Positions 1-64,000 of a DNA stretch of 64,000 nucleotides are shown piece by piece. The position numbers were made by a program, and so were the translations under genes. Each line of letters begins with the position of its first letter. The first letter of the stretch is position 1. The notes under the pieces were generated by a model. That model had not been told where the DNA came from and made no database searches. It was given only the letters and a program-made list of their open reading frames with translations. Source of the stretch: Domibacillus indicus (GTDB taxonomy: Bacteria > Bacillota > Bacilli > Bacillales > Domibacillaceae); contig NZ_JAMBOO010000006.1 in NCBI RefSeq assembly GCF_023715895.1, positions 62,001 to 126,000 of the forward strand, written 5' to 3'.

Positions 1-30
1 GTTTTCCATGAAAAATCAGCGGCTGAAAAC

Positions 31-66
31 AAAAAAGAGATGCCTTATTAAGGCATCTCTTTTTTG
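31..66. terminator. bidirectional hairpin terminator beyond displaced queF end
   Basis: A-run, then the stem AAGAGATGCCTT / AAGGCATCTCTT with a 3-nt loop, then a T-run, so it can work on both strands. It lies just beyond the displaced queF 3' end and was probably the native queF terminator. Confidence 0.8.
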
Positions 67-120
67 TACATGTTATGATGGCGAATCGCTTGAATTCCAT
101 TTTAAACGAATACCCTGCGC

Positions 121-344
121 CTCTTACCGGTTATCCACCGTTTCTGGATACAGGTCATGGTTCATCATGCGGTACTCAGCCATTTTCTCGTATTTCGTGC
201 CAGGCTTCCCGTAGTTCGTGTACGGGTCAATGGAAATCCCGCCACGAGGCGTGAATTTGCCCCATACTTCAATGTAGCGTGGGTCCATCAGTTCAATCAG
301 GTCATTCATGATAATGTTCATGCAGTCCTCATGAAAATCACCGT
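121..344. repeat. attL: left 224-bp direct repeat (queF 3' end)
   Basis: This repeats 17629-17852 with four mismatches, all in the part distal to the presumed crossover. The last ~98 bp (247-344) match exactly. Homology stops 3 bp past the queF stop codon on one side and abruptly at 344 on the other, where sequence specific to the island begins. That pattern fits an integration core near 250-344, with the left copy being native DNA and the right copy carried in by the element. Confidence 0.85.
124..343 (-). pseudogene. queF: queF 3' fragment displaced by island insertion
   Basis: The reading frame gives the last ~73 residues of QueF, from the HEDC-like segment to the VDNR C-terminus, identical in protein to the intact gene at 17632-18129. 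It has no 5' part or start signal of its own. It is the original chromosomal 3' end, cut off when the island integrated. The four base differences from the intact copy look synonymous, consistent with the island's queF tail coming from a closely related strain. Confidence 0.85.
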
Positions 345-386
345 CTGTAAACCCAGTTATATCAAGGGCTGAGCGGCTTCATTCAA

Positions 387-1556
387 TCATTGGTCACCAC
401 TATGGTCACTCGACTTGAACAATTCATCAAACGTGCCAGCCGCTTCAAGCTGCATCGATGGTAAAACATGACTGTATGTGTTCAACGTCACCGTTACATT
501 TTTGTGACCAAGCCGCTCCTGAATGATTTTCGGATTCACCTTATTAGCCAGCAAGAACGTGGCATGTGTATGTCTTAGATCATGAAGACGGATTTTGGGA
601 AGTCCTAACTGCTGGACGGTCACCTTAAACGCTCGTCTAAAGTTATTTGGATGCACCCAGTTTCCGTTTTTCGTACAAACAACTAAATCATATTGAAGGT
701 ACTCATCTGCCAGCACCTCTCGCTCACGAAGGATACCCTCACGATGTGCTTTCAGGCTACTCAGCAGAGCGTCAGGGACATAGACAACTCTTAGAGCGGC
801 ATTGGTCTTCCCTTCATCGATAAAGCCGTACACGCTATCCTCATCGATCTTACTAAGTGTTTGGCGAATGAAGATTCGTTTACCTTCAAAGTCAATGTCA
901 CTCCAACGTAATCCAAGGACCTCACCCATCCGCATACCTGTCTGAGCGGAAATATTGAAGCCGATAAAATGTCTTGTTAAGTTCAACACTCGCTGAGGAG
1001 CGTCTAAAAACAACATTATTTCATCCGCTGTCCATACCCGAAGCTTTTTTGGCATTCTTGGCAATGAAATATCGTCTAACATTGACTTGTTTAAGATGCC
1101 TTTCTGAGAAGCCTTATAAAGCACTTCTGCCACGATACCGTAAGCAGCTCGGATTGTCGCTGGAGACAGTTTACGCTCTTTGTGGAGTGTCTGAATATAG
1201 GTCTGTATGATTAATTCATTGAACTCATTCATTCGTACATCCCCAATATACGGCACAATGTTGTAGCGGATTTGCTGCTCATAATTTTGAATTGTACTCG
1301 GCTTTAGCTTAATCTTTTTTGCATTGAACCACTGTTCCAGATACTTGTGAAAATGAAGCTTAGATATGCTGACTTCTTTTTCTTCACTGATTTGTACTTG
1401 AAGTTTTGCCAGTGCTATCTTAGCTTCTTTTTTTGTTTCAAATCCCCTTCTGCGATATTGATTTCTCTTTCCGCTAAAAGGGTCTTTCCCTGCATCTAAA
1501 ACAAAATAATATTTTCCCGTATTTAAATCTTTTTTTATTGAAGTCATTGTCACCAC
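387..1556 (-). CDS. int: tyrosine-family site-specific integrase of the island
   Basis: This is a 389-residue integrase of the Tn916/phage type and probably drives integration into queF. An N-terminal arm-binding domain (about 1-55) precedes a SAM-like core-binding domain (about 65-165) and the catalytic domain (about 175-370). The catalytic residues are visible: Arg209, the H-x-x-R box (His325, Arg328), His351 and the nucleophile Tyr361. The gene sits about 40 bp inside attL and reads toward it, the usual place for an element integrase. Its last codons contain two GGTCAC motifs that are candidate arm sites. The start is uncertain between GTG at 1556 and ATG at 1547, with no strong ribosome site for either. 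A relic of a related integrase lies at 3334-3393. Confidence 0.93.
   Translation of the reverse strand: MVTMTSIKKDLNTGKYYFVLDAGKDPFSGKRNQYRRRGFETKKEAKIALAKLQVQISEEKEVSISKLHFHKYLEQWFNAKKIKLKPSTIQNYEQQIRYNIVPYIGDVRMNEFNELIIQTYIQTLHKERKLSPATIRAAYGIVAEVLYKASQKGILNKSMLDDISLPRMPKKLRVWTADEIMLFLDAPQRVLNLTRHFIGFNISAQTGMRMGEVLGLRWSDIDFEGKRIFIRQTLSKIDEDSVYGFIDEGKTNAALRVVYVPDALLSSLKAHREGILREREVLADEYLQYDLVVCTKNGNWVHPNNFRRAFKVTVQQLGLPKIRLHDLRHTHATFLLANKVNPKIIQERLGHKNVTVTLNTYSHVLPSMQLEAAGTFDELFKSSDHSGDQ
390..411. promoter_or_regulatory. candidate left arm-type integrase binding sites
   Basis: Two direct GGTCAC-centred motifs (TTGGTCACCA and ATGGTCACTC) lie 12 bp apart inside the 3' end of int. The same motif occurs five times at the other end of the island (17509-17615). 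Repeats at both ends of an integrase-bearing element suggest arm sites; binding is not shown by sequence alone. Confidence 0.5.
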
Positions 1557-1640
1557 TCATCTCTCTAGGTGATGTGACTTACATTATACGCAAATTCATT
1601 TTAGCACATTTTTTAATCAGAAATAAGAAAATGCAAAAAC

Positions 1641-1682
1641 AAAAGGAGCTAAACCTTTTCATAGTAAGGTTTAACTCCTTCT
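1641..1682 (-). terminator. terminator of the caspase gene
   Basis: An imperfect stem (AAGGAG-TAAACCTT pairing with AAGGTTTA-CTCCTT) is followed, on the minus strand, by a run rich in T. It lies 26 bp beyond the caspase stop codon. Confidence 0.7.
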
Positions 1683-1707
1683 TTGTTATATATCCTCTAT
1701 CTCATTG

Positions 1708-3258
1708 TTAATCTGTCCCATCAATAAATGCTCTAACCTCTTTCTCCCTGCTAGAATTCCATTTACTAATTTCCTCACTAATATCCCAAAAATCATCGAT
1801 GTCTAAATCCGAAACTTTAGGCTCTAAATCTTCATCAATAATATAACTGCATGGCAACACCCTACTGTTCTCTATAACGCTATCTTTCTCGCCATCCCAA
1901 TCTATTTTGAAATAGATAAAGAAAATTACAATGCCCCATTTTGCTTGATAAATAAAAAAGCCTAATCCAAAGGAACACTTAGTTATTTTGTTTGCTTTAT
2001 ATATTTCAATGAAATATTCAAAATGGTCACTATTATAATCAATCACATAATTATATTCCTTAGGTTTAAAAGTACCTGGATAAAAATAATTTTGAAATGA
2101 TTTAGGTGTACTCATACTTGCTATTTGCTGTAACAAAGAAGTATCTGATTTTAACTTAACTTCTTCCTTAGAAAAAATGTCGTTTAGGGGCATTAGGTTT
2201 CTATTTTCTGCTATGTCATAGATTTTTTTATGAAAATCATTTAAATTATATTTTTCTTTGAATAAATAGCCTTGAATATCTTTAAAACTTTCTTTTGTAT
2301 ACTCACTTAAAAGTTCTTCTAAATTTTTTGAAGTAAAGTCTTCTACTTTCTTTAATACAGTCTTATAGACAAACTCCTGGGCAGTAGCCCTTGAATCGAA
2401 GTCTAACTTAATCTTACTTCCTATATTATCTGAATCATGAGTTGAATTTAGTTCTTCAGGTTCATCCTGATGCTCTTCATTAATAGGAATTTTTTTTCTT
2501 TGTTCAGAAGATTCTTTCTCAGGTGCATTAATTAATTGTTGATTATCTATTTTTGCTAGTGGATATACACCCGCTATTCTATTCTCAATAACAGGAATTT
2601 GAGAAAATACACTATCTCTAGCAGTTGCTTTAGTAACATAATCTTGAATTACTGTAGGTGTTAAAATTCCATCACTATCATAAAGAGTATCCTCATAGAT
2701 TGCTTTAATAAAATAACTACTTAGCAACCCATGTTCTAATGCTGAATATTCACCCGCCCACTCATTTGTCCCACAAGCAAATAACATCATTGCTCCATTT
2801 GCTGTAGCTTCATACTGATCTAATATATTTGTAACCTGCCCGCTTCTAGTCATAACTTTACCACCAGATTGACAAGCGTCAATAACATACAACTGAACAC
2901 TAGGGTTTAATTTAAATGATATTTCATTAAAAATGTCCTCTATTGGGTATTCACTCTCATGCAAACATATTTTAGATTTTTCTTGTTCAAAAAAACCATG
3001 TCCAGCAAAGAAAAAGAAAAAGGAATCCTCTTCTGATTTAAATGTCTTTGAAATAGTGCTTACCGCTTCCTTAAACTTGCCTAGCACTTCTTTAACTGGA
3101 TGCTGTTTATCACTTATAATTAAATGAATATTTTCTTCTTTAAACATACATCTATCTATTAAAGCATCGTTGATGGCATTGGCATCATTTACACAATAAT
3201 TTAATGGTTTAACGCTGTAATCATTTATGCCAATCACAATTGCATACCTAGTTCCCAT
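1708..3258 (-). CDS. caspase-like (peptidase C14 / metacaspase) protein
   Basis: This 516-residue protein has an N-terminal caspase-fold peptidase domain (about 3-235). The catalytic pair is clear: His87 in a hydrophobic-AGHG strand and Cys129 in DACQSG. A charged linker (about 245-290) leads to a C-terminal half that I do not recognise; it contains a hydrophobic aromatic stretch near 440-460. The start is supported by AAGGAG 7 nt upstream. In bacteria such peptidases are often effectors of defence or cell-death systems. No sensor, cyclase, TPR or STAND partner is next to it, and both neighbours are integrase genes or relics, so this is a stand-alone cargo gene. Peptidase identity is firm; a defence role is inference. 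Confidence 0.85.
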   Translation of the reverse strand: MGTRYAIVIGINDYSVKPLNYCVNDANAINDALIDRCMFKEENIHLIISDKQHPVKEVLGKFKEAVSTISKTFKSEEDSFFFFFAGHGFFEQEKSKICLHESEYPIEDIFNEISFKLNPSVQLYVIDACQSGGKVMTRSGQVTNILDQYEATANGAMMLFACGTNEWAGEYSALEHGLLSSYFIKAIYEDTLYDSDGILTPTVIQDYVTKATARDSVFSQIPVIENRIAGVYPLAKIDNQQLINAPEKESSEQRKKIPINEEHQDEPEELNSTHDSDNIGSKIKLDFDSRATAQEFVYKTVLKKVEDFTSKNLEELLSEYTKESFKDIQGYLFKEKYNLNDFHKKIYDIAENRNLMPLNDIFSKEEVKLKSDTSLLQQIASMSTPKSFQNYFYPGTFKPKEYNYVIDYNSDHFEYFIEIYKANKITKCSFGLGFFIYQAKWGIVIFFIYFKIDWDGEKDSVIENSRVLPCSYIIDEDLEPKVSDLDIDDFWDISEEISKWNSSREKEVRAFIDGTD

Positions 3259-3333
3259 TTTTCCATCTCCTTAATAATTCTCTAACTATACTACCTTGAT
3301 CGGAAATTTGATAAGGTGTATCTACAACATAAT

Positions 3334-3393
3334 CTCATACGCCGTCCATACCCAAAAATTTTTCGGCTTTCTTGGTAGTGGAAAACATCTAAC
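3334..3393 (-). pseudogene. relic of a second tyrosine integrase
   Basis: About 60 bp align base by base, at roughly three quarters identity, with the segment of int encoding LPRMPKK-VWTADE. The relic reads LPRKPKN-VWTAYE with a frameshift just before it. Nothing else of that integrase remains on either side. Confidence 0.6.
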
Positions 3394-3404
3394 ACTATGA
3401 CTGA

Positions 3405-3640
3405 TTAAGTTCTGTATTTTGGATTTTCTTTTGTGAACCACCTATAATTAGGTCCATCCCATCCCTGGTATTTTGATGTGAACTGTCCTATGGCTGCTTC
3501 ATATTGCCCAAGAATAAGTACAGCATCGCTCTATTTTGTGGTAAAGTTTCATCATCTAGCAAATCCAAATATTCAACCGCTTCTTCGTTGTTTAATATCT
3601 GTTCTTTAATTTTTTTGAGTAACCGATTAATTAATTTCAC
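3405..3640 (-). pseudogene. frameshifted remnant of an unrecognised gene
   Basis: On the minus strand one frame reads through an acidic segment (IKEQILNNEEA ... LDDETLPQN ... MLYLFLG) and then hits a stop. The next frame continues sensibly (QYEAAIGQF ... GWDGPNYRW) and ends with a TAA at 3405. This is what a single-base indel in a small gene would leave. There is no start codon with a ribosome site. I do not recognise the family. Confidence 0.45.
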
Positions 3641-4225
3641 TTTTAAAAGATATAATTTTATAAAAATTGATAATATTTAATCATTTTTATCTCTACCTAT
3701 GATTCTACATTATTCCCAATTTTAAGGCAATAAATTCAACATTTTGTCTAAATACATGAATAATTATAGTCTTATGTAATTATTTTCCGAAAATTGATTA
3801 GGAAAGAACGATATTCTTTCCCTATTGTGTTGAAATGAAGCATCCGTCAAACAGATGACATTTAAGCGTATCTTAATTTTATTTTGGATTTGTACTTAAA
3901 GCGATTTATTATTGAATAATGATGTAATCGCTTTAAATTTTTAAGGTGGTTGTGTTCGAAGGTCGTCAGGTGATAATTACACATTACTAGTTGCTTGATT
4001 CTTTATACATTACCTCTAACAATTAAAAAGCATTATTTCTATCATGAGTGATAATCACCTACAATAAGAAAGTACATTCATTTTTTAACAAAAATCTAAA
4101 AGGTTATATATTTGACTAATCTTTAAAAGGCTTTAGTCATTGATGACTTTCTCTTCTAGCTTTTACATACAAAATATAATGCGTTTTATAGAATGGTCAT
4201 ATATATAACCTTTTAAAATCATTCA
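3641..4225. other. gene-free AT-rich stretch with hairpins and a long inverted repeat
   Basis: No supported gene. Two perfect small hairpins are visible: GGAAAGAA/TTCTTTCC near 3800-3830, and AAAGCGATT/AATCGCTTT near 3898-3938, the latter followed by an AT-rich tract. A 14-bp perfect inverted repeat (AAAAGGTTATATAT at 4098-4111 and its complement at 4201-4214) brackets about 90 bp just downstream of the next gene's stop codon. Confidence 0.55.
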
Positions 4226-5212
4226 TCAATAAGGCAGTGCATCCAATGGTATATCTGCTTTCTTTTTCTTAGATTTTTCTTCTCGCTCCTTTTCCTTTCT
4301 TTCCAAGATTGCTTCATATTCCTTCCGACTAATGTGTTTGATTTTTTTATAAAATGTATCGCCTTTGTCATTAAAATTTTGTTCTTTATTGGTTATGTAT
4401 GTGCTGCTTAATCTTTCTTTTTCCTCTAAGCCCACCGCAAAAAACTCTTGATTATGTATAACTTGTATCATTCGGTATCTTTTTAAAGAATCCATCGTAT
4501 TTACTAATGTCCCGCGTGAAAATCCTAAATCGTTTTCCAATTGTGTCAAGGATACTGTATAACCTTCTTCATATTTATCGTTCATCATCTTTAAATAACT
4601 ATATAAATAAAAGCCATTGCAGCCAATCTTTCGATGCTCCATACAAAAAAGAAATATTTCAAATGGGATAAGGGTTGTATTCTCTATATTATAAAAAGTA
4701 CCGTCTGGATAAATTTCTTCATATACTGAATAGTCATCTTCAATGTCTCTATGAAATGCTTTTAACGGCTTGCTGACCTTTAAATTGTTCTTGTAGATCA
4801 GCTTCCATTCATCTCTTAATCCCTTTACATCCTCGATATATTCTTCGTAATAATAAAATTCCAATTCCCTATTTCCTACAAAATCGTCTGTTATTTCCAC
4901 CGACATCGGGATTTCTCTTGTTAATTTAATATAATTTATTTCTTCGAGAATCCCACCCTTTTTTATCAGATAGTCTACGGGCTTATAAAGTGGTGAATAA
5001 CCCAGGATACATTTCAAGTCTTTTTGAATAATAATACGATTTCCATATTTAGCATTCCGGTACAGGTAATTAACTAAATAGTAAAATGAGAATGCAAAGG
5101 GACGATGATATTTCCTTATTTTCTCATTTTGAAAATCTTTAAAAATTTCGTTTGGTACAAAAATTTTCCCTTCCCTTTCCTCATGTTCTAAATATTTTTT
5201 TAAATTCTTCAA
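4226..5212 (-). CDS. probable winged-helix DNA-binding or replication-type protein
   Basis: A 328-residue, strongly charged cytoplasmic protein. The region about 205-260 (acidic helix, then LTQLENDLGFSRGTLVNTMDSLKRYRMIQ) reads like a helix-turn-helix/winged-helix module, where a recognition helix pairs with a strand-turn-strand. An N-terminal region (about 35-100) has a similar alternation, as in plasmid or phage replication initiators with two winged helices. The C-terminus is a Lys/Glu-rich tail. The start is TTG at 5212, chosen because GAGGAG lies 8 nt upstream. It might be the replication or regulatory protein of the island or of an ancestral plasmid; I cannot assign a family. Confidence 0.6.
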   Translation of the reverse strand: MKNLKKYLEHEEREGKIFVPNEIFKDFQNEKIRKYHRPFAFSFYYLVNYLYRNAKYGNRIIIQKDLKCILGYSPLYKPVDYLIKKGGILEEINYIKLTREIPMSVEITDDFVGNRELEFYYYEEYIEDVKGLRDEWKLIYKNNLKVSKPLKAFHRDIEDDYSVYEEIYPDGTFYNIENTTLIPFEIFLFCMEHRKIGCNGFYLYSYLKMMNDKYEEGYTVSLTQLENDLGFSRGTLVNTMDSLKRYRMIQVIHNQEFFAVGLEEKERLSSTYITNKEQNFNDKGDTFYKKIKHISRKEYEAILERKEKEREEKSKKKKADIPLDALPY

Positions 5213-5582
5213 ACTAAATTCTCCTCTTGCAATAAGATTTTTTTGTTTTTATTTAAGATAGTGTATGTACTAAAACAGATGATTAATCATTTATAAACCC
5301 GGTAATATACCTCATAACATCCACCTCACTTTTAATTCTTAATTTCAACGGCTTCAGAAACAGAACATAAGGTTCTACTTTAAAATTTTTATATCCCCTT
5401 CAAAAAAATTCTCTTTTTTTATAAATCTGTTGACAAAAGATATTGTAATTGTTTATAATTATTATATGATGGATATTTTTATGTTTTGAAGTAGATTGAA
5501 TAAATTTTACTATCTTTAATTCTATATGTCAATATTTCTTATTAAAAAAACAGCAATTCCTCATTGTATAAGTTAAAAAGAG

Positions 5583-5750
5583 AATTTTATGCACACGTAG
5601 AACACAAGTAAAAAACCTGTTTATTGAGGGGATTCCGAGTATATGATACGCACATTCACACGTACATAAAAATAAACTGATTGCAGCGATTAAAGTGCCT
5701 TACTCCTCTTGATAAAGAGCATTGGGTCAAATGGTGAAAACCAGCCCCCT
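5583..5750. repeat. island repeat module, copy D (right half only)
   Basis: This begins with TTTTATGCACACGTAGAACAC, shared with 7893 and (more loosely) 12277. It continues through the GTTTATT-AGGGGATT segment and a second CACACGTAC, and ends in GTGCCTTACTCCTCTTGATA and GAGCATTGGGT, nearly identical to copy B. The recombinase-relic half seen in copies A, B and C is missing. The next gene to the right is an HNH nuclease whose 3' end faces the module. Confidence 0.75.
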
Positions 5751-5883
5751 GATTTGAAAGCTTACAGAGATGTCGATTTAGTTCAGTTACATGAAAAGAA
5801 CCGCCTTGTATGTGACGGTATCATGCGGAAACTTCATGTTTTTGTTCAAAATGCAACCTTTAATTGGAACACTCAAGACCGCT

Positions 5884-6615
5884 TTAAAAAATCTTCTCGA
5901 TCTTCTTCAATTTCCTAATATACTCTTGTTGCTTTTTTATATATTCTTTAGAAGATTCAGTTCCATATCTAGACACTGCTTCTTCCATGTTAATGCCCAT
6001 TCTAATACCTCGACCTAATATGGCAGTTGGTCTACCATGACGTTCATTAACTGAATCATCCAAATCCTCTACCCAGCGTATTATCCTAGCATGCATAAAG
6101 CACTGTTCAACACAATTTCTATATTCCCACTTAGTCATTTTGTTTTTAACAGCCATATATTTAATGGCTTTATCCCAAGCATTTAAATCTAGATTATGTT
6201 TTATCGACGCAGTTTCGAACCAGACAAAAGGATTATCGGCTGATTTAGATTTGTTTAAACTGGCGGACAGTGGAAGCATATTTTCATAAGTTGTACCGCC
6301 AATACCATATTCAACTACTATTTCTCCTAAATTAATGGGGACAAAGTGATCTAGAACTACTGCTTCACTTGTGCCTGAAAGCATACATTTTGAATTAGCG
6401 TGTTCGACCAATATAAGATACTTTTCTTTACTTGTTAGTGTATTAGGAAGCTTTTTTTTCAATTGATTTCTTTTTTTGGAATGATGTCTAAAGCGTTCAT
6501 TATGACAGGACTTGCATTTACCTCTTCGACCGTGTTTTCCATCTTTGTTCGGATAAAAATCATGTAACGCTTTCTCTTTTTCGCAACGTGTACACCTTTT
6601 TAATATTTCGCTCAT
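5884..6615 (-). CDS. HNH endonuclease with N-terminal zinc ribbon
   Basis: 243 residues. The N-terminus holds a four-cysteine zinc ribbon (Cys8-x2-Cys11 ... Cys34-x2-Cys37) followed by a basic stretch, a layout common in phage-type HNH nucleases. The nuclease core follows at about 77-123, with Cys77, the Asp89-His90 pair, Asn112 and Asn121. The C-terminal ~100 residues are helical and charged and not recognised. ATG at 6615 is chosen over 6645 because GGAGGG lies just upstream of it. No RuvC-like domain is present, so it is not IscB-like. It lies right of repeat copy D. A homing-type or mobile-element nuclease is the likeliest role. Confidence 0.8.
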   Translation of the reverse strand: MSEILKRCTRCEKEKALHDFYPNKDGKHGRRGKCKSCHNERFRHHSKKRNQLKKKLPNTLTSKEKYLILVEHANSKCMLSGTSEAVVLDHFVPINLGEIVVEYGIGGTTYENMLPLSASLNKSKSADNPFVWFETASIKHNLDLNAWDKAIKYMAVKNKMTKWEYRNCVEQCFMHARIIRWVEDLDDSVNERHGRPTAILGRGIRMGINMEEAVSRYGTESSKEYIKKQQEYIRKLKKIEKIF

Positions 6616-6955
6616 AATGCCTTCCCTCCAAACTATTTCTTCCAAGTTTTTATTTCACTCTAAGTATTTCTGCCTGACTACCTTATATCCTTTTAAGATT
6701 ATTATGCCGACGTTACAGTTAGGAAAGCTTTATACATTTTGTAGGGGCGGAAATGCCAACCTTATTCCCCCTTTACAAGCACATCCATTTGGTGAAAAGC
6801 ACTCTTTCCTTTTGTAAAAACTATTTTCGAGAAGTTCATTTTGCTAGTACATTTAAAGTGGCGTTATGTAACATCAAGAAGAGACGGAAAAAATCATTTC
6901 TTAGTAGGTCGCACAAGATTGGAAATTATTTCTCATGTAATGAAAGGGTGATTCT
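6616..6955. other. intergenic region between divergent HNH genes
   Basis: 340 bp between two divergently transcribed nuclease genes. It presumably holds both promoters, but I see no convincing -35/-10 pair, and the short frames here lack coding character. Confidence 0.5.
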
Positions 6956-7591
6956 ATGGCAAAAAGAGGAGAAGTAAAAACAAGTAGAAAGAAAAAATCA
7001 GAGGAATTGGACATAACGGGCTTTAAGTTGCTCCCTTCTGCTAAACCGCCGCTGTTTCATGGATACACAGTAAGAAAGACTGTTAGTAGTTACTTCTGGG
7101 GAAAGAAATTGCGTCCTTTCATATTAGAACAGCAAGGGAAAAAATGCGCTGTTTGCGGCTGGACACCTAAACATGAAACTGAAATGAAACGCCTTCACTT
7201 GCACGAAATAGAGAAATACGATTTTGATAATAAAGTATGCCACTTAATCGACATTCAACTCATTTGTTGGAAATGTCACTCATTCCAACATATTGTACGA
7301 ACTAAATCAGTATCGACAAAGGAACAGTGGGAGGATTTGATGCTGCATTTCATTCGTGTAAATGGCTGCCCTGCTGAAATTGTAAACCAGTTTGACTTGG
7401 TGGTAACGAAAGCACTACAGCAAGAAGACAATAGTGGAAAGCCCTTAGAAGCACGCTCTTTAGAGGAGATTTTTAAATTAGCAAAAAAGCCTGCAAAGTT
7501 TACTATTCATCCTTCCATCCCTTTTGCAGAGGAATTAAAGAAGCAAATAGAAAAAAAGGGGTTGCTCTATGAGTTTGAACAGCAAGAATAA
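6956..7591 (+). CDS. HNH-type zinc-binding nuclease-like protein
   Basis: 211 residues. A basic N-terminus (about 1-15) precedes an HNH/zinc module at about 60-115: Cys64-x2-Cys67, His81 and His83 in LHLHE, then Cys104-x2-Cys107-His108 and His112. The spacing fits HNH nucleases that bind structural zinc through two CxxC knuckles, but the metal-dependent histidine pair is not the textbook DH, so activity is uncertain. The C-terminal 90 residues are charged and helical with no known motif. AAAGGGTGA precedes the ATG at 6956. A hairpin terminator follows at once. It is divergent from the HNH gene at 5884 and bounded on the right by repeat copy A. Confidence 0.7.
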   Translation: MAKRGEVKTSRKKKSEELDITGFKLLPSAKPPLFHGYTVRKTVSSYFWGKKLRPFILEQQGKKCAVCGWTPKHETEMKRLHLHEIEKYDFDNKVCHLIDIQLICWKCHSFQHIVRTKSVSTKEQWEDLMLHFIRVNGCPAEIVNQFDLVVTKALQQEDNSGKPLEARSLEEIFKLAKKPAKFTIHPSIPFAEELKKQIEKKGLLYEFEQQE

Positions 7592-7610
7592 CTATATCTT
7601 TAAATAATAA

Positions 7611-7645
7611 CCTTCATGCTACCTTTAACAGGGCAAGCATGAAGG
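7611..7645 (+). terminator. terminator of the HNH-like gene
   Basis: Perfect stem CCTTCATGCT / AGCATGAAGG with a T-rich tail. Similar but diverged hairpins precede the recombinase relic in repeat copies B (12001-12040) and C (16735-16779), so this hairpin is part of the repeated module. Confidence 0.8.
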
Positions 7646-7675
7646 ATTTCTTATGTGTAGTCTTTTTATGATCGA

Positions 7676-7801
7676 TTAAATGTCCAATGAATTGAGCGGA
7701 TTATATTTGTCATTTTGCTCCCTCAATTCATTTCCCCACATTGCAACATAACGCATGGTCACGTTGATATTTTTATGCCGTATTAATTTCTGTATAACAC
7801 G
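7676..7801 (-). pseudogene. C-terminal relic of a tyrosine recombinase (in repeat copy A)
   Basis: Forty-one codons remain, ending in a TAA. They read VIQKLIRHKNINVT-MRYVAMW, then NELREQNDKYNPLNSLDI. The HK-N-VT-RY spacing matches the last catalytic histidine region and nucleophilic tyrosine of XerC/D-like recombinases. Several in-frame stops lie directly upstream, so the rest of the catalytic domain is gone. The same tail recurs in copies B and C. Confidence 0.7.
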
Positions 7802-8071
7802 CTATTACTATTACTTAGCTTTATAATCCTCTTTTCATAATCCTTGTTCATATTTTTGTTTTTGGCTCTTACCTTGATTCATAAAATCAAAGTTTTATGC
7901 ACACGTAGAACACACGGAAAAACCTTGTTTATTAAGAGGATTTTAAGCATGTTATGAAAGCATGCACACGTACAAAAAAATGAAGCTGAGTGCGGGGATG
8001 AAGGTGCATTAACCAAACTAGAAAATGCACCTTGGGTATCTGGTCATAAACACCCCCTTGCTAATGTGAAC

Positions 8072-8917
8072 TTATTTTTCTAAATTTCTGAGCATCCTAT
8101 CTACCGAATGCCAATAGGAATCTTGGTATAAACGCCCCTCTTTGCAAACAAGCACTCTTCCGAATTTAAATTCCCCTTCGTTTGGAAACATATCAGAATT
8201 TGCTTTGAGATTGACTGAACCAACATATTCTCCTGCAATACCAAGATGAACGATAACTCTGGTTTTAGACAAAGTAAATAATACAGACGATCCCTTCAAA
8301 TAATTAATTTGCATTTTTATTAATCCGGCTTGCCCTTTATCTTTGTCTTCAACCTTTCTTAAATTATCATAGAAACGTAATCCATTTACTTTTCCTATTT
8401 CTTCTTTTAAATCCTTCGAAAACACAATTCTTCTTAACGAATCATGGTCTGCGTGTTCTAAAAATGTATTGCCGTATACAAAAAAACCGGCTGCTAAGGC
8501 AACTTTGCAAATAAATTTTATTCGAATGTGAGGATTAATCATAAACTCTGTTTTTAATTGTAGCGAACCAATGTTAATAATTTCTTTCCTCTTAATTGGA
8601 TCAAATAATTCTAGACCTTTTTCAGTAAAACTCACAATAATTGGTTTTCCGTCAATTGTTTTTGATTTTTTTAAATCTAGACGGGGCAACTTGCCGGAAT
8701 GCCCGCGAAAACTGCTTTTTATAAGTTTCATCTTCATTAATGGGTCACTGTGAAAGTTACCGTCAACCTTATTGCCTACTGTAGAATTTAAATGCTTATC
8801 CACTAGAATTGTAAAATCGTTTGATCCGCCCAAACTCAAAGGAATGATATGTTCAACATTACATTTTTCACGATCTATTTCTTTATTTGAATAAATACAA
8901 TATAATTTACTGCTCAA
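8072..8917 (-). CDS. HNH endonuclease family protein
   Basis: 281 residues. The nuclease motif is at the extreme N-terminus (about 5-45): Cys7, Cys19, the Glu22-His23 pair in VEHIIPLSLGGSND, Asn33 and Asn44. It resembles HNH proteins that start directly with the zinc/metal fold, but the first cysteine knuckle is C-I-Y-S, so one canonical cysteine is absent. The remaining ~230 residues are beta-rich and not recognised. TTG at 8917 is preferred because AAGGGG lies 6 nt before it; GTG at 8926 is the alternative. The 3' end lies ~20 bp from repeat copy A. An integrase fragment lies upstream. Confidence 0.75.
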   Translation of the reverse strand: MSSKLYCIYSNKEIDREKCNVEHIIPLSLGGSNDFTILVDKHLNSTVGNKVDGNFHSDPLMKMKLIKSSFRGHSGKLPRLDLKKSKTIDGKPIIVSFTEKGLELFDPIKRKEIINIGSLQLKTEFMINPHIRIKFICKVALAAGFFVYGNTFLEHADHDSLRRIVFSKDLKEEIGKVNGLRFYDNLRKVEDKDKGQAGLIKMQINYLKGSSVLFTLSKTRVIVHLGIAGEYVGSVNLKANSDMFPNEGEFKFGRVLVCKEGRLYQDSYWHSVDRMLRNLEK

Positions 8918-8946
8918 TTTTTGCACCCCTTGTTTAAATAAATGAA

Positions 8947-9180
8947 TTAAAGCTTAAATATATCAAAGTCCATCTCGATTTCTTCCGCTGTAATTCCAAT
9001 ATAATCTAGTGGGATGGCTGGATGGGAATGGTTTAGTATCTTTTGCAACTTTGCTACGTCATAGAATTGTTTGTAATGCCAGTATCCGAACGTTTTACGC
9101 ATCGTGTGTGTTCCAATTCCTGTACTTATATCAGCCATGTCTGCTGCTTTATTCAATTGTCTGTACGCTTGTATGTGTGT
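8947..9180 (-). pseudogene. truncated tyrosine integrase C-terminus
   Basis: The frame reads QAYRQLN, then ADMADISTGIGTHTMRKTFG and LNHSHPAIPLDYIGIT, i.e. the H-x-x-R box (GTHTMRKT), the later histidine (NHSHP) and the tyrosine (DYIGIT) of a phage-type integrase distinct from int and from the relic in the repeats. A stop precedes the fragment, so the N-terminal ~100+ residues are lost. It sits immediately upstream of the HNH gene at 8072. Confidence 0.75.
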
Positions 9181-9309
9181 TCATTCAACGCCCCTTTTTA
9201 CAAACAAAAAAGGCACGTGATGGATCACCACGAACCTTGATGCTTTATTTTAATCTCTAGCTAACAGTAGACCGATAGTGTTGATTAAACAACCAAGTCT
9301 TTGGGAAAC

Positions 9310-9993
9310 TCACTCTTCGTCCTGTTTTTCAAAATCACTCCATGTCCAGTTTGACCAATGAGTGTTTGGATTTTCTTCATGTATTACATTTTTATCATTT
9401 AGCTCAATAGCGTTTGCAAGGCTTTGAAAGAAATGATTTTCACTTGGTTTTTCTTCATCTATGTGTTCCCACTCTTCTGTTTGGTAAAATAAAGGAAGGG
9501 AAGGGACAGCATCAATCTCTTGAAACATGTCTGAATTGCTCAGCCAAAATTTCTCTTTGCAATAGGTACTCAAAAAGCGAGCCAGTTTGGTTGGATTAAA
9601 GGATTCGGGTTCAATTCCTAACTGTGCGTAATCTCCAGCCTGAGATTCTAGGACAACTGTCTTTTTGTTTACAATTAAATCCAAATGGAAGGGATTCACT
9701 AAAAATTGATCGTCATCATCCCATAGTTCTCCCTTGTCTGCTAAAGTCACAATATCGTCTAAACTGATAATAAACCCTTGTTCCTCGGCATCATTCCCGT
9801 AAACATAAAGATCATTAGCAATGTTTTGGTTTTTATCGACACCTACGATTTCGAATACAATAAGCCAGTTTTCTTCATCTTTAAAAACCGACAGCCTGCA
9901 TTGAGCTAAATCGAAATTGTAATTATCCAATACTGGAAAATCAAAATCTTCTGAATAGCTATCTAATGTTTTAAGTATTTCTTTTGCTTTCAT
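9310..9993 (-). CDS. acidic hypothetical protein, immunity-like
   Basis: 227 residues, very acidic, rich in Trp/Tyr and without membrane or signal segments. An N-terminal helical part (KEILKTLDSYSEDF) is followed by a beta-rich region (about 20-110) and a helical tail ending in a Trp cluster (HWSNWTW). I do not recognise a catalytic motif. Its small acidic character and place beside a HEAT-repeat gene and two other small acidic genes match arrays of orphan immunity genes, but that is inference. ATG at 9993 is preferred; a GTG at 10005 lies too close to the GGAGA. Confidence 0.55.
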   Translation of the reverse strand: MKAKEILKTLDSYSEDFDFPVLDNYNFDLAQCRLSVFKDEENWLIVFEIVGVDKNQNIANDLYVYGNDAEEQGFIISLDDIVTLADKGELWDDDDQFLVNPFHLDLIVNKKTVVLESQAGDYAQLGIEPESFNPTKLARFLSTYCKEKFWLSNSDMFQEIDAVPSLPLFYQTEEWEHIDEEKPSENHFFQSLANAIELNDKNVIHEENPNTHWSNWTWSDFEKQDEE

Positions 9994-10030
9994 TTCGAAT
10001 TTCACTCTCCAATAAAGCTAGTCAACCAAG

Positions 10031-10534
10031 TTAGATAAAACTTGAAATAGCTTCCTTTAATTCTTCAAGAACTTCTTCGTCTTCTTCTATGTCTAACCGT
10101 TCTTGAAGCATTGGAAGAACCTTTTTGTTACCAATGTAATGTAAAGCATAGATAGAATACGCTCTAATTTCTTCATTTGGATCGTTAATACATGATAATA
10201 AAGAATCAACCAATCTTTCATCAGGAAAAGATTTGGCTATCTGTGTACCCCAATACCTCTTTCCTTCATTTTCGCTTTGTATGATTTCAATCAACTGTGG
10301 CACTATTTGGTCACTAGAAAAACTTTCTAATACCGCTACAGCATGGTCATATATCCCATAACTCTCACTTAAACTAAATGTCATCATAATAGGTGTAATA
10401 CAGATTGGGTCTGGATGTTCGATAAAATAATTAATCGCATCAGCATATTCGTCTAACATTTCTTCAGTCATGCCTTCTTCATCAGGCATAGGAGAATATT
10501 TTTTAAGTCCTAACAGTGCTTGGTCTTTATTCAC
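10031..10534 (-). CDS. HEAT-repeat protein
   Basis: 167 residues. After an acidic N-terminal helix region (about 10-55), HEAT-like helical pairs run from about 60 to 165, with recurring patterns such as ERLVDSLLSCINDPNEEIRAYSIYALHYIGN and KVLPMLQERLDIEEDEEVLEEL split between helices. HEAT proteins bind partner proteins; small ones are common among polymorphic-toxin immunity genes. The start is GTG 10534 with AGAGGTGA upstream. It lies 37 bp from the gene at 9310 and may share its transcript. Confidence 0.65.
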   Translation of the reverse strand: MNKDQALLGLKKYSPMPDEEGMTEEMLDEYADAINYFIEHPDPICITPIMMTFSLSESYGIYDHAVAVLESFSSDQIVPQLIEIIQSENEGKRYWGTQIAKSFPDERLVDSLLSCINDPNEEIRAYSIYALHYIGNKKVLPMLQERLDIEEDEEVLEELKEAISSFI

Positions 10535-10571
10535 CAAAATTCACCTCTATTTTAATGTACACGAGTTGTTA

Positions 10572-11246
10572 TTAGGTGTAAATTTTTGTAATCCAGCTAC
10601 TGGATTTAGATTTCACCACAATTAAGTTTTCAGTCTGCCATCGAAGTGTCCCCAAAAATCTATTATATACAACCTCATTCCCTACTTCTGTTACTAACAA
10701 TTGGTCAATCAGTCTTTTTCCACGTTCATTATAAACTTCACAACGCAATTGAAAACCTTCCGAACGATGAATCCCTTTTAAAATAGCTGTTTTTTTGCGG
10801 CTAGGACTTTTCTTTGGTGTTTTATCAATCAAAAAAACTGTTTCATAGTTTTGTTTCACAATTTCTGCAAGTGATTCTTCTATATAAGAAGAAAGGATAG
10901 GTAAAGGCAATGTTGTGTATTTTTCTAAGACAGGAACAATATAAGAATGAACCAATGATGAAAAACACTGAAATTTCTCTTCGATTGATTTTGAATTTAA
11001 AAAGGACATAAAATCATCTGGAACAAATATGCACATTTCCTCGAGAGCTTTATCTTCTTTGTAGGAGACAGATTTTTTTGGATTTGCTAAACAATAAACT
11101 CTTATGGTATCAAACCCCCTTAACACAACTCCCAACTTGTTTAGTTTCTCTGAGAAAATCAGTTCAAATATTCTCATTTCATGCAGCCGGTTGTAATGCT
11201 TTTTAGGACGGTTTTTTCCCCAATCTTGAAAGTGAATAGAGAGCAT
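10572..11246 (-). CDS. hypothetical protein of the cargo cluster
   Basis: 224 residues, soluble, basic overall in the C-terminal half (KTPKKSPSRKK near 140-155). No known motif is apparent. ATG at 11246 has AAGGGG nine bases upstream, and an extended -10 promoter lies ~40 bp before it (11288-11296). It is followed by the HEAT gene in the same direction. Confidence 0.5.
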   Translation of the reverse strand: MLSIHFQDWGKNRPKKHYNRLHEMRIFELIFSEKLNKLGVVLRGFDTIRVYCLANPKKSVSYKEDKALEEMCIFVPDDFMSFLNSKSIEEKFQCFSSLVHSYIVPVLEKYTTLPLPILSSYIEESLAEIVKQNYETVFLIDKTPKKSPSRKKTAILKGIHRSEGFQLRCEVYNERGKRLIDQLLVTEVGNEVVYNRFLGTLRWQTENLIVVKSKSSSWITKIYT

Positions 11247-11287
11247 TTGTCACAACCCCTTTATCTAACTCTTTATGGTAAGAGAAA

Positions 11288-11296
11288 ATTATATCA
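11288..11296 (-). promoter_or_regulatory. extended -10 promoter of the gene at 10572
   Basis: TGATATAAT on the minus strand, a perfect extended -10, lies 42 bp before the start codon. The -35 is weak. An 18-bp sequence just upstream (11310-11327) recurs exactly at 15904-15921. Confidence 0.5.
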
Positions 11297-11389
11297 TAGT
11301 AGCCTATACTCAACAGTACGTCCATACAAATGAACAACACTATTCCAGATTGGGAAGCAGCTGACCGTTGTACTAGCAGGGTCGTCAGT

Positions 11390-11875
11390 TCAATAAGGGA
11401 TTTCCGCTTCTTTAAATACATTTTCATAAACGTTATCACTTGGCTTTTCAACACCGTTTTGAAGCAACTTTTTTCTAGCGGTATTAAATAAACCACTTGG
11501 GATATTTGGAAATTCATTTTCCCAGCCATCTCTTTCATCCAACTGACTTAGAGATTCAACAATAGCAAGATAAATGTTTGGGTATTGCTTCTTAATGTTA
11601 GAAGAGTATGTTAAAAACTCTTGAAGATACTTATCAAAATGATGACAGTCGTGTTCTTCAATACCTGTGCAAAACGGAAATCCACTTTCGTCTTCCCAAT
11701 CTAAGAGAAGACCCCAAAAAGCAAGAAGTGAACCTGCTCTATATCTTGGGTGATTATCATTAAAATGTTCATAATATGTGTACAACAATTTGCCACACCA
11801 ATCCAAGTCTATGATCCCGCCCATTTCCTTTATTTCATTATGTAATAAGTCCAATTTTCCTTGAATGGAATACAT
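11390..11875 (-). CDS. hypothetical acidic protein, immunity-like
   Basis: 161 residues, acidic, with many aromatic residues; helical throughout, with an internal CTGIEEHDCHH segment that might bind metal. No family recognised. ATG at 11875 has AAGGAA about seven bases upstream. A shorter frame covering 11203-11538 overlaps it on the same strand but lacks coding character. Confidence 0.55.
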   Translation of the reverse strand: MYSIQGKLDLLHNEIKEMGGIIDLDWCGKLLYTYYEHFNDNHPRYRAGSLLAFWGLLLDWEDESGFPFCTGIEEHDCHHFDKYLQEFLTYSSNIKKQYPNIYLAIVESLSQLDERDGWENEFPNIPSGLFNTARKKLLQNGVEKPSDNVYENVFKEAEIPY

Positions 11876-12000
11876 TAATAAATTTCCTTTCCAAACATAG
11901 ATTTCATAATTATTGTATCAGGTTTCATGTACTACTTAGACTAACCTAACCCATTGGTTTAACAAGAGATTCAACAACGAAGCTTAGGAAAGCTTAAATA

Positions 12001-12450
12001 AAAACCCCCACGCTACCTTTAACAAGGAAAACATGAAGGTCGTTTTGCTCTTGATATTGATTAAATATCCAGAGAGTTAAGTGGATTATACTTATCATTT
12101 TGCTCCCGTAGTTCATTTTCCTACATGGAAACATAATACACTTACACATTGATGTTTTATGCGCATTAATTTCTGTATAGCCCGCTGTTATCCGTTACTC
12201 AGCTTTATGATCCTCTTTTCATAATCCTTATTCGTGTTTTTGTTTCCGGCTTTGACATTGATTTATAAAATCAGAGTTTTATGCACACGTAAAGTACACG
12301 TAATAATCCCGTTTATTAAGAGGATTTTAAGCATGCTATGAAAGCATGCACACGTACAAAAAATGAAGCTGAACGCGGGGATTGAAGTGCCTTACTCCTC
12401 TTGATAAAGAGCATTGGGTTAAATGGTAATAAGGCACGCCCACTCAATTA
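12001..12450. repeat. island repeat module, copy B
   Basis: Colinear with copy A over ~440 bp. The recombinase tail (12061-12190, minus strand) now has in-frame stops but still reads NELREQNDKYNPLNSLDI. The two CACACGTA motifs, the GTTTATTAAGAGGATTTTAA tract and the GCTGAACGCGGGGATTGAAG segment follow. The terminal hairpin has a different stem (GTGCCTTA, 12388-12395, with TAAGGCAC, 12430-12437) at the place where copy A has AAGGTGCATT/AATGCACCTT, so pairing is kept while the sequence changes. A GIY-YIG gene follows on the right. Confidence 0.8.
12061..12190 (-). pseudogene. recombinase C-terminal relic in repeat copy B
   Basis: Same tail as at 7676-7801, ending NELREQNDKYNPLNSLDI and TAA, but with at least two in-frame stops in the preceding ~25 codons. 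No functional product is expected. Confidence 0.65.
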
Positions 12451-12597
12451 CACATCTTCACAATTAGCCCAAACTTCTAACAATATTTCTTGTTGTATTC
12501 TTTTACCTTAATTATTATGCTAGGTTTATAGGAAATTAATACTGCATCTTCAGATCATAGACAGATAAAAAGACATCTTAGAAAGTGAAGTGAAAAA

Positions 12598-13275
12598 ATG
12601 TTAAAGGAATTACTATCAAGATTTTCACAGAAGTCTAAACCTAAAGAAATAATAAAAGAAACTGTTGTCACCGCACCTCAAAAAATTTTCTTGTTTCAAC
12701 CCAATTCAAAAGAGTTAGAAAGTGTTATTAACTCTCCTTATCCAGATGGCAAGGCTCCAGGTTATGTTTATTTTGTTCAAGAACATTTAAATGGTTCTTT
12801 TAAAATCGGTAAAACTAAACACATTGACCAGAGAATGAACCTTTTCAATGTTAAATTGCCCTTCGAGAATGAACTTATTTTTCTTATCAAATCGGGGAAT
12901 CACCATCAAACTGAAGTCGCTTTTCATAAACATTTTGCCCATAAGCGTTTAGAAGGAGAATGGTTCGCTTTAACGCGAGAGGATATTACATGGATTAAAG
13001 AAAGAAATTACACAGAAGACATAAATGTGACTATCAATAATCCGTCAGGTTCAGAGCGTAAACAGAAAGATGAAACTATGGCTCTCCCTTTAACAGAGAA
13101 ACAGATTGAATATGCAAAGTCTATGATTAAAAAGTTAGATCAAGAATACGATTTAATGGTTGATTACTCATCCTTAACCAAGAAGGATTTAGACAGATTA
13201 ATCGTTTATTTTAGATACAAAAACGTTGGTGCTTTGAATAGCCTAGTTAAAAATGGTGTGCTTAAAGTTAAATAA
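12598..13275 (+). CDS. GIY-YIG / T5orf172-domain protein
   Basis: 225 residues. The domain at about 55-135 has the GIY-YIG-like pattern GYVYFVQ ... FKIGKT ... QRM, then HHQTEVAFHKHF and LEGEWFAL, the signature of the T5orf172/MUG113 subfamily. The N-terminal 50 residues are basic and the C-terminal 70 a helical domain with K/R-rich ends. GIY-YIG domains cut DNA; this subfamily is common in phages and mobile elements, and its substrate is not predictable. GTGAAGTGA precedes the start. It sits right of repeat copy B. Confidence 0.8.
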   Translation: MLKELLSRFSQKSKPKEIIKETVVTAPQKIFLFQPNSKELESVINSPYPDGKAPGYVYFVQEHLNGSFKIGKTKHIDQRMNLFNVKLPFENELIFLIKSGNHHQTEVAFHKHFAHKRLEGEWFALTREDITWIKERNYTEDINVTINNPSGSERKQKDETMALPLTEKQIEYAKSMIKKLDQEYDLMVDYSSLTKKDLDRLIVYFRYKNVGALNSLVKNGVLKVK

Positions 13276-13302
13276 AAAATCTACTATCATCACAAAATTG
13301 GT

Positions 13303-13335
13303 GAACTACATATTGATATGTGGTTCTTTTTCTTT
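13303..13335 (+). terminator. terminator of the GIY-YIG gene
   Basis: Stem GAACTACATAT / ATATGTGGTTC (with G-U pairs) followed by a T-rich run, 28 bp after the stop codon. Confidence 0.7.
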
Positions 13336-13682
13336 TTGATAAACAATAGTTTTTAATCACTACATAAGAAAGCTTCTTAACAATAGAAACACGCAGCTAG
13401 TTAGCGTGTTCAAAATGGAGGTTTTTGTTGCAAACGCCCTTCCTAAGCGTAGGGTTTTCCTCTCATCAATTCTCCCTCAATTTTTAATTAAGAGGAAATA
13501 CTGTACCCAAAAGGATATTCTATAAGGCATACCCTCTTTCATAATCGGACTTTAATATACAGGACTATCTCACTTAAAACATTTACAATAAAAGAAAAAT
13601 ATAGAAAAAAACCAGCAACCAAATAAAAAGTTGTGGTAAAATAGTACCGTATCAAGAAAACTATTTAAGCAGGGGGAACAGT
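13336..13682. other. intergenic region before the SH3b gene
   Basis: A small hairpin (AAACACGC/GCGTGTTC, 13386-13411) is visible, with no supported gene. The 3' part is AT-rich and must hold the promoter of the secreted SH3b protein; TGGTAAAAT near 13632 is a possible extended -10. AGGGGGAA precedes the ATG. Confidence 0.45.
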
Positions 13683-14450
13683 ATGAAAAAGGTCGTTGGC
13701 TTAATTGCAGCTTTATTTTTAATACTCACTTTATTGCCGTTACAAAAAGCAGAAGCAAGTCCAGTAAACAAGAATTACACAGTAAACGTAAGTAAGTTAG
13801 ATGTACGTGAAAAACCAAGTCCTAAAGCAAAAGTAGTAGGGTCTCTAAAAAAAGGAAAGATTGTATTCGTTTATAGTACCGAATCCGGCGGCTGGTCAAA
13901 GATCAAATATAACAACAAAGCAGGTTATGTAGCATCTAGTGGATTAAAAGCAACACAAGGATCAACAACTACCCCTCCTCCTGTCAAAGCTGTTCCGGTT
14001 GGTACTGGGAATTTAAAAGGAACAGTAACGTGGCAATATAACAGATATATTGGCACAAAACCAGATGTTGGAGCTAAGGTATTTTTAATACCAATGAATT
14101 TCGACTATACAAAATATTCTGAATCGGATTTAACTTTTTACGGTACTATTGGTTCAGTACCCGCAAATTCTAACCTTCATTTTGCGAAGGTAAATGGATA
14201 TGGACAATATGAAATCTCTGACGTACCAGCCGGAAAGTATCTAGCTGTTATTGTTTCTAACAATACAACTCGTGATTTTAATCAACCGCTTTACATTGAA
14301 AGTACATTGAAACCTCTTTTAGGTGCAAAAGCTTATGCAAATTTTAAAATTATGAATTTAAACTTAGACAAGCACGATTGGACTACAATTGAAATTAAAC
14401 AGGACAAGACACTAGATTACAGCGAGGATTTTGGATACACATACTTGTAA
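13683..14450 (+). CDS. secreted SH3b-domain protein
   Basis: 255 residues. A signal peptide (about 1-25, ending in AEA) is followed by a bacterial SH3 domain (about 30-90: LDVREKPSPKAKVVGSLKKG, then GWSKIKYNNKAGYV). A Thr/Pro linker leads to a ~150-residue C-terminal domain with the carboxypeptidase-regulatory-like pattern G-V-GA-V and YEISDVPAGKYLAV. SH3b domains bind peptidoglycan or surface peptides, so the protein likely acts at the cell wall. No catalytic domain is visible. The terminator at 14491-14521 follows, so it is monocistronic. Confidence 0.75.
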   Translation: MKKVVGLIAALFLILTLLPLQKAEASPVNKNYTVNVSKLDVREKPSPKAKVVGSLKKGKIVFVYSTESGGWSKIKYNNKAGYVASSGLKATQGSTTTPPPVKAVPVGTGNLKGTVTWQYNRYIGTKPDVGAKVFLIPMNFDYTKYSESDLTFYGTIGSVPANSNLHFAKVNGYGQYEISDVPAGKYLAVIVSNNTTRDFNQPLYIESTLKPLLGAKAYANFKIMNLNLDKHDWTTIEIKQDKTLDYSEDFGYTYL

Positions 14451-14490
14451 TAAACAGATTTGTTAAAGATGTAGAGGGCTATTCCGAAAG

Positions 14491-14521
14491 AATAGGACTT
14501 CCTGTTGGAAGTCCTATTTTT
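14491..14521 (+). terminator. terminator of the SH3b gene
   Basis: Perfect stem AATAGGACTTCC / GGAAGTCCTATT with a TTTTT tail. Confidence 0.85.
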
Positions 14522-14531
14522 GCTGTTAACG

Positions 14532-14632
14532 TCTCATACGTATAAAAAAGCTAAGCTGAGTGCGGGGATGAAAGTGCATACGCTGGTTTTAAGAAAGCTT
14601 TGCGGTTATTTGGTGATTAATACCCCCATCTA
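14532..14632. repeat. island repeat module, copy E (tail only)
   Basis: Shares CATACGTATAAAAAAGCT, then AGCTGAGTGCGGGGATGAAA-GTGCAT with copies A and B, and ends in GGTTATTTGGTGATTAA-TACCCCC, which matches the GGGT...ACCCCC tail of the others. The recombinase relic and the first CACACGTA motif are absent, and the terminal hairpin is not evident in this copy. Confidence 0.65.
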
Positions 14633-14739
14633 TTTGTACACTCCCCCTTTACTTAGAAAAAACACATCTTTAGTTGACATTTAAAAAAATAGTAGCTGCT
14701 TAGACAAACTCTTCTTCTAAGCTTGTTATTTTTAGCTAA

Positions 14740-15096
14740 TCACCTTCTCCAGAACTTTATTGCGTTCGCATAGCTTCTTGCTGACGTGGAAGGGGAAAAT
14801 TTTATTTTGTGCTTTCCTTCCAGTTCCTTCTTTGCTTTTTTAGTCAGTTCTATTCCCTGTCTATTATGCTCTACTTCAAGTTCGATTCCATTGGGCAGCA
14901 GCTTGTCTTTATCCCAATCAATCCATTCTCCATATCTTGTCATCCAATCCCGAAGTTCTTCTTTTAATCCCTCCGAAATGGAGATTTCATCTATATCAAG
15001 GTTGCTGCCACAATGACTACACCATATAGGATCGCCACCCATATCCCCTTCGATTATCAATTCATAAGGTATGCTTTGTTCACAAGAGCATTCCAT
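14740..15096 (-). CDS. small zinc-knuckle hypothetical protein
   Basis: 118 residues. The N-terminus has a Cys-x-Cys ... Cys-x2-Cys arrangement (MECSC and WCSHCGSN) consistent with a small zinc ribbon; the rest is charged and helical, ending in a basic tail with Trp (KFWRR). ATG at 15096 has AAGGAG ten bases upstream, better than the TTG at 15105. It probably shares a transcript with the gene at 15149. Function unknown; the size and context fit a cargo or immunity gene. Confidence 0.55.
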   Translation of the reverse strand: MECSCEQSIPYELIIEGDMGGDPIWCSHCGSNLDIDEISISEGLKEELRDWMTRYGEWIDWDKDKLLPNGIELEVEHNRQGIELTKKAKKELEGKHKIKFSPSTSARSYANAIKFWRR

Positions 15097-15148
15097 TCTC
15101 TTCAAGCTCCTTTACTTTCGAATTTCACTGAACGACCTACTGAATTGC

Positions 15149-15433
15149 TTAAAATTCAATTTTTTTCTTAGGAGAAATGTTTGGTCTGTCTATTAATGCA
15201 GCAACCTTCTTTCCTTTTTTAAATCTAATATGATTAAGCCAGTAAACAAAAGCTTCCGTATCGTAATTAACAATATATCCTATCTCTTCATCGTATACCC
15301 AATACTTATGGTCATTGTTTCTATCAAAAAGCCAATCGAAAAATTCCATTTGAAGTTGACCAATGTTTCTTCCTACTTTGGCAGGACATCGAACATATTG
15401 TGTATCAGGTCCTAAAGACACCTCTATAATCAT
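15149..15433 (-). CDS. small hypothetical protein
   Basis: 94 residues, soluble, aromatic-rich (FFDWLFDRN, YWVYDEEIGYIV), with a Lys-rich C-terminus. ATG at 15433 has AAGGAG seven bases upstream. No known motif. It lies 52 bp upstream of the zinc-knuckle gene in the same direction. Confidence 0.5.
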   Translation of the reverse strand: MIIEVSLGPDTQYVRCPAKVGRNIGQLQMEFFDWLFDRNNDHKYWVYDEEIGYIVNYDTEAFVYWLNHIRFKKGKKVAALIDRPNISPKKKIEF

Positions 15434-15463
15434 CTTGTCGCTCCTTTTTGTTTCATTTTCCAT

Positions 15464-15622
15464 TTTAGTCTTCTTTAGCTTTCTTTAACTAACCTAAACA
15501 GTCCAACCATACGGATAAACAGCACTAATGTCTAATTAGTTAGTATTTGACCTAAACTGTTGATTAAGAAATCTAACTTTACTAAACATTAATATTGATT
15601 TTCAGTTAGTACACAAGGTTTT
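15464..15622. other. gene-free stretch in the cargo cluster
   Basis: AT-rich DNA with repeated CTAAAC(A/T)GT words; presumably the promoter of the gene at 15149. No gene is supported. Confidence 0.4.
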
Positions 15623-15802
15623 TTACGCCTTCTTTTCCCGCTCTTTCAAATTCATATAGATAAGAATACTCAAAAAGAAAGCACCTCCGATTGAACTGGT
15701 AATCACCCGTAACAATCGAGTTTCATCAAAACCAAAAAGCAAATGCCCTAAAGTATACAATCCTGACAAAACAATAATCCATCGAAGTAATATTTTTTTC
15801 AT
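15623..15802 (-). CDS. 59-residue membrane protein
   Basis: A small gene with a good ribosome site (AAGGAG ten bases before the ATG). The product has two hydrophobic segments (about 5-24, LLRWIIVLSGLYTLGHLLFG, and about 33-50) joined by a short charged loop, and ends in a K/E-rich tail (KEREKKA). Two transmembrane helices are expected. It resembles no family I know. Confidence 0.55.
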   Translation of the reverse strand: MKKILLRWIIVLSGLYTLGHLLFGFDETRLLRVITSSIGGAFFLSILIYMNLKEREKKA

Positions 15803-15903
15803 ATGCTAGTAACTCCTTATTTTAAACAATAAAAATGTCGTGAAAATATACAATGCTTATGTAAGTTTACTTCTGTCTTCTTTTAAAAGAAAGACGTAGT
15901 TAA

Positions 15904-15921
15904 TCAACAGTACGTCCATAC
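15904..15921. repeat. 18-bp exact repeat shared with 11310-11327
   Basis: TCAACAGTACGTCCATAC occurs here and at 11310-11327, in both cases ~65-100 bp upstream of a minus-strand cargo gene (the 59-residue gene and the gene at 10572). It may be a shared promoter-region element or a remnant of common ancestry. Confidence 0.5.
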
Positions 15922-16028
15922 TGCACGAAAACGTTTTAAGTTAAAAAGTGAGAGCATCATTTCTTTAATAATAAATAGATGTTAATATGTTATTTTCAAT
16001 GAATTATTAAAATAAATGGAGAAACAAA

Positions 16029-16694
16029 ATGACTAAAGTGCTGCAATTGTTTTTAGATCAATATTATAATGGTTTAGTTTTAGCACCCGGTTTGTTTTAT
16101 TCGTGGGAGAATAGTATTCGTTTTGAAATTTCACCGCCTTTCCGATTCGATGAAAAACAAACTTTTCAACGAGCCATCACCTTATTCAATAAGGCTTTTG
16201 AGGAAAACAACCATATATTGCTTGTTACAGATGTGCATTCCACAAGCGGGGACAATTTTCTTCAAAGAAAACCTTTAAATGTTTATCTAAAGTACGCGAA
16301 ACACAAACAAACATTATACAAGCTGCAATATCAACTGTTACCCAGTGTTTTTGATGACCAAGATGAAGAAGACAACGAGGACGAATCGATCACTCATCGT
16401 TTTGTTCTTCCTTGTCTGAAAAATGAAATTAAGTATTCCCAACTTTTAAAAGCTATTAGCTATGAAGACTTTGCTCACCCATCTACAATATTGAAAAACA
16501 ATTATCAAAACGGGTATGATATTTACTTTATTAATCTCTCTAAGAAGATAATTTATCATTTGTATGATGACCGTGGTTGCGATATTCTGGCGGCTGATAA
16601 AGAGGATATAAGATTTTTTTACGAAGAATATAGTGATTGGATTTTGGATTATGACCGTGTAAAAATTGATCTGCTGTTTAGAGAGAGAGCATAA
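16029..16694 (+). CDS. DUF3885-type protein
   Basis: 221 residues, acidic, soluble. The C-terminal ~50 residues (IYHLYDDRGCDILAADKEDI, then YEEYSDWILDYDR) match the DUF3885 pattern I know from Bacillus proteins of this size. A very acidic segment (about 112-125) sits mid-protein. DUF3885 genes are frequent near toxin/immunity loci, but no activity is established. TGGAGAAAC precedes the ATG at 16029. A strong terminator, part of repeat copy C, follows. Confidence 0.7.
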   Translation: MTKVLQLFLDQYYNGLVLAPGLFYSWENSIRFEISPPFRFDEKQTFQRAITLFNKAFEENNHILLVTDVHSTSGDNFLQRKPLNVYLKYAKHKQTLYKLQYQLLPSVFDDQDEEDNEDESITHRFVLPCLKNEIKYSQLLKAISYEDFAHPSTILKNNYQNGYDIYFINLSKKIIYHLYDDRGCDILAADKEDIRFFYEEYSDWILDYDRVKIDLLFRERA

Positions 16695-16734
16695 GTCTTA
16701 TTTCAATAATGAGGATTGCTTAATAAAACAAAAT

Positions 16735-16779
16735 AACAACCTTCATGCCGCCTTTTACAGAGGTAACATGAAGGTTGTT
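16735..16779 (+). terminator. terminator of the DUF3885 gene (start of repeat copy C)
   Basis: Perfect stem AACAACCTTCATG / CATGAAGGTTGTT followed by TTGTTCTT. It aligns with the hairpin at the left of repeat copy A. Confidence 0.8.
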
Positions 16780-16887
16780 TGTTCTTGGTGTTAATTAAAT
16801 ATCTAGAGAGTTAAGTGGATTATATTTATCATTTTGCTCTCTCAATTCATTTCTCCACACGGCAACGCAAGGCAGTGTCACCTTCTA
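16735..16887. repeat. island repeat module, copy C (left half only)
   Basis: Holds the terminator hairpin and the minus-strand recombinase tail (16795-16878), reading VAVWRNELREQNDKYNPLNS, then LDI and TAA, with the catalytic tyrosine position altered to Cys. The right half of the module is missing; homology breaks off inside the 3' end of the membrane-protein gene. Confidence 0.7.
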
Positions 16888-17321
16888 GACGAGGAGGTAA
16901 AAAGGGCAACGATAAACAGAAGAAGAAACGCAAATGCCGCTGCGTAAAGGAACAACTTTCCCCCTTCAAATAAAAACCAACCAACAAAACCTATTTCAGC
17001 AGCCCCTAATAGAACTTTGAGAGAAGTATTAATTTTACCCTCTTCTAATGATAAAGTAGCAATATTTGTAATACCCATCCATAAAAGCAAAAGAGCAGAT
17101 ATTACATAAAGTGCGATTGGCAACCAAATATTCATTGCTGCACTATAGCTTTGCTGCTCTTCGAAGAGGTTTTGAATATTAATAGAAATAAACTCTGATA
17201 AAGAAAGGCCTGTAGTGTCAATGGATAGGGATTTTGCAAGTATTGCTAATCCAAAACAAATAAGAATAAAAAGTATTTGTACGGCATTTATTTTAAAAAT
17301 TTTTACCCCTAACTCAAACAT
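16878..17321 (-). CDS. four-helix membrane protein
   Basis: 147 residues with about four hydrophobic segments (near 10-30, 68-88, 103-120 and 122-140). The C-terminal residues (SSSRR) and stop codon fall where repeat copy C begins, so the original 3' end may have been altered by the module. ATG at 17321 has AGGAGG seven bases upstream. No family recognised. It is the last gene before the right end of the island. Confidence 0.6.
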   Translation of the reverse strand: MFELGVKIFKINAVQILFILICFGLAILAKSLSIDTTGLSLSEFISINIQNLFEEQQSYSAAMNIWLPIALYVISALLLLWMGITNIATLSLEEGKINTSLKVLLGAAEIGFVGWFLFEGGKLFLYAAAFAFLLLFIVALFTSSSRR

Positions 17322-17460
17322 TTGCATCCCTCCTTTTTAACCACTATATGTAGTCGTTACCTTTATTAAGACAAGTGTATTTGATATCTAAAAAGTATTG
17401 AATAATATAAATTTCATTGGAAATTTTTTCGTGTTTGAATTATAGGTACAACCCTAAAAT

Positions 17461-17496
17461 AAAAAGAGATATCTCCATGTAGAGATACCTCTTTTT
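17461..17496. terminator. bidirectional terminator near the right end of the island
   Basis: Imperfect stem AAAAAGAGATATCTC / GAGATACCTCTTTTT. Its ends resemble the hairpin at 31-66, outside the left end. Confidence 0.65.
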
Positions 17497-17508
17497 AACG
17501 TATAATGC

Positions 17509-17615
17509 GTGGTCACATCACTTTATTTTCAACTTCTATTGGTCACACATTTGGTCACATCTTTTGAAAAAAGGCTGTATTTCTGGTCACATTTCAGCTA
17601 ATTTTGTGTGACCAC
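17509..17615. promoter_or_regulatory. cluster of five GGTCAC motifs: candidate right arm sites
   Basis: GTGGTCACA (17509), TTGGTCACA (17539), TTGGTCACA (17551), CTGGTCACA (17583) and the inverted TGTGACCAC (17607-17615) lie within 107 bp next to attR. Two more motifs lie at the left end. Direct-repeat clusters flanking the core are typical of tyrosine integrase arm sites. Confidence 0.6.
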
Positions 17616-17628
17616 GCTCTGTTTTCAC

Positions 17629-17852
17629 CTCTTACCGGTTATCTACCGTTTCTGGATACAGGTCATGGTTCATCATGCGGTATTCAGCCATTTTCTCGTA
17701 TTTTGTGCCAGGCTTCCCGTAGTTCGTGTACGGGTCAATGGAAATCCCGCCACGCGGCGTGAATTTGCCCCATACTTCAATGTAGCGTGGGTCCATCAGT
17801 TCAATCAGGTCATTCATGATAATGTTCATGCAGTCCTCATGAAAATCACCGT
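17629..17852. repeat. attR: right 224-bp direct repeat
   Basis: Partner of 121-344. From here to the queF stop the sequence is probably supplied by the element and restores the gene. The crossover most likely occurred in the perfectly matching ~98 bp at 17755-17852. Confidence 0.85.
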
Positions 17853-18129
17853 GATTGCGGAAGCTGAACAAGTACAGCTTCAACGATTTACTTTCGACCA
17901 TTTTCACATCGGGAATGTAACTGATGTAAATAGTCGCAAAGTCCGGCTGACCCGTCATTGGGCAAAGCGACGTGAATTCCGGGCAGTTGAATTTTACAAA
18001 GTAATCACGGTTTTGATGTTTATTGTCAAACGTCTCAAGAACGGATGGGTCATAGTCAAATATATAGTTTGTTCCTTGATTACCAAGTAGCGTAATGTCT
18101 TTTAGTTCTTCTTCTTTTCGTCCAGCCAT
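17632..18129 (-). CDS. queF: NADPH-dependent 7-cyano-7-deazaguanine reductase
   Basis: 165 residues, the length of the short (unimodular) QueF family. It reduces preQ0 to preQ1 in queuosine tRNA modification. The catalytic Cys56 lies in [12 protein letters not shown] with Asp63 seven residues later, and the VESKSLK motif binds substrate or NADPH. The ATG follows GGAGG by a few bases. Residues after about 93 are encoded by the repeat that the island brought in; the junction leaves the protein intact. The promoter is native chromosomal DNA upstream. Confidence 0.97.
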
Positions 18130-18162
18130 GCCGGAGCCTCCTTATAAATCATATTCTTTTTT

Positions 18163-18171
18163 ATTATAGCA
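18163..18171 (-). promoter_or_regulatory. queF promoter, extended -10
   Basis: TGCTATAAT on the minus strand, 34-42 bp upstream of the queF start. The -35 is poor, as is common with extended -10 promoters. Confidence 0.45.
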
Positions 18172-18206
18172 GAGACAGTTTACAATGAGGAAAAGGAGTG
18201 GTACAA

Positions 18207-18527
18207 ATGCAGCATGTAACCTCATACACGGAATTTTCAGATATTCTTTCATCCAGCGAAGCCGTGCTGCTTTATGTTTCAAGCCCTGGCTGTTCTGTTT
18301 GTCACGCCCTGCTGCCTCAGGTCCAGGCACTTATGCAGGAGTTCCCCCGTGTCACAACGGTTTACGCGAATACGGGAATCGCCCCAGATATTGCCGGCCA
18401 GTTTACTGTTTTTTCCGTGCCAGCTGTTCTTTTCTTTTTAAAAGGCAAGGAGCAATTCCGCGTGGTCCGTTTTGTTCCGATCGGAGGCTTAAGAGAAAGT
18501 ATTGCCAATGCTTTAAAAATCATTTGA
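18207..18527 (+). CDS. thioredoxin-like protein
   Basis: 106 residues with the thioredoxin fold: an active-site Cys29-Ser-Val-Cys32 in SPGCSVCHALLP and a cis-proline loop (SVPAVLFF). The non-WCGPC active site sets it apart from the housekeeping thioredoxin; it resembles the YdbP-type family. The start is taken as ATG at 18207 because AAAAGGAG is eight bases upstream; a GTG at 18198 overlaps that ribosome site. It probably acts as a general dithiol reductant. It lies 57 bp before the carbonic anhydrase gene. Confidence 0.85.
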   Translation: MQHVTSYTEFSDILSSSEAVLLYVSSPGCSVCHALLPQVQALMQEFPRVTTVYANTGIAPDIAGQFTVFSVPAVLFFLKGKEQFRVVRFVPIGGLRESIANALKII

Positions 18528-18583
18528 CAAAAAATTATGAAATCCTTCACAATAATAAGGGAGTATGGAAAGGAGAGAATACA

Positions 18584-19159
18584 GTGACATTATTAACAAA
18601 CATTTTAGCGTTTAACGAAACGTTTGTAGAAAACAAAGAATATGAAAAATTTGAGACAACAAAGTTCCCGGATAAGCGTGTCGTCATTTTAACATGCATG
18701 GATACACGCCTTGTCGAACTTGTAACTGAAGCCATGAATTTTAAAAACGGAGATGTAAAAATCGTTCGTAACGCCGGCGCGATCGTCAACCATCCGTTTG
18801 GATCGATTATGCGAAGCCTGCTGGTTGCTGTGTATCAGCTTCAAGCGGACGAAGTATTGATCGTCGGGCATCATGATTGCGGTATGGGTTCTCTTTCAAG
18901 CGATGTCATTATTGATGCAATGAAGGAACGAGGCATTCAGCAGGAAGTAGTGGATACCCTTCGCAACGCTGGAATTGAAGTAGATAAATGGCTGAGCGGC
19001 TTTAACAGCGTAGAAGAAAGTGTCGAGCACAGCGTGAAAATGGTTAAGTCTCACCCATTGATGGTGGATTCTATTCCTATACACGGGCTTGTTATTGACC
19101 CTTCAACGGGCAAATTAGATCTTGTGGTGGATGGATACAAAAAAGAAGAGGCTCTTTAA
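18584..19159 (+). CDS. ytiB: beta-class carbonic anhydrase
   Basis: 191 residues with the zinc ligands and catalytic dyad of beta-carbonic anhydrases: Cys38, Asp40 and Arg42 in CMDTR, His96 and Cys99 in GHHDCGMG. It hydrates CO2 to bicarbonate in the cytoplasm. Length and sequence agree with B. subtilis YtiB as I recall it. The start is GTG at 18584, with AAAGGAG eight bases upstream. The stop codon lies inside a palindromic hairpin (GAGGCTCTT/AAGAGCCTC). The same hairpin with two changes reappears beyond the dispersed repeat at 19320-19342. Confidence 0.93.
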   Translation: MTLLTNILAFNETFVENKEYEKFETTKFPDKRVVILTCMDTRLVELVTEAMNFKNGDVKIVRNAGAIVNHPFGSIMRSLLVAVYQLQADEVLIVGHHDCGMGSLSSDVIIDAMKERGIQQEVVDTLRNAGIEVDKWLSGFNSVEESVEHSVKMVKSHPLMVDSIPIHGLVIDPSTGKLDLVVDGYKKEEAL

Positions 19160-19173
19160 AAGAGCCTCTGAGA

Positions 19174-19318
19174 GTGTAGGCAAAGTAAGAAAGCAGGCTG
19201 ATTGAAAACATCTGTCTTTCTAGGAACGCCGCCGGCTGGGAAGCGGAGTGACCTTTTCGGGGTCATGAGCATTCACAGCTGGCAAGTGACGCCGAAAGCG
19301 GGCGTTTGCGGGCAGCCT
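19174..19318. repeat. dispersed ~145-bp repeat, copy 1
   Basis: From GTGTAGGCAAAGTAAG to GTTTGCGGGCAGCC it matches 54233-54375 at roughly 85% identity. It contains two conserved hairpins (TGACC/GGTCA and ACGC-CGAAA-GCG-GCGT). It lies directly after the carbonic anhydrase gene and is flanked by two near-identical terminator stems. Confidence 0.8.
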
Positions 19319-19319
19319 G

Positions 19320-19347
19320 AGCGGCTCTTTAAAAGAGCCGCTTTTTT
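19320..19347 (+). terminator. terminator of the carbonic anhydrase transcript
   Basis: Stem AGCGGCTCTT / AAGAGCCGCT and a TTTTTT tail; it ends in the adhB stop codon. Confidence 0.8.
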
Positions 19348-20482
19348 ATGGCTTTAACACCACTTTTATACAGTCATCCGTTTTTGTATCAAACAATTCA
19401 TAGCCTTTTTTTGCTTGATCGAGCGGCAAAATGTGCGTCACGACATCACCCGGATCCACTTTTCCTTCCGCAATCAGCTTATATAAATAAGGCATGTAGT
19501 GAATAACAGGAGCCTGGCCGCCCCGAATATTAACGTTGCGCTGAAAAATGTCACCGAGCGGAAAAGCGTTATAGATTCCACCGTATGCACCTGTTATTTG
19601 AATCGTACCGCCTTTGCGGACAGCCTGGCTGGCTGCCACAAGAGCACTTAAAGCACCGCCCTGAAGCTTCATGCCGACCGCAAGAAATTCGATTGGTGTC
19701 ATTTTCGCATCCATTCCAACGCAATCCATGACTACCTCCGCCCCGCCGCCTGTCATTTCTTTCAGATGATTGCCAATGTTTTGCTCGTCTTCAAAATTCA
19801 CAATTTCTACTTTATTCGTTTTCTTCGCATGCTCAAGCCGATATCCCACATAATCAACCGCAATGACACGTTTTGCTCCTTTTAACCAGGCAAATTTTTG
19901 AGCAAGCAGTCCAACTGGACCGCAGCCGAAAATAATCGCTGTATCTCCCTCTTTTAAGCCGGAATTGTCGACGGTCCAGTAAGCCGTTGAAGCGGCGTCT
20001 GCTAAGAGGACGAGTTTCTCATCCTCCACCTCACTGTCTTCTGGAATTTTAAACGGTGTAAAATTCCCATACGGAACACGCATATATTCGGCCTGCCCGC
20101 CAGGATATCCCCCTGTCGTGCCGCTATATCCAAAATAAGCGCCCATCTCGCCATTATCATTAGAATTGTCACACTGACTTTCCAGGTCATGCTTACAAAA
20201 CCAGCATTCTCCGCAGCTGATGTTAAACGGAATAATGACACGGTCTCCTTTTTTTACTTTTGTAACAGCCGGACCGACTTCTTCTACAATCCCCATTGGT
20301 TCATGCCCGATAATATAATCTTGTTGAAGATTCGGAATCATGCCATGAATCAAATGCAAATCGGACCCGCAAATAGCTGTTAATGTAGGCTTGACGATAA
20401 TATCGTCCGGTTTTTGAATGCTGGGTGCTTCTACTTCTTTTACAACCACATTTTTCACACCTTGATATGTGACGGCTTTCAT
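19346..20482 (-). CDS. adhB: zinc-dependent alcohol dehydrogenase, AdhB type
   Basis: 378 residues; medium-chain dehydrogenase. Catalytic zinc ligands Cys38 and His60-Glu61 (ICGSD, GHEPMG), structural zinc ligands Cys90, 93, 96 and 104, and a Rossmann GCGPVG motif near 187 are all present. It resembles glutathione-independent formaldehyde dehydrogenases and closely matches B. subtilis AdhB. ATG at 20482 has GGAGG upstream; the in-frame extension to 20500 has no ribosome site. It is downstream of yraF and yraG, as in B. subtilis, and a role in aldehyde handling during sporulation or stress is inference. Confidence 0.93.
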   Translation of the reverse strand: MKAVTYQGVKNVVVKEVEAPSIQKPDDIIVKPTLTAICGSDLHLIHGMIPNLQQDYIIGHEPMGIVEEVGPAVTKVKKGDRVIIPFNISCGECWFCKHDLESQCDNSNDNGEMGAYFGYSGTTGGYPGGQAEYMRVPYGNFTPFKIPEDSEVEDEKLVLLADAASTAYWTVDNSGLKEGDTAIIFGCGPVGLLAQKFAWLKGAKRVIAVDYVGYRLEHAKKTNKVEIVNFEDEQNIGNHLKEMTGGGAEVVMDCVGMDAKMTPIEFLAVGMKLQGGALSALVAASQAVRKGGTIQITGAYGGIYNAFPLGDIFQRNVNIRGGQAPVIHYMPYLYKLIAEGKVDPGDVVTHILPLDQAKKGYELFDTKTDDCIKVVLKP

Positions 20483-20511
20483 TTTTGAAACCTCCTCCAC
20501 GATAATGGCAT

Positions 20512-20871
20512 TTATTTAGGCGGGGTTGGAAATAACCCTTTTCGATTTGTATTGGTCGGGAAGAGCGGCAGCCGGGCAATGTCGACAGCCGTTTCAGCAG
20601 ACTTAATGTCCAGCTGCATTTGTTTATCCACGTCATACGGATAGAGCCAGCCTTTATGCAGCATTAATTCTGTTACTTCACCATGCAGGTCGATACCTTG
20701 TTCCAGATGCTTAATCAGCACAGAACGAACTTCCGGCGTAGCTGCTTCTGTTATAGCCAACGCACAGTTTCTTACTCCATTTTTTACAGAGGTCAAAAAT
20801 TCAAGTGCAATAGCAGAATCAGCAAGTTCCGGCATTCCCACTGAATTGATCGGATCTAAATAATCGTTCAC
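20512..20871 (-). CDS. yraF: spore coat protein, CotF family (YraF-like)
   Basis: 119 residues with the CotF-family helical segments (ALEFLTSVKNGVRNCALAIT-EA and HGEVTELMLHKGWLYPYDV). The C-terminal PTNTNRKGLFPTPPK tail is low-complexity. GTG at 20871 has GGAGGTA seven bases upstream; a TTG at 20886 is overlapped by it. In the adhB block, as in B. subtilis. Confidence 0.8.
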   Translation of the reverse strand: MNDYLDPINSVGMPELADSAIALEFLTSVKNGVRNCALAITEAATPEVRSVLIKHLEQGIDLHGEVTELMLHKGWLYPYDVDKQMQLDIKSAETAVDIARLPLFPTNTNRKGLFPTPPK

Positions 20872-20889
20872 ATCTTCTACCTCCAAAAA

Positions 20890-21096
20890 TTAAAATGTTC
20901 TGGCTCCCTTATACAGCTCTAACAACTCGTTCGTTTGGTGAATCGACTGCTGTGCGTCTTTTTCCAGCATCGCTTTTAAATCACTGTCAAAGCAGGCACC
21001 CTGCATTAGTTTTGATTTGAGCATGCAGCTCGTTTTAAAGTTAATCATCTCATGGAGCTCCATTGTTTCATGAAAGGCCAACTTTTTTTGGTCCAT
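20890..21096 (-). CDS. yraG: small spore coat-associated protein (YraG-like)
   Basis: 68 residues, helical: LAFHETMELHEMINFKTSCM and LEKDAQQSIHQTNELLEL. It parallels the 68-residue divergent gene at 21250 segment by segment (HE-ELHE-F-K). Together such genes correspond to the N-terminal half of CotF. ATG at 21096 has AGGGGTGA upstream. It starts the yraG-yraF-adhB transcript. Confidence 0.75.
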   Translation of the reverse strand: MDQKKLAFHETMELHEMINFKTSCMLKSKLMQGACFDSDLKAMLEKDAQQSIHQTNELLELYKGARTF

Positions 21097-21249
21097 ATTT
21101 CTCACCCCTATAGTTAGTCACAACATTCATTTTCCCTTTCATTTTCTTCATTTATTCAGAGGGTTCATTCAATCCGTGCATGTTTGAATAAGGAACAGAT
21201 GAAAAGCCAAAATAAGAAGCGTATATGAATAACTGAAGAGGTGATAAAT

Positions 21250-21456
21250 GTGAGGAATCATTTAGGTCAGCACGAGTCTCTGGAACTGCATGAATTGGTC
21301 GTTTTTAAAAGCCTCTGTACGACAAAATCAGCGACGATGAGCAAACTTGCACAGGATCCGGAATTAAAAACCTTGCTTGAAGCAGACGCACAAGCCGGCC
21401 AGCAGCACCTTCAACAGCTGAAGCAGCTTTTGCCGGGAGGTGGCGTGACACAATGA
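21250..21456 (+). CDS. yraE: small spore coat-associated protein (YraE-like)
   Basis: 68 residues: QHESLELHELVVFKSLCTTK and LEADAQAGQQHLQQLKQLL. Paralogue of the divergent yraG-like protein. The start is GTG at 21250, placed by GAGGTGAT upstream; GTG at 21241 is possible. It overlaps the next gene by 4 bp (coupled translation). Confidence 0.75.
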   Translation: MRNHLGQHESLELHELVVFKSLCTTKSATMSKLAQDPELKTLLEADAQAGQQHLQQLKQLLPGGGVTQ

Positions 21457-21749
21457 ATGATTTATTTAAAAGCATAGCAGGCATGGGCGGCATGACGGAT
21501 CAGGTGATTGCAACGGACTTTTTGATTTCTGCCAAATCCGGTGTAAGGAATGCAGCGTTCGCGCTTACGGAAGCCGTAACACCTGAATTGCGTTCGGCCC
21601 TGCGTGAACAGCTTATGGCCACTGTTTCAACTCATGAAAGCATCAGCAAATATATGATGGAAAAAGGATATTACCATCCTTACAACCTGGAAGAACAGGC
21701 GAAAATCGATCTGGCTGTCGCACAAACAAGCCAGGACCTTGTAAAATAG
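21453..21749 (+). CDS. yraD: spore coat protein, CotF family (YraD-like)
   Basis: 98 residues of CotF type: ATDFLISAKSGVRNAAFALT-EA, then HESISKYMMEKGYYHPYN. Paralogous to the gene at 20512. The ATG overlaps the stop region of yraE. It probably contributes to the spore coat; a sporulation sigma factor is expected, but I see no clear consensus in the 150-bp divergent region. Confidence 0.8.
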   Translation: MNDLFKSIAGMGGMTDQVIATDFLISAKSGVRNAAFALTEAVTPELRSALREQLMATVSTHESISKYMMEKGYYHPYNLEEQAKIDLAVAQTSQDLVK

Positions 21750-21822
21750 CAACCCCATCCTCCTGCTTTGTCTGCTCCTACTAAGTGAAAGACAAGGCTT
21801 TTATTCACCTTTAAAACCATAA

Positions 21823-21855
21823 AAAAACTGCCGGCATCCCATTCGGCAGTTTTTA
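21823..21855. terminator. bidirectional terminator, yraD / katE
   Basis: Stem AAAAACTGCCG / CGGCAGTTTTT between two converging genes. Confidence 0.85.
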
Positions 21856-21864
21856 TTTCTTTCT

Positions 21865-23901
21865 TTATACAGAGCGGTTCCAGTGACGGTGTTCAGCAAG
21901 AGCAGCGAGGAAGGTGTCTGCATAGCCCTCAGAAGGCGATGCTTCCGCTACTACGCCCGGATCACCAGGCAAATCCGCGATCAAATCCACGCTGTCATCT
22001 GTCGCTCCTACGGTTTTAAAGTGTTCATATGCTTCTGTTAAAAAACCTTTTGCCTGCTTTTTCGCTTTTGGATCGGCACTCAGCCCGCTTGCTGCGTAAA
22101 CGGCATCAAATAAAACCGAGTCGGCTGTCAGGAAAGTATGGTCTACTTCAAGCTCCGCTCCGTCATCGCCTTTGATTGTTCCCTGCTTTGTGCTCACCAC
22201 TTCAGGACGAGTGCCGGCTTTTTCAAAGGCTTTGTAAATATCGGTCATCGTTTTGCCCGAGAAGCCCTCGCCTGCTAGGATTGCAATTTTGCGAGTTGCC
22301 ACCCCTTTAACCGGGTTTGCTTCCTGGCTTAGTGCCGGCGAAGATTTGGTAATGGACGATTCCTCTACATCGGATGGTGCCTGCACACCAATGGCATCAG
22401 CTACTTGTGCCGCCAGGCCTGCATTGACATTCGCAAACATATTCACAACCTGCTGGCGAATATCTTTGCTTTTTACTTTGCCCAGTTCAAAGCTGAATGC
22501 TTCAATAATATGTTTCTTTTCAACCTCTGTCATACTGTTCCAAAACAGGGCAGCCTGTGAAAAATGGTCTTTAAAACTGTCGCTGCGGCGCGCTACTTTA
22601 CGGCCTTCTACTTTTTCCTGGTAATGAGCGTAGCCGCCTTCTTCTTCCTTGGCCGGTGACGGCGTATTTTGAGCCAGCGAGTTTTTATGGTAGCTCACCT
22701 GCCCGACGTTAATCGTCTGGCGCCCGTACCCATCACGCTGGTTATTAAAGAACGGGCAGACAGGGCGGTTAATCGGCAGCTCATGGAAGTTTGGCCCGCC
22801 GAGGCGGATAAGCTGTGTATCGGTATAAGAGAAAAGCCGTCCCTGCAGGAGCGGATCATTGGTAAAATCAATTCCCGGTACAACGTGGCCCGGATGGAAA
22901 GCCGCTTGTTCTGTTTCGGCAAATACATTATCGACGTTACGGTTAAGCGTCATTTTTCCAATGATTTTTACCGGTACGTCTTCTTCCGGCCAAATTTTAG
23001 TTGGATCAAGCACATCAAAATCAAATTTAAATTCGTCTTCTTCGTTAATCATCTGCACGCCAAACTCGAATTCTGGATAATCCCCCATTTCGATCGATTC
23101 CCACAGGTCGCGGCGGTGGAAATCCGGATCTTTACCGGCAATTTTTTGCGCTTCATCCCATACGAGTGATTTAATACCGAGAACCGGCTTCCAATGAAAC
23201 TTTACAAACCGCGCTTTTCCTTCTTCATTCACAAAACGGAATGTATGAACACCGAATCCTTCCATCATCCGGTAGCTGCGTGGAATCGCACGATCGGATA
23301 AATGCCACATCACCATATGAGCTGATTCCTGGTTGTTAGCAATAAAATCCCAGAATGTATCATGGGCACTTGCTGCCTGAGGCATTTCATTGTGAGGCTC
23401 CGGCTTGACGGCATGAATCAAGTCTGGAAACTTGATCGCATCCTGGATAAAAAAGACCGGGATGTTATTACCGACAAGGTCGTAGTTTCCTTCCTCCGTA
23501 TAAAACTTCGTTGAGAAGCCGCGCACGTCACGAACCGTATCTCCCGAACCGCGGGAGCCCGCTACAGTCGAATAACGAACAAAGACCGGTGTTTTCTTCG
23601 ATGGATCCTGTAAAAAGCCGGCTTTTGTATATTCTTTCATAGACTCATATACTTGAAAGTACCCATGCGCTGCAAACCCGCGTGCATGAACGACCCGCTC
23701 TGGAATGCGCTCATGGTCAAAATGGGTCATTTTTTCACGAAAATGAAAATCTTCCATCAATGTAGGCCCGCGGTCCCCCGCTTTCAATGAATGTTCATCT
23801 TCTGACACGCGAAGTCCCTGATTCGTTGTTAATTTTTCTCCTTGATCGCTTACACGGAACTCATCCAGCTGTTTGTTTTTGCTGTTTTCGTTAATCGCCA
23901 T
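21865..23901 (-). CDS. katE: large-subunit catalase (KatE / HPII type)
   Basis: 678 residues. The catalase core (about 30-500) has the distal-heme segment [12 protein letters not shown] and the proximal region [15 protein letters not shown]. The C-terminal ~150 residues ([21 protein letters not shown] onward) form the flavodoxin/DJ-1-like domain of large-subunit clade-2 catalases. It decomposes H2O2. AGGGGG precedes the ATG at 23901. In B. subtilis the homologue belongs to the sigma-B stress regulon; I could not confirm a sigma-B promoter here. Confidence 0.95.
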
Positions 23902-24189
23902 GCTTTAGCCCCCTTATTGATACATTCACTAAAAGTTCATTACTTACTGTACGTACCACTTTTTAAATGGACTAAAACAAAAAAAGACAGCATATTCATC
24001 CAAAACAGACAAATGTTGTGGATTACATTGCCATATTCGACCCAATTATTCAAAATATCCTGCTCAAACAGGGAAATTTTTCTTTTATTCAGACCAATTT
24101 TCTTACAAAATGAATCATTATTTTTGCTGATGTGACGCTTTCTTCCAAATGATACGATAGAAGTGAAATGAATGAATAGGCGGTGGATT

Positions 24190-25230
24190 ATGGAAAAAGC
24201 AAGACTCGGCATTTTACTTCTTTTTTTACTCGGCTTTGTCGGACTGGCAGGACAGCCGGCTTCAGCCCACGCTCAAACGGGCTCCATCACAGGAGACCGC
24301 GTAAATGTACGTGAAAGCCCTTCTCTTTCGGCTTCTGTTCTTGGACAGGTACATACGGGAGACCGCGTCTCTATTCTTTCATCCCAAAATGGCTGGGTGC
24401 AGATCTCCTACGGAAGCCAAAAAGCCTGGGTTAGCGGACAATTTGTCGGAGGAGCAGCCGAAAAAACAGCTTCTTCAGGAGAATTTGTCCGCATTCAAAC
24501 AGAGGGGACCAATTTGCGAAGCGGCCCTTCGACATCTTCCTCTGTCATTGTTCAAGGATCTGTCGGTGAGCGTTACCCGGTTACAGGACGAAGCGGAGAT
24601 TGGATTCGTATTCGCCTTGCAAGCGGAAATGAAGCTTATGTAGCAAGCTGGGTTGTATCTGGACAAGGCCAAGGAACCCATGCCTCTACTTCTGCTTCTT
24701 CTTTACAGGGCAAAGTGATTGTTCTGGATCCCGGCCATGGGGGAGTGGACGGCGGAACGTCTGGTTTATACGGCACCATTGAAAAAAATGTGACGCTTCA
24801 AACAGCTTGGAAGCTGCGTGATATTTTGGCTGCGAGTGGAGCAACCGTTGTATTAACCCGGACAGGTGATCAATATGTACCGCTGCCATCCCGGACAGCT
24901 GATTACGGAGCAGATGCTTTTATCAGCCTGCATTATGACGGGGCACAGAGCCAGCAGGCAGCCGGCCATACAGCTTATTACTATCATGCGGGGCACCAAG
25001 AGCTTGCCCGTTCTTTAAACGAAGGGCTAAATGGAACGCTGCCGAATGCAAACCGCGGGACACAGTATGGCGATTATTTCGTTCTTCGTGAAAATCAGCG
25101 GCCCGCTGCCCTGCTTGAGCTTGGTTATTTAACAAATCCAGCTGAAGAATCCTCAATCGTGTCAGCTGCCTACCAGCAGCAGGCAGCAGCCGGGATTCGA
25201 GACGGCTTAGCCTCTTATTTTTCTCGTTAA
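24190..25230 (+). CDS. N-acetylmuramoyl-L-alanine amidase with two SH3b domains
   Basis: 346 residues. A signal peptide (about 1-25, ending ASA) is followed by two SH3b domains (about 30-90 and 100-155, both with VNVRESPS/TNLRSGPS-type starts), then an amidase_3 catalytic domain (about 170-345). Zinc ligands are visible in LDPGHGG, TIEKN, SLHYDG and LELGYL. It cleaves the MurNAc-L-Ala bond of peptidoglycan outside the cell. ATG at 24190 gives a clean signal peptide; ATG at 24172 is an alternative. A strong terminator follows. Confidence 0.93.
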   Translation: MEKARLGILLLFLLGFVGLAGQPASAHAQTGSITGDRVNVRESPSLSASVLGQVHTGDRVSILSSQNGWVQISYGSQKAWVSGQFVGGAAEKTASSGEFVRIQTEGTNLRSGPSTSSSVIVQGSVGERYPVTGRSGDWIRIRLASGNEAYVASWVVSGQGQGTHASTSASSLQGKVIVLDPGHGGVDGGTSGLYGTIEKNVTLQTAWKLRDILAASGATVVLTRTGDQYVPLPSRTADYGADAFISLHYDGAQSQQAAGHTAYYYHAGHQELARSLNEGLNGTLPNANRGTQYGDYFVLRENQRPAALLELGYLTNPAEESSIVSAAYQQQAAAGIRDGLASYFSR

Positions 25231-25238
25231 CAGCACAA

Positions 25239-25273
25239 ACAGCGCCCGGCTTTTTGCCTGGCGCTGTTTTTTT
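25239..25273 (+). terminator. terminator after the amidase gene
   Basis: Stem ACAGCGCCCGG / CCTGGCGCTGT and seven T. Confidence 0.85.
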
Positions 25274-25274
25274 A

Positions 25275-26264
25275 TCAATATATTAGGTCAACAAGATCCT
25301 CGGTCGTAACATTTCCGAAGTAATGCTTCATATCCAGCGGCTCAAGCGCCTGGCGTATAGCGCCCTTTTCATACTTTGTTCCAAGGAGCGCCTTTTCCAC
25401 TTCAGCTACATCCCCCGCACCAAAAAAGTCACCGAAAACGCGTGCTGTTTGAATGTCTCCTCCTTTTACATGGAGGCGCACATCAATAAGCCCAACCGGA
25501 AATCGATGAGAGCGTTCAATATTAAAAGCCGGCGATTTGCCGTAGTTCCAATCCCAATTTCCGTAGCGCTCGGCTGAAATCTGGTGAATGGCTTTCCAGT
25601 CTTCTTCCGTCAGCACATATTCTTTTACTTGCTCTTCACCATTAAAAATTTGGGTTAAAATAAATTGTTTAAACTGGGTAATAGACATTTTTTGCTCAAT
25701 CAAGTCAGATATATTTGCCACACGGCTGCGAATCGATTTAATGCCTTTAGATTCAATTTTGTCTTTACGCACCTTAAGGGCAGCCACGACATCATTCATA
25801 TTCGTATCAAACAGGAGCGTCCCATGTGTAAACATACGCCCTTTTGTGGCAAATTGGGCGTTTCCTGAGATCTTAAACCCGTTAGCTGTTAAATCATTGC
25901 GCCCGCTCATTTCCGCATTCAAGCCGAGTTTGTTCAATGCTGCTACAACAGGCTCGGTAAACTTGCGGAAGTTATGAAAGCTGTCTCCATCATCTTTTGT
26001 AATAAAGCTGAAATTTAAATTGCCAAGATCGTGGTAAACCGCGCCGCCGCCGGACAGACGGCGGACAACGTGAATACCGTTTTCCTCGACATAATCTACA
26101 TTTATTTCTTCAATGGTATTCTGGTTTTTACCGATAATGATAGAAGGTTCGTTAATGTAAAAAAGCAGATAAGATTCTTCAATATCCAAGTGTTTAACGG
26201 CATATTCTTCAATCGCTAAATTAATGCGCGGATCGGTAATCCCTTTGTTGTCAATAAAAAGCAT
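25275..26264 (-). CDS. lplJ: lipoate-protein ligase
   Basis: 329 residues. It activates lipoate with ATP and attaches it to E2 and GcvH proteins. The N-terminal BPL/LplA-like domain has the RRLSGGGAVYHDLGNLNFSF lipoate-binding loop and the catalytic lysine in NGFKISGNAQ; the C-terminal accessory domain of LplA-type ligases follows (about 245-329). It matches B. subtilis LplJ in length. The ATG has GGAGG close upstream. Confidence 0.93.
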   Translation of the reverse strand: MLFIDNKGITDPRINLAIEEYAVKHLDIEESYLLFYINEPSIIIGKNQNTIEEINVDYVEENGIHVVRRLSGGGAVYHDLGNLNFSFITKDDGDSFHNFRKFTEPVVAALNKLGLNAEMSGRNDLTANGFKISGNAQFATKGRMFTHGTLLFDTNMNDVVAALKVRKDKIESKGIKSIRSRVANISDLIEQKMSITQFKQFILTQIFNGEEQVKEYVLTEEDWKAIHQISAERYGNWDWNYGKSPAFNIERSHRFPVGLIDVRLHVKGGDIQTARVFGDFFGAGDVAEVEKALLGTKYEKGAIRQALEPLDMKHYFGNVTTEDLVDLIY

Positions 26265-26345
26265 CGTACACCTCCGAATTGGTTTAGTTCAAATGTAGCA
26301 TATTGAGATTCGTTCTCAAAGAAAAAGCACCCGATTCCGGATGCT

Positions 26346-27176
26346 TTATTCTCTGCCGAAATTCATGCGCTGGTAACGGCCGCGAATCATTTCGTATATG
26401 CCATATAATAGAAGCCCTGCTGCGGTAAGGCCGAGTAAAAACTGTCCGTACGGCTGCGAAGCAAGCTCTGCCAACGCCCCGTCAATGCCTTTTGTTTCAT
26501 TCGGATTGGCTGTAACAGCCGTTTTAATAAAGAAAAAACCGATCATCGCGAGCACAATTCCCCTTGCAAGGAGTCCAGCTTTTCCTGCTCTTCGGGCAAG
26601 GCCTATTTCTTTTTTATTCATTTCATTCGTTTTAAAATATTGCATAAATTTTCCCTTAAAGCCCCGGTATAATTCTATACATCCATACACAATAATGATA
26701 AGTCCAATACAGCCAATGATCCACTGCCCAAACGGCTGGGCCAGAAGCTTTGCGGAAATGGTTTTCTCCGAGTTTCCTCCTCCGCCGGCATGGATAGCAA
26801 GCCGGATGGCAGTGAGAGCCAGGCTGCCATAAATAGCCGCACTGATCATGTAACCAATCCGTTTTACCGTTCCTTTAGCTCCAGTGCCTTCATGCTGGAC
26901 ATCTTTTATCGACTTGATGAGTTCCCATATCACATATCCAATCAGACCAATGCCAATAAGCCAGAGCAATATCTGGCCAAATGGTTCGTCAGCTACAGTC
27001 ACGAGGGCGCCGCTTGTATCGGTCGTTCCTCCGCCGGCGCCTGCTGCTGCCATCAGGGCAAAGAGGCCAACGAGCACATACACCGTTCCTTTTGCCATAT
27101 GCCCCAGCCGCCCGAATCTCCGAATCCACGGTTTAGCTTCATGTACTTTTGATCGCATGCTTTCTTTTGCTGTCAT
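26346..27176 (-). CDS. DUF1206 membrane protein
   Basis: 276 residues with three tandem copies of a ~90-residue unit: each opens with an (F/L)GRLGHMAKGTVYVLVG-type amphipathic/hydrophobic stretch and ends with a second hydrophobic segment, giving six transmembrane helices. This is the DUF1206 layout. Function unknown; in other bacteria it is annotated only as a membrane protein. The start is ATG at 27176, after GGAGGGAG; the in-frame extension upstream to 27329 lacks a ribosome site. Confidence 0.85.
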   Translation of the reverse strand: MTAKESMRSKVHEAKPWIRRFGRLGHMAKGTVYVLVGLFALMAAAGAGGGTTDTSGALVTVADEPFGQILLWLIGIGLIGYVIWELIKSIKDVQHEGTGAKGTVKRIGYMISAAIYGSLALTAIRLAIHAGGGGNSEKTISAKLLAQPFGQWIIGCIGLIIIVYGCIELYRGFKGKFMQYFKTNEMNKKEIGLARRAGKAGLLARGIVLAMIGFFFIKTAVTANPNETKGIDGALAELASQPYGQFLLGLTAAGLLLYGIYEMIRGRYQRMNFGRE

Positions 27177-27353
27177 CTTTTCTCCCTCCCTCCACTTTCG
27201 TTTTCCTTTCTTATTCCCGTTTTTTGTTTTTACGCAAACTGGTATTTTTTTGGTCCATGAGTCCTTTTTGGTACGCAGCCATGGAAAAAGAACGAATAAA
27301 GTTATGCACTTGGCTTTCTTTTCTTCCATTTAAGCGAAGCATGCAGCAGAACG

Positions 27354-27383
27354 AAAAAAGCACCCTTTTTTAGGTGCTTTTTT
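27354..27383. terminator. terminator of the GAF-GGDEF gene
   Basis: Stem AAAAAAGCACC / GGTGCTTTTTT adjoining the stop codon. Confidence 0.85.
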
Positions 27384-28297
27384 CAGATAGATACACGGCA
27401 GCCGCCGTTTCGCTTTGATTGATACAACAGTCCATCTGCTTCTTTCATTAAAGACTGAACCGGTACTCGTTTCGTGTCAGCGATCCCAGCCGATAAAAGA
27501 ACGCCATATGTACGGAGTTCTTGATTCCGCTTGCTTTCATCGATTATTTCCTGGGCGAATAGAGATGCTTCCTCTGCTGATCGGTGCAAAAAGAGCACAC
27601 CAAATTCATCACCGCCAAATCGAAAACCATAGGCATCGTCAGGAATGATTTGCTTGATAACTGAAGCAACCTCTATTAAAACATGGTCTCCCGCTTCGTG
27701 TCCAAACCGGTCATTTACTTGTTTAAACTTATCCAGATCGATCATTAAAAGAGCATGTGTCTCTTTTTCAATCCAATCAGATGTCAGGACCCGCTTCCAG
27801 TAAACACGATTGTACAAGCCGGTTAATCCGTCCTGGATAAGCAGACGCTCGGTATCAATGGCATAAGACAGGAAGGAAGCAAGCTTCTTCAGAATTTGAA
27901 CTGTTTTGTTGTCGTATCGATTTAAGGATGTGTGAATGGAGCAAAGAGCACCGAATGTGCTGCCGTCCCCTAAAGAAATAGGTACACCTGCGTACGAGCC
28001 AATATTCAGCGAGTACGTAAAATCATGACGCTTTGTACGCTCGTCTTCCTTAGCATTCTTAATCAGCATCGGCTGTCCGCTTGCATAAGGGATTTGGCAA
28101 TACGTATCCTGGAGCCGGACAGTTTTCCCTGCTTGAACCAAAATATCACTTTTAGAAAGGGTCTGTAATACCTTCAGACGATCCCTTTCAACCAAGCTGA
28201 TATAAAATGTTTCATCGCCGATTAAATCGTTGGCTATCGACAAAATATCCGCAAAGACGCGGGAAAATGCTGCTGTTTCCAGCCAGTCTGTTTTCAC
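27383..28297 (-). CDS. GAF-GGDEF diguanylate cyclase
   Basis: About 304 residues. A GAF sensor domain (about 15-155) is joined by a short helix to a GGDEF domain (about 160-300) with an intact FRFGGDEFGV active-site motif and DLDKFK; no EAL domain. It would make cyclic di-GMP in response to a GAF-bound signal. GTG at 28297 is chosen as the start because AAGGTGA precedes it; the longer frame to 28327 has no ribosome site. Confidence 0.85.
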   Translation of the reverse strand: MKTDWLETAAFSRVFADILSIANDLIGDETFYISLVERDRLKVLQTLSKSDILVQAGKTVRLQDTYCQIPYASGQPMLIKNAKEDERTKRHDFTYSLNIGSYAGVPISLGDGSTFGALCSIHTSLNRYDNKTVQILKKLASFLSYAIDTERLLIQDGLTGLYNRVYWKRVLTSDWIEKETHALLMIDLDKFKQVNDRFGHEAGDHVLIEVASVIKQIIPDDAYGFRFGGDEFGVLFLHRSAEEASLFAQEIIDESKRNQELRTYGVLLSAGIADTKRVPVQSLMKEADGLLYQSKRNGGCRVSI

Positions 28298-28349
28298 TTC
28301 TTCACCTTCTTTCATCCATGCAATCATTCATTTCAGTATAACGATGAAA

Positions 28350-28387
28350 CAGCAAAAAGTCAGCTCTGCGCGGCTGACTTTTTGCTG
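28350..28387. terminator. terminator of the pxp operon
   Basis: Perfect stem CAGCAAAAAGTCAGC / GCTGACTTTTTGCTG. Confidence 0.85.
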
Positions 28388-28391
28388 TATT

Positions 28392-29606
28392 TTATTCGAA
28401 TAATGTTGGAAGCTGGTTGATTAATGTGTAGCCGCCCATAAAGGCCATAAGCACAACGACAATGACTCCTGCGGCTGTCATCCAAATCGGGTGGCGGTAT
28501 TCACCAACAATCGATTTTTTATAAGCTGCAATGAGCATAACCGTAAGTGCGATCGGCAGGATAAGACCATTTAATGCCCCGGCTAAAATAAGCATTTTCA
28601 CCGGTTTACCAATGGTTATGAAAATAACAGTGGAAAGCAAAATAAATACGACAATGATTGACTTATCATACTTTGCAATCGTTGGGTGGAACGTGCGGAT
28701 AAACGAAACAGATGTGTAAGCTGCGCCGACAACAGATGTAATGGCAGCTGCCCACATCACCACACCAAACAGGCGGTATCCGATGTTACCTGCAGCCAGC
28801 TGGAACACAGACGCTGGCGGGTTTTCCGGATTAATCGGCAAGCCCTGCGCCACAACACCGAGTGCAGCAAGGAAAAGAAAAATACGCATGATTGAAGCGA
28901 TTCCGATAGCAGATACTGAGCTCTTCGTCACCTGCGGAACTGCACCGACTCCTTTTATTCCTGCATCTAAAAGACGATGTCCTCCAGCAAATGTAATATA
29001 GCCGCCCACTGTACCGCCAACAAGGGTAACGATCGCAAGCAGGTCAATCGTATCCGGGGCAAATGTTTTGATTACCGCTTCCCCGACCGGAGGGCTTGCC
29101 TTAAAGACAACAAACAGGGTAAGGCCAATCATGACAAACCCCATTAGTTGTGTAAACTTATCCATTAATAGACCGGCTTCTTTCACAAGAAAGATGGCGA
29201 CGGCAATGACAGCACTAATAATAGCACCCATCACCGGGTCTATCCCGAAAATAACATTGGCACCAAGACCGGCACCACCAATATTACCGATATTAAAAGC
29301 AATGCCGCCCAAAACAATCAGCACAGCAAGCACGTAGCCCAGACCCGGGAAAACGAGGTTTGCAATATCCTGCGCCCGCTTTTCCGCCACAACAAGAATT
29401 CTCCAAATATTCGTCTGAGCGCCAATATCCAGCAAAATCGAAACTAAAATAACAAAACCGAAGCTGGCGGCGAGCTGCTCAGTAAAAACCGTTGTCTGCG
29501 TTAAAAAGCCAGGTCCAATGGCGGAAGTTGCCATTAAAAAGGCAGCGCCTAATAATATACTCCAATTTGATTTTTCCTGCTGTTGAAGCTGTTTTTGTTT
29601 TGACAT
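28392..29606 (-). CDS. ycsG: NRAMP-related transporter (YcsG-like)
   Basis: 404 residues with ~11 transmembrane helices and the NRAMP/APC fold. The two metal-binding motifs of Mn/Fe NRAMPs are not kept: helix 1 reads AIGPGFLTQ instead of DPGN, and helix 6 has GGTVGGYITF where MPH is expected. Position as the last gene of the oxoprolinase operon (3 bp after pxpA) suggests transport of 5-oxoproline or a related solute rather than Mn; this is inference. GGGAGG-like bases precede the ATG. Confidence 0.85.
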   Translation of the reverse strand: MSKQKQLQQQEKSNWSILLGAAFLMATSAIGPGFLTQTTVFTEQLAASFGFVILVSILLDIGAQTNIWRILVVAEKRAQDIANLVFPGLGYVLAVLIVLGGIAFNIGNIGGAGLGANVIFGIDPVMGAIISAVIAVAIFLVKEAGLLMDKFTQLMGFVMIGLTLFVVFKASPPVGEAVIKTFAPDTIDLLAIVTLVGGTVGGYITFAGGHRLLDAGIKGVGAVPQVTKSSVSAIGIASIMRIFLFLAALGVVAQGLPINPENPPASVFQLAAGNIGYRLFGVVMWAAAITSVVGAAYTSVSFIRTFHPTIAKYDKSIIVVFILLSTVIFITIGKPVKMLILAGALNGLILPIALTVMLIAAYKKSIVGEYRHPIWMTAAGVIVVVLMAFMGGYTLINQLPTLFE

Positions 29607-29608
29607 AT

Positions 29609-30373
29609 TTATTCCTCCCTGGCGATTGAACGCACGTCAATCCCTTCTTCCTGCAGCTTTGTCCGGATCAGTCGGGCAAAAGAAAGCGCGTGAGGTCCGT
29701 CGCCATGTATACAGACCGTGTCCGCTTGAATATCGACCTCTGTCCCGTCTGCTGCCCGTACTTTCTTTTCTTTCGCCATACGGATTACCTGAGATACCGC
29801 TTCTTCCGAGTCCTCAATTAATGCATGGGGCAAACGCCGCGGCGTCAGCATCCCTTCCCGGGTATAAGTACGATCCGCAAAAACTTCACTGGCTGTTTTC
29901 AGCCCTGCTTTTCGGCCGGCTTCAACCAGTTTGCTTCCCGCCAGACCGTATAGAATAAAAGACGTATCCACATCTTTAACGGCTGACGCAATAGCAGACG
30001 CCATCTCTTCATTTGAAGCTGCCATATTATAAAGTGCACCATGCGGCTTCACATGATGCAGGGCAGCTCCTTCTATTTGTACGAACGCCTGAAGAGCGCC
30101 GATTTGATACACAACAAGTGAGTATACTTCTTCTGGCGAAAGTGCCATGTTCCGGCGTCCAAAGCCGGCTAAATCTTGAAAGCCTGGATGGGCGCCCATT
30201 TTGACGCCGTGCTCCATCGCTAAATGAACCGTTTTTTTCATCACATCCGGATCGCCTGCATGAAATCCACAGGCAATATTCGCCGATGTAATGTATGGCA
30301 TGATGTCCTGGTCATGGCCGATAGAGTATGCTCCAAAGCTTTCTCCCATATCACAGTTAATATCTATTTTCAT
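29609..30373 (-). CDS. pxpA: 5-oxoprolinase subunit A (LamB/YcsF family)
   Basis: 254 residues with the family hallmarks [20 protein letters not shown] and [11 protein letters not shown]. With PxpB and PxpC it hydrolyses 5-oxoproline (pyroglutamate) to glutamate using ATP. ATG at 30373 has GGAGGGG six bases upstream. Eighth-operon position next to ycsG and kipR as in B. subtilis. Confidence 0.95.
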
Positions 30374-30390
30374 AAACCGCCCCTCCAAAA

Positions 30391-31143
30391 TCAGCGATCT
30401 ACGGCACCGAGTTCAGCGGAGATCTGCCGTGATGCTTCTGTTAGCTTTTCAATCATTTCTTTTGCATGTGCTTCATCCTGAAAGCGGACTTCAGGACCTA
30501 CCAGGCTGATCCCGGCTACTACGTCTCCTTTATGATTAAAAATAGGAGCAGCAATAGCAGAAGAATGATCTTCTAATTCAGAATGGCTGATCGACCAGCC
30601 ATTCTTCCGTGTTTTCTCAATCAGCTGCCGCAGTTCCTCTTTGTCTTCCGGTGTTCCTTTTGCGTATCGTACAATCTGGAAGGATTCAATTAACCGCTCT
30701 TGTTCGGCGTGCTCCATAAAAGACAGCAGTATACGCGGGCATGCCCCCCCATATAGCGGGGCACGGCGGCCAATTTGTGTGTAAACACGGACACGTTCCT
30801 GCGTATCAACCTTCTCAATGTAAACCGCTTCATCTCCATCCCGGATCACGAGATTCACAGCTTCCCCTGTTTCTTTCCGGAGTTTTTGCATGTAGGGCAA
30901 TGCAATGGAGCGGATATCCAGCCGTTCAGCGACAAGATTGCCGAGCGCCAGAAAAATCAATCCTAAACGGTAGGCACCTTCCTGGTCTTTCTCCAGAAAT
31001 CCGAGTTCAAGCAATGATTCTGCCATTCGATAAACAGACGTTTTCGGCAGCCCCGTTTTTTCTATCATTTGCAGCAGCGTTAATTTTTCTTCTGTAAAAA
31101 ACAATTGAATGATTTCCATTGATTTAAGGACGGTTTTATTCAC
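30391..31143 (-). CDS. kipR: IclR-family regulator KipR
   Basis: 250 residues with an N-terminal winged helix (about 5-65; [17 protein letters not shown]) and an IclR effector domain (about 75-245). Close to B. subtilis KipR in length and in the [19 protein letters not shown] and [16 protein letters not shown] segments. KipR represses the kip operon there. The start GTG at 31143 lines up with KipR; GGGAG lies about eleven bases upstream. The gene appears to have its own promoter and a palindromic site (31169-31209). Confidence 0.9.
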
Positions 31144-31168
31144 TTTTCTTTCTTCTCCCTGTTCCGAT

Positions 31169-31209
31169 AAATGGAATAACCCCTCCATTTATGGTTTTGC
31201 TCCATTATA
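31169..31209 (-). promoter_or_regulatory. candidate kipR promoter and palindromic operator
   Basis: A TATAAT box (31204-31209, minus) lies 14 bp upstream of the interrupted palindrome AAATGGA-N8-TCCATTT (31169-31190), which is between it and the kipR start. The layout fits autoregulation by KipR, though the -35 is unclear. Confidence 0.4.
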
Positions 31210-31240
31210 TATGAAACAGTAGATAGAGGAGCAGCCAAAT

Positions 31241-32020
31241 TTATAAAATGGAGTACTGGCTGTCTTTCTGATCAGTAATAAACATATGTCCAGGCGCATG
31301 GGTGATCATCAATGCCGGCTTGCTTGACATGGCAATAGATTGCGGGGTTGCACCGCATGCCCAGAAAACAGGCGTCTCACCTTCTTTTACGGTTACAGTA
31401 TCGCCAAAATCCGGCTTGTCTAGCTGGGCAATGCCAATTTGCTCCGGCATGCCGATATGTACAGGTGAACCGTGCACCGCCGGGAAGCGGGACGTTACTT
31501 CAACTGCGCGTATCACATCTTTTGATTGAAACGGCCGCATGCTGACCACGAGATTCCCATGAAACACACCAGCCGGTTCACATGGCTGATTTGTAATATA
31601 CATCGGTACATTCCGCTGTTCATCAATGTGGCGGATCGAAAGGCCATTTTCGAGCAGGGCATGCTCAAAGGTAAAGCTGCAGCCGATTAAAAAGGAAACA
31701 AAATCGTCCTGCCAGCAGGATTCGATGCTCGTTACTTCCTCAACAAGCTCTCCATGCCGGTAAATCCGGTACTTTGGTGTGTCATAACGTAAGTCAGCCG
31801 TTGGTGCCGTCAATCTTGGAACCGGCGAACCAACATCTGTTACTTCGAGGAGCGGGCATGCTTTTGGATTTCGCTGGCAAAACAGCAAAAAGTCATATGC
31901 CTGTTCTTTCGGCAAAATCACAAGATTGGCTTGTGTATATCCAGGGGCCAAACCCGCTGTCGGCTTCGTCCATTTGCTTTCCCGAATCTCCTTGCGAATC
32001 CGTTCCAATGATGTTTCCAT
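31241..32020 (-). CDS. ycsI: putative hydro-lyase YcsI (DUF1445)
   Basis: 259 residues of the DUF1445/D-glutamate cyclase-like family: the ending segment ([20 protein letters not shown] then [12 protein letters not shown]) and [11 protein letters not shown] are typical. It may act on 5-oxoproline or D-glutamate; the eukaryotic homologue has D-glutamate cyclase activity. Second position after accC in this operon, stop to start 2 bp. Confidence 0.85.
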
Positions 32021-32022
32021 TT

Positions 32023-33387
32023 TTACGCCCCCTTTTGCTTCTCTGGAAAAAGCTGAACCTCTTCTAAAAAACGTGTTGTGAACGTTCCTTTTTGGAACTG
32101 TTCCTGATCAAGAAGCCTTAAATGAAAGGGAATCGTCGTTTCGATTCCTGTGATGACCATTTCATTTAATGACCGTTTCATTTTTTGGATCGCTTCCTCC
32201 CTTGTTTCTCCCCACACAATCACTTTTGCAGCCATTGAATCATAAAAAGGAGGAATGGCATATCCGGTATAAACGGCACTGTCCACCCTTACCCCAAAAC
32301 CGCCTGGCGGAAGATATTCCGCTACGCGTCCTGGAGACGGCCGAAAATCATGTTCGGGACTTTCCGCATTGATCCGGCATTCAATAGCCCAGCCCGTTAT
32401 CCGGATATCTTCTTGTTTATACGAAAGCGGCAGACCGGCTGCAATCTTTATTTGTTCTTTAATAATATCTACTGTAGTCACAAGTTCCGTTACAGGATGT
32501 TCGACCTGAATGCGGGTATTCATTTCCATAAAATAAAACTGGCCATGCTTATCAAGCAAAAATTCAATGGTTCCCGCACTGTGATATTGAACCGCTTGAG
32601 CTGCTTTTACCGCTGCTTCACCCATTTGGCGGCGAAGCTGTTCACTCAGCGCTGGTGAGGGCGCTTCTTCTACCAGCTTTTGATGCCTTCTTTGAATGGA
32701 ACAGTCTCGTTCGCCCAGATGAATCACCTGTCCGAAGCGGTCTGCCAGCACTTGAATTTCAATATGGCGCGGTTCTTCGATATATTTTTCAAGGTAAACA
32801 GCAGCATTGCCAAAGGCTTTTTCCGCTTCGGACTGTGCCTGATGAATCGCCTGCTGCAGGTCCTGCTCCGTTTCCGCCAGACGCATCCCTTTGCCGCCGC
32901 CTCCCGCTGTCGCTTTGACAATAACCGGATAGCCAATTTCTTTTGCTACTTTCAAGGCGTCATCCTGACTTTGGATGATGCCTTCTGTTCCCGGCACCGT
33001 TGGCACTCCTGCTTCTTTCATCGTTGAGCGCGCTACCGCTTTTTCGCCCATTTTGCGGATCGCTTCCGGCTCGGGTCCGATGAACACGACATTGCATGCA
33101 CGGCACATTTCCGCAAAATCTGCATTTTCGGCCAAAAACCCGTACCCCGGATGAATCGCATCTGCCTGCGTCACCATAGCAGCACTCATGATATTATGCA
33201 TATTCAAATAACTGTCTTTAGCAGGTGTTTTCCCGATACAAAGCGCTTCGTCCGCAAGCTTTACATGCAGCGACTCACGGTCTGCTTCGGAAAAAATGGC
33301 AACCGTCTGGATGCCCATCTCTTTGCAGGCGCGAATAATACGTACCGCAATTTCTCCTCTGTTTGCAATCAATACTTTTTTAAACAT
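32023..33387 (-). CDS. accC: biotin carboxylase subunit
   Basis: 454 residues with the ATP-grasp motifs of biotin carboxylases: N-terminal [17 protein letters not shown], the glycine-rich loop [21 protein letters not shown], and the catalytic [15 protein letters not shown] stretch. It carboxylates biotin on the BCCP encoded immediately upstream. It is probably a second accC specialised for this operon, since no acetyl-CoA carboxyltransferase genes are near. Whether any biotin-dependent step is used with PxpB/C is not established. Confidence 0.92.
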
Positions 33388-33400
33388 GTGAATGCTCCTT

Positions 33401-33862
33401 TTACGATCGCTTCTTCAGCTTAAAAAGCGGCTGCCCATACTCCACCACGTCTCCATCTTCCACCAGCACTTCAACAATTTCACCATCTACACCCGCCTGA
33501 ACTTCATTAAACAGCTTCATCGCTTCTACAATGCAGACAACTTGTCCTTTTTGGACAATGTCTCCCATTTGAACAAGCGGTTCTTCGCCTTCGTTAGCAC
33601 GTGTGTAAAAGGTGCCCACCATGGGAGAAGTAATGACTTCATCCTTCGATACAGCTTCATCCTTCGCTGCTTTATCTGTTTGTTCATTTGATAGCAGCTG
33701 ATCAGGCACCGATACACTGACTTCTTCCTTTTGTACCTTATCTTGAAGGACTGGCTGTTTTTCAAGCTTCATTTTCATTCCTTCATATTCAAACGTGAAG
33801 ACATTGACACTCGACCGGTCAATAATATTCACCATTTCCTGAAAGTCACTCATTTTAATCAT
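33401..33862 (-). CDS. accB: biotin carboxyl carrier protein
   Basis: 153 residues. An N-terminal helical region, an acidic linker (about 55-80), then the biotinyl domain (about 80-150) with the biotin attachment site [11 protein letters not shown] at 33862 has AAGGAG seven bases upstream. Partner of the accC just downstream. Confidence 0.92.
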
Positions 33863-33881
33863 GGGCTGTCTCCTTATACAT

Positions 33882-34886
33882 TCATTCAAATGACCATTTC
33901 TTTAACAAAAGAGCGGTACGAATTTGTTTGATTTCCTGTTCGCGTTCCATGTAAAGCTGTTCTGCTTCATAAAGCGAAATTTCTTGAAAGCGGACGCGGT
34001 CTCCCGGCTTCATTTGAGCGATGATCGGTAAATCGGCCGCTGCAATTTGTCCAATTCTCGGGTAGCCGCCGGTTGTCTGACGGTCTGCAAGCAGTACAAT
34101 TGGGTTGCCATCGCTCGGCACTTGAATCGTTCCATTGGCTACCGCTTCAGACAATAATTCAAACGGCTGTTTTAATCCGAGAGAAGCACCTGAAAGACGG
34201 TATCCCATCCGGTCCGACTGCGGGGTAATTTGAAATTCCTGTTCGAAAAACTGCTTTTGGGAAGATTCCGAAAACTTCTCAAATTCGGTTCCTTTTAAGA
34301 CACGGACCACACTTTTATTGACATAACGTTCAAACGGCACATACCAGTCAACTGACGCAAATGACCTTTGTTTCAGCTTGCTTTGAAGGACTTTTTTTAT
34401 TTTACGAGAAAAGCTGTTTTCCTCTCCCAGCGGAATCAAATCGCCTTCCTGGAGAGCGCGCCCTTTAAAGCCGCCAATTTCCCCGCGTATATACGTACTT
34501 TTGCTGTTCATCACATTTGGAATGGAAAAGCCGCCTGCCGCAGCAACGTACGCGCGGCATCCCACTTTACAGCCGGTGAACGAAAGAACCGTATTCTTTT
34601 GTACAAAAACAGGCCTCCATAAAGGAACGGGATTTCCATCGATGACCGGGTTTAAGTTTCCGCCCGTAATGGAAATCAATGTGTCTTCGTTAAACTGAAG
34701 AGATGTACCCATCATCGTTACTTCAATGGCTGCTTCTCCCTCTTCATTTCCGACTAATACATTTGCGAGACGAAGCGAAAGCGAATCCATTGCGCCGCCA
34801 ACCACAACTCCGTACTGTTGAAATCCGTATCGCCCTAAATCTTGAATCGTTGCCAAGAGTCCCGGGCGGATGATTTGTACACTCAT
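33882..34886 (-). CDS. pxpC: 5-oxoprolinase subunit C (KipA)
   Basis: 334 residues, start to end matching the KipA/PxpC family: RPGLLATIQDLGRYGFQQYG, GGAMDSLSLRLAN, DRMGYRLSG and DRQTTGGYPRIGQI. Annotated in older databases as a biotin-dependent carboxyltransferase, but it is part of the PxpABC oxoprolinase. The start is ATG at 34886, overlapping the pxpB stop (ATGA). In B. subtilis KipA counteracts the KipI inhibition of KinA. Confidence 0.94.
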   Translation of the reverse strand: MSVQIIRPGLLATIQDLGRYGFQQYGVVVGGAMDSLSLRLANVLVGNEEGEAAIEVTMMGTSLQFNEDTLISITGGNLNPVIDGNPVPLWRPVFVQKNTVLSFTGCKVGCRAYVAAAGGFSIPNVMNSKSTYIRGEIGGFKGRALQEGDLIPLGEENSFSRKIKKVLQSKLKQRSFASVDWYVPFERYVNKSVVRVLKGTEFEKFSESSQKQFFEQEFQITPQSDRMGYRLSGASLGLKQPFELLSEAVANGTIQVPSDGNPIVLLADRQTTGGYPRIGQIAAADLPIIAQMKPGDRVRFQEISLYEAEQLYMEREQEIKQIRTALLLKKWSFE

Positions 34887-35626
34887 TGCCATCTCTCCTG
34901 ATACTGGTCATATTCTTCCTTGGTGATCGGTATGAATTTCACGATGTCACCCGCCGACAGAACACTTGGCTGATCACGGTCCGGACGAAAAAGAGCCATC
35001 GGTGTCCGTCCGATCAGCTGCCATCCGCCCGGTGTAGAAATCGGATATACGCCTGTTTGACTGCCTGCTATTCCAACACTGCCGGCTGGGATAGACGTGC
35101 GCGGTGACGGCCGGCGTGGGGCATGTATTTTTTCAGAAAGGCCGCCCAGGTAAGGAAAGCCCGGCGCGAATCCGATCATGTAAACGGGATACTCGGCCGA
35201 TGCATGCAAATGAATCACTTCGTCAGCTGAAAGGTTGTTATGAGCTGCTACAAAATCAAGGTCCGGTCCAAAATCATTGCCGTAACAAACGGGAATTTCT
35301 ACAATCCGTGGCTTACTTTCTTCGTCTTCAACAAGTGTCTCTAACATCCGTTCTAAGGTCGCATGAACAATTTGAAAGGACGTTTTTGCTTTTTCCCCAT
35401 ATGCCTGTTTAACGATAAAGGGGTCATAAAAAACCGTTACACTGGCAAAAGCAGGTGTACATTCAATAAATCCGGAGAATGATTCATATTGAAGCTTTGA
35501 TGCTAGCGCTTTCACTTTTTTATTGATAACCGGGCTGATTTCGGCTCCAAATTGAACAGTTATCGCCGACTCCCCTAACGGTTTCATTTGAATTTCTTCC
35601 AGGTTATTTTTCATCTTTTGAATCAA
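34883..35626 (-). CDS. pxpB: 5-oxoprolinase subunit B (KipI)
   Basis: About 248 residues, family motifs PLGESAITVQFG, GFIECTPAFASVTVFYDP and GFAPGFPYLGGL. Forms the oxoprolinase with PxpA and PxpC; the B. subtilis homologue KipI also inhibits the sporulation kinase KinA. First gene of the operon. The start is most likely TTG at 35626 with GGAGG eight bases upstream; ATG at 35614 is the alternative. Confidence 0.93.
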   Translation of the reverse strand: MIQKMKNNLEEIQMKPLGESAITVQFGAEISPVINKKVKALASKLQYESFSGFIECTPAFASVTVFYDPFIVKQAYGEKAKTSFQIVHATLERMLETLVEDEESKPRIVEIPVCYGNDFGPDLDFVAAHNNLSADEVIHLHASAEYPVYMIGFAPGFPYLGGLSEKIHAPRRPSPRTSIPAGSVGIAGSQTGVYPISTPGGWQLIGRTPMALFRPDRDQPSVLSAGDIVKFIPITKEEYDQYQERWQ

Positions 35627-35639
35627 TCTCACCACCTCC

Positions 35640-35656
35640 GTTCCGAATATCGGAAC
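35640..35656. promoter_or_regulatory. palindromic operator before pxpB
   Basis: GTTCCGA-TAT-TCGGAAC, a perfect 7-bp-arm palindrome, lies 14 bp upstream of the pxpB start and overlaps the GGAGG. A half-site, ATTCCGAAAAT, lies ~15 bp further upstream. IclR-family operators have this form, so KipR is the candidate binder. Confidence 0.5.
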
Positions 35657-35722
35657 AGTAATTCTTATTTTCGGAATATAAAATCATTATAATTATCAGA
35701 AAAATGAAATGCAAGAAAAATG

Positions 35723-35754
35723 AAAAGCGACCAGAATCTTTCCTGGTCGCTTTT
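35723..35754. terminator. terminator of the beta-amylase gene
   Basis: Stem AAAAGCGACCAG / CTGGTCGCTTTT. Confidence 0.85.
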
Positions 35755-35758
35755 AGTA

Positions 35759-37384
35759 TTACCATTCGCCGTTAAAAAACGCTTCCCCGGCTGAAGGAGT
35801 TGTGTAATGATTGTTTTGGCCGCTCTGCCAAATGCGTTCACCTGCTGCATTTTCATACCAAAACTTAAATGAGTATAAACGATCTGCCGCAAGATTTACG
35901 GAACCGCTCCAGCTGCCATCCATATTTTTAGTCAGCTCATATTTATACTGCCCCGGATTCCAGCGGCCCATTTCTCCGCGATCTCCAACTACATACACAT
36001 GCTTTGCTTCTTCTGGGACATTTGAAACCGTAAATGTGACGGGCATTTGCACTAACGCCAGCTTATCCTTCATCATATGGAATTCATTCGTTGGATTGCC
36101 TGCTTCCTTAAATAAATAATTCATGCGGAGCAGTGTAAAACCATCAAATCCATAGTTAAATACCATTTCTGCTGCGTTGTTAAAGCCCCACTCATTATTA
36201 ATCAGTGCCAGCGCGTTTTCGCCATTCAGTGAAATGCCCCGCTCATTCGCGAGTGTAGCGATTTGGGCTACAAGTGTTTTGGGCGCGCTGTAGTAAGGGG
36301 GAACCTGCGCATTGTTGTCATCCATTTCTAGGCAGGTGAATGTAAGGGCCAGATCTGCTTTTTTCACATGATCGAGCAGCCTGCCATACTGATAGTAGCC
36401 TGTGCTGTATTCCGCTGCATGCGGCATTTCTGGGTCATTCATTTTCCAGTGTATACCTGAAATTTTAATACCGATCGGCACATCAAATGTACGGTCAAAC
36501 TGTTTATGGGCCGCTTTTGATATGTTCTCCATATGTTTTTCTAATGCACCCTGATACCAGCTCATAAACTCCTGGCCGTACCCCGGCTTGTAAGCATCGC
36601 CGCTCTCAAAAAATGCATCTCCATTTGCTGGAGGATCGATTTCAGCCCAGCTCTTGTACGCTGTGCCCCACGCTGCGTTGAGCTTTTTCACATTTTTATA
36701 TTTCGTTTTCAAATAATCTTGATAGTCTTTTTCTGCTCCTTCTGTATAAGCCTGCAGCTGCCCTCGCTCAGGCCATTCCCATCCGTCCGCAAATTGATAA
36801 GACGGATACCGAAGTTCACCGGCTGGTCCACCGCTCAAGTAAATTTTGACAATCAATTCTTCCTCATCAGCAAACTGCCTCGCAAAAGCACGGTAAAATT
36901 CCTCATACTGCTTAGCTGTCCCTTCCCACCACGGAGCCAGCGCTTCTTTATTCAAGTAACCGCTTTCACTTTTGAACGCCATATTTTCAACACTGTCTTT
37001 TTTCCACAGCCAGGATGGAATAGGATAATTACAATCATCTCCGACATTGCCGCCGCACTGGTGGGTAGACATAATCGGCACCCATTTTAATCCGGACGCC
37101 TGGACAGCCTGCGCATACTTCTCATAATAAGACCAGTCGAATTGATTATCCCCTTTGCCTTCTACCATTCCCCACCAAATGTCTGTAGTGAGGGCATAAA
37201 CACCGTTTTCCTTCATCGTTTTAAGCTTTTCTTCAAATGCTTCCCAGTCGGTAATTTCCGTTAGCGGTGCCATCACATAAAGCTTGTACTCTTTCTGTAC
37301 ATCCGCCTGAGCCGGCTGTACCCCCCCAACCGCAGCTACAAACAGTAAACTGAATAGCAGCCATCCGTACCATACTTTCCTCAC
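35759..37384 (-). CDS. secreted beta-amylase with starch-binding domain
   Basis: 541 residues. A signal peptide (about 1-27) precedes the GH14 barrel (about 33-430). The catalytic acid Glu190 lies in SGGPAGELRYPSY and the base Glu389 in LNGENAL, with spacing close to that of B. cereus beta-amylase. The last ~100 residues (VTFTVSNVPEEAKHVYVVGD to YTTPSAG) form a CBM20 starch-binding domain. It releases maltose from starch outside the cell. AAGGGGG lies just before the ATG. A CcpA-type site overlaps the promoter region. Confidence 0.95.
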   Translation of the reverse strand: MRKVWYGWLLFSLLFVAAVGGVQPAQADVQKEYKLYVMAPLTEITDWEAFEEKLKTMKENGVYALTTDIWWGMVEGKGDNQFDWSYYEKYAQAVQASGLKWVPIMSTHQCGGNVGDDCNYPIPSWLWKKDSVENMAFKSESGYLNKEALAPWWEGTAKQYEEFYRAFARQFADEEELIVKIYLSGGPAGELRYPSYQFADGWEWPERGQLQAYTEGAEKDYQDYLKTKYKNVKKLNAAWGTAYKSWAEIDPPANGDAFFESGDAYKPGYGQEFMSWYQGALEKHMENISKAAHKQFDRTFDVPIGIKISGIHWKMNDPEMPHAAEYSTGYYQYGRLLDHVKKADLALTFTCLEMDDNNAQVPPYYSAPKTLVAQIATLANERGISLNGENALALINNEWGFNNAAEMVFNYGFDGFTLLRMNYLFKEAGNPTNEFHMMKDKLALVQMPVTFTVSNVPEEAKHVYVVGDRGEMGRWNPGQYKYELTKNMDGSWSGSVNLAADRLYSFKFWYENAAGERIWQSGQNNHYTTPSAGEAFFNGEW

Positions 37385-37407
37385 TTAACACGACCCCCTT
37401 TGTTTTG

Positions 37408-37421
37408 TGCAAACGTTTGCA
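37408..37421. promoter_or_regulatory. cre (CcpA) site before beta-amylase
   Basis: TGCAAACGTTTGCA, a fully symmetrical match to the cre consensus, 24 bp upstream of the beta-amylase start. Expected to repress the gene when a preferred sugar is present. Confidence 0.7.
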
Positions 37422-37526
37422 TTTTGAAGCAAAAAAAGAAGCCCATTCCTTCTTTTCAAAGAAAGTATAGTAAATGAACTTCTATTCAGTCAATCCTGTT
37501 TTTAAAAATGAATCTTTATAGCTAGA

Positions 37527-38750
37527 TTAAGAGAGCACTCTCCGCTCTATATCTGCGTCTTTTGACTTTCTGACGATTTTTCCATACCGATAGTAAACAA
37601 ACGCCGCGGCTACAAAGCCGATCACCGCTAAAAAAGCATCAAAAATAAAAATAACCGCGATGTTGCCGGTTTCGGATAAAAGTCCAGTCAATAGGGGCAT
37701 CACAATGGCTGCCAGCCCTCCTGCTGTCGCAACAATTCCTGTAACCGTACCTTTTTTCTGCCAAAACAGCTCCGTTATGATCGTAATCGCAAGCTGGAAA
37801 ATACCAGCTGTTGAAAAGCCGATAAAAAAAGCTGTTACCACGGCGACGGCCGGAACTTTCACCATTAAAATCGTTGTGATCGCGATAAATGTCATAATTG
37901 GGTAAATGACAATCACAGTGACCGGACGAACCATTTTTTTCAACAAAATAGATAAAGAGAGAACGGAAATAAGCGCTCCGATACTGTAGTAGCTCAACAA
38001 TTTTACCGCACTGTCTGCGGCCATTCCAAGCACTTCCTCCCCGTAGCTTGGCAGCCAGATTTGCGCGACTGTAAACAATCCGGTCGATGTAAACCCGATG
38101 ATCACAAGCGCAATTCCTTCACGTGAAAATCTCGGTTCTGATAAAAACTTCGACTGGCCGGCGTTTTCAGCTGCCTGGCTGGCCACAATGGCCCGGTGAT
38201 CCGGAAATGTAACCGTCATGAGAAACAGCATATTTACAAAGAAAATAGCCGCCGGCACAAAAAAAGCATAGCTATACGATGCGCCCTGATTGGCAAAAAA
38301 CAAAATCACAAATGGCAGCAGCGCCGCCCCGAGAGAGATAAATGCCTTGACCATTACATTGGCAGAGCCGCTCGAACGCGGAAAAATTTCAACCAGGCCA
38401 GGATACGAGCCTGCATCCATTGCTGAGTTTGCGACTCCTGCTAAAAGCGCAAACATAAAGGCTACTTCATAAACGGGCGACAGTGGAATGCCCACAAGAA
38501 AAATCCCCATCGCAAGCGCCGAAAAAATCACAAGCGGCTTCCGCCCAAACCGGTCCGAAAGATGGCCGGATAATGCGTAAGTAAGCAGCTTCCCGATCCC
38601 GATTGCACTGATAATGTAACTGATCCCAGCCTTGTCTGTATCCCATTGCTCGGATAATGAGGCCATATTGGATGATAGAATAATATTGACCATACCAAGC
38701 AAAAAATAGTTTACATACAGGCCGGAAGCAGCTTTTGTGTATGTATTCAT
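37527..38750 (-). CDS. MFS transporter
   Basis: 407 residues with 12 predicted transmembrane helices and the MFS loop motif GHLSDRFGRKP between helices 2 and 3. Substrate is not evident; such proteins carry sugars, organic acids or drugs. ATG at 38750 has AAGGGTGG upstream. It lies beyond the beta-amylase gene, and no terminator is obvious between them apart from weak hairpins, so coupled expression is possible. Confidence 0.82.
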   Translation of the reverse strand: MNTYTKAASGLYVNYFLLGMVNIILSSNMASLSEQWDTDKAGISYIISAIGIGKLLTYALSGHLSDRFGRKPLVIFSALAMGIFLVGIPLSPVYEVAFMFALLAGVANSAMDAGSYPGLVEIFPRSSGSANVMVKAFISLGAALLPFVILFFANQGASYSYAFFVPAAIFFVNMLFLMTVTFPDHRAIVASQAAENAGQSKFLSEPRFSREGIALVIIGFTSTGLFTVAQIWLPSYGEEVLGMAADSAVKLLSYYSIGALISVLSLSILLKKMVRPVTVIVIYPIMTFIAITTILMVKVPAVAVVTAFFIGFSTAGIFQLAITIITELFWQKKGTVTGIVATAGGLAAIVMPLLTGLLSETGNIAVIFIFDAFLAVIGFVAAAFVYYRYGKIVRKSKDADIERRVLS

Positions 38751-38859
38751 CGTAACCACCCTTCTTTCTACAAACTTTTTTCATTATAGCAAATATTCCA
38801 ATTTCCTGTTTTTCTATAATTTGTCTTGCTTTACACCTCTGTTGCCACCAAAATACAAA

Positions 38860-38877
38860 TAGTGTATTATTACACTA
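38860..38877. promoter_or_regulatory. palindrome TAGTGTATTATTACACTA
   Basis: Perfect 7-bp arms (TAGTGTA / TACACTA) around a 4-bp centre, in the divergent space between the MFS gene and the substrate-binding-like gene. GntR-type regulators bind such sites, but no such regulator is encoded nearby. Confidence 0.45.
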
Positions 38878-38944
38878 AACAAAACATATATTCATAAAAA
38901 GTGAAAATGTATGGAGTGCAATATGACAGAAAGGATGTGCATGG

Positions 38945-40369
38945 ATGAATACAAACAAAGGAGTTTTTTATTTTTTTAATTATGGATTGGTTCCATTTTT
39001 GCTTGCTTTGCTTGCTGCCGGAGGACTTTTGATCTTTGAGCAGTTAACAGTAGTTTTTGCTGCTGTCTTTACAATTGGCGGTTTTGCTGCCGGCATATGG
39101 GCAGGCAGTAAAGCAATCGTCAGGCCGCTGGACACATTTCTTTATCCGCTTTTTTACACACTTGGATTATGGGCAGCGTGTATGATCATAAGCAAAGGCT
39201 TTTACGGAGCAGATGCGTGGTCCTTGTTTGCTCTGCTGCATCTTCCATTTGGGCCCGCGTACTTTTTCTCTTCGCTTTATGGAATTGGCTATTTATTTAT
39301 TATGATTCCTGCACTGTATGAACTCGCTTTTTTAATCGGCTTTTTGGCCAGAAATCGAAAGCTGAACATTCAAGCTGTGAAAAAAACGGTTCTGACAGCA
39401 GCAGCGATAGTCCTTTTTGCCGGAACAGGCTTGTTTATTACATGGGAGCGGGCTAAAACGGTCCTCCCTTCTCATGGATTTGCTTATGAAGGAGGCAATT
39501 CGAGTACAGATTTAACTCCTTATAACGTGACCAATCCAGACAACATTCTTCCCAAACTGAATGAAAAATCTTTGTTTTGGATCGATAAGCGGCAAAATAT
39601 GCTTGTACTTGACGGTGCTGAAGCGGCGTTTCCTGTTTACTCCGCTTTTGCACAGGCCGTTTATAAAAATGCAAATCAAAACAGCGATTTTATTACGCTT
39701 ACCAACACGATCCATGCCTATGAACGGCTGCTTCGAGGGGAGACAGATATTTATTTTGGTGCTGAACCGTCTAAAGCTCAGCTGAAAATGGCCAAGGACG
39801 CCGGGGTCGAGTTAGTGATGACTCCGATCGGCAAAGAGGCGTTTGTATTTTTTGTTAATCAGCACAACCCGGTTCAAAACCTTTCAACTAGACAAATTCA
39901 ATCCATTTACAGCGGTGAAACGAGAAACTGGAAAGAGGCAGGCGGAAACAGCCAGCATATTCTTGCTTTTCAACGCCCTGAAAATTCAGGAAGCCAGACG
40001 TGGCTGCAGAAAATCATGGCGGGCAAAACAATTATGACTCCTGTAAAAGAAGAAGTGCCGGAAGGGATGGGCGGTATTTTAGAAGAAGTCGCTGACTACC
40101 GCAATTACAAAGGAGCGATTGGCTTTTCTTTTCGTTTTTTCGCTTCCGGCATGCAAAGCTATGAGCAGCTTCGCTTTTTGTCCATTGACGGTGTAGCACC
40201 AATTCCACAAAATATAGCAGATGGAAGCTATCCTTTTACCGCCACTCTTTACGCCATTACGCTAAAAGAAAATAAAAAGCCGTCCTTGGCGCCTTTTCTT
40301 CAGTGGATGCAAGGCGAACAAGGGCAGCAATTGGTTGAGGAAACCGGTTATGTGAGGCTAAACCAATAA
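38945..40369 (+). CDS. membrane-anchored PstS-like substrate-binding protein
   Basis: 474 residues. The first ~160 form 5-6 hydrophobic segments; the following ~310 (from about 165) are a phosphate-binding-protein-like (PBP-like) domain with the DIYFGAEPS, QIQSIYSGETRNWKE and RPENSGSQTW segments of PstS-type proteins. A multi-helix membrane module fused to a substrate-binding domain is unusual: PstS is normally a lipoprotein. No pst permease genes follow. The domain might sense rather than transport phosphate. Confidence 0.7.
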   Translation: MNTNKGVFYFFNYGLVPFLLALLAAGGLLIFEQLTVVFAAVFTIGGFAAGIWAGSKAIVRPLDTFLYPLFYTLGLWAACMIISKGFYGADAWSLFALLHLPFGPAYFFSSLYGIGYLFIMIPALYELAFLIGFLARNRKLNIQAVKKTVLTAAAIVLFAGTGLFITWERAKTVLPSHGFAYEGGNSSTDLTPYNVTNPDNILPKLNEKSLFWIDKRQNMLVLDGAEAAFPVYSAFAQAVYKNANQNSDFITLTNTIHAYERLLRGETDIYFGAEPSKAQLKMAKDAGVELVMTPIGKEAFVFFVNQHNPVQNLSTRQIQSIYSGETRNWKEAGGNSQHILAFQRPENSGSQTWLQKIMAGKTIMTPVKEEVPEGMGGILEEVADYRNYKGAIGFSFRFFASGMQSYEQLRFLSIDGVAPIPQNIADGSYPFTATLYAITLKENKKPSLAPFLQWMQGEQGQQLVEETGYVRLNQ

Positions 40370-40370
40370 G

Positions 40371-41471
40371 TTAAGAGCAGGCCGCCGCCGGCTTGGCACA
40401 GACGATCCGGTTGCGGCCAGCCTGCTTCGCTTTATAAAGCGCATGGTCCGCTTCTTTGAGCAGCTGTTCAGGGATAAACTCATCCGATATAGCCAGTCCT
40501 GCTGAAAACGTAACGGGCACTTGGACATTATTCACAGAGACCGGCTGGCTGGCAACCGTTTCACGAATTCGTTCAATGGCCGCCAGCGCATTTTTTTTCG
40601 TACAGTCCGGCAGAATGATAACAAACTCTTCGCCTCCGTACCGGGCTACAATATCCACGCTGCGCACATTATTCAGCAGCCTCCCGCTCACTGCCTTTAG
40701 CACGCAGTCGCCGACAATATGTCCGTATGTATCATTTACCTGCTTAAAATGATCAATATCAATGAAAACTAAAACAAACGGCTTTTTTCCACGCTTTCGA
40801 GTTGAAAACTGCTGAAAGTAAACCATAAATGCCCCGCGGTTATACAGCTTCGTTAATGTATCTCTCCTGGCTGATTCAAGCAAATGCTGTTTGGACAGAA
40901 ATTCACGGCGCAGGTCGTGGATCATCCAGACGATTAAAAAGCTGAGCAGGATGCTTGTCGGCAGAGCAACCGGTGTTATTTCAACTAAATAGGTCCGGGC
41001 GGGAATTATACCTAAAAAAGCAATAAACAAAACATTTACACTGTTTAAAGCTAAAACCGTCCAAATCACTTGCTTGAGCGGGGCCCAGTTTGAAAAAGCA
41101 GTACGTAAAATAACGCCTGCTGCTGAAACAGCCATTACCGTCCAAAATCCTGAGATGGCTGCTTCATTTACACCAAAAGACAAACGGGCCAGGCCAATTC
41201 CCAGTCCGGCCAGTAAAATACGTTCTTTTTTCCGCATAAACAACACGGCAATAATAATAGGCACAAAACGAAGATCAAAAATAACATGGTCATTCAGATG
41301 GATGCCAAAAAACATAGAAGCCCATCCTGAAAACACCACCATGGCTGTCAGCAGGCTGTTTTTCAGCTTTGGTCCGGCGTTGACTAGAAATTGTTTATAT
41401 ACCAAGCCGCCCATCGTAATAATAGCCATCAATACGGATGCATTCATGACAAATTCTTTGATGTTCATCAT
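40371..41471 (-). CDS. membrane GGDEF diguanylate cyclase
   Basis: 366 residues. The N-terminal half has about six transmembrane segments of the 5TMR-LYT type (GGLVYKQFLVNAGPKLKNSL, FDLRFVPIIIAVLF). The C-terminal half is a GGDEF domain with GGEEFVIILP. The signature GGEEF is active in other cyclases. It should make cyclic di-GMP. The window holds two such cyclases but no EAL or HD-GYP protein. Confidence 0.85.
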   Translation of the reverse strand: MMNIKEFVMNASVLMAIITMGGLVYKQFLVNAGPKLKNSLLTAMVVFSGWASMFFGIHLNDHVIFDLRFVPIIIAVLFMRKKERILLAGLGIGLARLSFGVNEAAISGFWTVMAVSAAGVILRTAFSNWAPLKQVIWTVLALNSVNVLFIAFLGIIPARTYLVEITPVALPTSILLSFLIVWMIHDLRREFLSKQHLLESARRDTLTKLYNRGAFMVYFQQFSTRKRGKKPFVLVFIDIDHFKQVNDTYGHIVGDCVLKAVSGRLLNNVRSVDIVARYGGEEFVIILPDCTKKNALAAIERIRETVASQPVSVNNVQVPVTFSAGLAISDEFIPEQLLKEADHALYKAKQAGRNRIVCAKPAAACS

Positions 41472-41734
41472 ACCGTTTCCCCATCTCTCTTTGTGTCATT
41501 GCTTCACGTGCTTTACAAACGGTTTAAGGTACCGCTCCCGGGTGAGGCATATTCTGCTTTTTAGCCAGCCGTCCTTTACATTTGCTTTTCTTATTACAAG
41601 TAGATCTTATTCCATACAAAGTGTCATTTAATTCACCATATCTAATTCTTTCTGATCGAGATATTAGTCCCGTTTATGCACGTTTCTCTACCTTATACCC
41701 CCTTTTCGGTTATTTAGCCCTATCAAACATAAAA

Positions 41735-41762
41735 AAGACACCTGGAATGTGCCAGGTGTCTC
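41735..41762 (-). terminator. terminator of the YciI gene
   Basis: Stem AAGACACCTGG / CCAGGTGTCT with a T-rich minus-strand tail. The preceding ~270 bp (41472-41734) hold no recognisable feature besides the promoter of the GGDEF gene. Confidence 0.75.
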
Positions 41763-41768
41763 TCTCTT

Positions 41769-42026
41769 TTAATTTTTCAGCCACTCTTTTAACTCAAGAC
41801 GGCGTACCTTGTGCGTAACAGCCGGATCATTTTCAGCCAGCTGAAGTGCTTCTTCATATGTATCGGCTACATAAACAACCATTCCGCCGGATCCGTCAGC
41901 AAAAGGCCCTTTCCCAAACACTTTATTTTCTTTTTCAAGCTCTGCCAGATACTCCAGGTGAAGCGGTCGTACTTCCTTGTTTTTCTCTGGATCGATCATG
42001 TGCAACAACGCTGCATAATATCCCAC
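41769..42026 (-). CDS. YciI-like protein
   Basis: 85 residues; the YciI/YCII fold with the RPLHLEYLAELEKENKVFGKGPFAD stretch split over two segments (His, Leu-rich helix, then GPF). Its role is unclear; relatives include ferredoxin-fold dehydrochlorinase-like enzymes. The ATG lies after GGAGG. It stands alone, terminated on its own. Confidence 0.8.
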   Translation of the reverse strand: MGYYAALLHMIDPEKNKEVRPLHLEYLAELEKENKVFGKGPFADGSGGMVVYVADTYEEALQLAENDPAVTHKVRRLELKEWLKN

Positions 42027-42090
42027 GTTTATTCCTCCATTCGATTCTGAATACTCTGTCAGTATAGCAGAAAAAAAGGAAAGAAAACTG

Positions 42091-43485
42091 TTACGAGTTT
42101 AAGATTTTTTGCTCTGCTGTTTTATAGCTCTCCTGCTCCTCGACTGGTCTTTTTTTCTTGAAAAAGAAAGAAAGGATCAGCCCGCCGGTAATAAGCAGAG
42201 TCAATAAAAGCTGAGACTTCATAGAATCAATAAAGATCATAGAGATTAAAATGATGCCAATGCCGGCAATCACCGCATACGTGATATATGGAAAAAGCCA
42301 CATTTTCATTTCAAGCTGAATATGTTCACGCTCCGCTTTCTTTCTCAGCCGCAAATGGGACACCGCAATAGCCAAGTACACAAGTAAAGCAATGGCCCCC
42401 GATGCATTCACAAGGAAAAGAAACAATTTATCCGGAGACACAAAACTGAAAACAGCACATACATAAGCAAGAACGGTGCTGAGCCAGACCGCACGAGCCG
42501 GTACGCCATGCTTATTCAGCTTGAGCAGCATTTTTGGCGCATCTCCTTTTTTCGCCAACGAATACAGCATTCTGGAATTGGTATAAAGCGCCGAATTTAA
42601 GCATGACAGGACCGCCACAAGCACGACTGCGTTCATAATTTGAGCACCGCCGGGAATCCCCGCTATCTTCAACATGGTCACATACGGGCTTGTTAACAGC
42701 TCCGCTGAATTCCACGGCAGAAGCATGACTAAAATGGATACAGAGCCCACGTAAAAAATTAAAATACGCCATACGACACTGTTGATCGCCATCGTTGTAG
42801 ACTTAACAGGATCCTTCGATTCACTTGCCGCAATAGCCGCAATCTCCGCCCCAAAATAAGAAAAAATAACCGTTACGACTCCAACAAAAACCGAGCTAAA
42901 TCCATTTGGCATAAAGCCGCCGTTTCCTGTTAAGTTAGATAAGCCTGGTGAATTGGTTCCCGGAATCCATTGAAATAAAATAGCGAGACCAACAAGCATA
43001 AATACAACAATCGCTGCTACTTTAATCATGGCAAACCAATACTCAAATTCACCAAACGACTTTACTGAAAAAATATTTGTTAACGTTAGAAGGAACGTCA
43101 GAATTAAGCTCCAGGCCCAAATCGGCACGGCAGGCACCCATTGATTCATAATGGCACCGCCTGCTGTTGCTTCAATCGCAATGACAATCAGCCAGAAAAA
43201 CCAGTAGAGCCAGCCGACCGTATACCCTGCCCACGGGCCAATTGCCTGGCGGGCGTAGGTAGAAAACGAGCCGCTGTCCGGATTTGCCGTTGCCATTTCC
43301 CCAAGCATTCTCATTAGAAAAATAACGAGAAGGCCGGCAACCGCATAGGACACAATCGCCCCCGGCCCGGTCGCATTAATCACGGAACCGCTCCCGACAA
43401 ACAAGCCGGCTCCGATAATGCCCCCGATTGAAATCATGGAAATATGCCTGGTTTTTAATTGATTGGTTAACTGCTGCTCTTTCAT
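42091..43485 (-). CDS. gabP: amino acid permease (GABA permease-like)
   Basis: 464 residues with 12 transmembrane helices of the APC family: GGIIGAGLFVGSGSVI, GSFSTYARQAIGPWAGYTVGW-LYW and a GXG motif region. Resembles GabP. Third gene after gabT and gabD; a GABA or beta-alanine importer fits. ATG at 43485 has AGGAGGGG five bases upstream. Confidence 0.85.
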   Translation of the reverse strand: MKEQQLTNQLKTRHISMISIGGIIGAGLFVGSGSVINATGPGAIVSYAVAGLLVIFLMRMLGEMATANPDSGSFSTYARQAIGPWAGYTVGWLYWFFWLIVIAIEATAGGAIMNQWVPAVPIWAWSLILTFLLTLTNIFSVKSFGEFEYWFAMIKVAAIVVFMLVGLAILFQWIPGTNSPGLSNLTGNGGFMPNGFSSVFVGVVTVIFSYFGAEIAAIAASESKDPVKSTTMAINSVVWRILIFYVGSVSILVMLLPWNSAELLTSPYVTMLKIAGIPGGAQIMNAVVLVAVLSCLNSALYTNSRMLYSLAKKGDAPKMLLKLNKHGVPARAVWLSTVLAYVCAVFSFVSPDKLFLFLVNASGAIALLVYLAIAVSHLRLRKKAEREHIQLEMKMWLFPYITYAVIAGIGIILISMIFIDSMKSQLLLTLLITGGLILSFFFKKKRPVEEQESYKTAEQKILNS

Positions 43486-43505
43486 TCTTTCCCCTCCTCT
43501 GTTTT

Positions 43506-44897
43506 TCAAAGGTGCATAGAAATGTACTTTACTTCCACGTATTCATCGAGCCCATAATGCCCGCCTTCACGGCCAAGCCCGCTTTGTTTCCAGCCGCCGA
43601 ATGGTGCTTGGCTCACAGATGGCAGTCCATCATTGATTCCGACGATTCCATATTCCAGCCCTTCACTGATCCGGATCGCATCGGACAGGTTTTTCGTGTA
43701 CAGATAAGCGGCTAACCCGTATGGCGTATTGTTCGCCCGGCGAATCACTTCATCCATCGTTTGAAACGTGGCAACAGGAGCAAGCGGGCCAAATGTTTCT
43801 TCCTTCATGCACAGCATATCATCTGTTGCGCCGGCAATCACTGTCGGTTCAAAGAAAGTCCCCTGTTCCCCATGCTCATGGCCGCCGGAAAGAAGAACGG
43901 CTCCCTTTAAAACAGCATCTTCTACATGGTCCTTTACTTTTTCGAGGGCAGCTTGATTAATAACAGGACCGATATCGGTACTAGCCTCGAGCCCATTTCC
44001 TACTTTCAGCTTTGAAACGGCCTCAGCGAGTTTTCCTGTAAACGCCTCGGCGCATGACTCATGAACAAATACACGGTTTGTGCAAATGCACGTCTGTCCT
44101 GCATTGCGGTATTTCGAGGCAACTAGTCCTTCAACTGCCTGATCGAGATCCGCATCCGGCATCACGATAAAGGGAGCATGGCCGCCAAGCTCCAATGACA
44201 GCTTTTTCATCGTATCTGCCGCTTTTTTCATCAATAGCTTGCCAACACCCGTCGAACCCGTGAAGGACAGCTTGCGGATACGGCCGTCTTCCATCCATGT
44301 ATCACCGATTTCTGCTGGATCGCCCGCTACAACAGCAAGCACATCACGGGGAATGCCTGCTTCGTAAGCCAGCTCGGCCAGCTTGAAGGCAGTCAGAGGC
44401 GTGAATTCAGAAGGCTTTACAACGAACGTGCATCCGGCTGCAAGTGCCGGTGCCACTTTACGGGTAATCATCGCGGCCGGAAAATTCCATGGCGTAATCG
44501 CTGCAACTACGCCGACTGGCTGCTTTTGAACGATAATCCGCTTGTTTCGGTCTGAAGCCGGAATGGTCTGCCCATACAGTCGTTTCCCTTCTTCCGCATA
44601 CCAGGAAATGTAGCTGTTCGCATACCGGATTTCTCCGAGGGCCTCTTTCAGCGGCTTTCCCTGCTCTTTTGTCATCAGCTCTGCGAGTTCCTTCTCTGAC
44701 TGGCTGATCAGGCGGTGCCAGTTCATCAAAAGAACACTGCGCTCTTCCGCTGTCCGCCCTGACCATTCCGAAAAAGCATTGTACGCAGCGTCTGCTGCCT
44801 GCTTCGCTTCCTTTCGTCCTTGTTTTGGCAACCGGCCCACGATCTGTCCGGTTGCCGGGTTGATCACTTCGATGATGTCAACAGCCGCTGCGTTCAT
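43506..44897 (-). CDS. gabD: succinate-semialdehyde dehydrogenase
   Basis: 463 residues of the aldehyde dehydrogenase family. The glycine-rich FTGSTGVGK, the catalytic glutamate in LELGGHAPF and the catalytic cysteine in GQTCICTNR are visible, and the last is the GabD-type context. It oxidises succinate semialdehyde (or malonate semialdehyde if the substrate is beta-alanine). The ATG at 44897 overlaps the stop of gabT. Confidence 0.9.
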   Translation of the reverse strand: MNAAAVDIIEVINPATGQIVGRLPKQGRKEAKQAADAAYNAFSEWSGRTAEERSVLLMNWHRLISQSEKELAELMTKEQGKPLKEALGEIRYANSYISWYAEEGKRLYGQTIPASDRNKRIIVQKQPVGVVAAITPWNFPAAMITRKVAPALAAGCTFVVKPSEFTPLTAFKLAELAYEAGIPRDVLAVVAGDPAEIGDTWMEDGRIRKLSFTGSTGVGKLLMKKAADTMKKLSLELGGHAPFIVMPDADLDQAVEGLVASKYRNAGQTCICTNRVFVHESCAEAFTGKLAEAVSKLKVGNGLEASTDIGPVINQAALEKVKDHVEDAVLKGAVLLSGGHEHGEQGTFFEPTVIAGATDDMLCMKEETFGPLAPVATFQTMDEVIRRANNTPYGLAAYLYTKNLSDAIRISEGLEYGIVGINDGLPSVSQAPFGGWKQSGLGREGGHYGLDEYVEVKYISMHL

Positions 44898-44899
44898 CA

Positions 44900-46222
44900 T
44901 TACCCCTCACTTCCCATTACCTTTTCTACTTCCTGCAAAGCCGTATTTAAGTTTACAATCAGTTCCTTAATTTCTGTTTCGTTAATGATCAGCGGCGGTG
45001 CAAACACAAGCGTGTCCTGCCCATCAAATGTGACAGACCGGCAAATCAATCCGTGCTTTGCTGCCTCGGCCACCACTGTTGGTGCAAGCGGCTCGCTGCC
45101 GGCCGGCGTGGCCAGTTCGACCGCACCCATTAATCCGCGCGCCCGTACGCTGCGGACAATAGAACGCTCTGCTTTGATCGCCTCAAATCCTTTCAGCAGC
45201 TCCGCTCCCATTCTTTCTGCGTTCGCAACAAGCCCTTCCTGCTCAATGATTTCAATGTTCTTTAAAGCAACAGCACAGGCCATTGGATGTCCGCTGTATG
45301 TGTATCCATGCAGAAGCGTACCTGTAGAAAGATCACCCAGTTCTTTATAAAGAGTCTCAGAAAACACGACGCCGCCAAGCGGTGCATATCCGCTTGTAAC
45401 CCCTTTTGCAAAGCACATCATGTCCGGGACAACTTCATCGTGTTCAATACCGAAAAATGTACCCGTGCGGCCGAAGCCGGTAATGACTTCATCTGTGATA
45501 AACAAAATGCCATATTCATCACAAATGCGGCGCACCTCTTTGAAATATCCGTCCGGCGCGATATGAACACCACCTGCACCCTGAACCGGCTCAGCCACAA
45601 ATGCAGCCACTGTTTCCGGCCCTTCTTCTTCAATAACACGGCGCAGCTCTTCTGTGGACATGTGATCTGCGTAATGAAAGTCCGGCGCGAGTGAATTCGT
45701 AAAATCACGGAATGGCTTTAAGCCGGTTGCGCTGGTCGCCCCAATATTGACGCCATGGTACGCTTTTGTTCTGGAGATAATTTTCTGGCGATCGGGCTGC
45801 CCTTTTAACACCCAGTAGTGGCGTGCGAGCTTATAAGCTGTGTCATTGGCTTCTGATCCGCCCGAAGTGAAAAATACCGCATTTAAATCACCGGGTGCAA
45901 GCTCTGCGATCTTGGCTGCCAGACGGATAGCCGGCTCATTGCTAAAGGATGCGAAAGACGAACTGAATGCAAGCTTTGACATTTGTTCTAACGCTGCTTC
46001 CCCCAGTTCTCTTCGTCCATGTCCGACATTTACATTCCAAAGCGAAGACATTCCATCGATTACTTTTCTGCCGCTTTCATCATACAAATACACGCCTTTT
46101 CCTTCTGTGAAAATAAAAGCAGGCCCGCTTTCCTGCTGTGATTTCACAGCGGAGGTAGGATGAAAAAAGTGCTTTTTATCTAGTTCTGATAGTTCCTGTA
46201 ATTTTGCTTTTTCTTGAATCAT
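44900..46222 (-). CDS. gabT: omega-amino acid aminotransferase (GABA/beta-alanine type)
   Basis: 440 residues, class III PLP-dependent. The PLP region is GSEANDTAYKLARHY, the catalytic lysine is in CFAKGVTSGYAPLG, and the SSFASFSNEP/FTSGGSEAN spacing matches omega-aminotransferases with pyruvate or 2-oxoglutarate acceptors. First gene of the operon, with a sigma-54 promoter and cre-like site upstream. Beta-alanine or taurine instead of GABA cannot be excluded by sequence alone. Confidence 0.85.
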   Translation of the reverse strand: MIQEKAKLQELSELDKKHFFHPTSAVKSQQESGPAFIFTEGKGVYLYDESGRKVIDGMSSLWNVNVGHGRRELGEAALEQMSKLAFSSSFASFSNEPAIRLAAKIAELAPGDLNAVFFTSGGSEANDTAYKLARHYWVLKGQPDRQKIISRTKAYHGVNIGATSATGLKPFRDFTNSLAPDFHYADHMSTEELRRVIEEEGPETVAAFVAEPVQGAGGVHIAPDGYFKEVRRICDEYGILFITDEVITGFGRTGTFFGIEHDEVVPDMMCFAKGVTSGYAPLGGVVFSETLYKELGDLSTGTLLHGYTYSGHPMACAVALKNIEIIEQEGLVANAERMGAELLKGFEAIKAERSIVRSVRARGLMGAVELATPAGSEPLAPTVVAEAAKHGLICRSVTFDGQDTLVFAPPLIINETEIKELIVNLNTALQEVEKVMGSEG

Positions 46223-46353
46223 TGTGATCTTCCTTCCTTGTTTAAATTGCTTGAACTTATTATTTCAAAAAATCTAAATTTTGAAATTACTATTGTCAGA
46301 TTTTATAACAAACTTTCTTTCAACCCTTTTAAATCAATAAAAATATCTCTAAA

Positions 46354-46367
46354 TGGAATCGCTTACA
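46354..46367 (-). promoter_or_regulatory. cre-like site in the gabT leader
   Basis: TGTAAGCGATTCCA on the minus strand, one mismatch from the cre consensus, between the sigma-54 start site and gabT. A CcpA roadblock is possible. Confidence 0.45.
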
Positions 46368-46439
46368 ATATTAGATGAATAAAATTTTGTTATTTTAATA
46401 TACTTTTATAAAATCTTGCATCTCCTTTGTTTTACTTAT

Positions 46440-46456
46440 TGCAAGAAGTGTGCCAA
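46440..46456 (-). promoter_or_regulatory. sigma-54 promoter of the gab operon
   Basis: TTGGCACACTTCTTGCA on the minus strand: -24 TGGCAC and -12 TTGCA with 5-bp spacing, a near-perfect match. The start would be about 46428, leaving a leader of ~200 nt before gabT. Confidence 0.85.
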
Positions 46457-46497
46457 CAGCCGGATGTGCTATACATTCGCGTTTGTCATTTCTTTTG

Positions 46498-46570
46498 ATT
46501 CAAAATGAATTAAAAAAGAAAAGAAAACCGATTCAAAATGAATCAGTTTAATTCATTTTGAATCGGTTTT
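46498..46570. promoter_or_regulatory. enhancer palindromes that also form the regulator terminator
   Basis: Three ATTCAAAATGAAT palindromes (46498-46510, 46531-46543 and, inverted, 46551-46563) lie ~45-110 bp upstream of the sigma-54 promoter, where activator sites belong. The last two also pair into a long stem (AAAACCGATTCAAAATGAAT with its complement, 46525-46570) followed by T-rich DNA: the regulator gene's terminator overlaps its own stop codon. Confidence 0.65.
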
Positions 46571-47950
46571 TATTTTTTGAAGCCGGCGGAAAACAGTCGG
46601 CTGGCTGATCCCTAATGTTTTTGCCATTTGGTAAGTGGAAAGCCCCTTTCTTTCTGCTTGCCGCAGCCATTGCGTTTCCACATCAGCGATCATTTCTTTT
46701 AGTGTTTTTCCTCCCTCCTCAAACAGGGAGAGAGAAGGCCATTGTTCAGGCTGATCAGGTGTTTCCGTATGAAATGACAGCAGGCCCGGTGAAATCACAG
46801 GCTGGTCAGACATAATAACAAGGCGTTCGATTGTGTTTTCAAGCTCCCGTACATTTCCCGGCCAGTGATATGAAAGACATTTTGCCATTGTTTCTGAATG
46901 AAGACGCAGCGCTTTATTGTACTTTTGGTTAAACTGTGTTAAAAACAGCTCGACGAGCATAGGAAAATCTTCTTTTCGTTCACGCAGCGGGGGAATTTCT
47001 ACCGGCACAACATGCAGGCGGTAAAATAAATCTTCGCGGAATTCTCCTCTTTCCACCAGCTGTTTTAAGTCACGATTGGTCGCAGCAACGAGCCGAAAAT
47101 CGACTTTTGTGCATTTGACGGCTCCAATTTTTGTAATTTCCTTTTCCTGAAGGACTTTTAACAGCTTCACCTGCATTTCAAGCGAAAGCTCACCGACTTC
47201 ATCCAAAAACAAGGTTCCTTTGTCTGCAGATTCAATCAATCCTTTTTTGCCTCTTTGACTTGCACCAGTAAAAGCACCCGGCTCATAGCCAAACATCTCC
47301 GATTCCGCCAGGCTTGCGGGAATGGCTCCACAGTTCACTTCAATAAACGCCCCGTCATGCCGCCCGCTTTCCTGATGGATGGCCCGGGCAAAAATGGTTT
47401 TACCCACTCCGGATTCCCCAGAAAGCAGAACCGTTGCTTCACTCGGGGCCACACGCCGCATCGTTTCACGTGCTTTTCTCATTTTCGGGCTGTTTGTGGC
47501 CAGACGGCCAAAAGCTGTTTCCTGTTCACGCAGTTTTTCGATCTCCGACTCGTAACGTTCAACTTTTGACTGCAGCTTCTCATAATCTTCCTTGAGCTTT
47601 TGAATTTCTGTTAAATCATGTGAGAGGCTGATTACACGGACGATGTTCCCCTCACGGTCAAATACGGGAATGCCTTTAGCCATGATCGTTTTCCCGACCG
47701 CTGTTTTTTGCATAAGCTGCACTTCCTGTCTCTGCTCAAGCACTTTTACGGTAACGGATGGGGAAAAAATATTTCTTTGTTCCAGCTCGTAAACGGAGCG
47801 GCCGATCATAGATTCCGAAGATTCTCCGTAAAATTCATCGCTGTTTTTAATCGCACGCAACACAATTCCATTGCCATCCGTTACAATGATATTATCATTG
47901 GATGCATGCAATATCGCTTCAAGCTCAAGTTCTAGATGCGTATGGTCCAT
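46553..47950 (-). CDS. sigma-54-dependent activator of the gab operon
   Basis: 465 residues: an N-terminal PAS domain (about 5-115, NDNIIVTDGNGIVLRAIK), a coiled linker, an AAA+ domain (about 155-390) with Walker A GESGVGKT and the GAFTGAS loop that contacts sigma-54, and a C-terminal Fis-type HTH (STYQMAKTLGISQPTVFRRL). It is convergent-adjacent to, and divergently placed from, the gab genes it likely activates. ATG at 47950 has GGAG eleven bases upstream; a GTG at 47959 is less likely. Confidence 0.92.
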   Translation of the reverse strand: MDHTHLELELEAILHASNDNIIVTDGNGIVLRAIKNSDEFYGESSESMIGRSVYELEQRNIFSPSVTVKVLEQRQEVQLMQKTAVGKTIMAKGIPVFDREGNIVRVISLSHDLTEIQKLKEDYEKLQSKVERYESEIEKLREQETAFGRLATNSPKMRKARETMRRVAPSEATVLLSGESGVGKTIFARAIHQESGRHDGAFIEVNCGAIPASLAESEMFGYEPGAFTGASQRGKKGLIESADKGTLFLDEVGELSLEMQVKLLKVLQEKEITKIGAVKCTKVDFRLVAATNRDLKQLVERGEFREDLFYRLHVVPVEIPPLRERKEDFPMLVELFLTQFNQKYNKALRLHSETMAKCLSYHWPGNVRELENTIERLVIMSDQPVISPGLLSFHTETPDQPEQWPSLSLFEEGGKTLKEMIADVETQWLRQAERKGLSTYQMAKTLGISQPTVFRRLQKIKTDSK

Positions 47951-48030
47951 CGCAATCACTACTCCGTTTTTTTGTTTTATTGTATCAAATCAAAAATAGA
48001 GCGACTACGGAAGAAATGGATGAATAACAA

Positions 48031-48927
48031 ATGGATATTAAACACTTGCAATATTTTATCGAGGTTTCAAATTTCAACAGCTTTTCAAAAGCAGCCGATC
48101 ACTTGTTTATCACGCAGCCGACTATCAGTAAGATGATTAAAAACCTGGAAGTGGAGCTTGGCGTGGAACTGTTTGACCGTTCCCGCAAAAAGCTGGTACT
48201 TACTGACGCAGGCAAAATTTTATTGGAGCAGGCAAAGCTTGTTAACAAAGCATTTCGTAATCTGGAAACCGAGCTCGATAATTTGCTGGAGCTGAAAACC
48301 GGACACATTCGAATCGGCCTGCCGCCTATTTTTGATGCGCACTTTTTTTTAAAGGTTGTCGGATTGTTTCATGAAAAATACCCTGGTATTACGTTTCAGC
48401 TAAAAGAAGAAGGTTCAAAATCTATTGAAGATGCCGTGGAACAAAACGAGCTGGATGTTGGTGTGATTGTTCTCCCTACACAAGACGAACTGTTTCATCA
48501 CTTTGCCTTTATGGAAGAAGATTTAATGCTCATTCTCCCTACATCCCATCCTCTTGCCGGACGTGCGGAAATCGATCTGGCATCACTTTCATCTGAATCC
48601 TTTATTTTATTTAATAAAGACTTTGCGCTGAACGATCGGATCATTTCTTTCTGCAATGATGCCGGATTCCAGCCTCGTGTGATTTCTGAAAGCTCGCAAT
48701 GGTCATTTATCGAAGAAATGGTCGCTTCAAAGCTTGGCATTTCCCTTCTTCCAGAAAGCATATGCCGGCATTTAAGCGATCACGTTTGTACAGTGAGAGT
48801 GGTCAACCCATCGATCAATTGGAATTTGGCTATTATTTGGAGAAAAAATCAATATTTATCCTATGCAGCTAAGGAATGGCTTTCATTCACTAAGAAAGAG
48901 CTTTCAAAAGCGGCTTCTCTCCAATGA
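48031..48927 (+). CDS. LysR-family regulator (CidR/YwbI-like)
   Basis: 298 residues: N-terminal winged HTH (about 1-60, FNSFSKAADHLFITQPTISKMI) and a LysR effector domain (about 90-290). Closest in my memory to CidR/YwbI, which regulate holin-like cid genes, but no cid genes are near. It is divergent from the sigma-54 activator. A GGATG-containing ribosome site precedes the ATG. Confidence 0.82.
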   Translation: MDIKHLQYFIEVSNFNSFSKAADHLFITQPTISKMIKNLEVELGVELFDRSRKKLVLTDAGKILLEQAKLVNKAFRNLETELDNLLELKTGHIRIGLPPIFDAHFFLKVVGLFHEKYPGITFQLKEEGSKSIEDAVEQNELDVGVIVLPTQDELFHHFAFMEEDLMLILPTSHPLAGRAEIDLASLSSESFILFNKDFALNDRIISFCNDAGFQPRVISESSQWSFIEEMVASKLGISLLPESICRHLSDHVCTVRVVNPSINWNLAIIWRKNQYLSYAAKEWLSFTKKELSKAASLQ

Positions 48928-48936
48928 AGCCGCTTT
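48907..48936 (+). terminator. terminator after the LysR gene
   Basis: Stem AAGCGGCTTC / GAAGCCGCTT followed by TCTTTT. Confidence 0.8.
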
Positions 48937-49073
48937 CTTTTATGCCGTTTATTTATGAATGAAAACATTTACATAGATAAAAGCTATACTAAAAATGAAA
49001 AACAACCATTTTACTTACATTGTAAACGGGCGTACACTGAGAGCGTGATTCCAACATGGAAGGATTGAAAACC

Positions 49074-49604
49074 ATGAGCGCAGTAAAAGAAGCGATCAAA
49101 ACACGTGAAAGCCGCATCGTACATACCGACCAAGTATTGTCATGCGATTTAAATAATTATCAAACTTTATTCGGCGGCGTGCTGATGAAAAAAATCGACA
49201 GCGCTGCCTGCCTGTCTGCAAGACGCCACTCTCGCGTAAAACAGTGCGTGACTGCTTCAACCGATTCCATCGACTTTTTAGATTCGATTCGTGAAACGGA
49301 TTCGGTTTGCGTTGAGTCGTTCGTTACTTATACAGGCCGGACATCAATGGAAGTGTTCTGTAAAGTGATTGCCGAAGATATCGGCACAGGCGAACGCCGT
49401 ATTGCAGCCACTGCTTTTTTAACCTTTGTAGCTATTGGCGAGGATAAAAAGCCTGTCGAAGTACCTGGCGTCATTCCTGAAACCGAAGAAGAAAAGTTTT
49501 TGTTTGAAACAGCAAAAGACCGTGCGGAAATGCGTAAAATCCGCAGAACAAAAAGCAAAGAACTTGCTGAATACATGACTCTGAAAAAACCGTGGGACAG
49601 ATAA
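49074..49604 (+). CDS. acyl-CoA thioesterase (hotdog fold)
   Basis: 176 residues with a 4HBT/hotdog fold: NNYQTLFGGVLMKKIDSAAC is the typical loop with the catalytic Asn/Asp region, followed by strands around TASTDSIDFLDSI. It resembles YkhA-type broad acyl-CoA hydrolases. ATG at 49074 has GGAAGGA nine bases upstream; ATG at 49056 lacks one. Confidence 0.85.
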   Translation: MSAVKEAIKTRESRIVHTDQVLSCDLNNYQTLFGGVLMKKIDSAACLSARRHSRVKQCVTASTDSIDFLDSIRETDSVCVESFVTYTGRTSMEVFCKVIAEDIGTGERRIAATAFLTFVAIGEDKKPVEVPGVIPETEEEKFLFETAKDRAEMRKIRRTKSKELAEYMTLKKPWDR

Positions 49605-49617
49605 AGGAGGAACGAGA

Positions 49618-49992
49618 ATGATTACAACATTGTGCAGTATTGATGAATTAAAAGAAGCGAAAACGGCGCTTGTCGATTTGCAGGATTCTTACCCTGCTCT
49701 TTGTGAAAAGTTCGTTCATGTAGCCGGATTAACACGCTCACTTCAGTTAAAGTATCAGTATATGGGCTGCTTGATTATGGACGAAAATTCTGATGACTGC
49801 ATCCCAAATATTCCATACAGCTCTGTGCTTCGCCTTTATAAAAAAGAAGTTCAAACGCTGAAAAACGATGAGCATATTGATGCCTTGAAAAAGCTTTTCC
49901 GTTCATTTAAAGAAACAGGTTATGCGAAAATCAGCCTGCTTGCTCTTGGCCGTTCACCTGAATCTCTTATCGGGGCATCAAGCGTAAAATAA
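49618..49992 (+). CDS. hypothetical protein downstream of the thioesterase
   Basis: 124 residues, soluble and helical, with two cysteines near the middle (GCLIMDEN, DCIPN). Not recognised. It lies 13 bp after the thioesterase, with AAGGAGGAA before its ATG, so the two are probably co-transcribed. Confidence 0.65.
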   Translation: MITTLCSIDELKEAKTALVDLQDSYPALCEKFVHVAGLTRSLQLKYQYMGCLIMDENSDDCIPNIPYSSVLRLYKKEVQTLKNDEHIDALKKLFRSFKETGYAKISLLALGRSPESLIGASSVK

Positions 49993-49996
49993 TCAG

Positions 49997-50028
49997 AACC
50001 AGGAGAACTCTTCCTGGTTTTTTTGTTT
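49997..50028 (+). terminator. terminator after the thioesterase operon
   Basis: Stem AACCAGGA / TCCTGGTT then TTTTTT. Confidence 0.85.
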
Positions 50029-50055
50029 TTCAGCAGGCCTGTATTCAAAAAGCAA

Positions 50056-50087
50056 AAAGAATCTCCTTTTTACGAGAGATTCTTTTT
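50056..50087 (-). terminator. terminator of the DUF1836 gene
   Basis: Stem AAAGAATCTC / GAGATTCTTT with a T-run on the plus side and A-run on the other; it overlaps the gene's stop region. Confidence 0.65.
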
Positions 50088-50621
50088 TTCTGCCAGCTGA
50101 TCGACCAGCTTTTCTGCTGTTTTGCGGTACATGTTGCTCATATGAACAAGAGCTAGGATCTGCATGATCTGGCCAAGCTCATCGGTACGAGCCGTAATGT
50201 CTTCGATCCGGCCGGCAATATCTGCCCTTCCATGCTTCACGTTATCAGCCGCTACTGTTAAAAATTCTTCATAAAAAGAATCCAAATCAATGTCACCGAT
50301 CCGCTCATTAATACCGGAGAGAGTTGTTTTAATGTCGTTGATCGACAATGACCCTTTCAACTGGTAAATAAGGCTGATCAGCAGCAGATGCTCTTTCGAA
50401 TACTTTTTTTGCTGAATAGGAAACAACAGTTTTCCTTTTGCATAGTTGTTGATCATTGTTTTTGTTAATACTTTTTCTTCTTCATTCCGCGTCGAGCTTT
50501 CGAATGTTCGTTCGAATAATTGAATAACCTGATCCATGTATAAGTCAATACTCGGTATCTTATCCGGTGTCAACTGGTTATCAAGATGAAGTTCATTTAA
50601 AACGTCTGTCAGTTTTCCCAC
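50070..50621 (-). CDS. DUF1836 protein
   Basis: 183 residues, helical. The N-terminal part has a MerR-like helix-turn-helix feel (TKTMINNYAKGKLLFPIQQKKYSKEH, followed by a dimerising helical region). DUF1836 proteins are unassigned regulators of Firmicutes; this may be a transcription factor. ATG at 50621 precedes GGGAAA; the preceding ribosome site is weak. Confidence 0.75.
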   Translation of the reverse strand: MGKLTDVLNELHLDNQLTPDKIPSIDLYMDQVIQLFERTFESSTRNEEEKVLTKTMINNYAKGKLLFPIQQKKYSKEHLLLISLIYQLKGSLSINDIKTTLSGINERIGDIDLDSFYEEFLTVAADNVKHGRADIAGRIEDITARTDELGQIMQILALVHMSNMYRKTAEKLVDQLAEKKNLS

Positions 50622-50759
50622 ATAAACACCTGCTTTTTAGATCGTTATATTACTTTTATTATAAGGGAATATCCTCCACATGTAAAACTTGACTATATAA
50701 CATAATAAAAGTATCATAATATGTAGTTATAAAAACTACATGCAACAGGAGGAATGTCC

Positions 50760-51404
50760 ATGACCTCTCTTATTCGCGAACCAATCAATGCCCTTACTCA
50801 CTGGTTTGGAGCATTTTTATCTGTAGCTGCTCTTGCTGCGATGCTGCTTAAGGCTTCTACAACCGGCTCTGCACTGGCCCTTTTAGCTGTATCGGCCTTT
50901 GGCATCAGCTTAATTCTTTTGTACTCAGCTTCTGCGCTTTATCACTCCGTTATTGCGTCTGACGCGGTGATTGCCCTTTTCAGGCGCTTGGACCATTCGA
51001 TGATTTTCGTGCTCATCGCCGGCTCTTATGCACCCTTTTGCTTGATCAGCCTGCATAGCCGGACCGGGTTGATTTTATTTTGGATCGTCTTAGCCGCAGC
51101 TGTTTTAGGTATTTTGTTTAAAATGATTTGGTTCACCTGCCCGAGATGGATGTCAACCGCTCTGTATATATTCATGGGCTGGATGGCTGTGTTTGTTTTT
51201 TCCCCGCTTGCTTCAAGCATGGAAACTGGCGGTCTTGTCCTGCTTGTAGCTGGCGGCATTTTTTATACGATCGGCGGCATCATTTATGGGCTGAAGCCGT
51301 CCTGGATGCAATTTGGACAGATGGGCTTTCATGAAATTTTCCACATTTTTATTTTACTTGGCAGCCTCGCTCACTTTTGGAGTGTGTTTATTTACGTCCT
51401 TTAA
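50760..51404 (+). CDS. haemolysin III family membrane protein
   Basis: 214 residues with seven transmembrane helices of the HlyIII/PAQR family: SASALYHS, RRLDHSMIFVLIAGSYAPF and the C-terminal HEIFHIFILLGSLAHFW, where conserved Ser, Asp and His residues bind zinc. Role in the cell unclear. ATG at 50760 has AGGAGG seven bases upstream; the ATG at 50754 is too close to it. Confidence 0.88.
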   Translation: MTSLIREPINALTHWFGAFLSVAALAAMLLKASTTGSALALLAVSAFGISLILLYSASALYHSVIASDAVIALFRRLDHSMIFVLIAGSYAPFCLISLHSRTGLILFWIVLAAAVLGILFKMIWFTCPRWMSTALYIFMGWMAVFVFSPLASSMETGGLVLLVAGGIFYTIGGIIYGLKPSWMQFGQMGFHEIFHIFILLGSLAHFWSVFIYVL

Positions 51405-51412
51405 CTTCAATA

Positions 51413-51446
51413 AAAAACCACGGGCTCGCGAGTCCCGTGGTTTTGT
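51413..51446. terminator. bidirectional terminator
   Basis: Stem AAAACCACGGG / CCCGTGGTTTT between converging genes. Confidence 0.85.
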
Positions 51447-51452
51447 CCGATT

Positions 51453-53522
51453 TTATTCAAAGTCTGGTGCCTGACGGTGTTCCGTTCCTTCTTGATACGA
51501 GTAAGCAAGCTTGATCAGCGTCGGCTCGCTAAACGCTGTCCCAAGCATCTCCATGCCAATCGGCAGTCCTTCATCACTGAATCCGATTGGAACCGACATC
51601 GCTGGATAGCCTGAGAATGGGCTTAATTTAGGATTTGGCCCGCCGCCCTGATCACCGCCAATTTTTTGCGGCAGTATAGCTGAAGTTGGATACACTAAAG
51701 CGTCTATATCCTGTTCTTCGTACACTTCCATTAAACTTTCAGTCGTAATTTTAGGACGATTTACGATGATGTCCTGATAAGTGGCATCTTCTTCTAGAGA
51801 TACTTTCGCATCCCGCGCTCTCATTGATTCTTCCATTGCAGGATGATATTTTCCGCTCTCGATAATCTCACTCAGCGATTTTACAGGTGCATTTTCTCCA
51901 AGCGAAGCTAAATAATCATTTAACTGAAATTTAAACTCATAGGAGCTTAAGCTTGGGTAAGCCATAATTTTATCCAGGTTTGGAATGGTAACGTCTACTA
52001 CCTCCGCTCCGAGCGCTTCCATATCATCAATCGCCTGCTCGGTCGCTTCAATAATCTGCTCGTCTTCTCCAAATAGAGCTTTGACAACGCCGATCCGCGC
52101 ACCTTTTAACCCATCTTCATCCAGGTAATCGGTGTAGCTGTCCGGAATATGGCCATTGCTTTTTTCCGTGATCGGATCCGCCTCATCGTAACCAACAATT
52201 GCATCCAGCACAACAGCCGCGTCTTCCACAGTTCTAGCCAGCGGCCCGCCCGTGTCCTGCGTCAGTGCAAGTGGAATAATGCCATCCCGGCTGGCAAGAC
52301 CCATTGTCGGCCTGATTCCAACAAGGTTGTTGAAAGAAGCCGGTACCCGAATCGAACCGCCTGTATCTGTTCCCAGTCCTGCTGCCGCAAAGTTTGAAGC
52401 AACAGCAGCACCGGTTCCACCGCTTGAGCCACCGGGATAACGTGTTAAGTCATACGGATTCAAAGTCTGCCCGCCCAATGAACTGTATGTATTAAAGCCA
52501 AAAGCAAATTCATGCAGGTTTGCTTTGCCGATAATGACGGCACCTTCCTCACGCAGCTTCGCTGTCTGGAAAGCATCATCCGGTGCCATCGATCCTTCCA
52601 ATGATAAGGAACCAGCTGTAGTTGGCATATCGACTGTGTCATAATTATCTTTTAACACAATAGGAATGCCATGCAGCGCTCCGCGGATTTTTCCTTCTGC
52701 CCGCTCTCTATCAAGCTGTTTTGCGGTTTCGATCGCTTGTGCGTTCACGGAGATCATTGAGTTGATCTTTGGCCCCTGCTGGTCAAACTTTTCGATACGA
52801 TCCAAATAAAAACGGACCAGCTCTTCTGAACTCAATTCTCCTTCTTCCATCGCAGCACTCATTTCAGCAATGGTTGCTTCTTCTATATCGAACTGCTCAA
52901 CCAGTTCTTTTTGGAGAAAGTGAAACAGCCGTAAAATGGTTGCGGCAGATTGTTCACGTGTCATATGCAAGGCCGGATTGAACTTGCCGTTCGTGTCGCC
53001 ATACATAAATTCAGCTCTTTCAACCGCTCCAATCGAACCGGCGAACGCCCCGTCATCCTTTACATCCTCGAACGATTCGGCTGCAGACGCAAGCTCCGCG
53101 GTTTCGGCTAAAATTCTGGCAGCCTGCTCGCGCGAAACCGGCTCGTTTGGCCGGAATGTTCCATCACTGTAACCGGCAATCCAGCCTTTTTCCGCCGCTT
53201 TTAAAATCGCAGGGCCTAATGTGCTCGCAGCAGGAACATCTTTAAATGTTTTCGAGGAACCTTCCGGCAGCTCCTCTCCACCAGCTGACTCGTATACAGC
53301 CACAACGAGCCGGGCAAATTCCCCTCTTGTCACAGCCTGCTTCGGTTTAAATGTGCCATCTATGTATCCACTGACTAAACCACGCTCTTTTGCTTCTGTT
53401 ACTTCTGCTGCCAGCCGTCCTTCTACATCTGAAAACTCGGCTCCCGCTGTTGTCGCAAACACGCTCAGCCCCATCGTGATACTTGCTGTAAATAGTGCTG
53501 CTGTTTTACTTTGTTTCTTCAT
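51453..53522 (-). CDS. secreted SLH-domain amidase (amidase signature family)
   Basis: 689 residues. A signal peptide (about 1-28) is followed by three SLH domains (about 30-75, 90-135, 145-190; FSDV ... GYIDGTFKPKQAVTRGEFA pattern), which anchor proteins to wall polymers. The amidase signature domain (about 210-680) has the Ser-Ser-Lys triad: Lys in VLKDNYDT, Ser in PGGSSGG and the nucleophilic Ser in TDTGGSIR. Amidases of this family are usually cytoplasmic, so a wall-anchored one is odd. AGGAGG precedes the ATG. Confidence 0.9.
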   Translation of the reverse strand: MKKQSKTAALFTASITMGLSVFATTAGAEFSDVEGRLAAEVTEAKERGLVSGYIDGTFKPKQAVTRGEFARLVVAVYESAGGEELPEGSSKTFKDVPAASTLGPAILKAAEKGWIAGYSDGTFRPNEPVSREQAARILAETAELASAAESFEDVKDDGAFAGSIGAVERAEFMYGDTNGKFNPALHMTREQSAATILRLFHFLQKELVEQFDIEEATIAEMSAAMEEGELSSEELVRFYLDRIEKFDQQGPKINSMISVNAQAIETAKQLDRERAEGKIRGALHGIPIVLKDNYDTVDMPTTAGSLSLEGSMAPDDAFQTAKLREEGAVIIGKANLHEFAFGFNTYSSLGGQTLNPYDLTRYPGGSSGGTGAAVASNFAAAGLGTDTGGSIRVPASFNNLVGIRPTMGLASRDGIIPLALTQDTGGPLARTVEDAAVVLDAIVGYDEADPITEKSNGHIPDSYTDYLDEDGLKGARIGVVKALFGEDEQIIEATEQAIDDMEALGAEVVDVTIPNLDKIMAYPSLSSYEFKFQLNDYLASLGENAPVKSLSEIIESGKYHPAMEESMRARDAKVSLEEDATYQDIIVNRPKITTESLMEVYEEQDIDALVYPTSAILPQKIGGDQGGGPNPKLSPFSGYPAMSVPIGFSDEGLPIGMEMLGTAFSEPTLIKLAYSYQEGTEHRQAPDFE

Positions 53523-53650
53523 GCCATCTCCTCCTCTAGCTATCTACTTTTTAAATTAGCAAATCCAAGTTCTCATTTCTCTTTTCATGTCATATTTCCT
53601 TACACGATTTAACGAAAGCCATTTTTACTTGATTGGGAGGAAATAAAAAA

Positions 53651-53676
53651 ACAAGCGCAAATCAATTTGCGCTTGT
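53651..53676 (-). terminator. terminator of the lipoprotein gene
   Basis: Stem ACAAGCGCAAA / TTTGCGCTTGT. Confidence 0.8.
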
Positions 53677-53677
53677 T

Positions 53678-54127
53678 TTACTGGCCGAGCTTTTCAATAT
53701 TATTCCGGAGCTCCTGAAGTTCCTGGACCGTCTTTAACAGTTCCGTATTTTCTAAAAGAGCAGCCGGGTCAAGTGTACCGTTTTCGAGCTTGCTGTTTAC
53801 TTCATTTAAACCTGATTCAAGCTGTGCACTGTAATCAAGGAGCTTTTCATGCACGCCTTCCGCAATGACCGGCGCTTCCATTTGCTGCACCTGGTCAATT
53901 TCCTGCTGCATGTTTTCAAGCTGCGCCTGAGCATCCTCCATCAAGTTCGGATTTGATGCAGCATTTTCAAGCAGCGCCGGAATATCACTTGCAAACTGCT
54001 GTGTTTCATCCAAAAAGCCTGATATATCATTGGCATAGGTTAACGTATCATTGGCCTGGTCGAGCAGGCTGCACCCGCTTAATAGAATAGCAGACAGCCC
54101 GGCAGCCGCGGCCCATTTTAACATCAT
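53678..54127 (-). CDS. small lipoprotein, coiled-coil
   Basis: 149 residues. The N-terminus is a lipoprotein signal with lipobox LLSG-C (cysteine near 19). The mature part is a long helical, Gln/Glu/Leu-rich protein (ENAASNPNLMEDAQAQLEN, LQELRNNIEKLGQ), probably a coiled coil. It resembles DUF6376 lipoproteins. ATG at 54127 has AGGAGG seven bases upstream. Confidence 0.75.
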   Translation of the reverse strand: MMLKWAAAAGLSAILLSGCSLLDQANDTLTYANDISGFLDETQQFASDIPALLENAASNPNLMEDAQAQLENMQQEIDQVQQMEAPVIAEGVHEKLLDYSAQLESGLNEVNSKLENGTLDPAALLENTELLKTVQELQELRNNIEKLGQ

Positions 54128-54208
54128 ATCGTTTCCTCCTGTTTCTTCGTTATCTAGTATACGAATGATACAAGCAAATGGATTCATTTCTTTTCACAAA
54201 AAAATTCA

Positions 54209-54225
54209 CCGGCTTTGAGCCGGTC
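54209..54225 (-). terminator. weak hairpin ACCGGC/GCCGGT
   Basis: A 6-bp stem beside the dispersed repeat; could terminate the cobalamin operon read leftward, though the T-tail is short. Confidence 0.35.
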
Positions 54226-54232
54226 AATGAGG

Positions 54233-54375
54233 GTGTAGACAAAATAAGAAAACAGGCTGATTGAAAACGCCTGCTCTTCCAGGAACGCCGCCGGCTGAGA
54301 AGTGAGTGACCTTTTTCGGGTCATGAGCATTCGCAGACGGCAAGTGACGCCGAAAGCGGACGTTTGCGGGCATCC
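54233..54375. repeat. dispersed ~145-bp repeat, copy 2
   Basis: From GTGTAGACAAAATAAG to GTTTGCGGGCATCC, matching 19174-19318 at roughly 85%. It abuts the cblS stop codon exactly. Flanking 9-mers TCAATGAGG and TCAACGAGG differ by one base and could be a target-site duplication. Confidence 0.8.
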
Positions 54376-55050
54376 TTATTCAACGAGGTGCAGCCGGTAA
54401 AGCCGCCCTGCTGCTTCTTCTATTCGCTGTGCCGTTCCTTCTTCAAAGGCAACTAAAAAACAAGTAGATGGCCCGGCTGATTTTTTCATATCCAGCTCGC
54501 AGCGGCCCTTTTTGCCGGAAAGCTGCTCAAGCTCATAGGCAATTCCTTTTGACCCGACAGGCAAAACAGCCCGGATACCTTCCATTTTGACGATTTCGTG
54601 AAAAACAGCGAGAGGCGCTACATCCTCTGTGCATTCCAGTACTTCATTGCCGACGAGCGGCTTGCCAATAACACCGTACTGTACTTCTCTTCCTTCTACA
54701 CGGCCGGCTTCCCGAGCATCCCGGCCGATGATGACCATGCCGGCGGCTGACTGAAGCATACTGAAGTTCGATTCTGTACTGCCGGTCACCTCCAGTGCAC
54801 AGCCAAGCTCAGCCGCCGCCCGCTGAACCCCTTCCTTGAGCGCCTTCCATGCCTCATCTCCGGAGAAATTATGAAGAACTGCCGCAAACGGCTCTCCGCC
54901 AGCAGCCATACATTCCATTAAAGCAACCCGGGCTGAAAAGTAACCAACTACTTCATATGGAGCCCTGACGGCATCATGTTCCTTTTCTCCAATAGCGCCG
55001 CTGTTATCAGCAGCGATAATCAGTCCGTTTGTTCGAATTACATCACGCAT
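54376..55050 (-). CDS. cblS: alpha-ribazole kinase
   Basis: About 224 residues with an AIR-synthase-like fold (NGLIIAADNSGAIGEKEHD, PYEVVGYFSARVALMECMA), matching CblS, which phosphorylates alpha-ribazole. It replaces the CobT route to alpha-ribazole phosphate. Its start overlaps the end of cblT; ATG at 55050 is likelier, with ATG at 55062 possible. No strong ribosome site, consistent with translational coupling. Confidence 0.8.
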   Translation of the reverse strand: MRDVIRTNGLIIAADNSGAIGEKEHDAVRAPYEVVGYFSARVALMECMAAGGEPFAAVLHNFSGDEAWKALKEGVQRAAAELGCALEVTGSTESNFSMLQSAAGMVIIGRDAREAGRVEGREVQYGVIGKPLVGNEVLECTEDVAPLAVFHEIVKMEGIRAVLPVGSKGIAYELEQLSGKKGRCELDMKKSAGPSTCFLVAFEEGTAQRIEEAAGRLYRLHLVE

Positions 55051-55531
55051 AAAAACGGCCATACCGTTTCTTAAATAGGGGTACAAGGCGAGGAAGCAAT
55101 ACGTACGCGGCCGCACCGTTGATCAAAGCAGCAACTCCAATCGCCGGTACCGAGCTTACATAAAACACCATACCCATAAAGGGGATAAACAGCGCCGGCA
55201 GCACGATTCCATTTAAAAAGACAAAGACCGGCAGGGCAGTCCATTTCCGGCCTGAACGGTATATCCGGCCGAAAACCCACATAACGGCGGCCATTTCCAC
55301 TGCCACAATCCCGTGCAGCGGCCCCATTGGAAAGCCGCCGAACAGCGCTGAGACGATATGGCCAAAAGCACCGATCAAGGCTCCTGCGGCCGGGCCCAGC
55401 AAAACCGCACCAATCAGTGCCGGAAATGAATCAAGCGCCACACTTGAAACAGGTGCCGGCACTTTTATCATCCCGCCCGCCACAGACAGCGCAATAAACA
55501 GCGCCAGCCAGCTTACTTTTCCCGCTCTCAT
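55043..55531 (-). CDS. cblT: alpha-ribazole transporter (ECF-type S component)
   Basis: 162 residues, ~5 transmembrane helices, of the S-component type (LDSFPALIGAVLLGPAAGALIGAFGH and FGGFPMGPLHG). With CblS it lets the cell use exogenous alpha-ribazole. The ATG overlaps the pduO stop (ATGA). A shared ECF energising module must be elsewhere. Confidence 0.82.
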   Translation of the reverse strand: MRAGKVSWLALFIALSVAGGMIKVPAPVSSVALDSFPALIGAVLLGPAAGALIGAFGHIVSALFGGFPMGPLHGIVAVEMAAVMWVFGRIYRSGRKWTALPVFVFLNGIVLPALFIPFMGMVFYVSSVPAIGVAALINGAAAYVLLPRLVPLFKKRYGRFYA

Positions 55532-56115
55532 GATTTGTCCTCTTTCCGTTTTCCTTTCCGGAAAACATTGGCGCTCCGGACGTACTCCACATCTTTCACG
55601 CCTTCACGAAAGTTAATAACACGGGCAATGGCAAAGAAATAGTCTGATAAACGGTTTAAATATTTCAGTGTCACCGGGTGCACTTCTTCACCCGTGCGCA
55701 TAAGCGCGACAACAAGACGTTCCGCCCGGCGCGCTACTGTGCGTGCCAAATGAATATGGGCAGAGCCTTTTGAGCCGCCCGGCAGGATAAATCGTTCCAG
55801 CTCCGGCGCTTCCTGAATATACGTGTCAATTTTTGCTTCCATGTTATCAATCGATTCCTGCTGCAGCTTAAAACCACGCTTCCCGTTGATCGTGGCAAGA
55901 TCGCCGCCACAGTCGAACAGTTCATGCTGAATGGTTTCCAGATCCGCCAGAATATCATGAAACTTGACCGGGTCAAGCTCAGTCATCGCTATGCCGACAA
56001 CTGAATTTAATTCATCAACTGTGCCATAGGCGTCTACCCGGACATTGTCTTTGCCAACCCGCCCTCCGATAATGCTCGTTTCTCCTTTGTCGCCTGTTCG
56101 TGTATACAGTCTCAT
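55528..56115 (-). CDS. pduO: cob(I)alamin adenosyltransferase, PduO type
   Basis: 195 residues. TRTGDKGETSIIGGRVGKDN is the N-terminal ATP-binding loop of PduO-type enzymes; VARRAERLVVAL and LNRLSDYFFAIAR are the conserved C-terminal helices. It transfers the adenosyl group from ATP to corrinoid. ATG at 56115 has AAAGGAGG upstream and overlaps the preceding stop. Confidence 0.93.
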   Translation of the reverse strand: MRLYTRTGDKGETSIIGGRVGKDNVRVDAYGTVDELNSVVGIAMTELDPVKFHDILADLETIQHELFDCGGDLATINGKRGFKLQQESIDNMEAKIDTYIQEAPELERFILPGGSKGSAHIHLARTVARRAERLVVALMRTGEEVHPVTLKYLNRLSDYFFAIARVINFREGVKDVEYVRSANVFRKGKRKEDKS

Positions 56116-56537
56116 TCTGTTTCCTCCTTTATTGTTTCGGCAATACCATACCAGACGGTGTCTACACGTCTGGAGGCGGCTGCCGTATCTTGAAAACACC
56201 AGCCCGCTGCATCACGGAAAAAACGGTCAAAAGCATTCATTGGCACAATGCCTTTTGTAATATCCGTCCCAATTAAAATCACTGTCCGGTCTTCTTTTTG
56301 CCACTTCTCCAGCTGTTTTCGAAACAGCAGCCGGGCTTCCTCCGGTGTTTCAGACCGCTCCAGCAGGGCACGTATATACCGCTCTACCCCTTCCAGTACA
56401 ACGATTTCTTCCCTTAATTCAGGTGCTTCCTTTTCTTTATAAAACGAATGCCACTGGTGCGGCGTCTGCTCCAGCTTATAAAAAGCGGTCACCCATTTTT
56501 TCTTGCCGTTAAAGGCACCACCCGTAACGAAGTGCAT
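56112..56537 (-). CDS. second, short CobU-like protein
   Basis: 141 residues. The start MHFVTGGAFNGKKKW is a P-loop like that of CobU, and the end (TDITKGIVPMNAFDRFFRDAAGW ... VDTVWYGIAETI) follows CobU motifs. About 40 residues of the middle part are missing relative to the 180-residue CobU of this operon. Might be a cobinamide kinase/guanylyltransferase-related enzyme or a degenerate paralogue. ATG at 56537 has GAGGAGGGGG upstream. Confidence 0.7.
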   Translation of the reverse strand: MHFVTGGAFNGKKKWVTAFYKLEQTPHQWHSFYKEKEAPELREEIVVLEGVERYIRALLERSETPEEARLLFRKQLEKWQKEDRTVILIGTDITKGIVPMNAFDRFFRDAAGWCFQDTAAASRRVDTVWYGIAETIKEETE

Positions 56538-57100
56538 CGTTTCCCCCTCCTCATGTCGGTCAGGCTTCCCGAAAGCTCGAACCCCTGCCCATTTTCTGAT
56601 GTCCATTCACCAAATCCTTTTGCTTCCGGCGCCCAAACCGATAATAAATGGCGGATCACACCCCCATGGGTCACAAGCGCCGCACGCTGGATGTTCCGCT
56701 CAGCCATTTCGTTTAATACATCGCGAAACCCTTCTTCCACGCGTTTGGCGAAGGAGGCATACGAATCGCCGCCCGGTACTGGAAGGGAGTAGTCCTCAAG
56801 CCAGCGCTGATAAGCCGGTTCATGCTCCAGCTCAACATGCGTTTTCCCTTCCCATTCCCCAAAATGAAACTCACGCAGTTTGTCGAACACGGTTTGCGGC
56901 TGCGGCCAAAACACTGTGGCAGTTTGCCTGCAGCGCACTAAATCACTTGTTACGATCCAATCATACTCTGCCATTGGCCGCCTAAGCGCTGCTCTCCCGC
57001 TTTCGCTGAGCGGCACATCGGTCCAGCCGCAAAATTGCTTCCTCTCGTTTGCTTCTGTTATCCCGTGCCGAAAGAGACCGACAGCCACACAATCATCCAT
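56489..57100 (-). CDS. cobC: histidine phosphatase CobC-like
   Basis: About 203 residues. Phosphoglycerate-mutase-like: the LFRHGITEANE motif with catalytic His, Arg in DLVRCRQTA, and THGGVIR. Probably the alpha-ribazole-5'-phosphate (or adenosylcobalamin-5'-phosphate) phosphatase. Overlaps cobS by 43 bp; ATG at 57100 is preferred, GGAG 13 bp upstream. Confidence 0.82.
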   Translation of the reverse strand: MDDCVAVGLFRHGITEANERKQFCGWTDVPLSESGRAALRRPMAEYDWIVTSDLVRCRQTATVFWPQPQTVFDKLREFHFGEWEGKTHVELEHEPAYQRWLEDYSLPVPGGDSYASFAKRVEEGFRDVLNEMAERNIQRAALVTHGGVIRHLLSVWAPEAKGFGEWTSENGQGFELSGSLTDMRRGKRCTSLRVVPLTARKNG

Positions 57101-57834
57101 AACAGCAGTTCCGCTCCTTCCTGTGAAGCACCGAGTAAATCTCCGGTCATTCCGCCGAATTCTTTTTTCATGGCGCCTTTTATCCATATAAAATATATCC
57201 ACGAAGCACCTGCCATTACCCAAAACATAGGGTGAAGCGCATAAACAAGCAAAGCCGCCAGGAAAAAACAGCCGTAGACAAACGGCAGTGAAGCAGAACG
57301 CCCTTGTTGAAAAAAAGCGGCTAAGCCTTCTTCTTTCGCCGGCGGTACGTACTGAAGCAGAAGGCCGGTCAGCGCCTGTGCAAAAAACGGGATAAGAACG
57401 ATGCTGTATGTATACTCGCTGCCAGCGCGCACCGTTTCGTAAATAAATAGAAATTTAGCCGCTAAAAGCAAAACAAGGGCCAGGACTCCGAATGCACCCA
57501 TATGGGGATCTTTTAAAATAGCAAGCCTCTTTTCCTTATCACGAAAGGAAAAATGGGCGTCTGCCCAGTCCATCCATCCGTCCAAATGCAGCCCTCCGGT
57601 TAACGCAATGGGCAGCAGCCAGACAAGAAACGCAGCGGACAGCGCTGAAAAGGGACTCCATTCCAGCAGCAGCCAAAAAGCGCCGGCATAGATACATCCT
57701 TTCGCCATGCCAAGCAACGGCAGTAAATGCAGAACGGCTTTTCGCTCAGCCCGCTCCATGGGCAAAGTTCGGTGCAAAGGAACGATCGTAAAAAATTGCA
57801 GGATGATCCCGGCAGCGTATAAGTAGGATTTCAT
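57058..57834 (-). CDS. cobS: adenosylcobinamide-GDP ribazoletransferase
   Basis: 258 residues, ~7 transmembrane helices. The GGLHLDGWMDWADAHFSFRDKE motif with acidic metal-binding residues is the CobS signature. It joins AdoCbi-GDP to alpha-ribazole or its phosphate. The ATG overlaps the cobQ stop. Confidence 0.95.
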   Translation of the reverse strand: MKSYLYAAGIILQFFTIVPLHRTLPMERAERKAVLHLLPLLGMAKGCIYAGAFWLLLEWSPFSALSAAFLVWLLPIALTGGLHLDGWMDWADAHFSFRDKEKRLAILKDPHMGAFGVLALVLLLAAKFLFIYETVRAGSEYTYSIVLIPFFAQALTGLLLQYVPPAKEEGLAAFFQQGRSASLPFVYGCFFLAALLVYALHPMFWVMAGASWIYFIWIKGAMKKEFGGMTGDLLGASQEGAELLLWMIVWLSVSFGTG

Positions 57835-59288
57835 TGCCGCTCCTCCAAAATAGCTTCAAACGCCGGCCAATCAAGATGTTTCTCAAGATGAGCGGCAATC
57901 CGGTCATAGGTGCCATCCCGATTTATATCTGCCGGCGGCCGCTTCGTCAAACCCTTTGCCTGACGAAGCCTATTCAGCCAGTCGGCTCGAAAAGCATCAT
58001 TGTAAAATAAATGATGTAAGTACGTGCCGCAGAGCTGCCCATCTTCTGAACGATAGCCGTCCGCATGCGAAGCCCCCGTTAAAAACGGCGGGCCGTCTAC
58101 GGTCGTCCGGCCAAAGTGAATTTCATAACCGGACAGCGGAATCCCATTCGCCGTTCCTGTTGTACGGATGACCGTTTTTTTCTTTTGGAATACCGTATCA
58201 GCCGGAATCAGGCTAAGTGCTCGTTCGATCGAACCCGGCACCCCGGTGTCACGGCCTTCTGGATCAATCAGCTCTCTTCCTATGAGCTGAAAGCCGCCGC
58301 ATAAGCCCATAACCGTTCCTCCTTTTTCGGCAAAGGAACAGATTTTTTGGGCGAGGCCGGTGTCTTTTAAAAAGCGGAGATCCGCAAAAGCGCTTTTTGT
58401 ACCTGGAATAATGACAGCATCCGGCTGCCCAAACGTATCCGCACTGCCCACCCAGCGCACACTCACATCTTCTTCAAATGCAAACGGTTCTATATCACTT
58501 CCATTGGATACGTACGGCAGACGGATAACAGCAAGCTCTATTTGGGCTCCTTCCCGGTTTACATTGCGGATCGAAAGAGAATCCTCTCCTTCAAGCGCAT
58601 GCCCCGGCAAAAATGGAAGAACCGCGAGAACAGGAATACCCGTATAATCTTCGATCCACTTTTTCCCGTCTTCAAAGAAAGCAGGGTCACCGTGAAACCT
58701 GTTTACGATAATGCCTTTTACCCTCCTGCGTTCTTCTTCCTCTAAAAGAGCGAGTGTTCCGACAAGCGAGGCAAACAGGCCGCCGCGGTCGATATCTGCT
58801 GTTAAAAGAACGGGCACATCCGCAAGCTCCGCCGTTTTCATGTTTACGACTTCCCGTTTTTTCAAATTCATTTCAACGGGACTGCCAGCACCTTCAATCA
58901 CAAGTGTATCGCCCAGCTTTTCTGCTTCTTTGAGCCCTGTTTGAATAGCGGAAATGGCCTGCTCATAATAGGACTTTCTGTACGCCATGCCCGACATGAC
59001 TTCAAGCCGTTCCCCAAACAGCACAATTTCCGACGAGCCATTGCCCGCAGGCTTTAAAAGCAGCGGATTCATGCAGGGACTGGCCTCAAGGCCCGCCGCC
59101 TCGGCCTGCAGTCCCTGCGCCCGGCCGATTTCTTTTCCGTCAGCTGTCACATAGGAGTTATTCGATACATTTTGCGGCTTAAATGGAACCGGCCGGTATC
59201 CTTTTTGCAAAAGAAGACGGCAAAGAGCCGTCGCAATAAAACTTTTTCCCGCATCGGAAGAGGTTCCTTGAATCATCACTCCGCGCAT
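57831..59288 (-). CDS. cobQ: cobyric acid synthase
   Basis: 485 residues. Walker-type GTSSDAGKSFIATALCRLL at the N-terminus, then the dethiobiotin-synthase-like domain and a triad glutamine amidotransferase domain (VMGLCGGFQLIG, with Cys; TYLHHLF). It amidates the corrin ring at positions b, d, e and g. ATG at 59288 has AAAGGCGGG upstream. Confidence 0.95.
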   Translation of the reverse strand: MRGVMIQGTSSDAGKSFIATALCRLLLQKGYRPVPFKPQNVSNNSYVTADGKEIGRAQGLQAEAAGLEASPCMNPLLLKPAGNGSSEIVLFGERLEVMSGMAYRKSYYEQAISAIQTGLKEAEKLGDTLVIEGAGSPVEMNLKKREVVNMKTAELADVPVLLTADIDRGGLFASLVGTLALLEEEERRRVKGIIVNRFHGDPAFFEDGKKWIEDYTGIPVLAVLPFLPGHALEGEDSLSIRNVNREGAQIELAVIRLPYVSNGSDIEPFAFEEDVSVRWVGSADTFGQPDAVIIPGTKSAFADLRFLKDTGLAQKICSFAEKGGTVMGLCGGFQLIGRELIDPEGRDTGVPGSIERALSLIPADTVFQKKKTVIRTTGTANGIPLSGYEIHFGRTTVDGPPFLTGASHADGYRSEDGQLCGTYLHHLFYNDAFRADWLNRLRQAKGLTKRPPADINRDGTYDRIAAHLEKHLDWPAFEAILEERQ

Positions 59289-59818
59289 AAAATCCCGCCT
59301 TTCTTGACAATGGGAATACCGTGCTCTACTAAAATAGCAGTCTCGCATTCCTGTACAAGCCGCTGGTGAACCATGCCGAGCTTTGCCGCATACTGCGCCG
59401 TCAATTCACCCGGCATCGGCTCAAACGACAGCTCGTTGGAAACAAGAACGACCGCATGCGTCCGGCCAGCCAGCGAAAGCAAATCACTTACGATTCGTTC
59501 ATCTGCTTCGGAGGCCGGCTTGTCCTCACGAAAAAACTCACCGGCCAAAAGCGTCGTAATACAATCGACCAGCAGTATATCAGACGGCGCTGTCTCGATC
59601 CGGCCCAGGTCAACAGATTGTTCCACCGTTATCCATCTGGCACCTGATTTTGCCCGGCGATCTTGATGGTGGCGGATACGTTCCTTCATTTCGCTGTCTG
59701 TCCGCTGTCCGCATGCTGCATAAACGAGCCGGCTTTCCTCACAGGCCAGCTGCATCGCTAGCTTTTCAGCCAGGCTGCTTTTTCCGCTGCGGACACCTCC
59801 TGTAATAAAAACGATCAT
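59276..59818 (-). CDS. cobU: bifunctional adenosylcobinamide kinase / guanylyltransferase
   Basis: 180 residues with the P-loop GGVRSGKSS, the RIRHHQDRRA motif including the guanylylated His, and LVSNELSFEPMP. It makes AdoCbi-P and AdoCbi-GDP. ATG at 59818 with GGAAGG upstream. Confidence 0.94.
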   Translation of the reverse strand: MIVFITGGVRSGKSSLAEKLAMQLACEESRLVYAACGQRTDSEMKERIRHHQDRRAKSGARWITVEQSVDLGRIETAPSDILLVDCITTLLAGEFFREDKPASEADERIVSDLLSLAGRTHAVVLVSNELSFEPMPGELTAQYAAKLGMVHQRLVQECETAILVEHGIPIVKKGGILCAE

Positions 59819-60885
59819 TGCGCCTTCCACTCCTTTAGAGCAGTGAGCAGATGCTCATTTTCCACCCTTCCTTTGACCGCGGAACGAAGCCATTTTCCAT
59901 CCAGCCCGCGAAAGTTTTCTGTATGGCGCAGGACGACCCCTTTCCCAAGCAAAAAGCGGAGCAGCGGTTTTTGGTCAACGAGTGCCGGATCCCGCAGCAA
60001 ATAAAAATTTACGGCAGATGGAAGAACCGTAAATCCTGCTTTCACCAGCTCACTTGCGATCCAATCCCTTTCCTCTTCAATCCACTTTCTCGTCTGCTCG
60101 GCATGGACCGTATCCTGCGCGATTCTTTCGGCGGTCCGAAGTGCAATCGCATTTACATTCCAGTGAGGCTGGTAAGGTGCAAGAGCATGAATGATTTCCT
60201 GTGAAGCCGCCACGTAGCCGATGCGCAGGCCGGCGACCGCGTACATTTTCGTCATGGAATGCAGCACCGCTAAATGCGGAAACGAAGCAATCTCTGCAAC
60301 CAAAGACTCCCCGCTGTTAAAATCATAAAAAGCTTCATCCACAACAACCCATGTGCCAAACGGGCGGGTTTGGCGAAGCAGCGCAAGCAGCTCTTCCCTT
60401 TGAAACACCTGTCCGGTTGGATTGTTTGGCGTGCAAAGAAAGAGTACGGCTGCTTCTTTTGCCTGCTCGGCCAATTCTTCAATTGGCAGCACCCAGTTTT
60501 CCGGGTCAACTGGCACATACCGGATCTCGCAGCCGTACGCCCGGCAGGCATCTTCATATTCAGAAAAAGCCGGCGTCGCAATCACCACTTTGCGGCCGGC
60601 AGCATGGCGGGCAATAAAATGAATAATCTCGGCCGCGCCGTTGCCGAGCAAAAGATTTCCCGAACCGACGGAAAATCGGGCGGCAATGGCAGCTTTGGCT
60701 GCTTTACCGGACGGATCCGGATAGTCTTCCACCACTTCAAAAAGAGACGGCCATGCTTCTTTGAGCCAGCGGGGCGGCCCATACGGATTTGTATTTACAC
60801 TAAAATCAATCATGCTTTCCGGCTTTTCTACGCCGGATGCCTGATATAAATGACTGGGGTTAGCCCCATGTGATGGCAGCTTCAT
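59815..60885 (-). CDS. cobD: threonine-phosphate decarboxylase
   Basis: 356 residues, class I/II PLP fold. The catalytic lysine is in HSMTKMYAVAGLRIGY. It makes (R)-1-amino-2-propanol O-2-phosphate, the linker of the nucleotide loop, used by CbiB. AGGAGTGA precedes the ATG; the stop overlaps cobU by 4 bp. Confidence 0.92.
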   Translation of the reverse strand: MKLPSHGANPSHLYQASGVEKPESMIDFSVNTNPYGPPRWLKEAWPSLFEVVEDYPDPSGKAAKAAIAARFSVGSGNLLLGNGAAEIIHFIARHAAGRKVVIATPAFSEYEDACRAYGCEIRYVPVDPENWVLPIEELAEQAKEAAVLFLCTPNNPTGQVFQREELLALLRQTRPFGTWVVVDEAFYDFNSGESLVAEIASFPHLAVLHSMTKMYAVAGLRIGYVAASQEIIHALAPYQPHWNVNAIALRTAERIAQDTVHAEQTRKWIEEERDWIASELVKAGFTVLPSAVNFYLLRDPALVDQKPLLRFLLGKGVVLRHTENFRGLDGKWLRSAVKGRVENEHLLTALKEWKAQ

Positions 60886-61822
60886 AAATGATCACTCCTG
60901 CAAGGAATAGCAGCACAAATAAATAAGCAGCTCGTTCCATTAATTTAGCGGCTTCGATAATGTGTTCCGCGCGGCGGGGACGAATGGCATCTCCCATTCG
61001 GGCACGGTCTGACACAATGCCTTTGTATGTATTTAATCCACCCAGCTCAATTTGAAGCAGCCCCGCTACAGCTGCTTCGCACCAGCCGCTGTTCGGCGAT
61101 GGATGCTTTTTCGCATCGCGCCGTACGATATGCCATGCATAGCCCCGTCCTCCCTGCGGCTTTTTGGCTGCTAAAATAAGCAGGACGGCGGTCAAACGGG
61201 CAGGAATAAAATTAACGATATCATCAAAACGGGCAGATGCCGTGCCGAATCTGCCGTACCGTTCGTTTCGATACCCAACCATCGAATCACACGTATTGAC
61301 AGCACGGTACAGGAGGGCGGCTCCGCCTCCGCCAACCATTGCCCAAAACAGCGGAGCGATCACGCCATCCGATGTATTTTCTGCGACGGTTTCTACCGCC
61401 CCGCGCGTAATCTCCCCTTCATCAAGCTTTTCCGTGTCACGCCCGACGATCCACGAAAGTTTATGGCGCGCTTCCTTCATATCGCCGGCAATGAGCGGGT
61501 GATACACATCCATTCCTGCTTCTTTCAAGCTTCGCGGTGCAATTGATGCCCAAATCATGACGGCTTCTAAAGTAATGGAGAAAAAAGGATGAAGACGGGC
61601 AGCGAGTGCCAGCGCGCCAAATGAACATACGCCGGTCACGAAAAGAACAACGGCCAGCATAGCCAGTCCTTTTTCGAAACGGCGGGCTCCTTTATTCCAC
61701 TTTCTGTCCAACAAAGCAATCAGCGCGCCAAACCATTTAACCGGATGCGGCCAGCTGCGCGGATCGCCGACAAGCCGGTCAAGAAACAAGGCGATGACGA
61801 TTGCCGCCGCATGTGCGATCAC
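60860..61822 (-). CDS. cbiB: adenosylcobinamide-phosphate synthase
   Basis: 320 residues with several hydrophobic segments and the CbiB signatures DRLVGDPRSWPHPVKWFG, VAENTSDGVIAPLFW and GYRNERYGRFGTASARFDD. It links the aminopropanol arm to cobyric acid. The GTG start overlaps the preceding stop (GTGA). Confidence 0.94.
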   Translation of the reverse strand: MIAHAAAIVIALFLDRLVGDPRSWPHPVKWFGALIALLDRKWNKGARRFEKGLAMLAVVLFVTGVCSFGALALAARLHPFFSITLEAVMIWASIAPRSLKEAGMDVYHPLIAGDMKEARHKLSWIVGRDTEKLDEGEITRGAVETVAENTSDGVIAPLFWAMVGGGGAALLYRAVNTCDSMVGYRNERYGRFGTASARFDDIVNFIPARLTAVLLILAAKKPQGGRGYAWHIVRRDAKKHPSPNSGWCEAAVAGLLQIELGGLNTYKGIVSDRARMGDAIRPRRAEHIIEAAKLMERAAYLFVLLFLAGVIIYEAAITWG

Positions 61823-63291
61823 AGGCCGCCCTTTCTGCGGGCTGTTTTTTGAAGAGACGCCGTCACCGATTGATAGACCGCCCGGCCAATCGCAATGCCA
61901 AGGGGCGTAACCGATCCGGCAAACTGGTGATAGGAACCGCGCTGTGTTGCTGCTATTAATATACTATCTGTTGAGGTGCCCGTTGCCGTTGTTCCCGTAT
62001 TCACATCCAACACTCCTCTATCCGCAAGCGCTTTTGTTTTTGCCTCGGTAGCTGTCATAACCCCTTGGACAAAAGCTTCTTCTGATAATTTTCCGTTTAC
62101 AAAAACCCATATATTGATCGTTCCTGGCGCAGGATGCTGCTTCCAGCTGCTGCGCGGATGCGTAACATCTACTGCATTGCCGGCACCAGCTGTTGCCACC
62201 GCAAAAACAGAAGCATCTTCCTGCATTTCTTTTCGCCAGGCCGCATCCTCCATATAAACGGCCGTCATCATTCCAACGGTTTCCTGCAGGTTAAATCCAT
62301 TTTGCGTAAAATAAGCAGCCGCTTCCTGCTCATAGTTATCGATATTATAATGCTTGTCCACATGGCGGTTTACAAACGTGCTCCGCCATCCCCAGCCGGC
62401 GCCAATCACGCCGGATGACAGCGATTTAAGGGGAACGGGTGAACGAAGCACCAGATGTCCGCCATGATGCTCAAGCAAATGCGCGTCAATGTCAACGGCT
62501 TCTTTTGACAGGACTCTTTCCGGCAGGATACTGATCTGCGGCTTTGGCACTTCCGGATGCGGCTGCTTTTGTACCTCTGTGCTGTACACATCCCGAATCT
62601 CCTGCTCCACCATCAGATCAGCCGGCTGGCCGAGCGCATGAATCCTTCCTTTATTCATAAGCAGCAGCCGGTCGCAGTATAAAGAAGATAAATTTAAGTC
62701 ATGAAAAATAGAAACGACCGTTAATCCATCTGCTGTCATTCTTTTCAGCAAATCGAGCAGGTCTTTTTGAAAAGGCAGATCTAAATGGTTGGTCGGTTCA
62801 TCAAGCAGCAGGATTTCCGGCTCCTGCGCCAGCGCCTGCGCAAGGAAAACACGCTGCCGTTCACCGCCGGACAGGGCAGACAGCGGTTTTTCAGAAAACG
62901 CCGCTGTTCCGGTCCGCTGCATCGCTTCCTGTACCATTTCTTCGTCCCGCTCAGTCCATGATTTAAAAAAACCGGTTTGGTGCGCGTACCGTCCGAGCGA
63001 CACCGTTTCTTTTACCGTATAAGCAAACTGGCTGGACGTCATTTGCGGAAGAACCGCTATAATGCGCGCCAGCTCTTTCGGACTGTATGAATCAATCGGT
63101 CTTCCCTTGATGAGAACTTCTCCCGCAGCCGGCTTGATCAGCCCGCTGATCATATTCAGTAAAGTTGATTTACCACTTCCATTCGGCCCCAAAATACCGA
63201 ATAATTCTCCCTGCTTAACAGAAAAGGATACGCCGCGGACAATAAGCCCGCTTCCGTATCCTCCTGAAAGCTTGTTCACTTGCAGCATCAC
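61819..63291 (-). CDS. BtuD-CbiZ fusion: corrinoid ABC ATPase and cobinamide amidohydrolase
   Basis: 490 residues. N-terminal 1-255 is an ABC ATPase with Walker A GPNGSGKST, signature LSGGERQR and Walker B LLLDEPTNH. After a ~20-residue linker, residues about 275-485 form a CbiZ domain (STFVNRHVDKHYN, MMTAVYMEDAAW, GAGNAVDV, GTINIWVFVNG, GTSTDSILIA). CbiZ removes the aminopropanol of adenosylcobinamide, which CbiB then rebuilds. The same fusion exists in B. subtilis YvrA. Start GTG at 63291 overlaps the btuC stop. Confidence 0.93.
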   Translation of the reverse strand: MMLQVNKLSGGYGSGLIVRGVSFSVKQGELFGILGPNGSGKSTLLNMISGLIKPAAGEVLIKGRPIDSYSPKELARIIAVLPQMTSSQFAYTVKETVSLGRYAHQTGFFKSWTERDEEMVQEAMQRTGTAAFSEKPLSALSGGERQRVFLAQALAQEPEILLLDEPTNHLDLPFQKDLLDLLKRMTADGLTVVSIFHDLNLSSLYCDRLLLMNKGRIHALGQPADLMVEQEIRDVYSTEVQKQPHPEVPKPQISILPERVLSKEAVDIDAHLLEHHGGHLVLRSPVPLKSLSSGVIGAGWGWRSTFVNRHVDKHYNIDNYEQEAAAYFTQNGFNLQETVGMMTAVYMEDAAWRKEMQEDASVFAVATAGAGNAVDVTHPRSSWKQHPAPGTINIWVFVNGKLSEEAFVQGVMTATEAKTKALADRGVLDVNTGTTATGTSTDSILIAATQRGSYHQFAGSVTPLGIAIGRAVYQSVTASLQKTARRKGGL

Positions 63292-64000
63292 GCGACGCCT
63301 CCTTTTCGTTTTCGGTTCATTAAAATAAGTGCAAATACCGGTGCACCAATCAGCGATGTAATCACGCCAATAGGCAGCTCTGTCGGTGAAATGATCGTAC
63401 GGGCGGCAAGATCTGCTATAATCAAAAATCCACCGCCGGCAATCATGGACAAAGGCAGCAAATGCCGATGATCAGGCCCGATCAAAAGCCGTACAAAATG
63501 TGGAACCACGAGGCCGATAAATCCGATTGTACCGGATACCGCAACGGCCGCTCCAGTTAAAATGGAACCTGCAATCAGTACAAGTATTTTCTTTCGCTGA
63601 ACATTCACTCCCAGGTGTTTCGCTTTCTCTTCTCCAAATGACATGGCGTTTAACTCTGGCGCCAAGTACAGCAGAAGGAGTGCACCTCCTGCAAAAAACG
63701 GCAGCATCAGCTGTACATAAGGCCATCCCCGCATTGACACACTGCCAAGCAGCCAATTGATGATTTGCCGGAGCTCTTCCCCCGTAAGGGCAATCATGAG
63801 CGAAATAAATGAACCTAAAAACGAGCTAAAAATAATTCCGGTTAAGATAATCGTTTCAAGCTTCATTGAGCGCTCGATCAACTGTGCAAACAGCAATACG
63901 CAAAAGATAGTCAACACAGCTGCCGCTATACTTACAACAGGAAGCGTAAAGCCGCCCAGAAATGGAATAGATATGTGAAAAAACAACACAAAAACCGCTC
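63288..64000 (-). CDS. btuC: corrinoid ABC permease BtuC, partial
   Basis: The C-terminal ~237 residues of a FecCD/BtuC-type permease (LETIILTGIIFSSFLGSFIS, GTIGFIGLVVPHFVRLLIGPDHR, ISPTELPIGVITSLIGAPVF). The frame continues past the right edge of the window, so the start lies outside. First gene visible of the cobalamin operon; a btuF gene and any cobalamin riboswitch would lie further right. Confidence 0.93.
   Translation of the reverse strand, partial: AVFVLFFHISIPFLGGFTLPVVSIAAAVLTIFCVLLFAQLIERSMKLETIILTGIIFSSFLGSFISLMIALTGEELRQIINWLLGSVSMRGWPYVQLMLPFFAGGALLLLYLAPELNAMSFGEEKAKHLGVNVQRKKILVLIAGSILTGAAVAVSGTIGFIGLVVPHFVRLLIGPDHRHLLPLSMIAGGGFLIIADLAARTIISPTELPIGVITSLIGAPVFALILMNRKRKGGVA

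Follow-up and report, generated by a model that had tools for sequence, protein, structure and literature searches.

The right half of a noncoding unit that recurs in the queF island of Domibacillus indicus matches, as sequence comparison suggests, the genome end and terminase cutting site of Tyrovirus-type giant siphophages. We propose that this right half, of about 170 bp, is probably a packaging start site of the Tyrovirus type, and that the island is a phage satellite or several stacked ones, partly decayed. The first-pass annotation of this DNA had recognized no described family that fits the unit, a point that the match of the right half to this genome-end site now answers. Of the papers found by literature searches on Bacillus and Domibacillus satellites and on queF islands, none describes this element, judging by title and abstract opening.

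The island lies in the window, i.e. the whole stretch of 64,000 nucleotides that was analysed. It is bordered on the left by a duplicated 3' end of queF (124..321, minus strand) and on the right by the intact gene, the integration target (17632..18129, minus strand). Both are open reading frames named by eye, the intact gene being also matched in L030, the queF island of genome G012, which is listed as the same species; in L030 the matches of window positions 123-344 and 17628-17849 fall on the same stretches. The island's own integrase, scanned against Pfam, is a tyrosine recombinase with an arm-binding domain (387..1556, minus strand; PF00589, PF14659 and PF14657). Also on the minus strand are a gene for a caspase-like protease, a probable defence cargo (1708..3258; PF00656, E 1.8e-15), and rep-a (4226..5212), which encodes a phrog_19047 protein and, by its PHROG and phage relatives, is related to a PJN02 gene annotated as replication initiator. 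The rest of the cargo includes an endonuclease VII/HNH-like gene (5884..6645, minus strand; PHROG 1035), an HNH endonuclease gene that converges on the tail of unit B (6956..7591, plus strand; PHROG 5200), an HNH_5 endonuclease gene (8072..8926, minus strand; PF14279) and a truncated small tyrosine recombinase gene (8947..9156, minus strand), found by comparison to be whole in D. tundrae (L029:3117-3680). These are followed by a run of ORFs encoding DUF7003, HEAT-repeat and unknown proteins (9310..11875, minus strand; Pfam), a GIY-YIG (T5orf172/MUG113) gene (12598..13275, plus strand; Pfam), a gene for an SH3-domain protein, secreted by its look (13683..14450, plus strand; PF08239), two small genes known as ORFs (14740..15463, minus strand), the first of which stands after a unit in L030 too, and a DUF3885 gene (16029..16694, plus strand; PF13021). 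No virion genes were detected by Pfam among the 15 larger island proteins, nine of which were also compared with PHROGs. With its integrase, duplicated queF end, defence-type cargo and a Rep-like gene that has a phage relative annotated as replication initiator, the island looks like a phage satellite or the stacked remains of several.

The unit had been reported as five noncoding copies, A to E, and all five are indeed present at those places, a direct-repeat search of positions 4500-18500 recovering the unit in pieces. Copies B (7600-8052) and C (11994-12434) are whole, and the other three are partial. The left part, on the minus strand, comprises a terminator hairpin and the C-terminal remnant of a groEL-type tyrosine recombinase, delimited by direct-repeat search and alignment in B (7600..7807) and C (11994..12190), and by direct-repeat search and BLAST in E (16729..16884), which consists of this part only and lies close to the island's right border. 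An intact relative of the recombinase remnant of unit B encodes 303 amino acids (L008:709-1620). The right half, on the plus strand, is found in units A (5574..5742; 114.3 bits with model R1), B (7881..8052; 127.1 bits) and C (12265..12434; 125.4 bits) and, shortened, in D (14507..14622; 41.9 bits); its left border is sharp, at about ATAAAA-N6-TTTTAT in the alignment, by eye. Another contig holds two more right halves (L032, 10705-10860 and 12789-12954). The motif CACACGTA occurs seven times in the window, six of them inside units A-C with a spacing of 65 bp within each unit, and a count of seven was reached in none of 100 shuffles.

Unit copies of this genome share 74-87% identity over their matched parts (BLAST); copy C as query gave E values from 1.5e-98 to 6.1e-10, self match aside, and copy B gave values down to 4.9e-8, for unit D. 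It had been suggested that the copies multiplied after decay. This fits the recombinase tail, whose deletion border B and C have in common with L007, from another species (alignment, by eye). It was not a recent local amplification, however, since the identity of B with C, 80%, does not exceed that of B with L007 (80%).

To compare the right half with phages we used model R3, built on the 22 island copies of alignment A8 with phage sequence excluded; ten partial or weak copies (L066, L117, L120, L121, L095, L098, L032a, L091a, L096b and L090c) were omitted from both. In five of six whole Tyrovirus-type phage records the top match of R3 falls at one homologous site (E 4.8e-5 to 3.1e-4): 224-304 in PJN02, 62830-62910 in FADO, 31960-32040 in BcoS-136, 6004-6084 in 2S-4 and 168588-168644 in a 168,876-bp contig. 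The next-best other place in these five records has an E value of 0.052 or weaker, leaving aside the second terminal copies present in two of them (E 0.0115 and 0.0295). In the sixth record, a Tyro1 contig, the best match is elsewhere (23046-23108, E 0.0021). The 23-mer that ends the second box is found exactly in the 168,876-bp contig and in a 159,412-bp contig listed as Tyro1. According to the annotation, the site is intergenic in PJN02, FADO and BcoS-136, the 2S-4 stretch being without annotation. Outside these records R3 gave an E value of 0.67 in SPBc2 and no match in SPO1. Two further phages with a relative of rep-a lack a sign of the site: the best R3 match is at 89304 in Geobacillus E3 (E 0.0018) and at 128092 in Sundance (E 0.07), with nothing at the annotated 1-323 terminal repeat of the latter. 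Relatives of rep-a occur in 12 records (seven phages) of large Bacillales phages, including PJN02 and FADO, and at no fewer than nine loci in the viral scan; at the nine virus-like loci (L101-L109) R3 matches reach E 0.69 at best. For rep-b, four loci were found in the genome-collection scan and none in the viral scan.

Exact terminal repeats are present in the 168,876-bp contig (284 bp) and in PJN02 (275 bp), and in both records the genome end is GGAGT/GCT, where the slash marks the border. As this end falls within the most conserved box of the unit, the unit matches a terminase cutting site. The other records end elsewhere and therefore offer no test of this agreement; at the border column FADO and 2S-4 read GGAGT/GCT, Tyro1 GAAGT/GCT and BcoS-136 ATA/GCT rather than AGT/GCT. 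In the island copies of A8 the border is preceded by T (19 of 22) and followed by G (19 of 22) and then C (22 of 22). The 284-bp repeat agrees with the published value for Tsamsa, a genome of 168,876 bp whose repeat at both ends was confirmed by restriction profiles (PMC3903500). Terminal repeats of 284-285 bp were assigned to Thrax1-5 by PhageTerm (PMC9703825). In the same Tyrovirus paper, those of PJN02, FADO and 136 are described as not confirmable by similarity (PMC9703825), and the ends of the PJN02 record may rest on assembly. Carrying the border column of A8 over from the phage genome ends gives predicted cuts at 5696/5697 in unit A, 8005/8006 in B, 12388/12389 in C and 14575/14576 in D.

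The island units and the Tyrovirus genome ends (Tsamsa, Thrax1-5, PJN02 and FADO) thus share a box ending in AGT/GCT, about 30-45 variable bases and the box TTGGT.A.AAG.ACCCCC. They differ in that the phages have one pair of ends 275-284 bp long, whereas the islands have one to five copies scattered among the cargo. They also differ in the CACACG part, for which the best match of the whole-unit model R2 lies 45 bp past the site on the opposite strand in FADO, PJN02 and 2S-4, same-strand matches being weaker (E 0.07-0.11). As a whole, R2 scores poorly in phages: its best E values are 6e-4 to 0.018, and other places score almost as well.

On this basis, the terminase of a Tyrovirus-type phage (Tsamsa, Thrax, FADO or PJN02) would cut the right half at AGT/GC, using the island sites as its own, and a phage particle would be filled from this cut onward; the CACACG tract may be the region of the terminase small subunit. 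The extra unit copies could be left-overs of successive satellites, each with a recombinase gene beside one site, which would now double as homology patches for block exchange. The island resembles PICIs and other phage satellites in its integrase, target-gene duplication, rep-like gene, accessory defence genes and lack of detected virion genes, as well as in a packaging site common to satellite and phage. It differs from them in its putative helpers, which are siphophages of 159-169 kb with T7-like terminal repeats, and in the several sites of the queF island. P2/P4 defence hotspots have been described (PMC9122126). Our results suggest that the defence genes of the island travel from cell to cell, or used to, in the particles of such giant Bacillus phages. 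If this is true, a carrier can be named for a class of defence islands in Bacilli, which are thereby connected with the giant Tyrovirus phages; it also provides a short DNA signature for finding such satellites, and it predicts the genome end of FADO, 136 and 2S-4. Against this reading, one site is enough for a satellite, and only decay and stacking would account for the five partial copies.

The unit recurs in integrated islands of other Bacilli, in several genera and in some cases with a rep-like gene. It was detected in 7 of 397 genomes in an order-level scan (E<=1e-4), plus two of the same genus, and in 6 of 398 genomes in a class-level scan (E<=5e-4, own genome aside); weak matches in a family scan (E 0.002-0.1, 12 of 24 genomes) were set aside. 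So were a match inside a coding frame (L023) and one that by eye looks like an ordinary terminator (L121, genome G451). Among the loci of a pattern scan, L155 has an R2 match and L152-L154 have none. Comparison with plasmid and phage collections using unit B gave no DNA match at E 1e-5. As had been noticed from the sequence, the units bound cargo blocks, and these differ between strains and islands at or beside the unit. The GIY-YIG block (12322-13402) has an 87% match in a different island of G012 (L064, 17274-16192), where the unit has the same position, and no match in the queF island of that genome.

This exchange around the unit would also be expected if the units were inert fossils, i.e. 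fragments of phage genome ends or of dead satellites that serve as homology patches for cargo recombination and have no present role in packaging. The copies are about 20% apart and several are halved, and the adjoining recombinase is dead, with one deletion border in common. Against this explanation, the right half keeps its two boxes from genus to genus whereas the bases between them drift, and the unit recurs in islands that retain an open integrase or rep-like frame; we regard it as unlikely. At the other extreme, each unit could be a live packaging start in a modular satellite, the terminase starting at several sites of the same direction and exporting different defence blocks, and the shared sites letting incoming satellites swap blocks by homology. 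We consider this elaboration of the packaging-site hypothesis rather improbable.

The unit had also been read as a possible recombination target for swapping cassettes, that is, the dedicated site of a site-specific recombinase that inserts or removes cassettes as in integrons. Of the 13 non-Domibacillus genomes with a match, 6 do have a serine resolvase 28-145 bp from a unit and two others a tyrosine recombinase frame 52-74 bp away, and the sharp left border of the right halves would suit such a site. However, the adjoining resolvases span several subfamilies, with 25-35% identity to that of L118 outside its group. All six close relatives of the L118 resolvase that were examined have their own conserved site upstream of the gene (by eye), and a unit match within 1.5 kb was found at only 2 of 30 loci of this family (E 0.00019 and 0.42), so that a res site was dropped. 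The NCBIfam integron integrase model gave 52.3 bits for the groEL-type recombinase L008 and 63.3 bits for L117, the recombinases tested, against a cut-off of 265. Like integron cassette arrays, the island has repeated noncoding sites in one orientation between cargo, but its blocks are multigene and in both orientations, and the site coincides with phage genome ends. A dedicated target is therefore very improbable.

A role as regulatory region or as structured RNA, with a promoter and operators for minus-strand genes to the left and a terminator-like end, is equally improbable. Many of the 19 units examined do have the stop of a minus-strand gene to their right and the start of another to their left, and operators might be seen in the CACACGTA-like repeats, which are spaced by about 11 bp; yet D and others have no promoter-like part, and the coincidence with phage genome ends argues against this reading. 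As for an RNA, the terminal hairpin, for which selection on a structure had been suggested, pairs in B and C, but it is not conserved, A having the left arm of C without the right arm. A covariance check over the 24 copies of alignment A6 found no covariation in the right half (10-pair stem tested), and the pairing was equalled or exceeded in 474 of 500 shuffles. RNAalifold on eight copies gave six pairs at -1.5 kcal/mol, with folding z-scores of -1.7 to +0.9 on the plus strand and, on the minus strand, -4.0 (L009), -2.6 (B) and up to +1.3. In an Rfam scan of window positions 1-20000 (E up to 5) all ten matches were below the gathering score and none was in the unit. A structured noncoding RNA was thus dropped on account of Rfam, covariation and weak folding.

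An origin of transfer (oriT) and a replication origin were also considered, and no relaxase was recognized among the listed reading frames. A decayed coding gene was discarded: two frames of the right half can be read as peptide-like, but with frequent stops, no shared start, a weak codon-position signal (154/171/198 differences over nine copies) and nothing convincing in Pfam, and ORF 5709-5918 has no convincing relative. Of the 24 copies, 7 were too short for a palindrome test of the CACACG tract, and 4 of the other 17 gave p <= 0.05.

The first-pass annotation had described a repeated noncoding module in this stretch, and our comparisons confirmed that its copies A to E (5574-5742, 7600-8052, 11994-12434, 14507-14622 and 16729-16884) are wholes or halves of one unit. 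Its left part is composed of a terminator hairpin followed by a minus-strand recombinase C-terminus, and its right half is about 170 bp long. This tail corresponds to the C-terminal end of an XerC-like protein of 303 residues, encoded by an open frame that adjoins a groEL-like frame in genome G007 (L008:709-1620). Whole units B and C share one deletion border with a D. tundrae unit (L007), another contig of G018, a genome listed under the same genus, has a unit fused to the N-terminal portion of such a recombinase (L066), and a tyrosine recombinase frame adjoins a unit in two other genomes (L117, L120). Based on this common tail and these junctions, we infer that the ancestral element probably had recombinase and unit side by side.

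The island at queF (gene name read by eye) spans positions 124-18129, from a duplicated queF 3' end (124-321, from frame calls and comparison with genome G012) to the intact gene (17632-18129), and includes a tyrosine integrase (387-1556, Pfam). Its cargo, assigned with Pfam and PHROG, includes genes for a caspase-like protease and a GIY-YIG protein, three genes of HNH or endonuclease-VII type, and several unknown ones. Positions 8947-9156 correspond to a truncated version of a 187-residue tyrosine recombinase, whose whole gene is found in D. tundrae (L029 3117-3680). A second island of the window's own genome (L032 7626-14305) lies between two tRNA-Val copies, with two same-direction units flanking a rep-b frame. 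Rep-like frames belong to two families, rep-a (phrog_19047) and the unnamed rep-b, and adjoin units both in the window and in L028, L029 and L032.

DNA searches with the right half returned no matches in phage or plasmid collections and, outside the genus, a single weak coding match among 397 genomes of the order. The profile R1, built from 8 copies, gave strong matches (E<=4e-7) within the genus alone, in 3 of the 24 family genomes; a further 12 genomes at E 0.002-0.1 were set aside. R2, built from 14 copies, matched 9 of the 397 order genomes at E<=1e-4, two of them within the genus, and 7 of 398 class genomes at E<=5e-4, our own included; the two scans together gave 13 non-Domibacillus genomes. 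One of these matches (G451) is probably an ordinary terminator. Others sit in apparent integrated islands, with target genes named by eye: queF in Jeotgalibacillus proteolyticus (L094), guaA (L116, L118, L119) and rdgB-yfcE (L090, L093), with further islands elsewhere. As read by eye from translations, their cargo includes large ATPase and restriction-modification genes, and that of the D. tundrae queF island (L029) DarT/DarG-like, reverse transcriptase and AIPR-like genes. In L029 (9783-13968), a unit is adjoined by the reverse transcriptase gene and the DarT/DarG-like pair (named by eye). For 5 of the 13 outside genomes, a profile search of the listed stretch found a rep-like frame of either family (L090, L092, L093, L094, L117).

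Scanning IMG/VR for the two-box pattern gave four hits, one of which was also an R2 match, near the end of a 168,876-bp phage contig. An exact 284-bp repeat is present at both ends of this contig and begins GCTATAAGG, immediately 3' of GGAGT. Restriction profiles have confirmed a terminal repeat of 284 bp in the Bacillus phage Tsamsa (PMC3903500), and since its published genome and repeat lengths equal those of the contig, we infer that the contig is Tsamsa. The B. subtilis phage PJN02 (NC_071050) has an exact 275-bp terminal repeat (1-275 and 165594-165868), whose border in the unit direction reads GGAGT/GCT, at the position that corresponds by homology to the end of Tsamsa. The matching internal place reads GGAGT/GCT in FADO and 2S-4, and ATA/GCT in BcoS-136, which deviates from the unit at the border. 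By annotation, this site is gene-free in PJN02, FADO and BcoS-136, where two gene arms converge; the 2S-4 record has no annotation there. The Tyrovirus paper (PMC9703825) groups Tsamsa, Thrax1-5, FADO, PJN02, 136 and a 159,412-bp IMG/VR contig (Tyro1), gives terminal repeats of 284-285 bp for Thrax1-5, infers T7-like packaging, and states that repeats in 136, PJN02 and FADO could not be confirmed.

R2 by itself would not single out phage ends. R3, built from 22 island copies with phage sequence excluded, had its best match at the genome-end site in 5 of 6 whole Tyrovirus-type records; in the Tyro1 contig the best match falls elsewhere. Among other phages, R3 gave best E values of 0.67 in SPBc2, 0.07 in Sundance and 0.0018 in E3, with no match in SPO1; as far as R3 shows, the site is missing from E3 and Sundance, which encode relatives of rep-a (4226-5212 in the window). 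Nine virus-like loci with rep-a among the matches listed (L101-L109) had no R3 match better than E 0.69.

The plain reading of the right half would be a terminase cutting site, in which the CACACG part may serve as the binding region of the terminase small subunit. In FADO, PJN02 and 2S-4, matches of R2 to this part start 45 bp past the R3 site; those on the opposite strand score best, those on the same strand lower. A single R2 match in the 168,876-bp contig (168521-168640, E 6.4e-4) extends over both the CACACG part and the boxes, all on one strand. Counting against this reading are the Tyro1 result, the deviating border of BcoS-136, the R3 outcomes for E3, Sundance and the nine virus-like loci, and the poor discrimination of R2. 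Read in this way, the island looks like a phage satellite, with Tyrovirus-type phages as its likely helpers. The best explanation for several copies per island would be that satellites arrived one after another at a single target, with decay and with exchange among the copies; every copy may be a live packaging start.

The unit had also been proposed as a recombination target for swapping cassettes. Cargo blocks bounded by units do differ between strains and islands. The GIY-YIG block (12322-13402), including the right half of a unit, recurs with 87% identity in another G012 island (L064 17274-16192). It is absent from the G012 queF island, where a match to 11307-12126 is followed by a 53 bp gap and a match from 17455 onwards; there too, a match to 14521-15136, after copy D (L030 4650-5266), is followed after 20 bp by one to 8963-10559 (L030 5286-6881). 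Among guaA islands, L116 has a segment of about 950 bp, with resolvase and unit, in common with L118 (83% identity) and with L119 (82%), the likeness stopping about 55 bp beyond the unit; L118 and L119 share theirs at 79% over 3.9 kb. Adjoining cargo differs between these islands. In 6 of the 13 outside genomes, a serine resolvase is found 28-145 bp away from a unit. However, six close relatives of one such resolvase have their own upstream site (by eye), and of 30 loci in that family two have a unit match within 1.5 kb, which argues against a recombination target. The common site upstream of the serine resolvase in L122-L127, from several genera, reads TTACCGATAGA..ACGGTAA then TTACCGTTTGACT.TTAC (by eye).

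The suggestion of a structured RNA was not borne out either, as no Rfam family reached its gathering score and pairing in the second stem (65.2% over 24 copies) was equalled or exceeded in 474 of 500 shuffles. Coding readings failed, and searches with a 69-codon open frame running out of unit A (5709-5918) gave no convincing relative.

Apart from the cutting-site reading of the unit, five of the virus-like loci with rep-a (L101-L103, L105, L109) are contigs of about 16-22 kb with frames reading like capsid, portal and terminase, and resemble very small phages or satellites able to form capsids. At the start of L101 is a recombinase similar to the groEL type.
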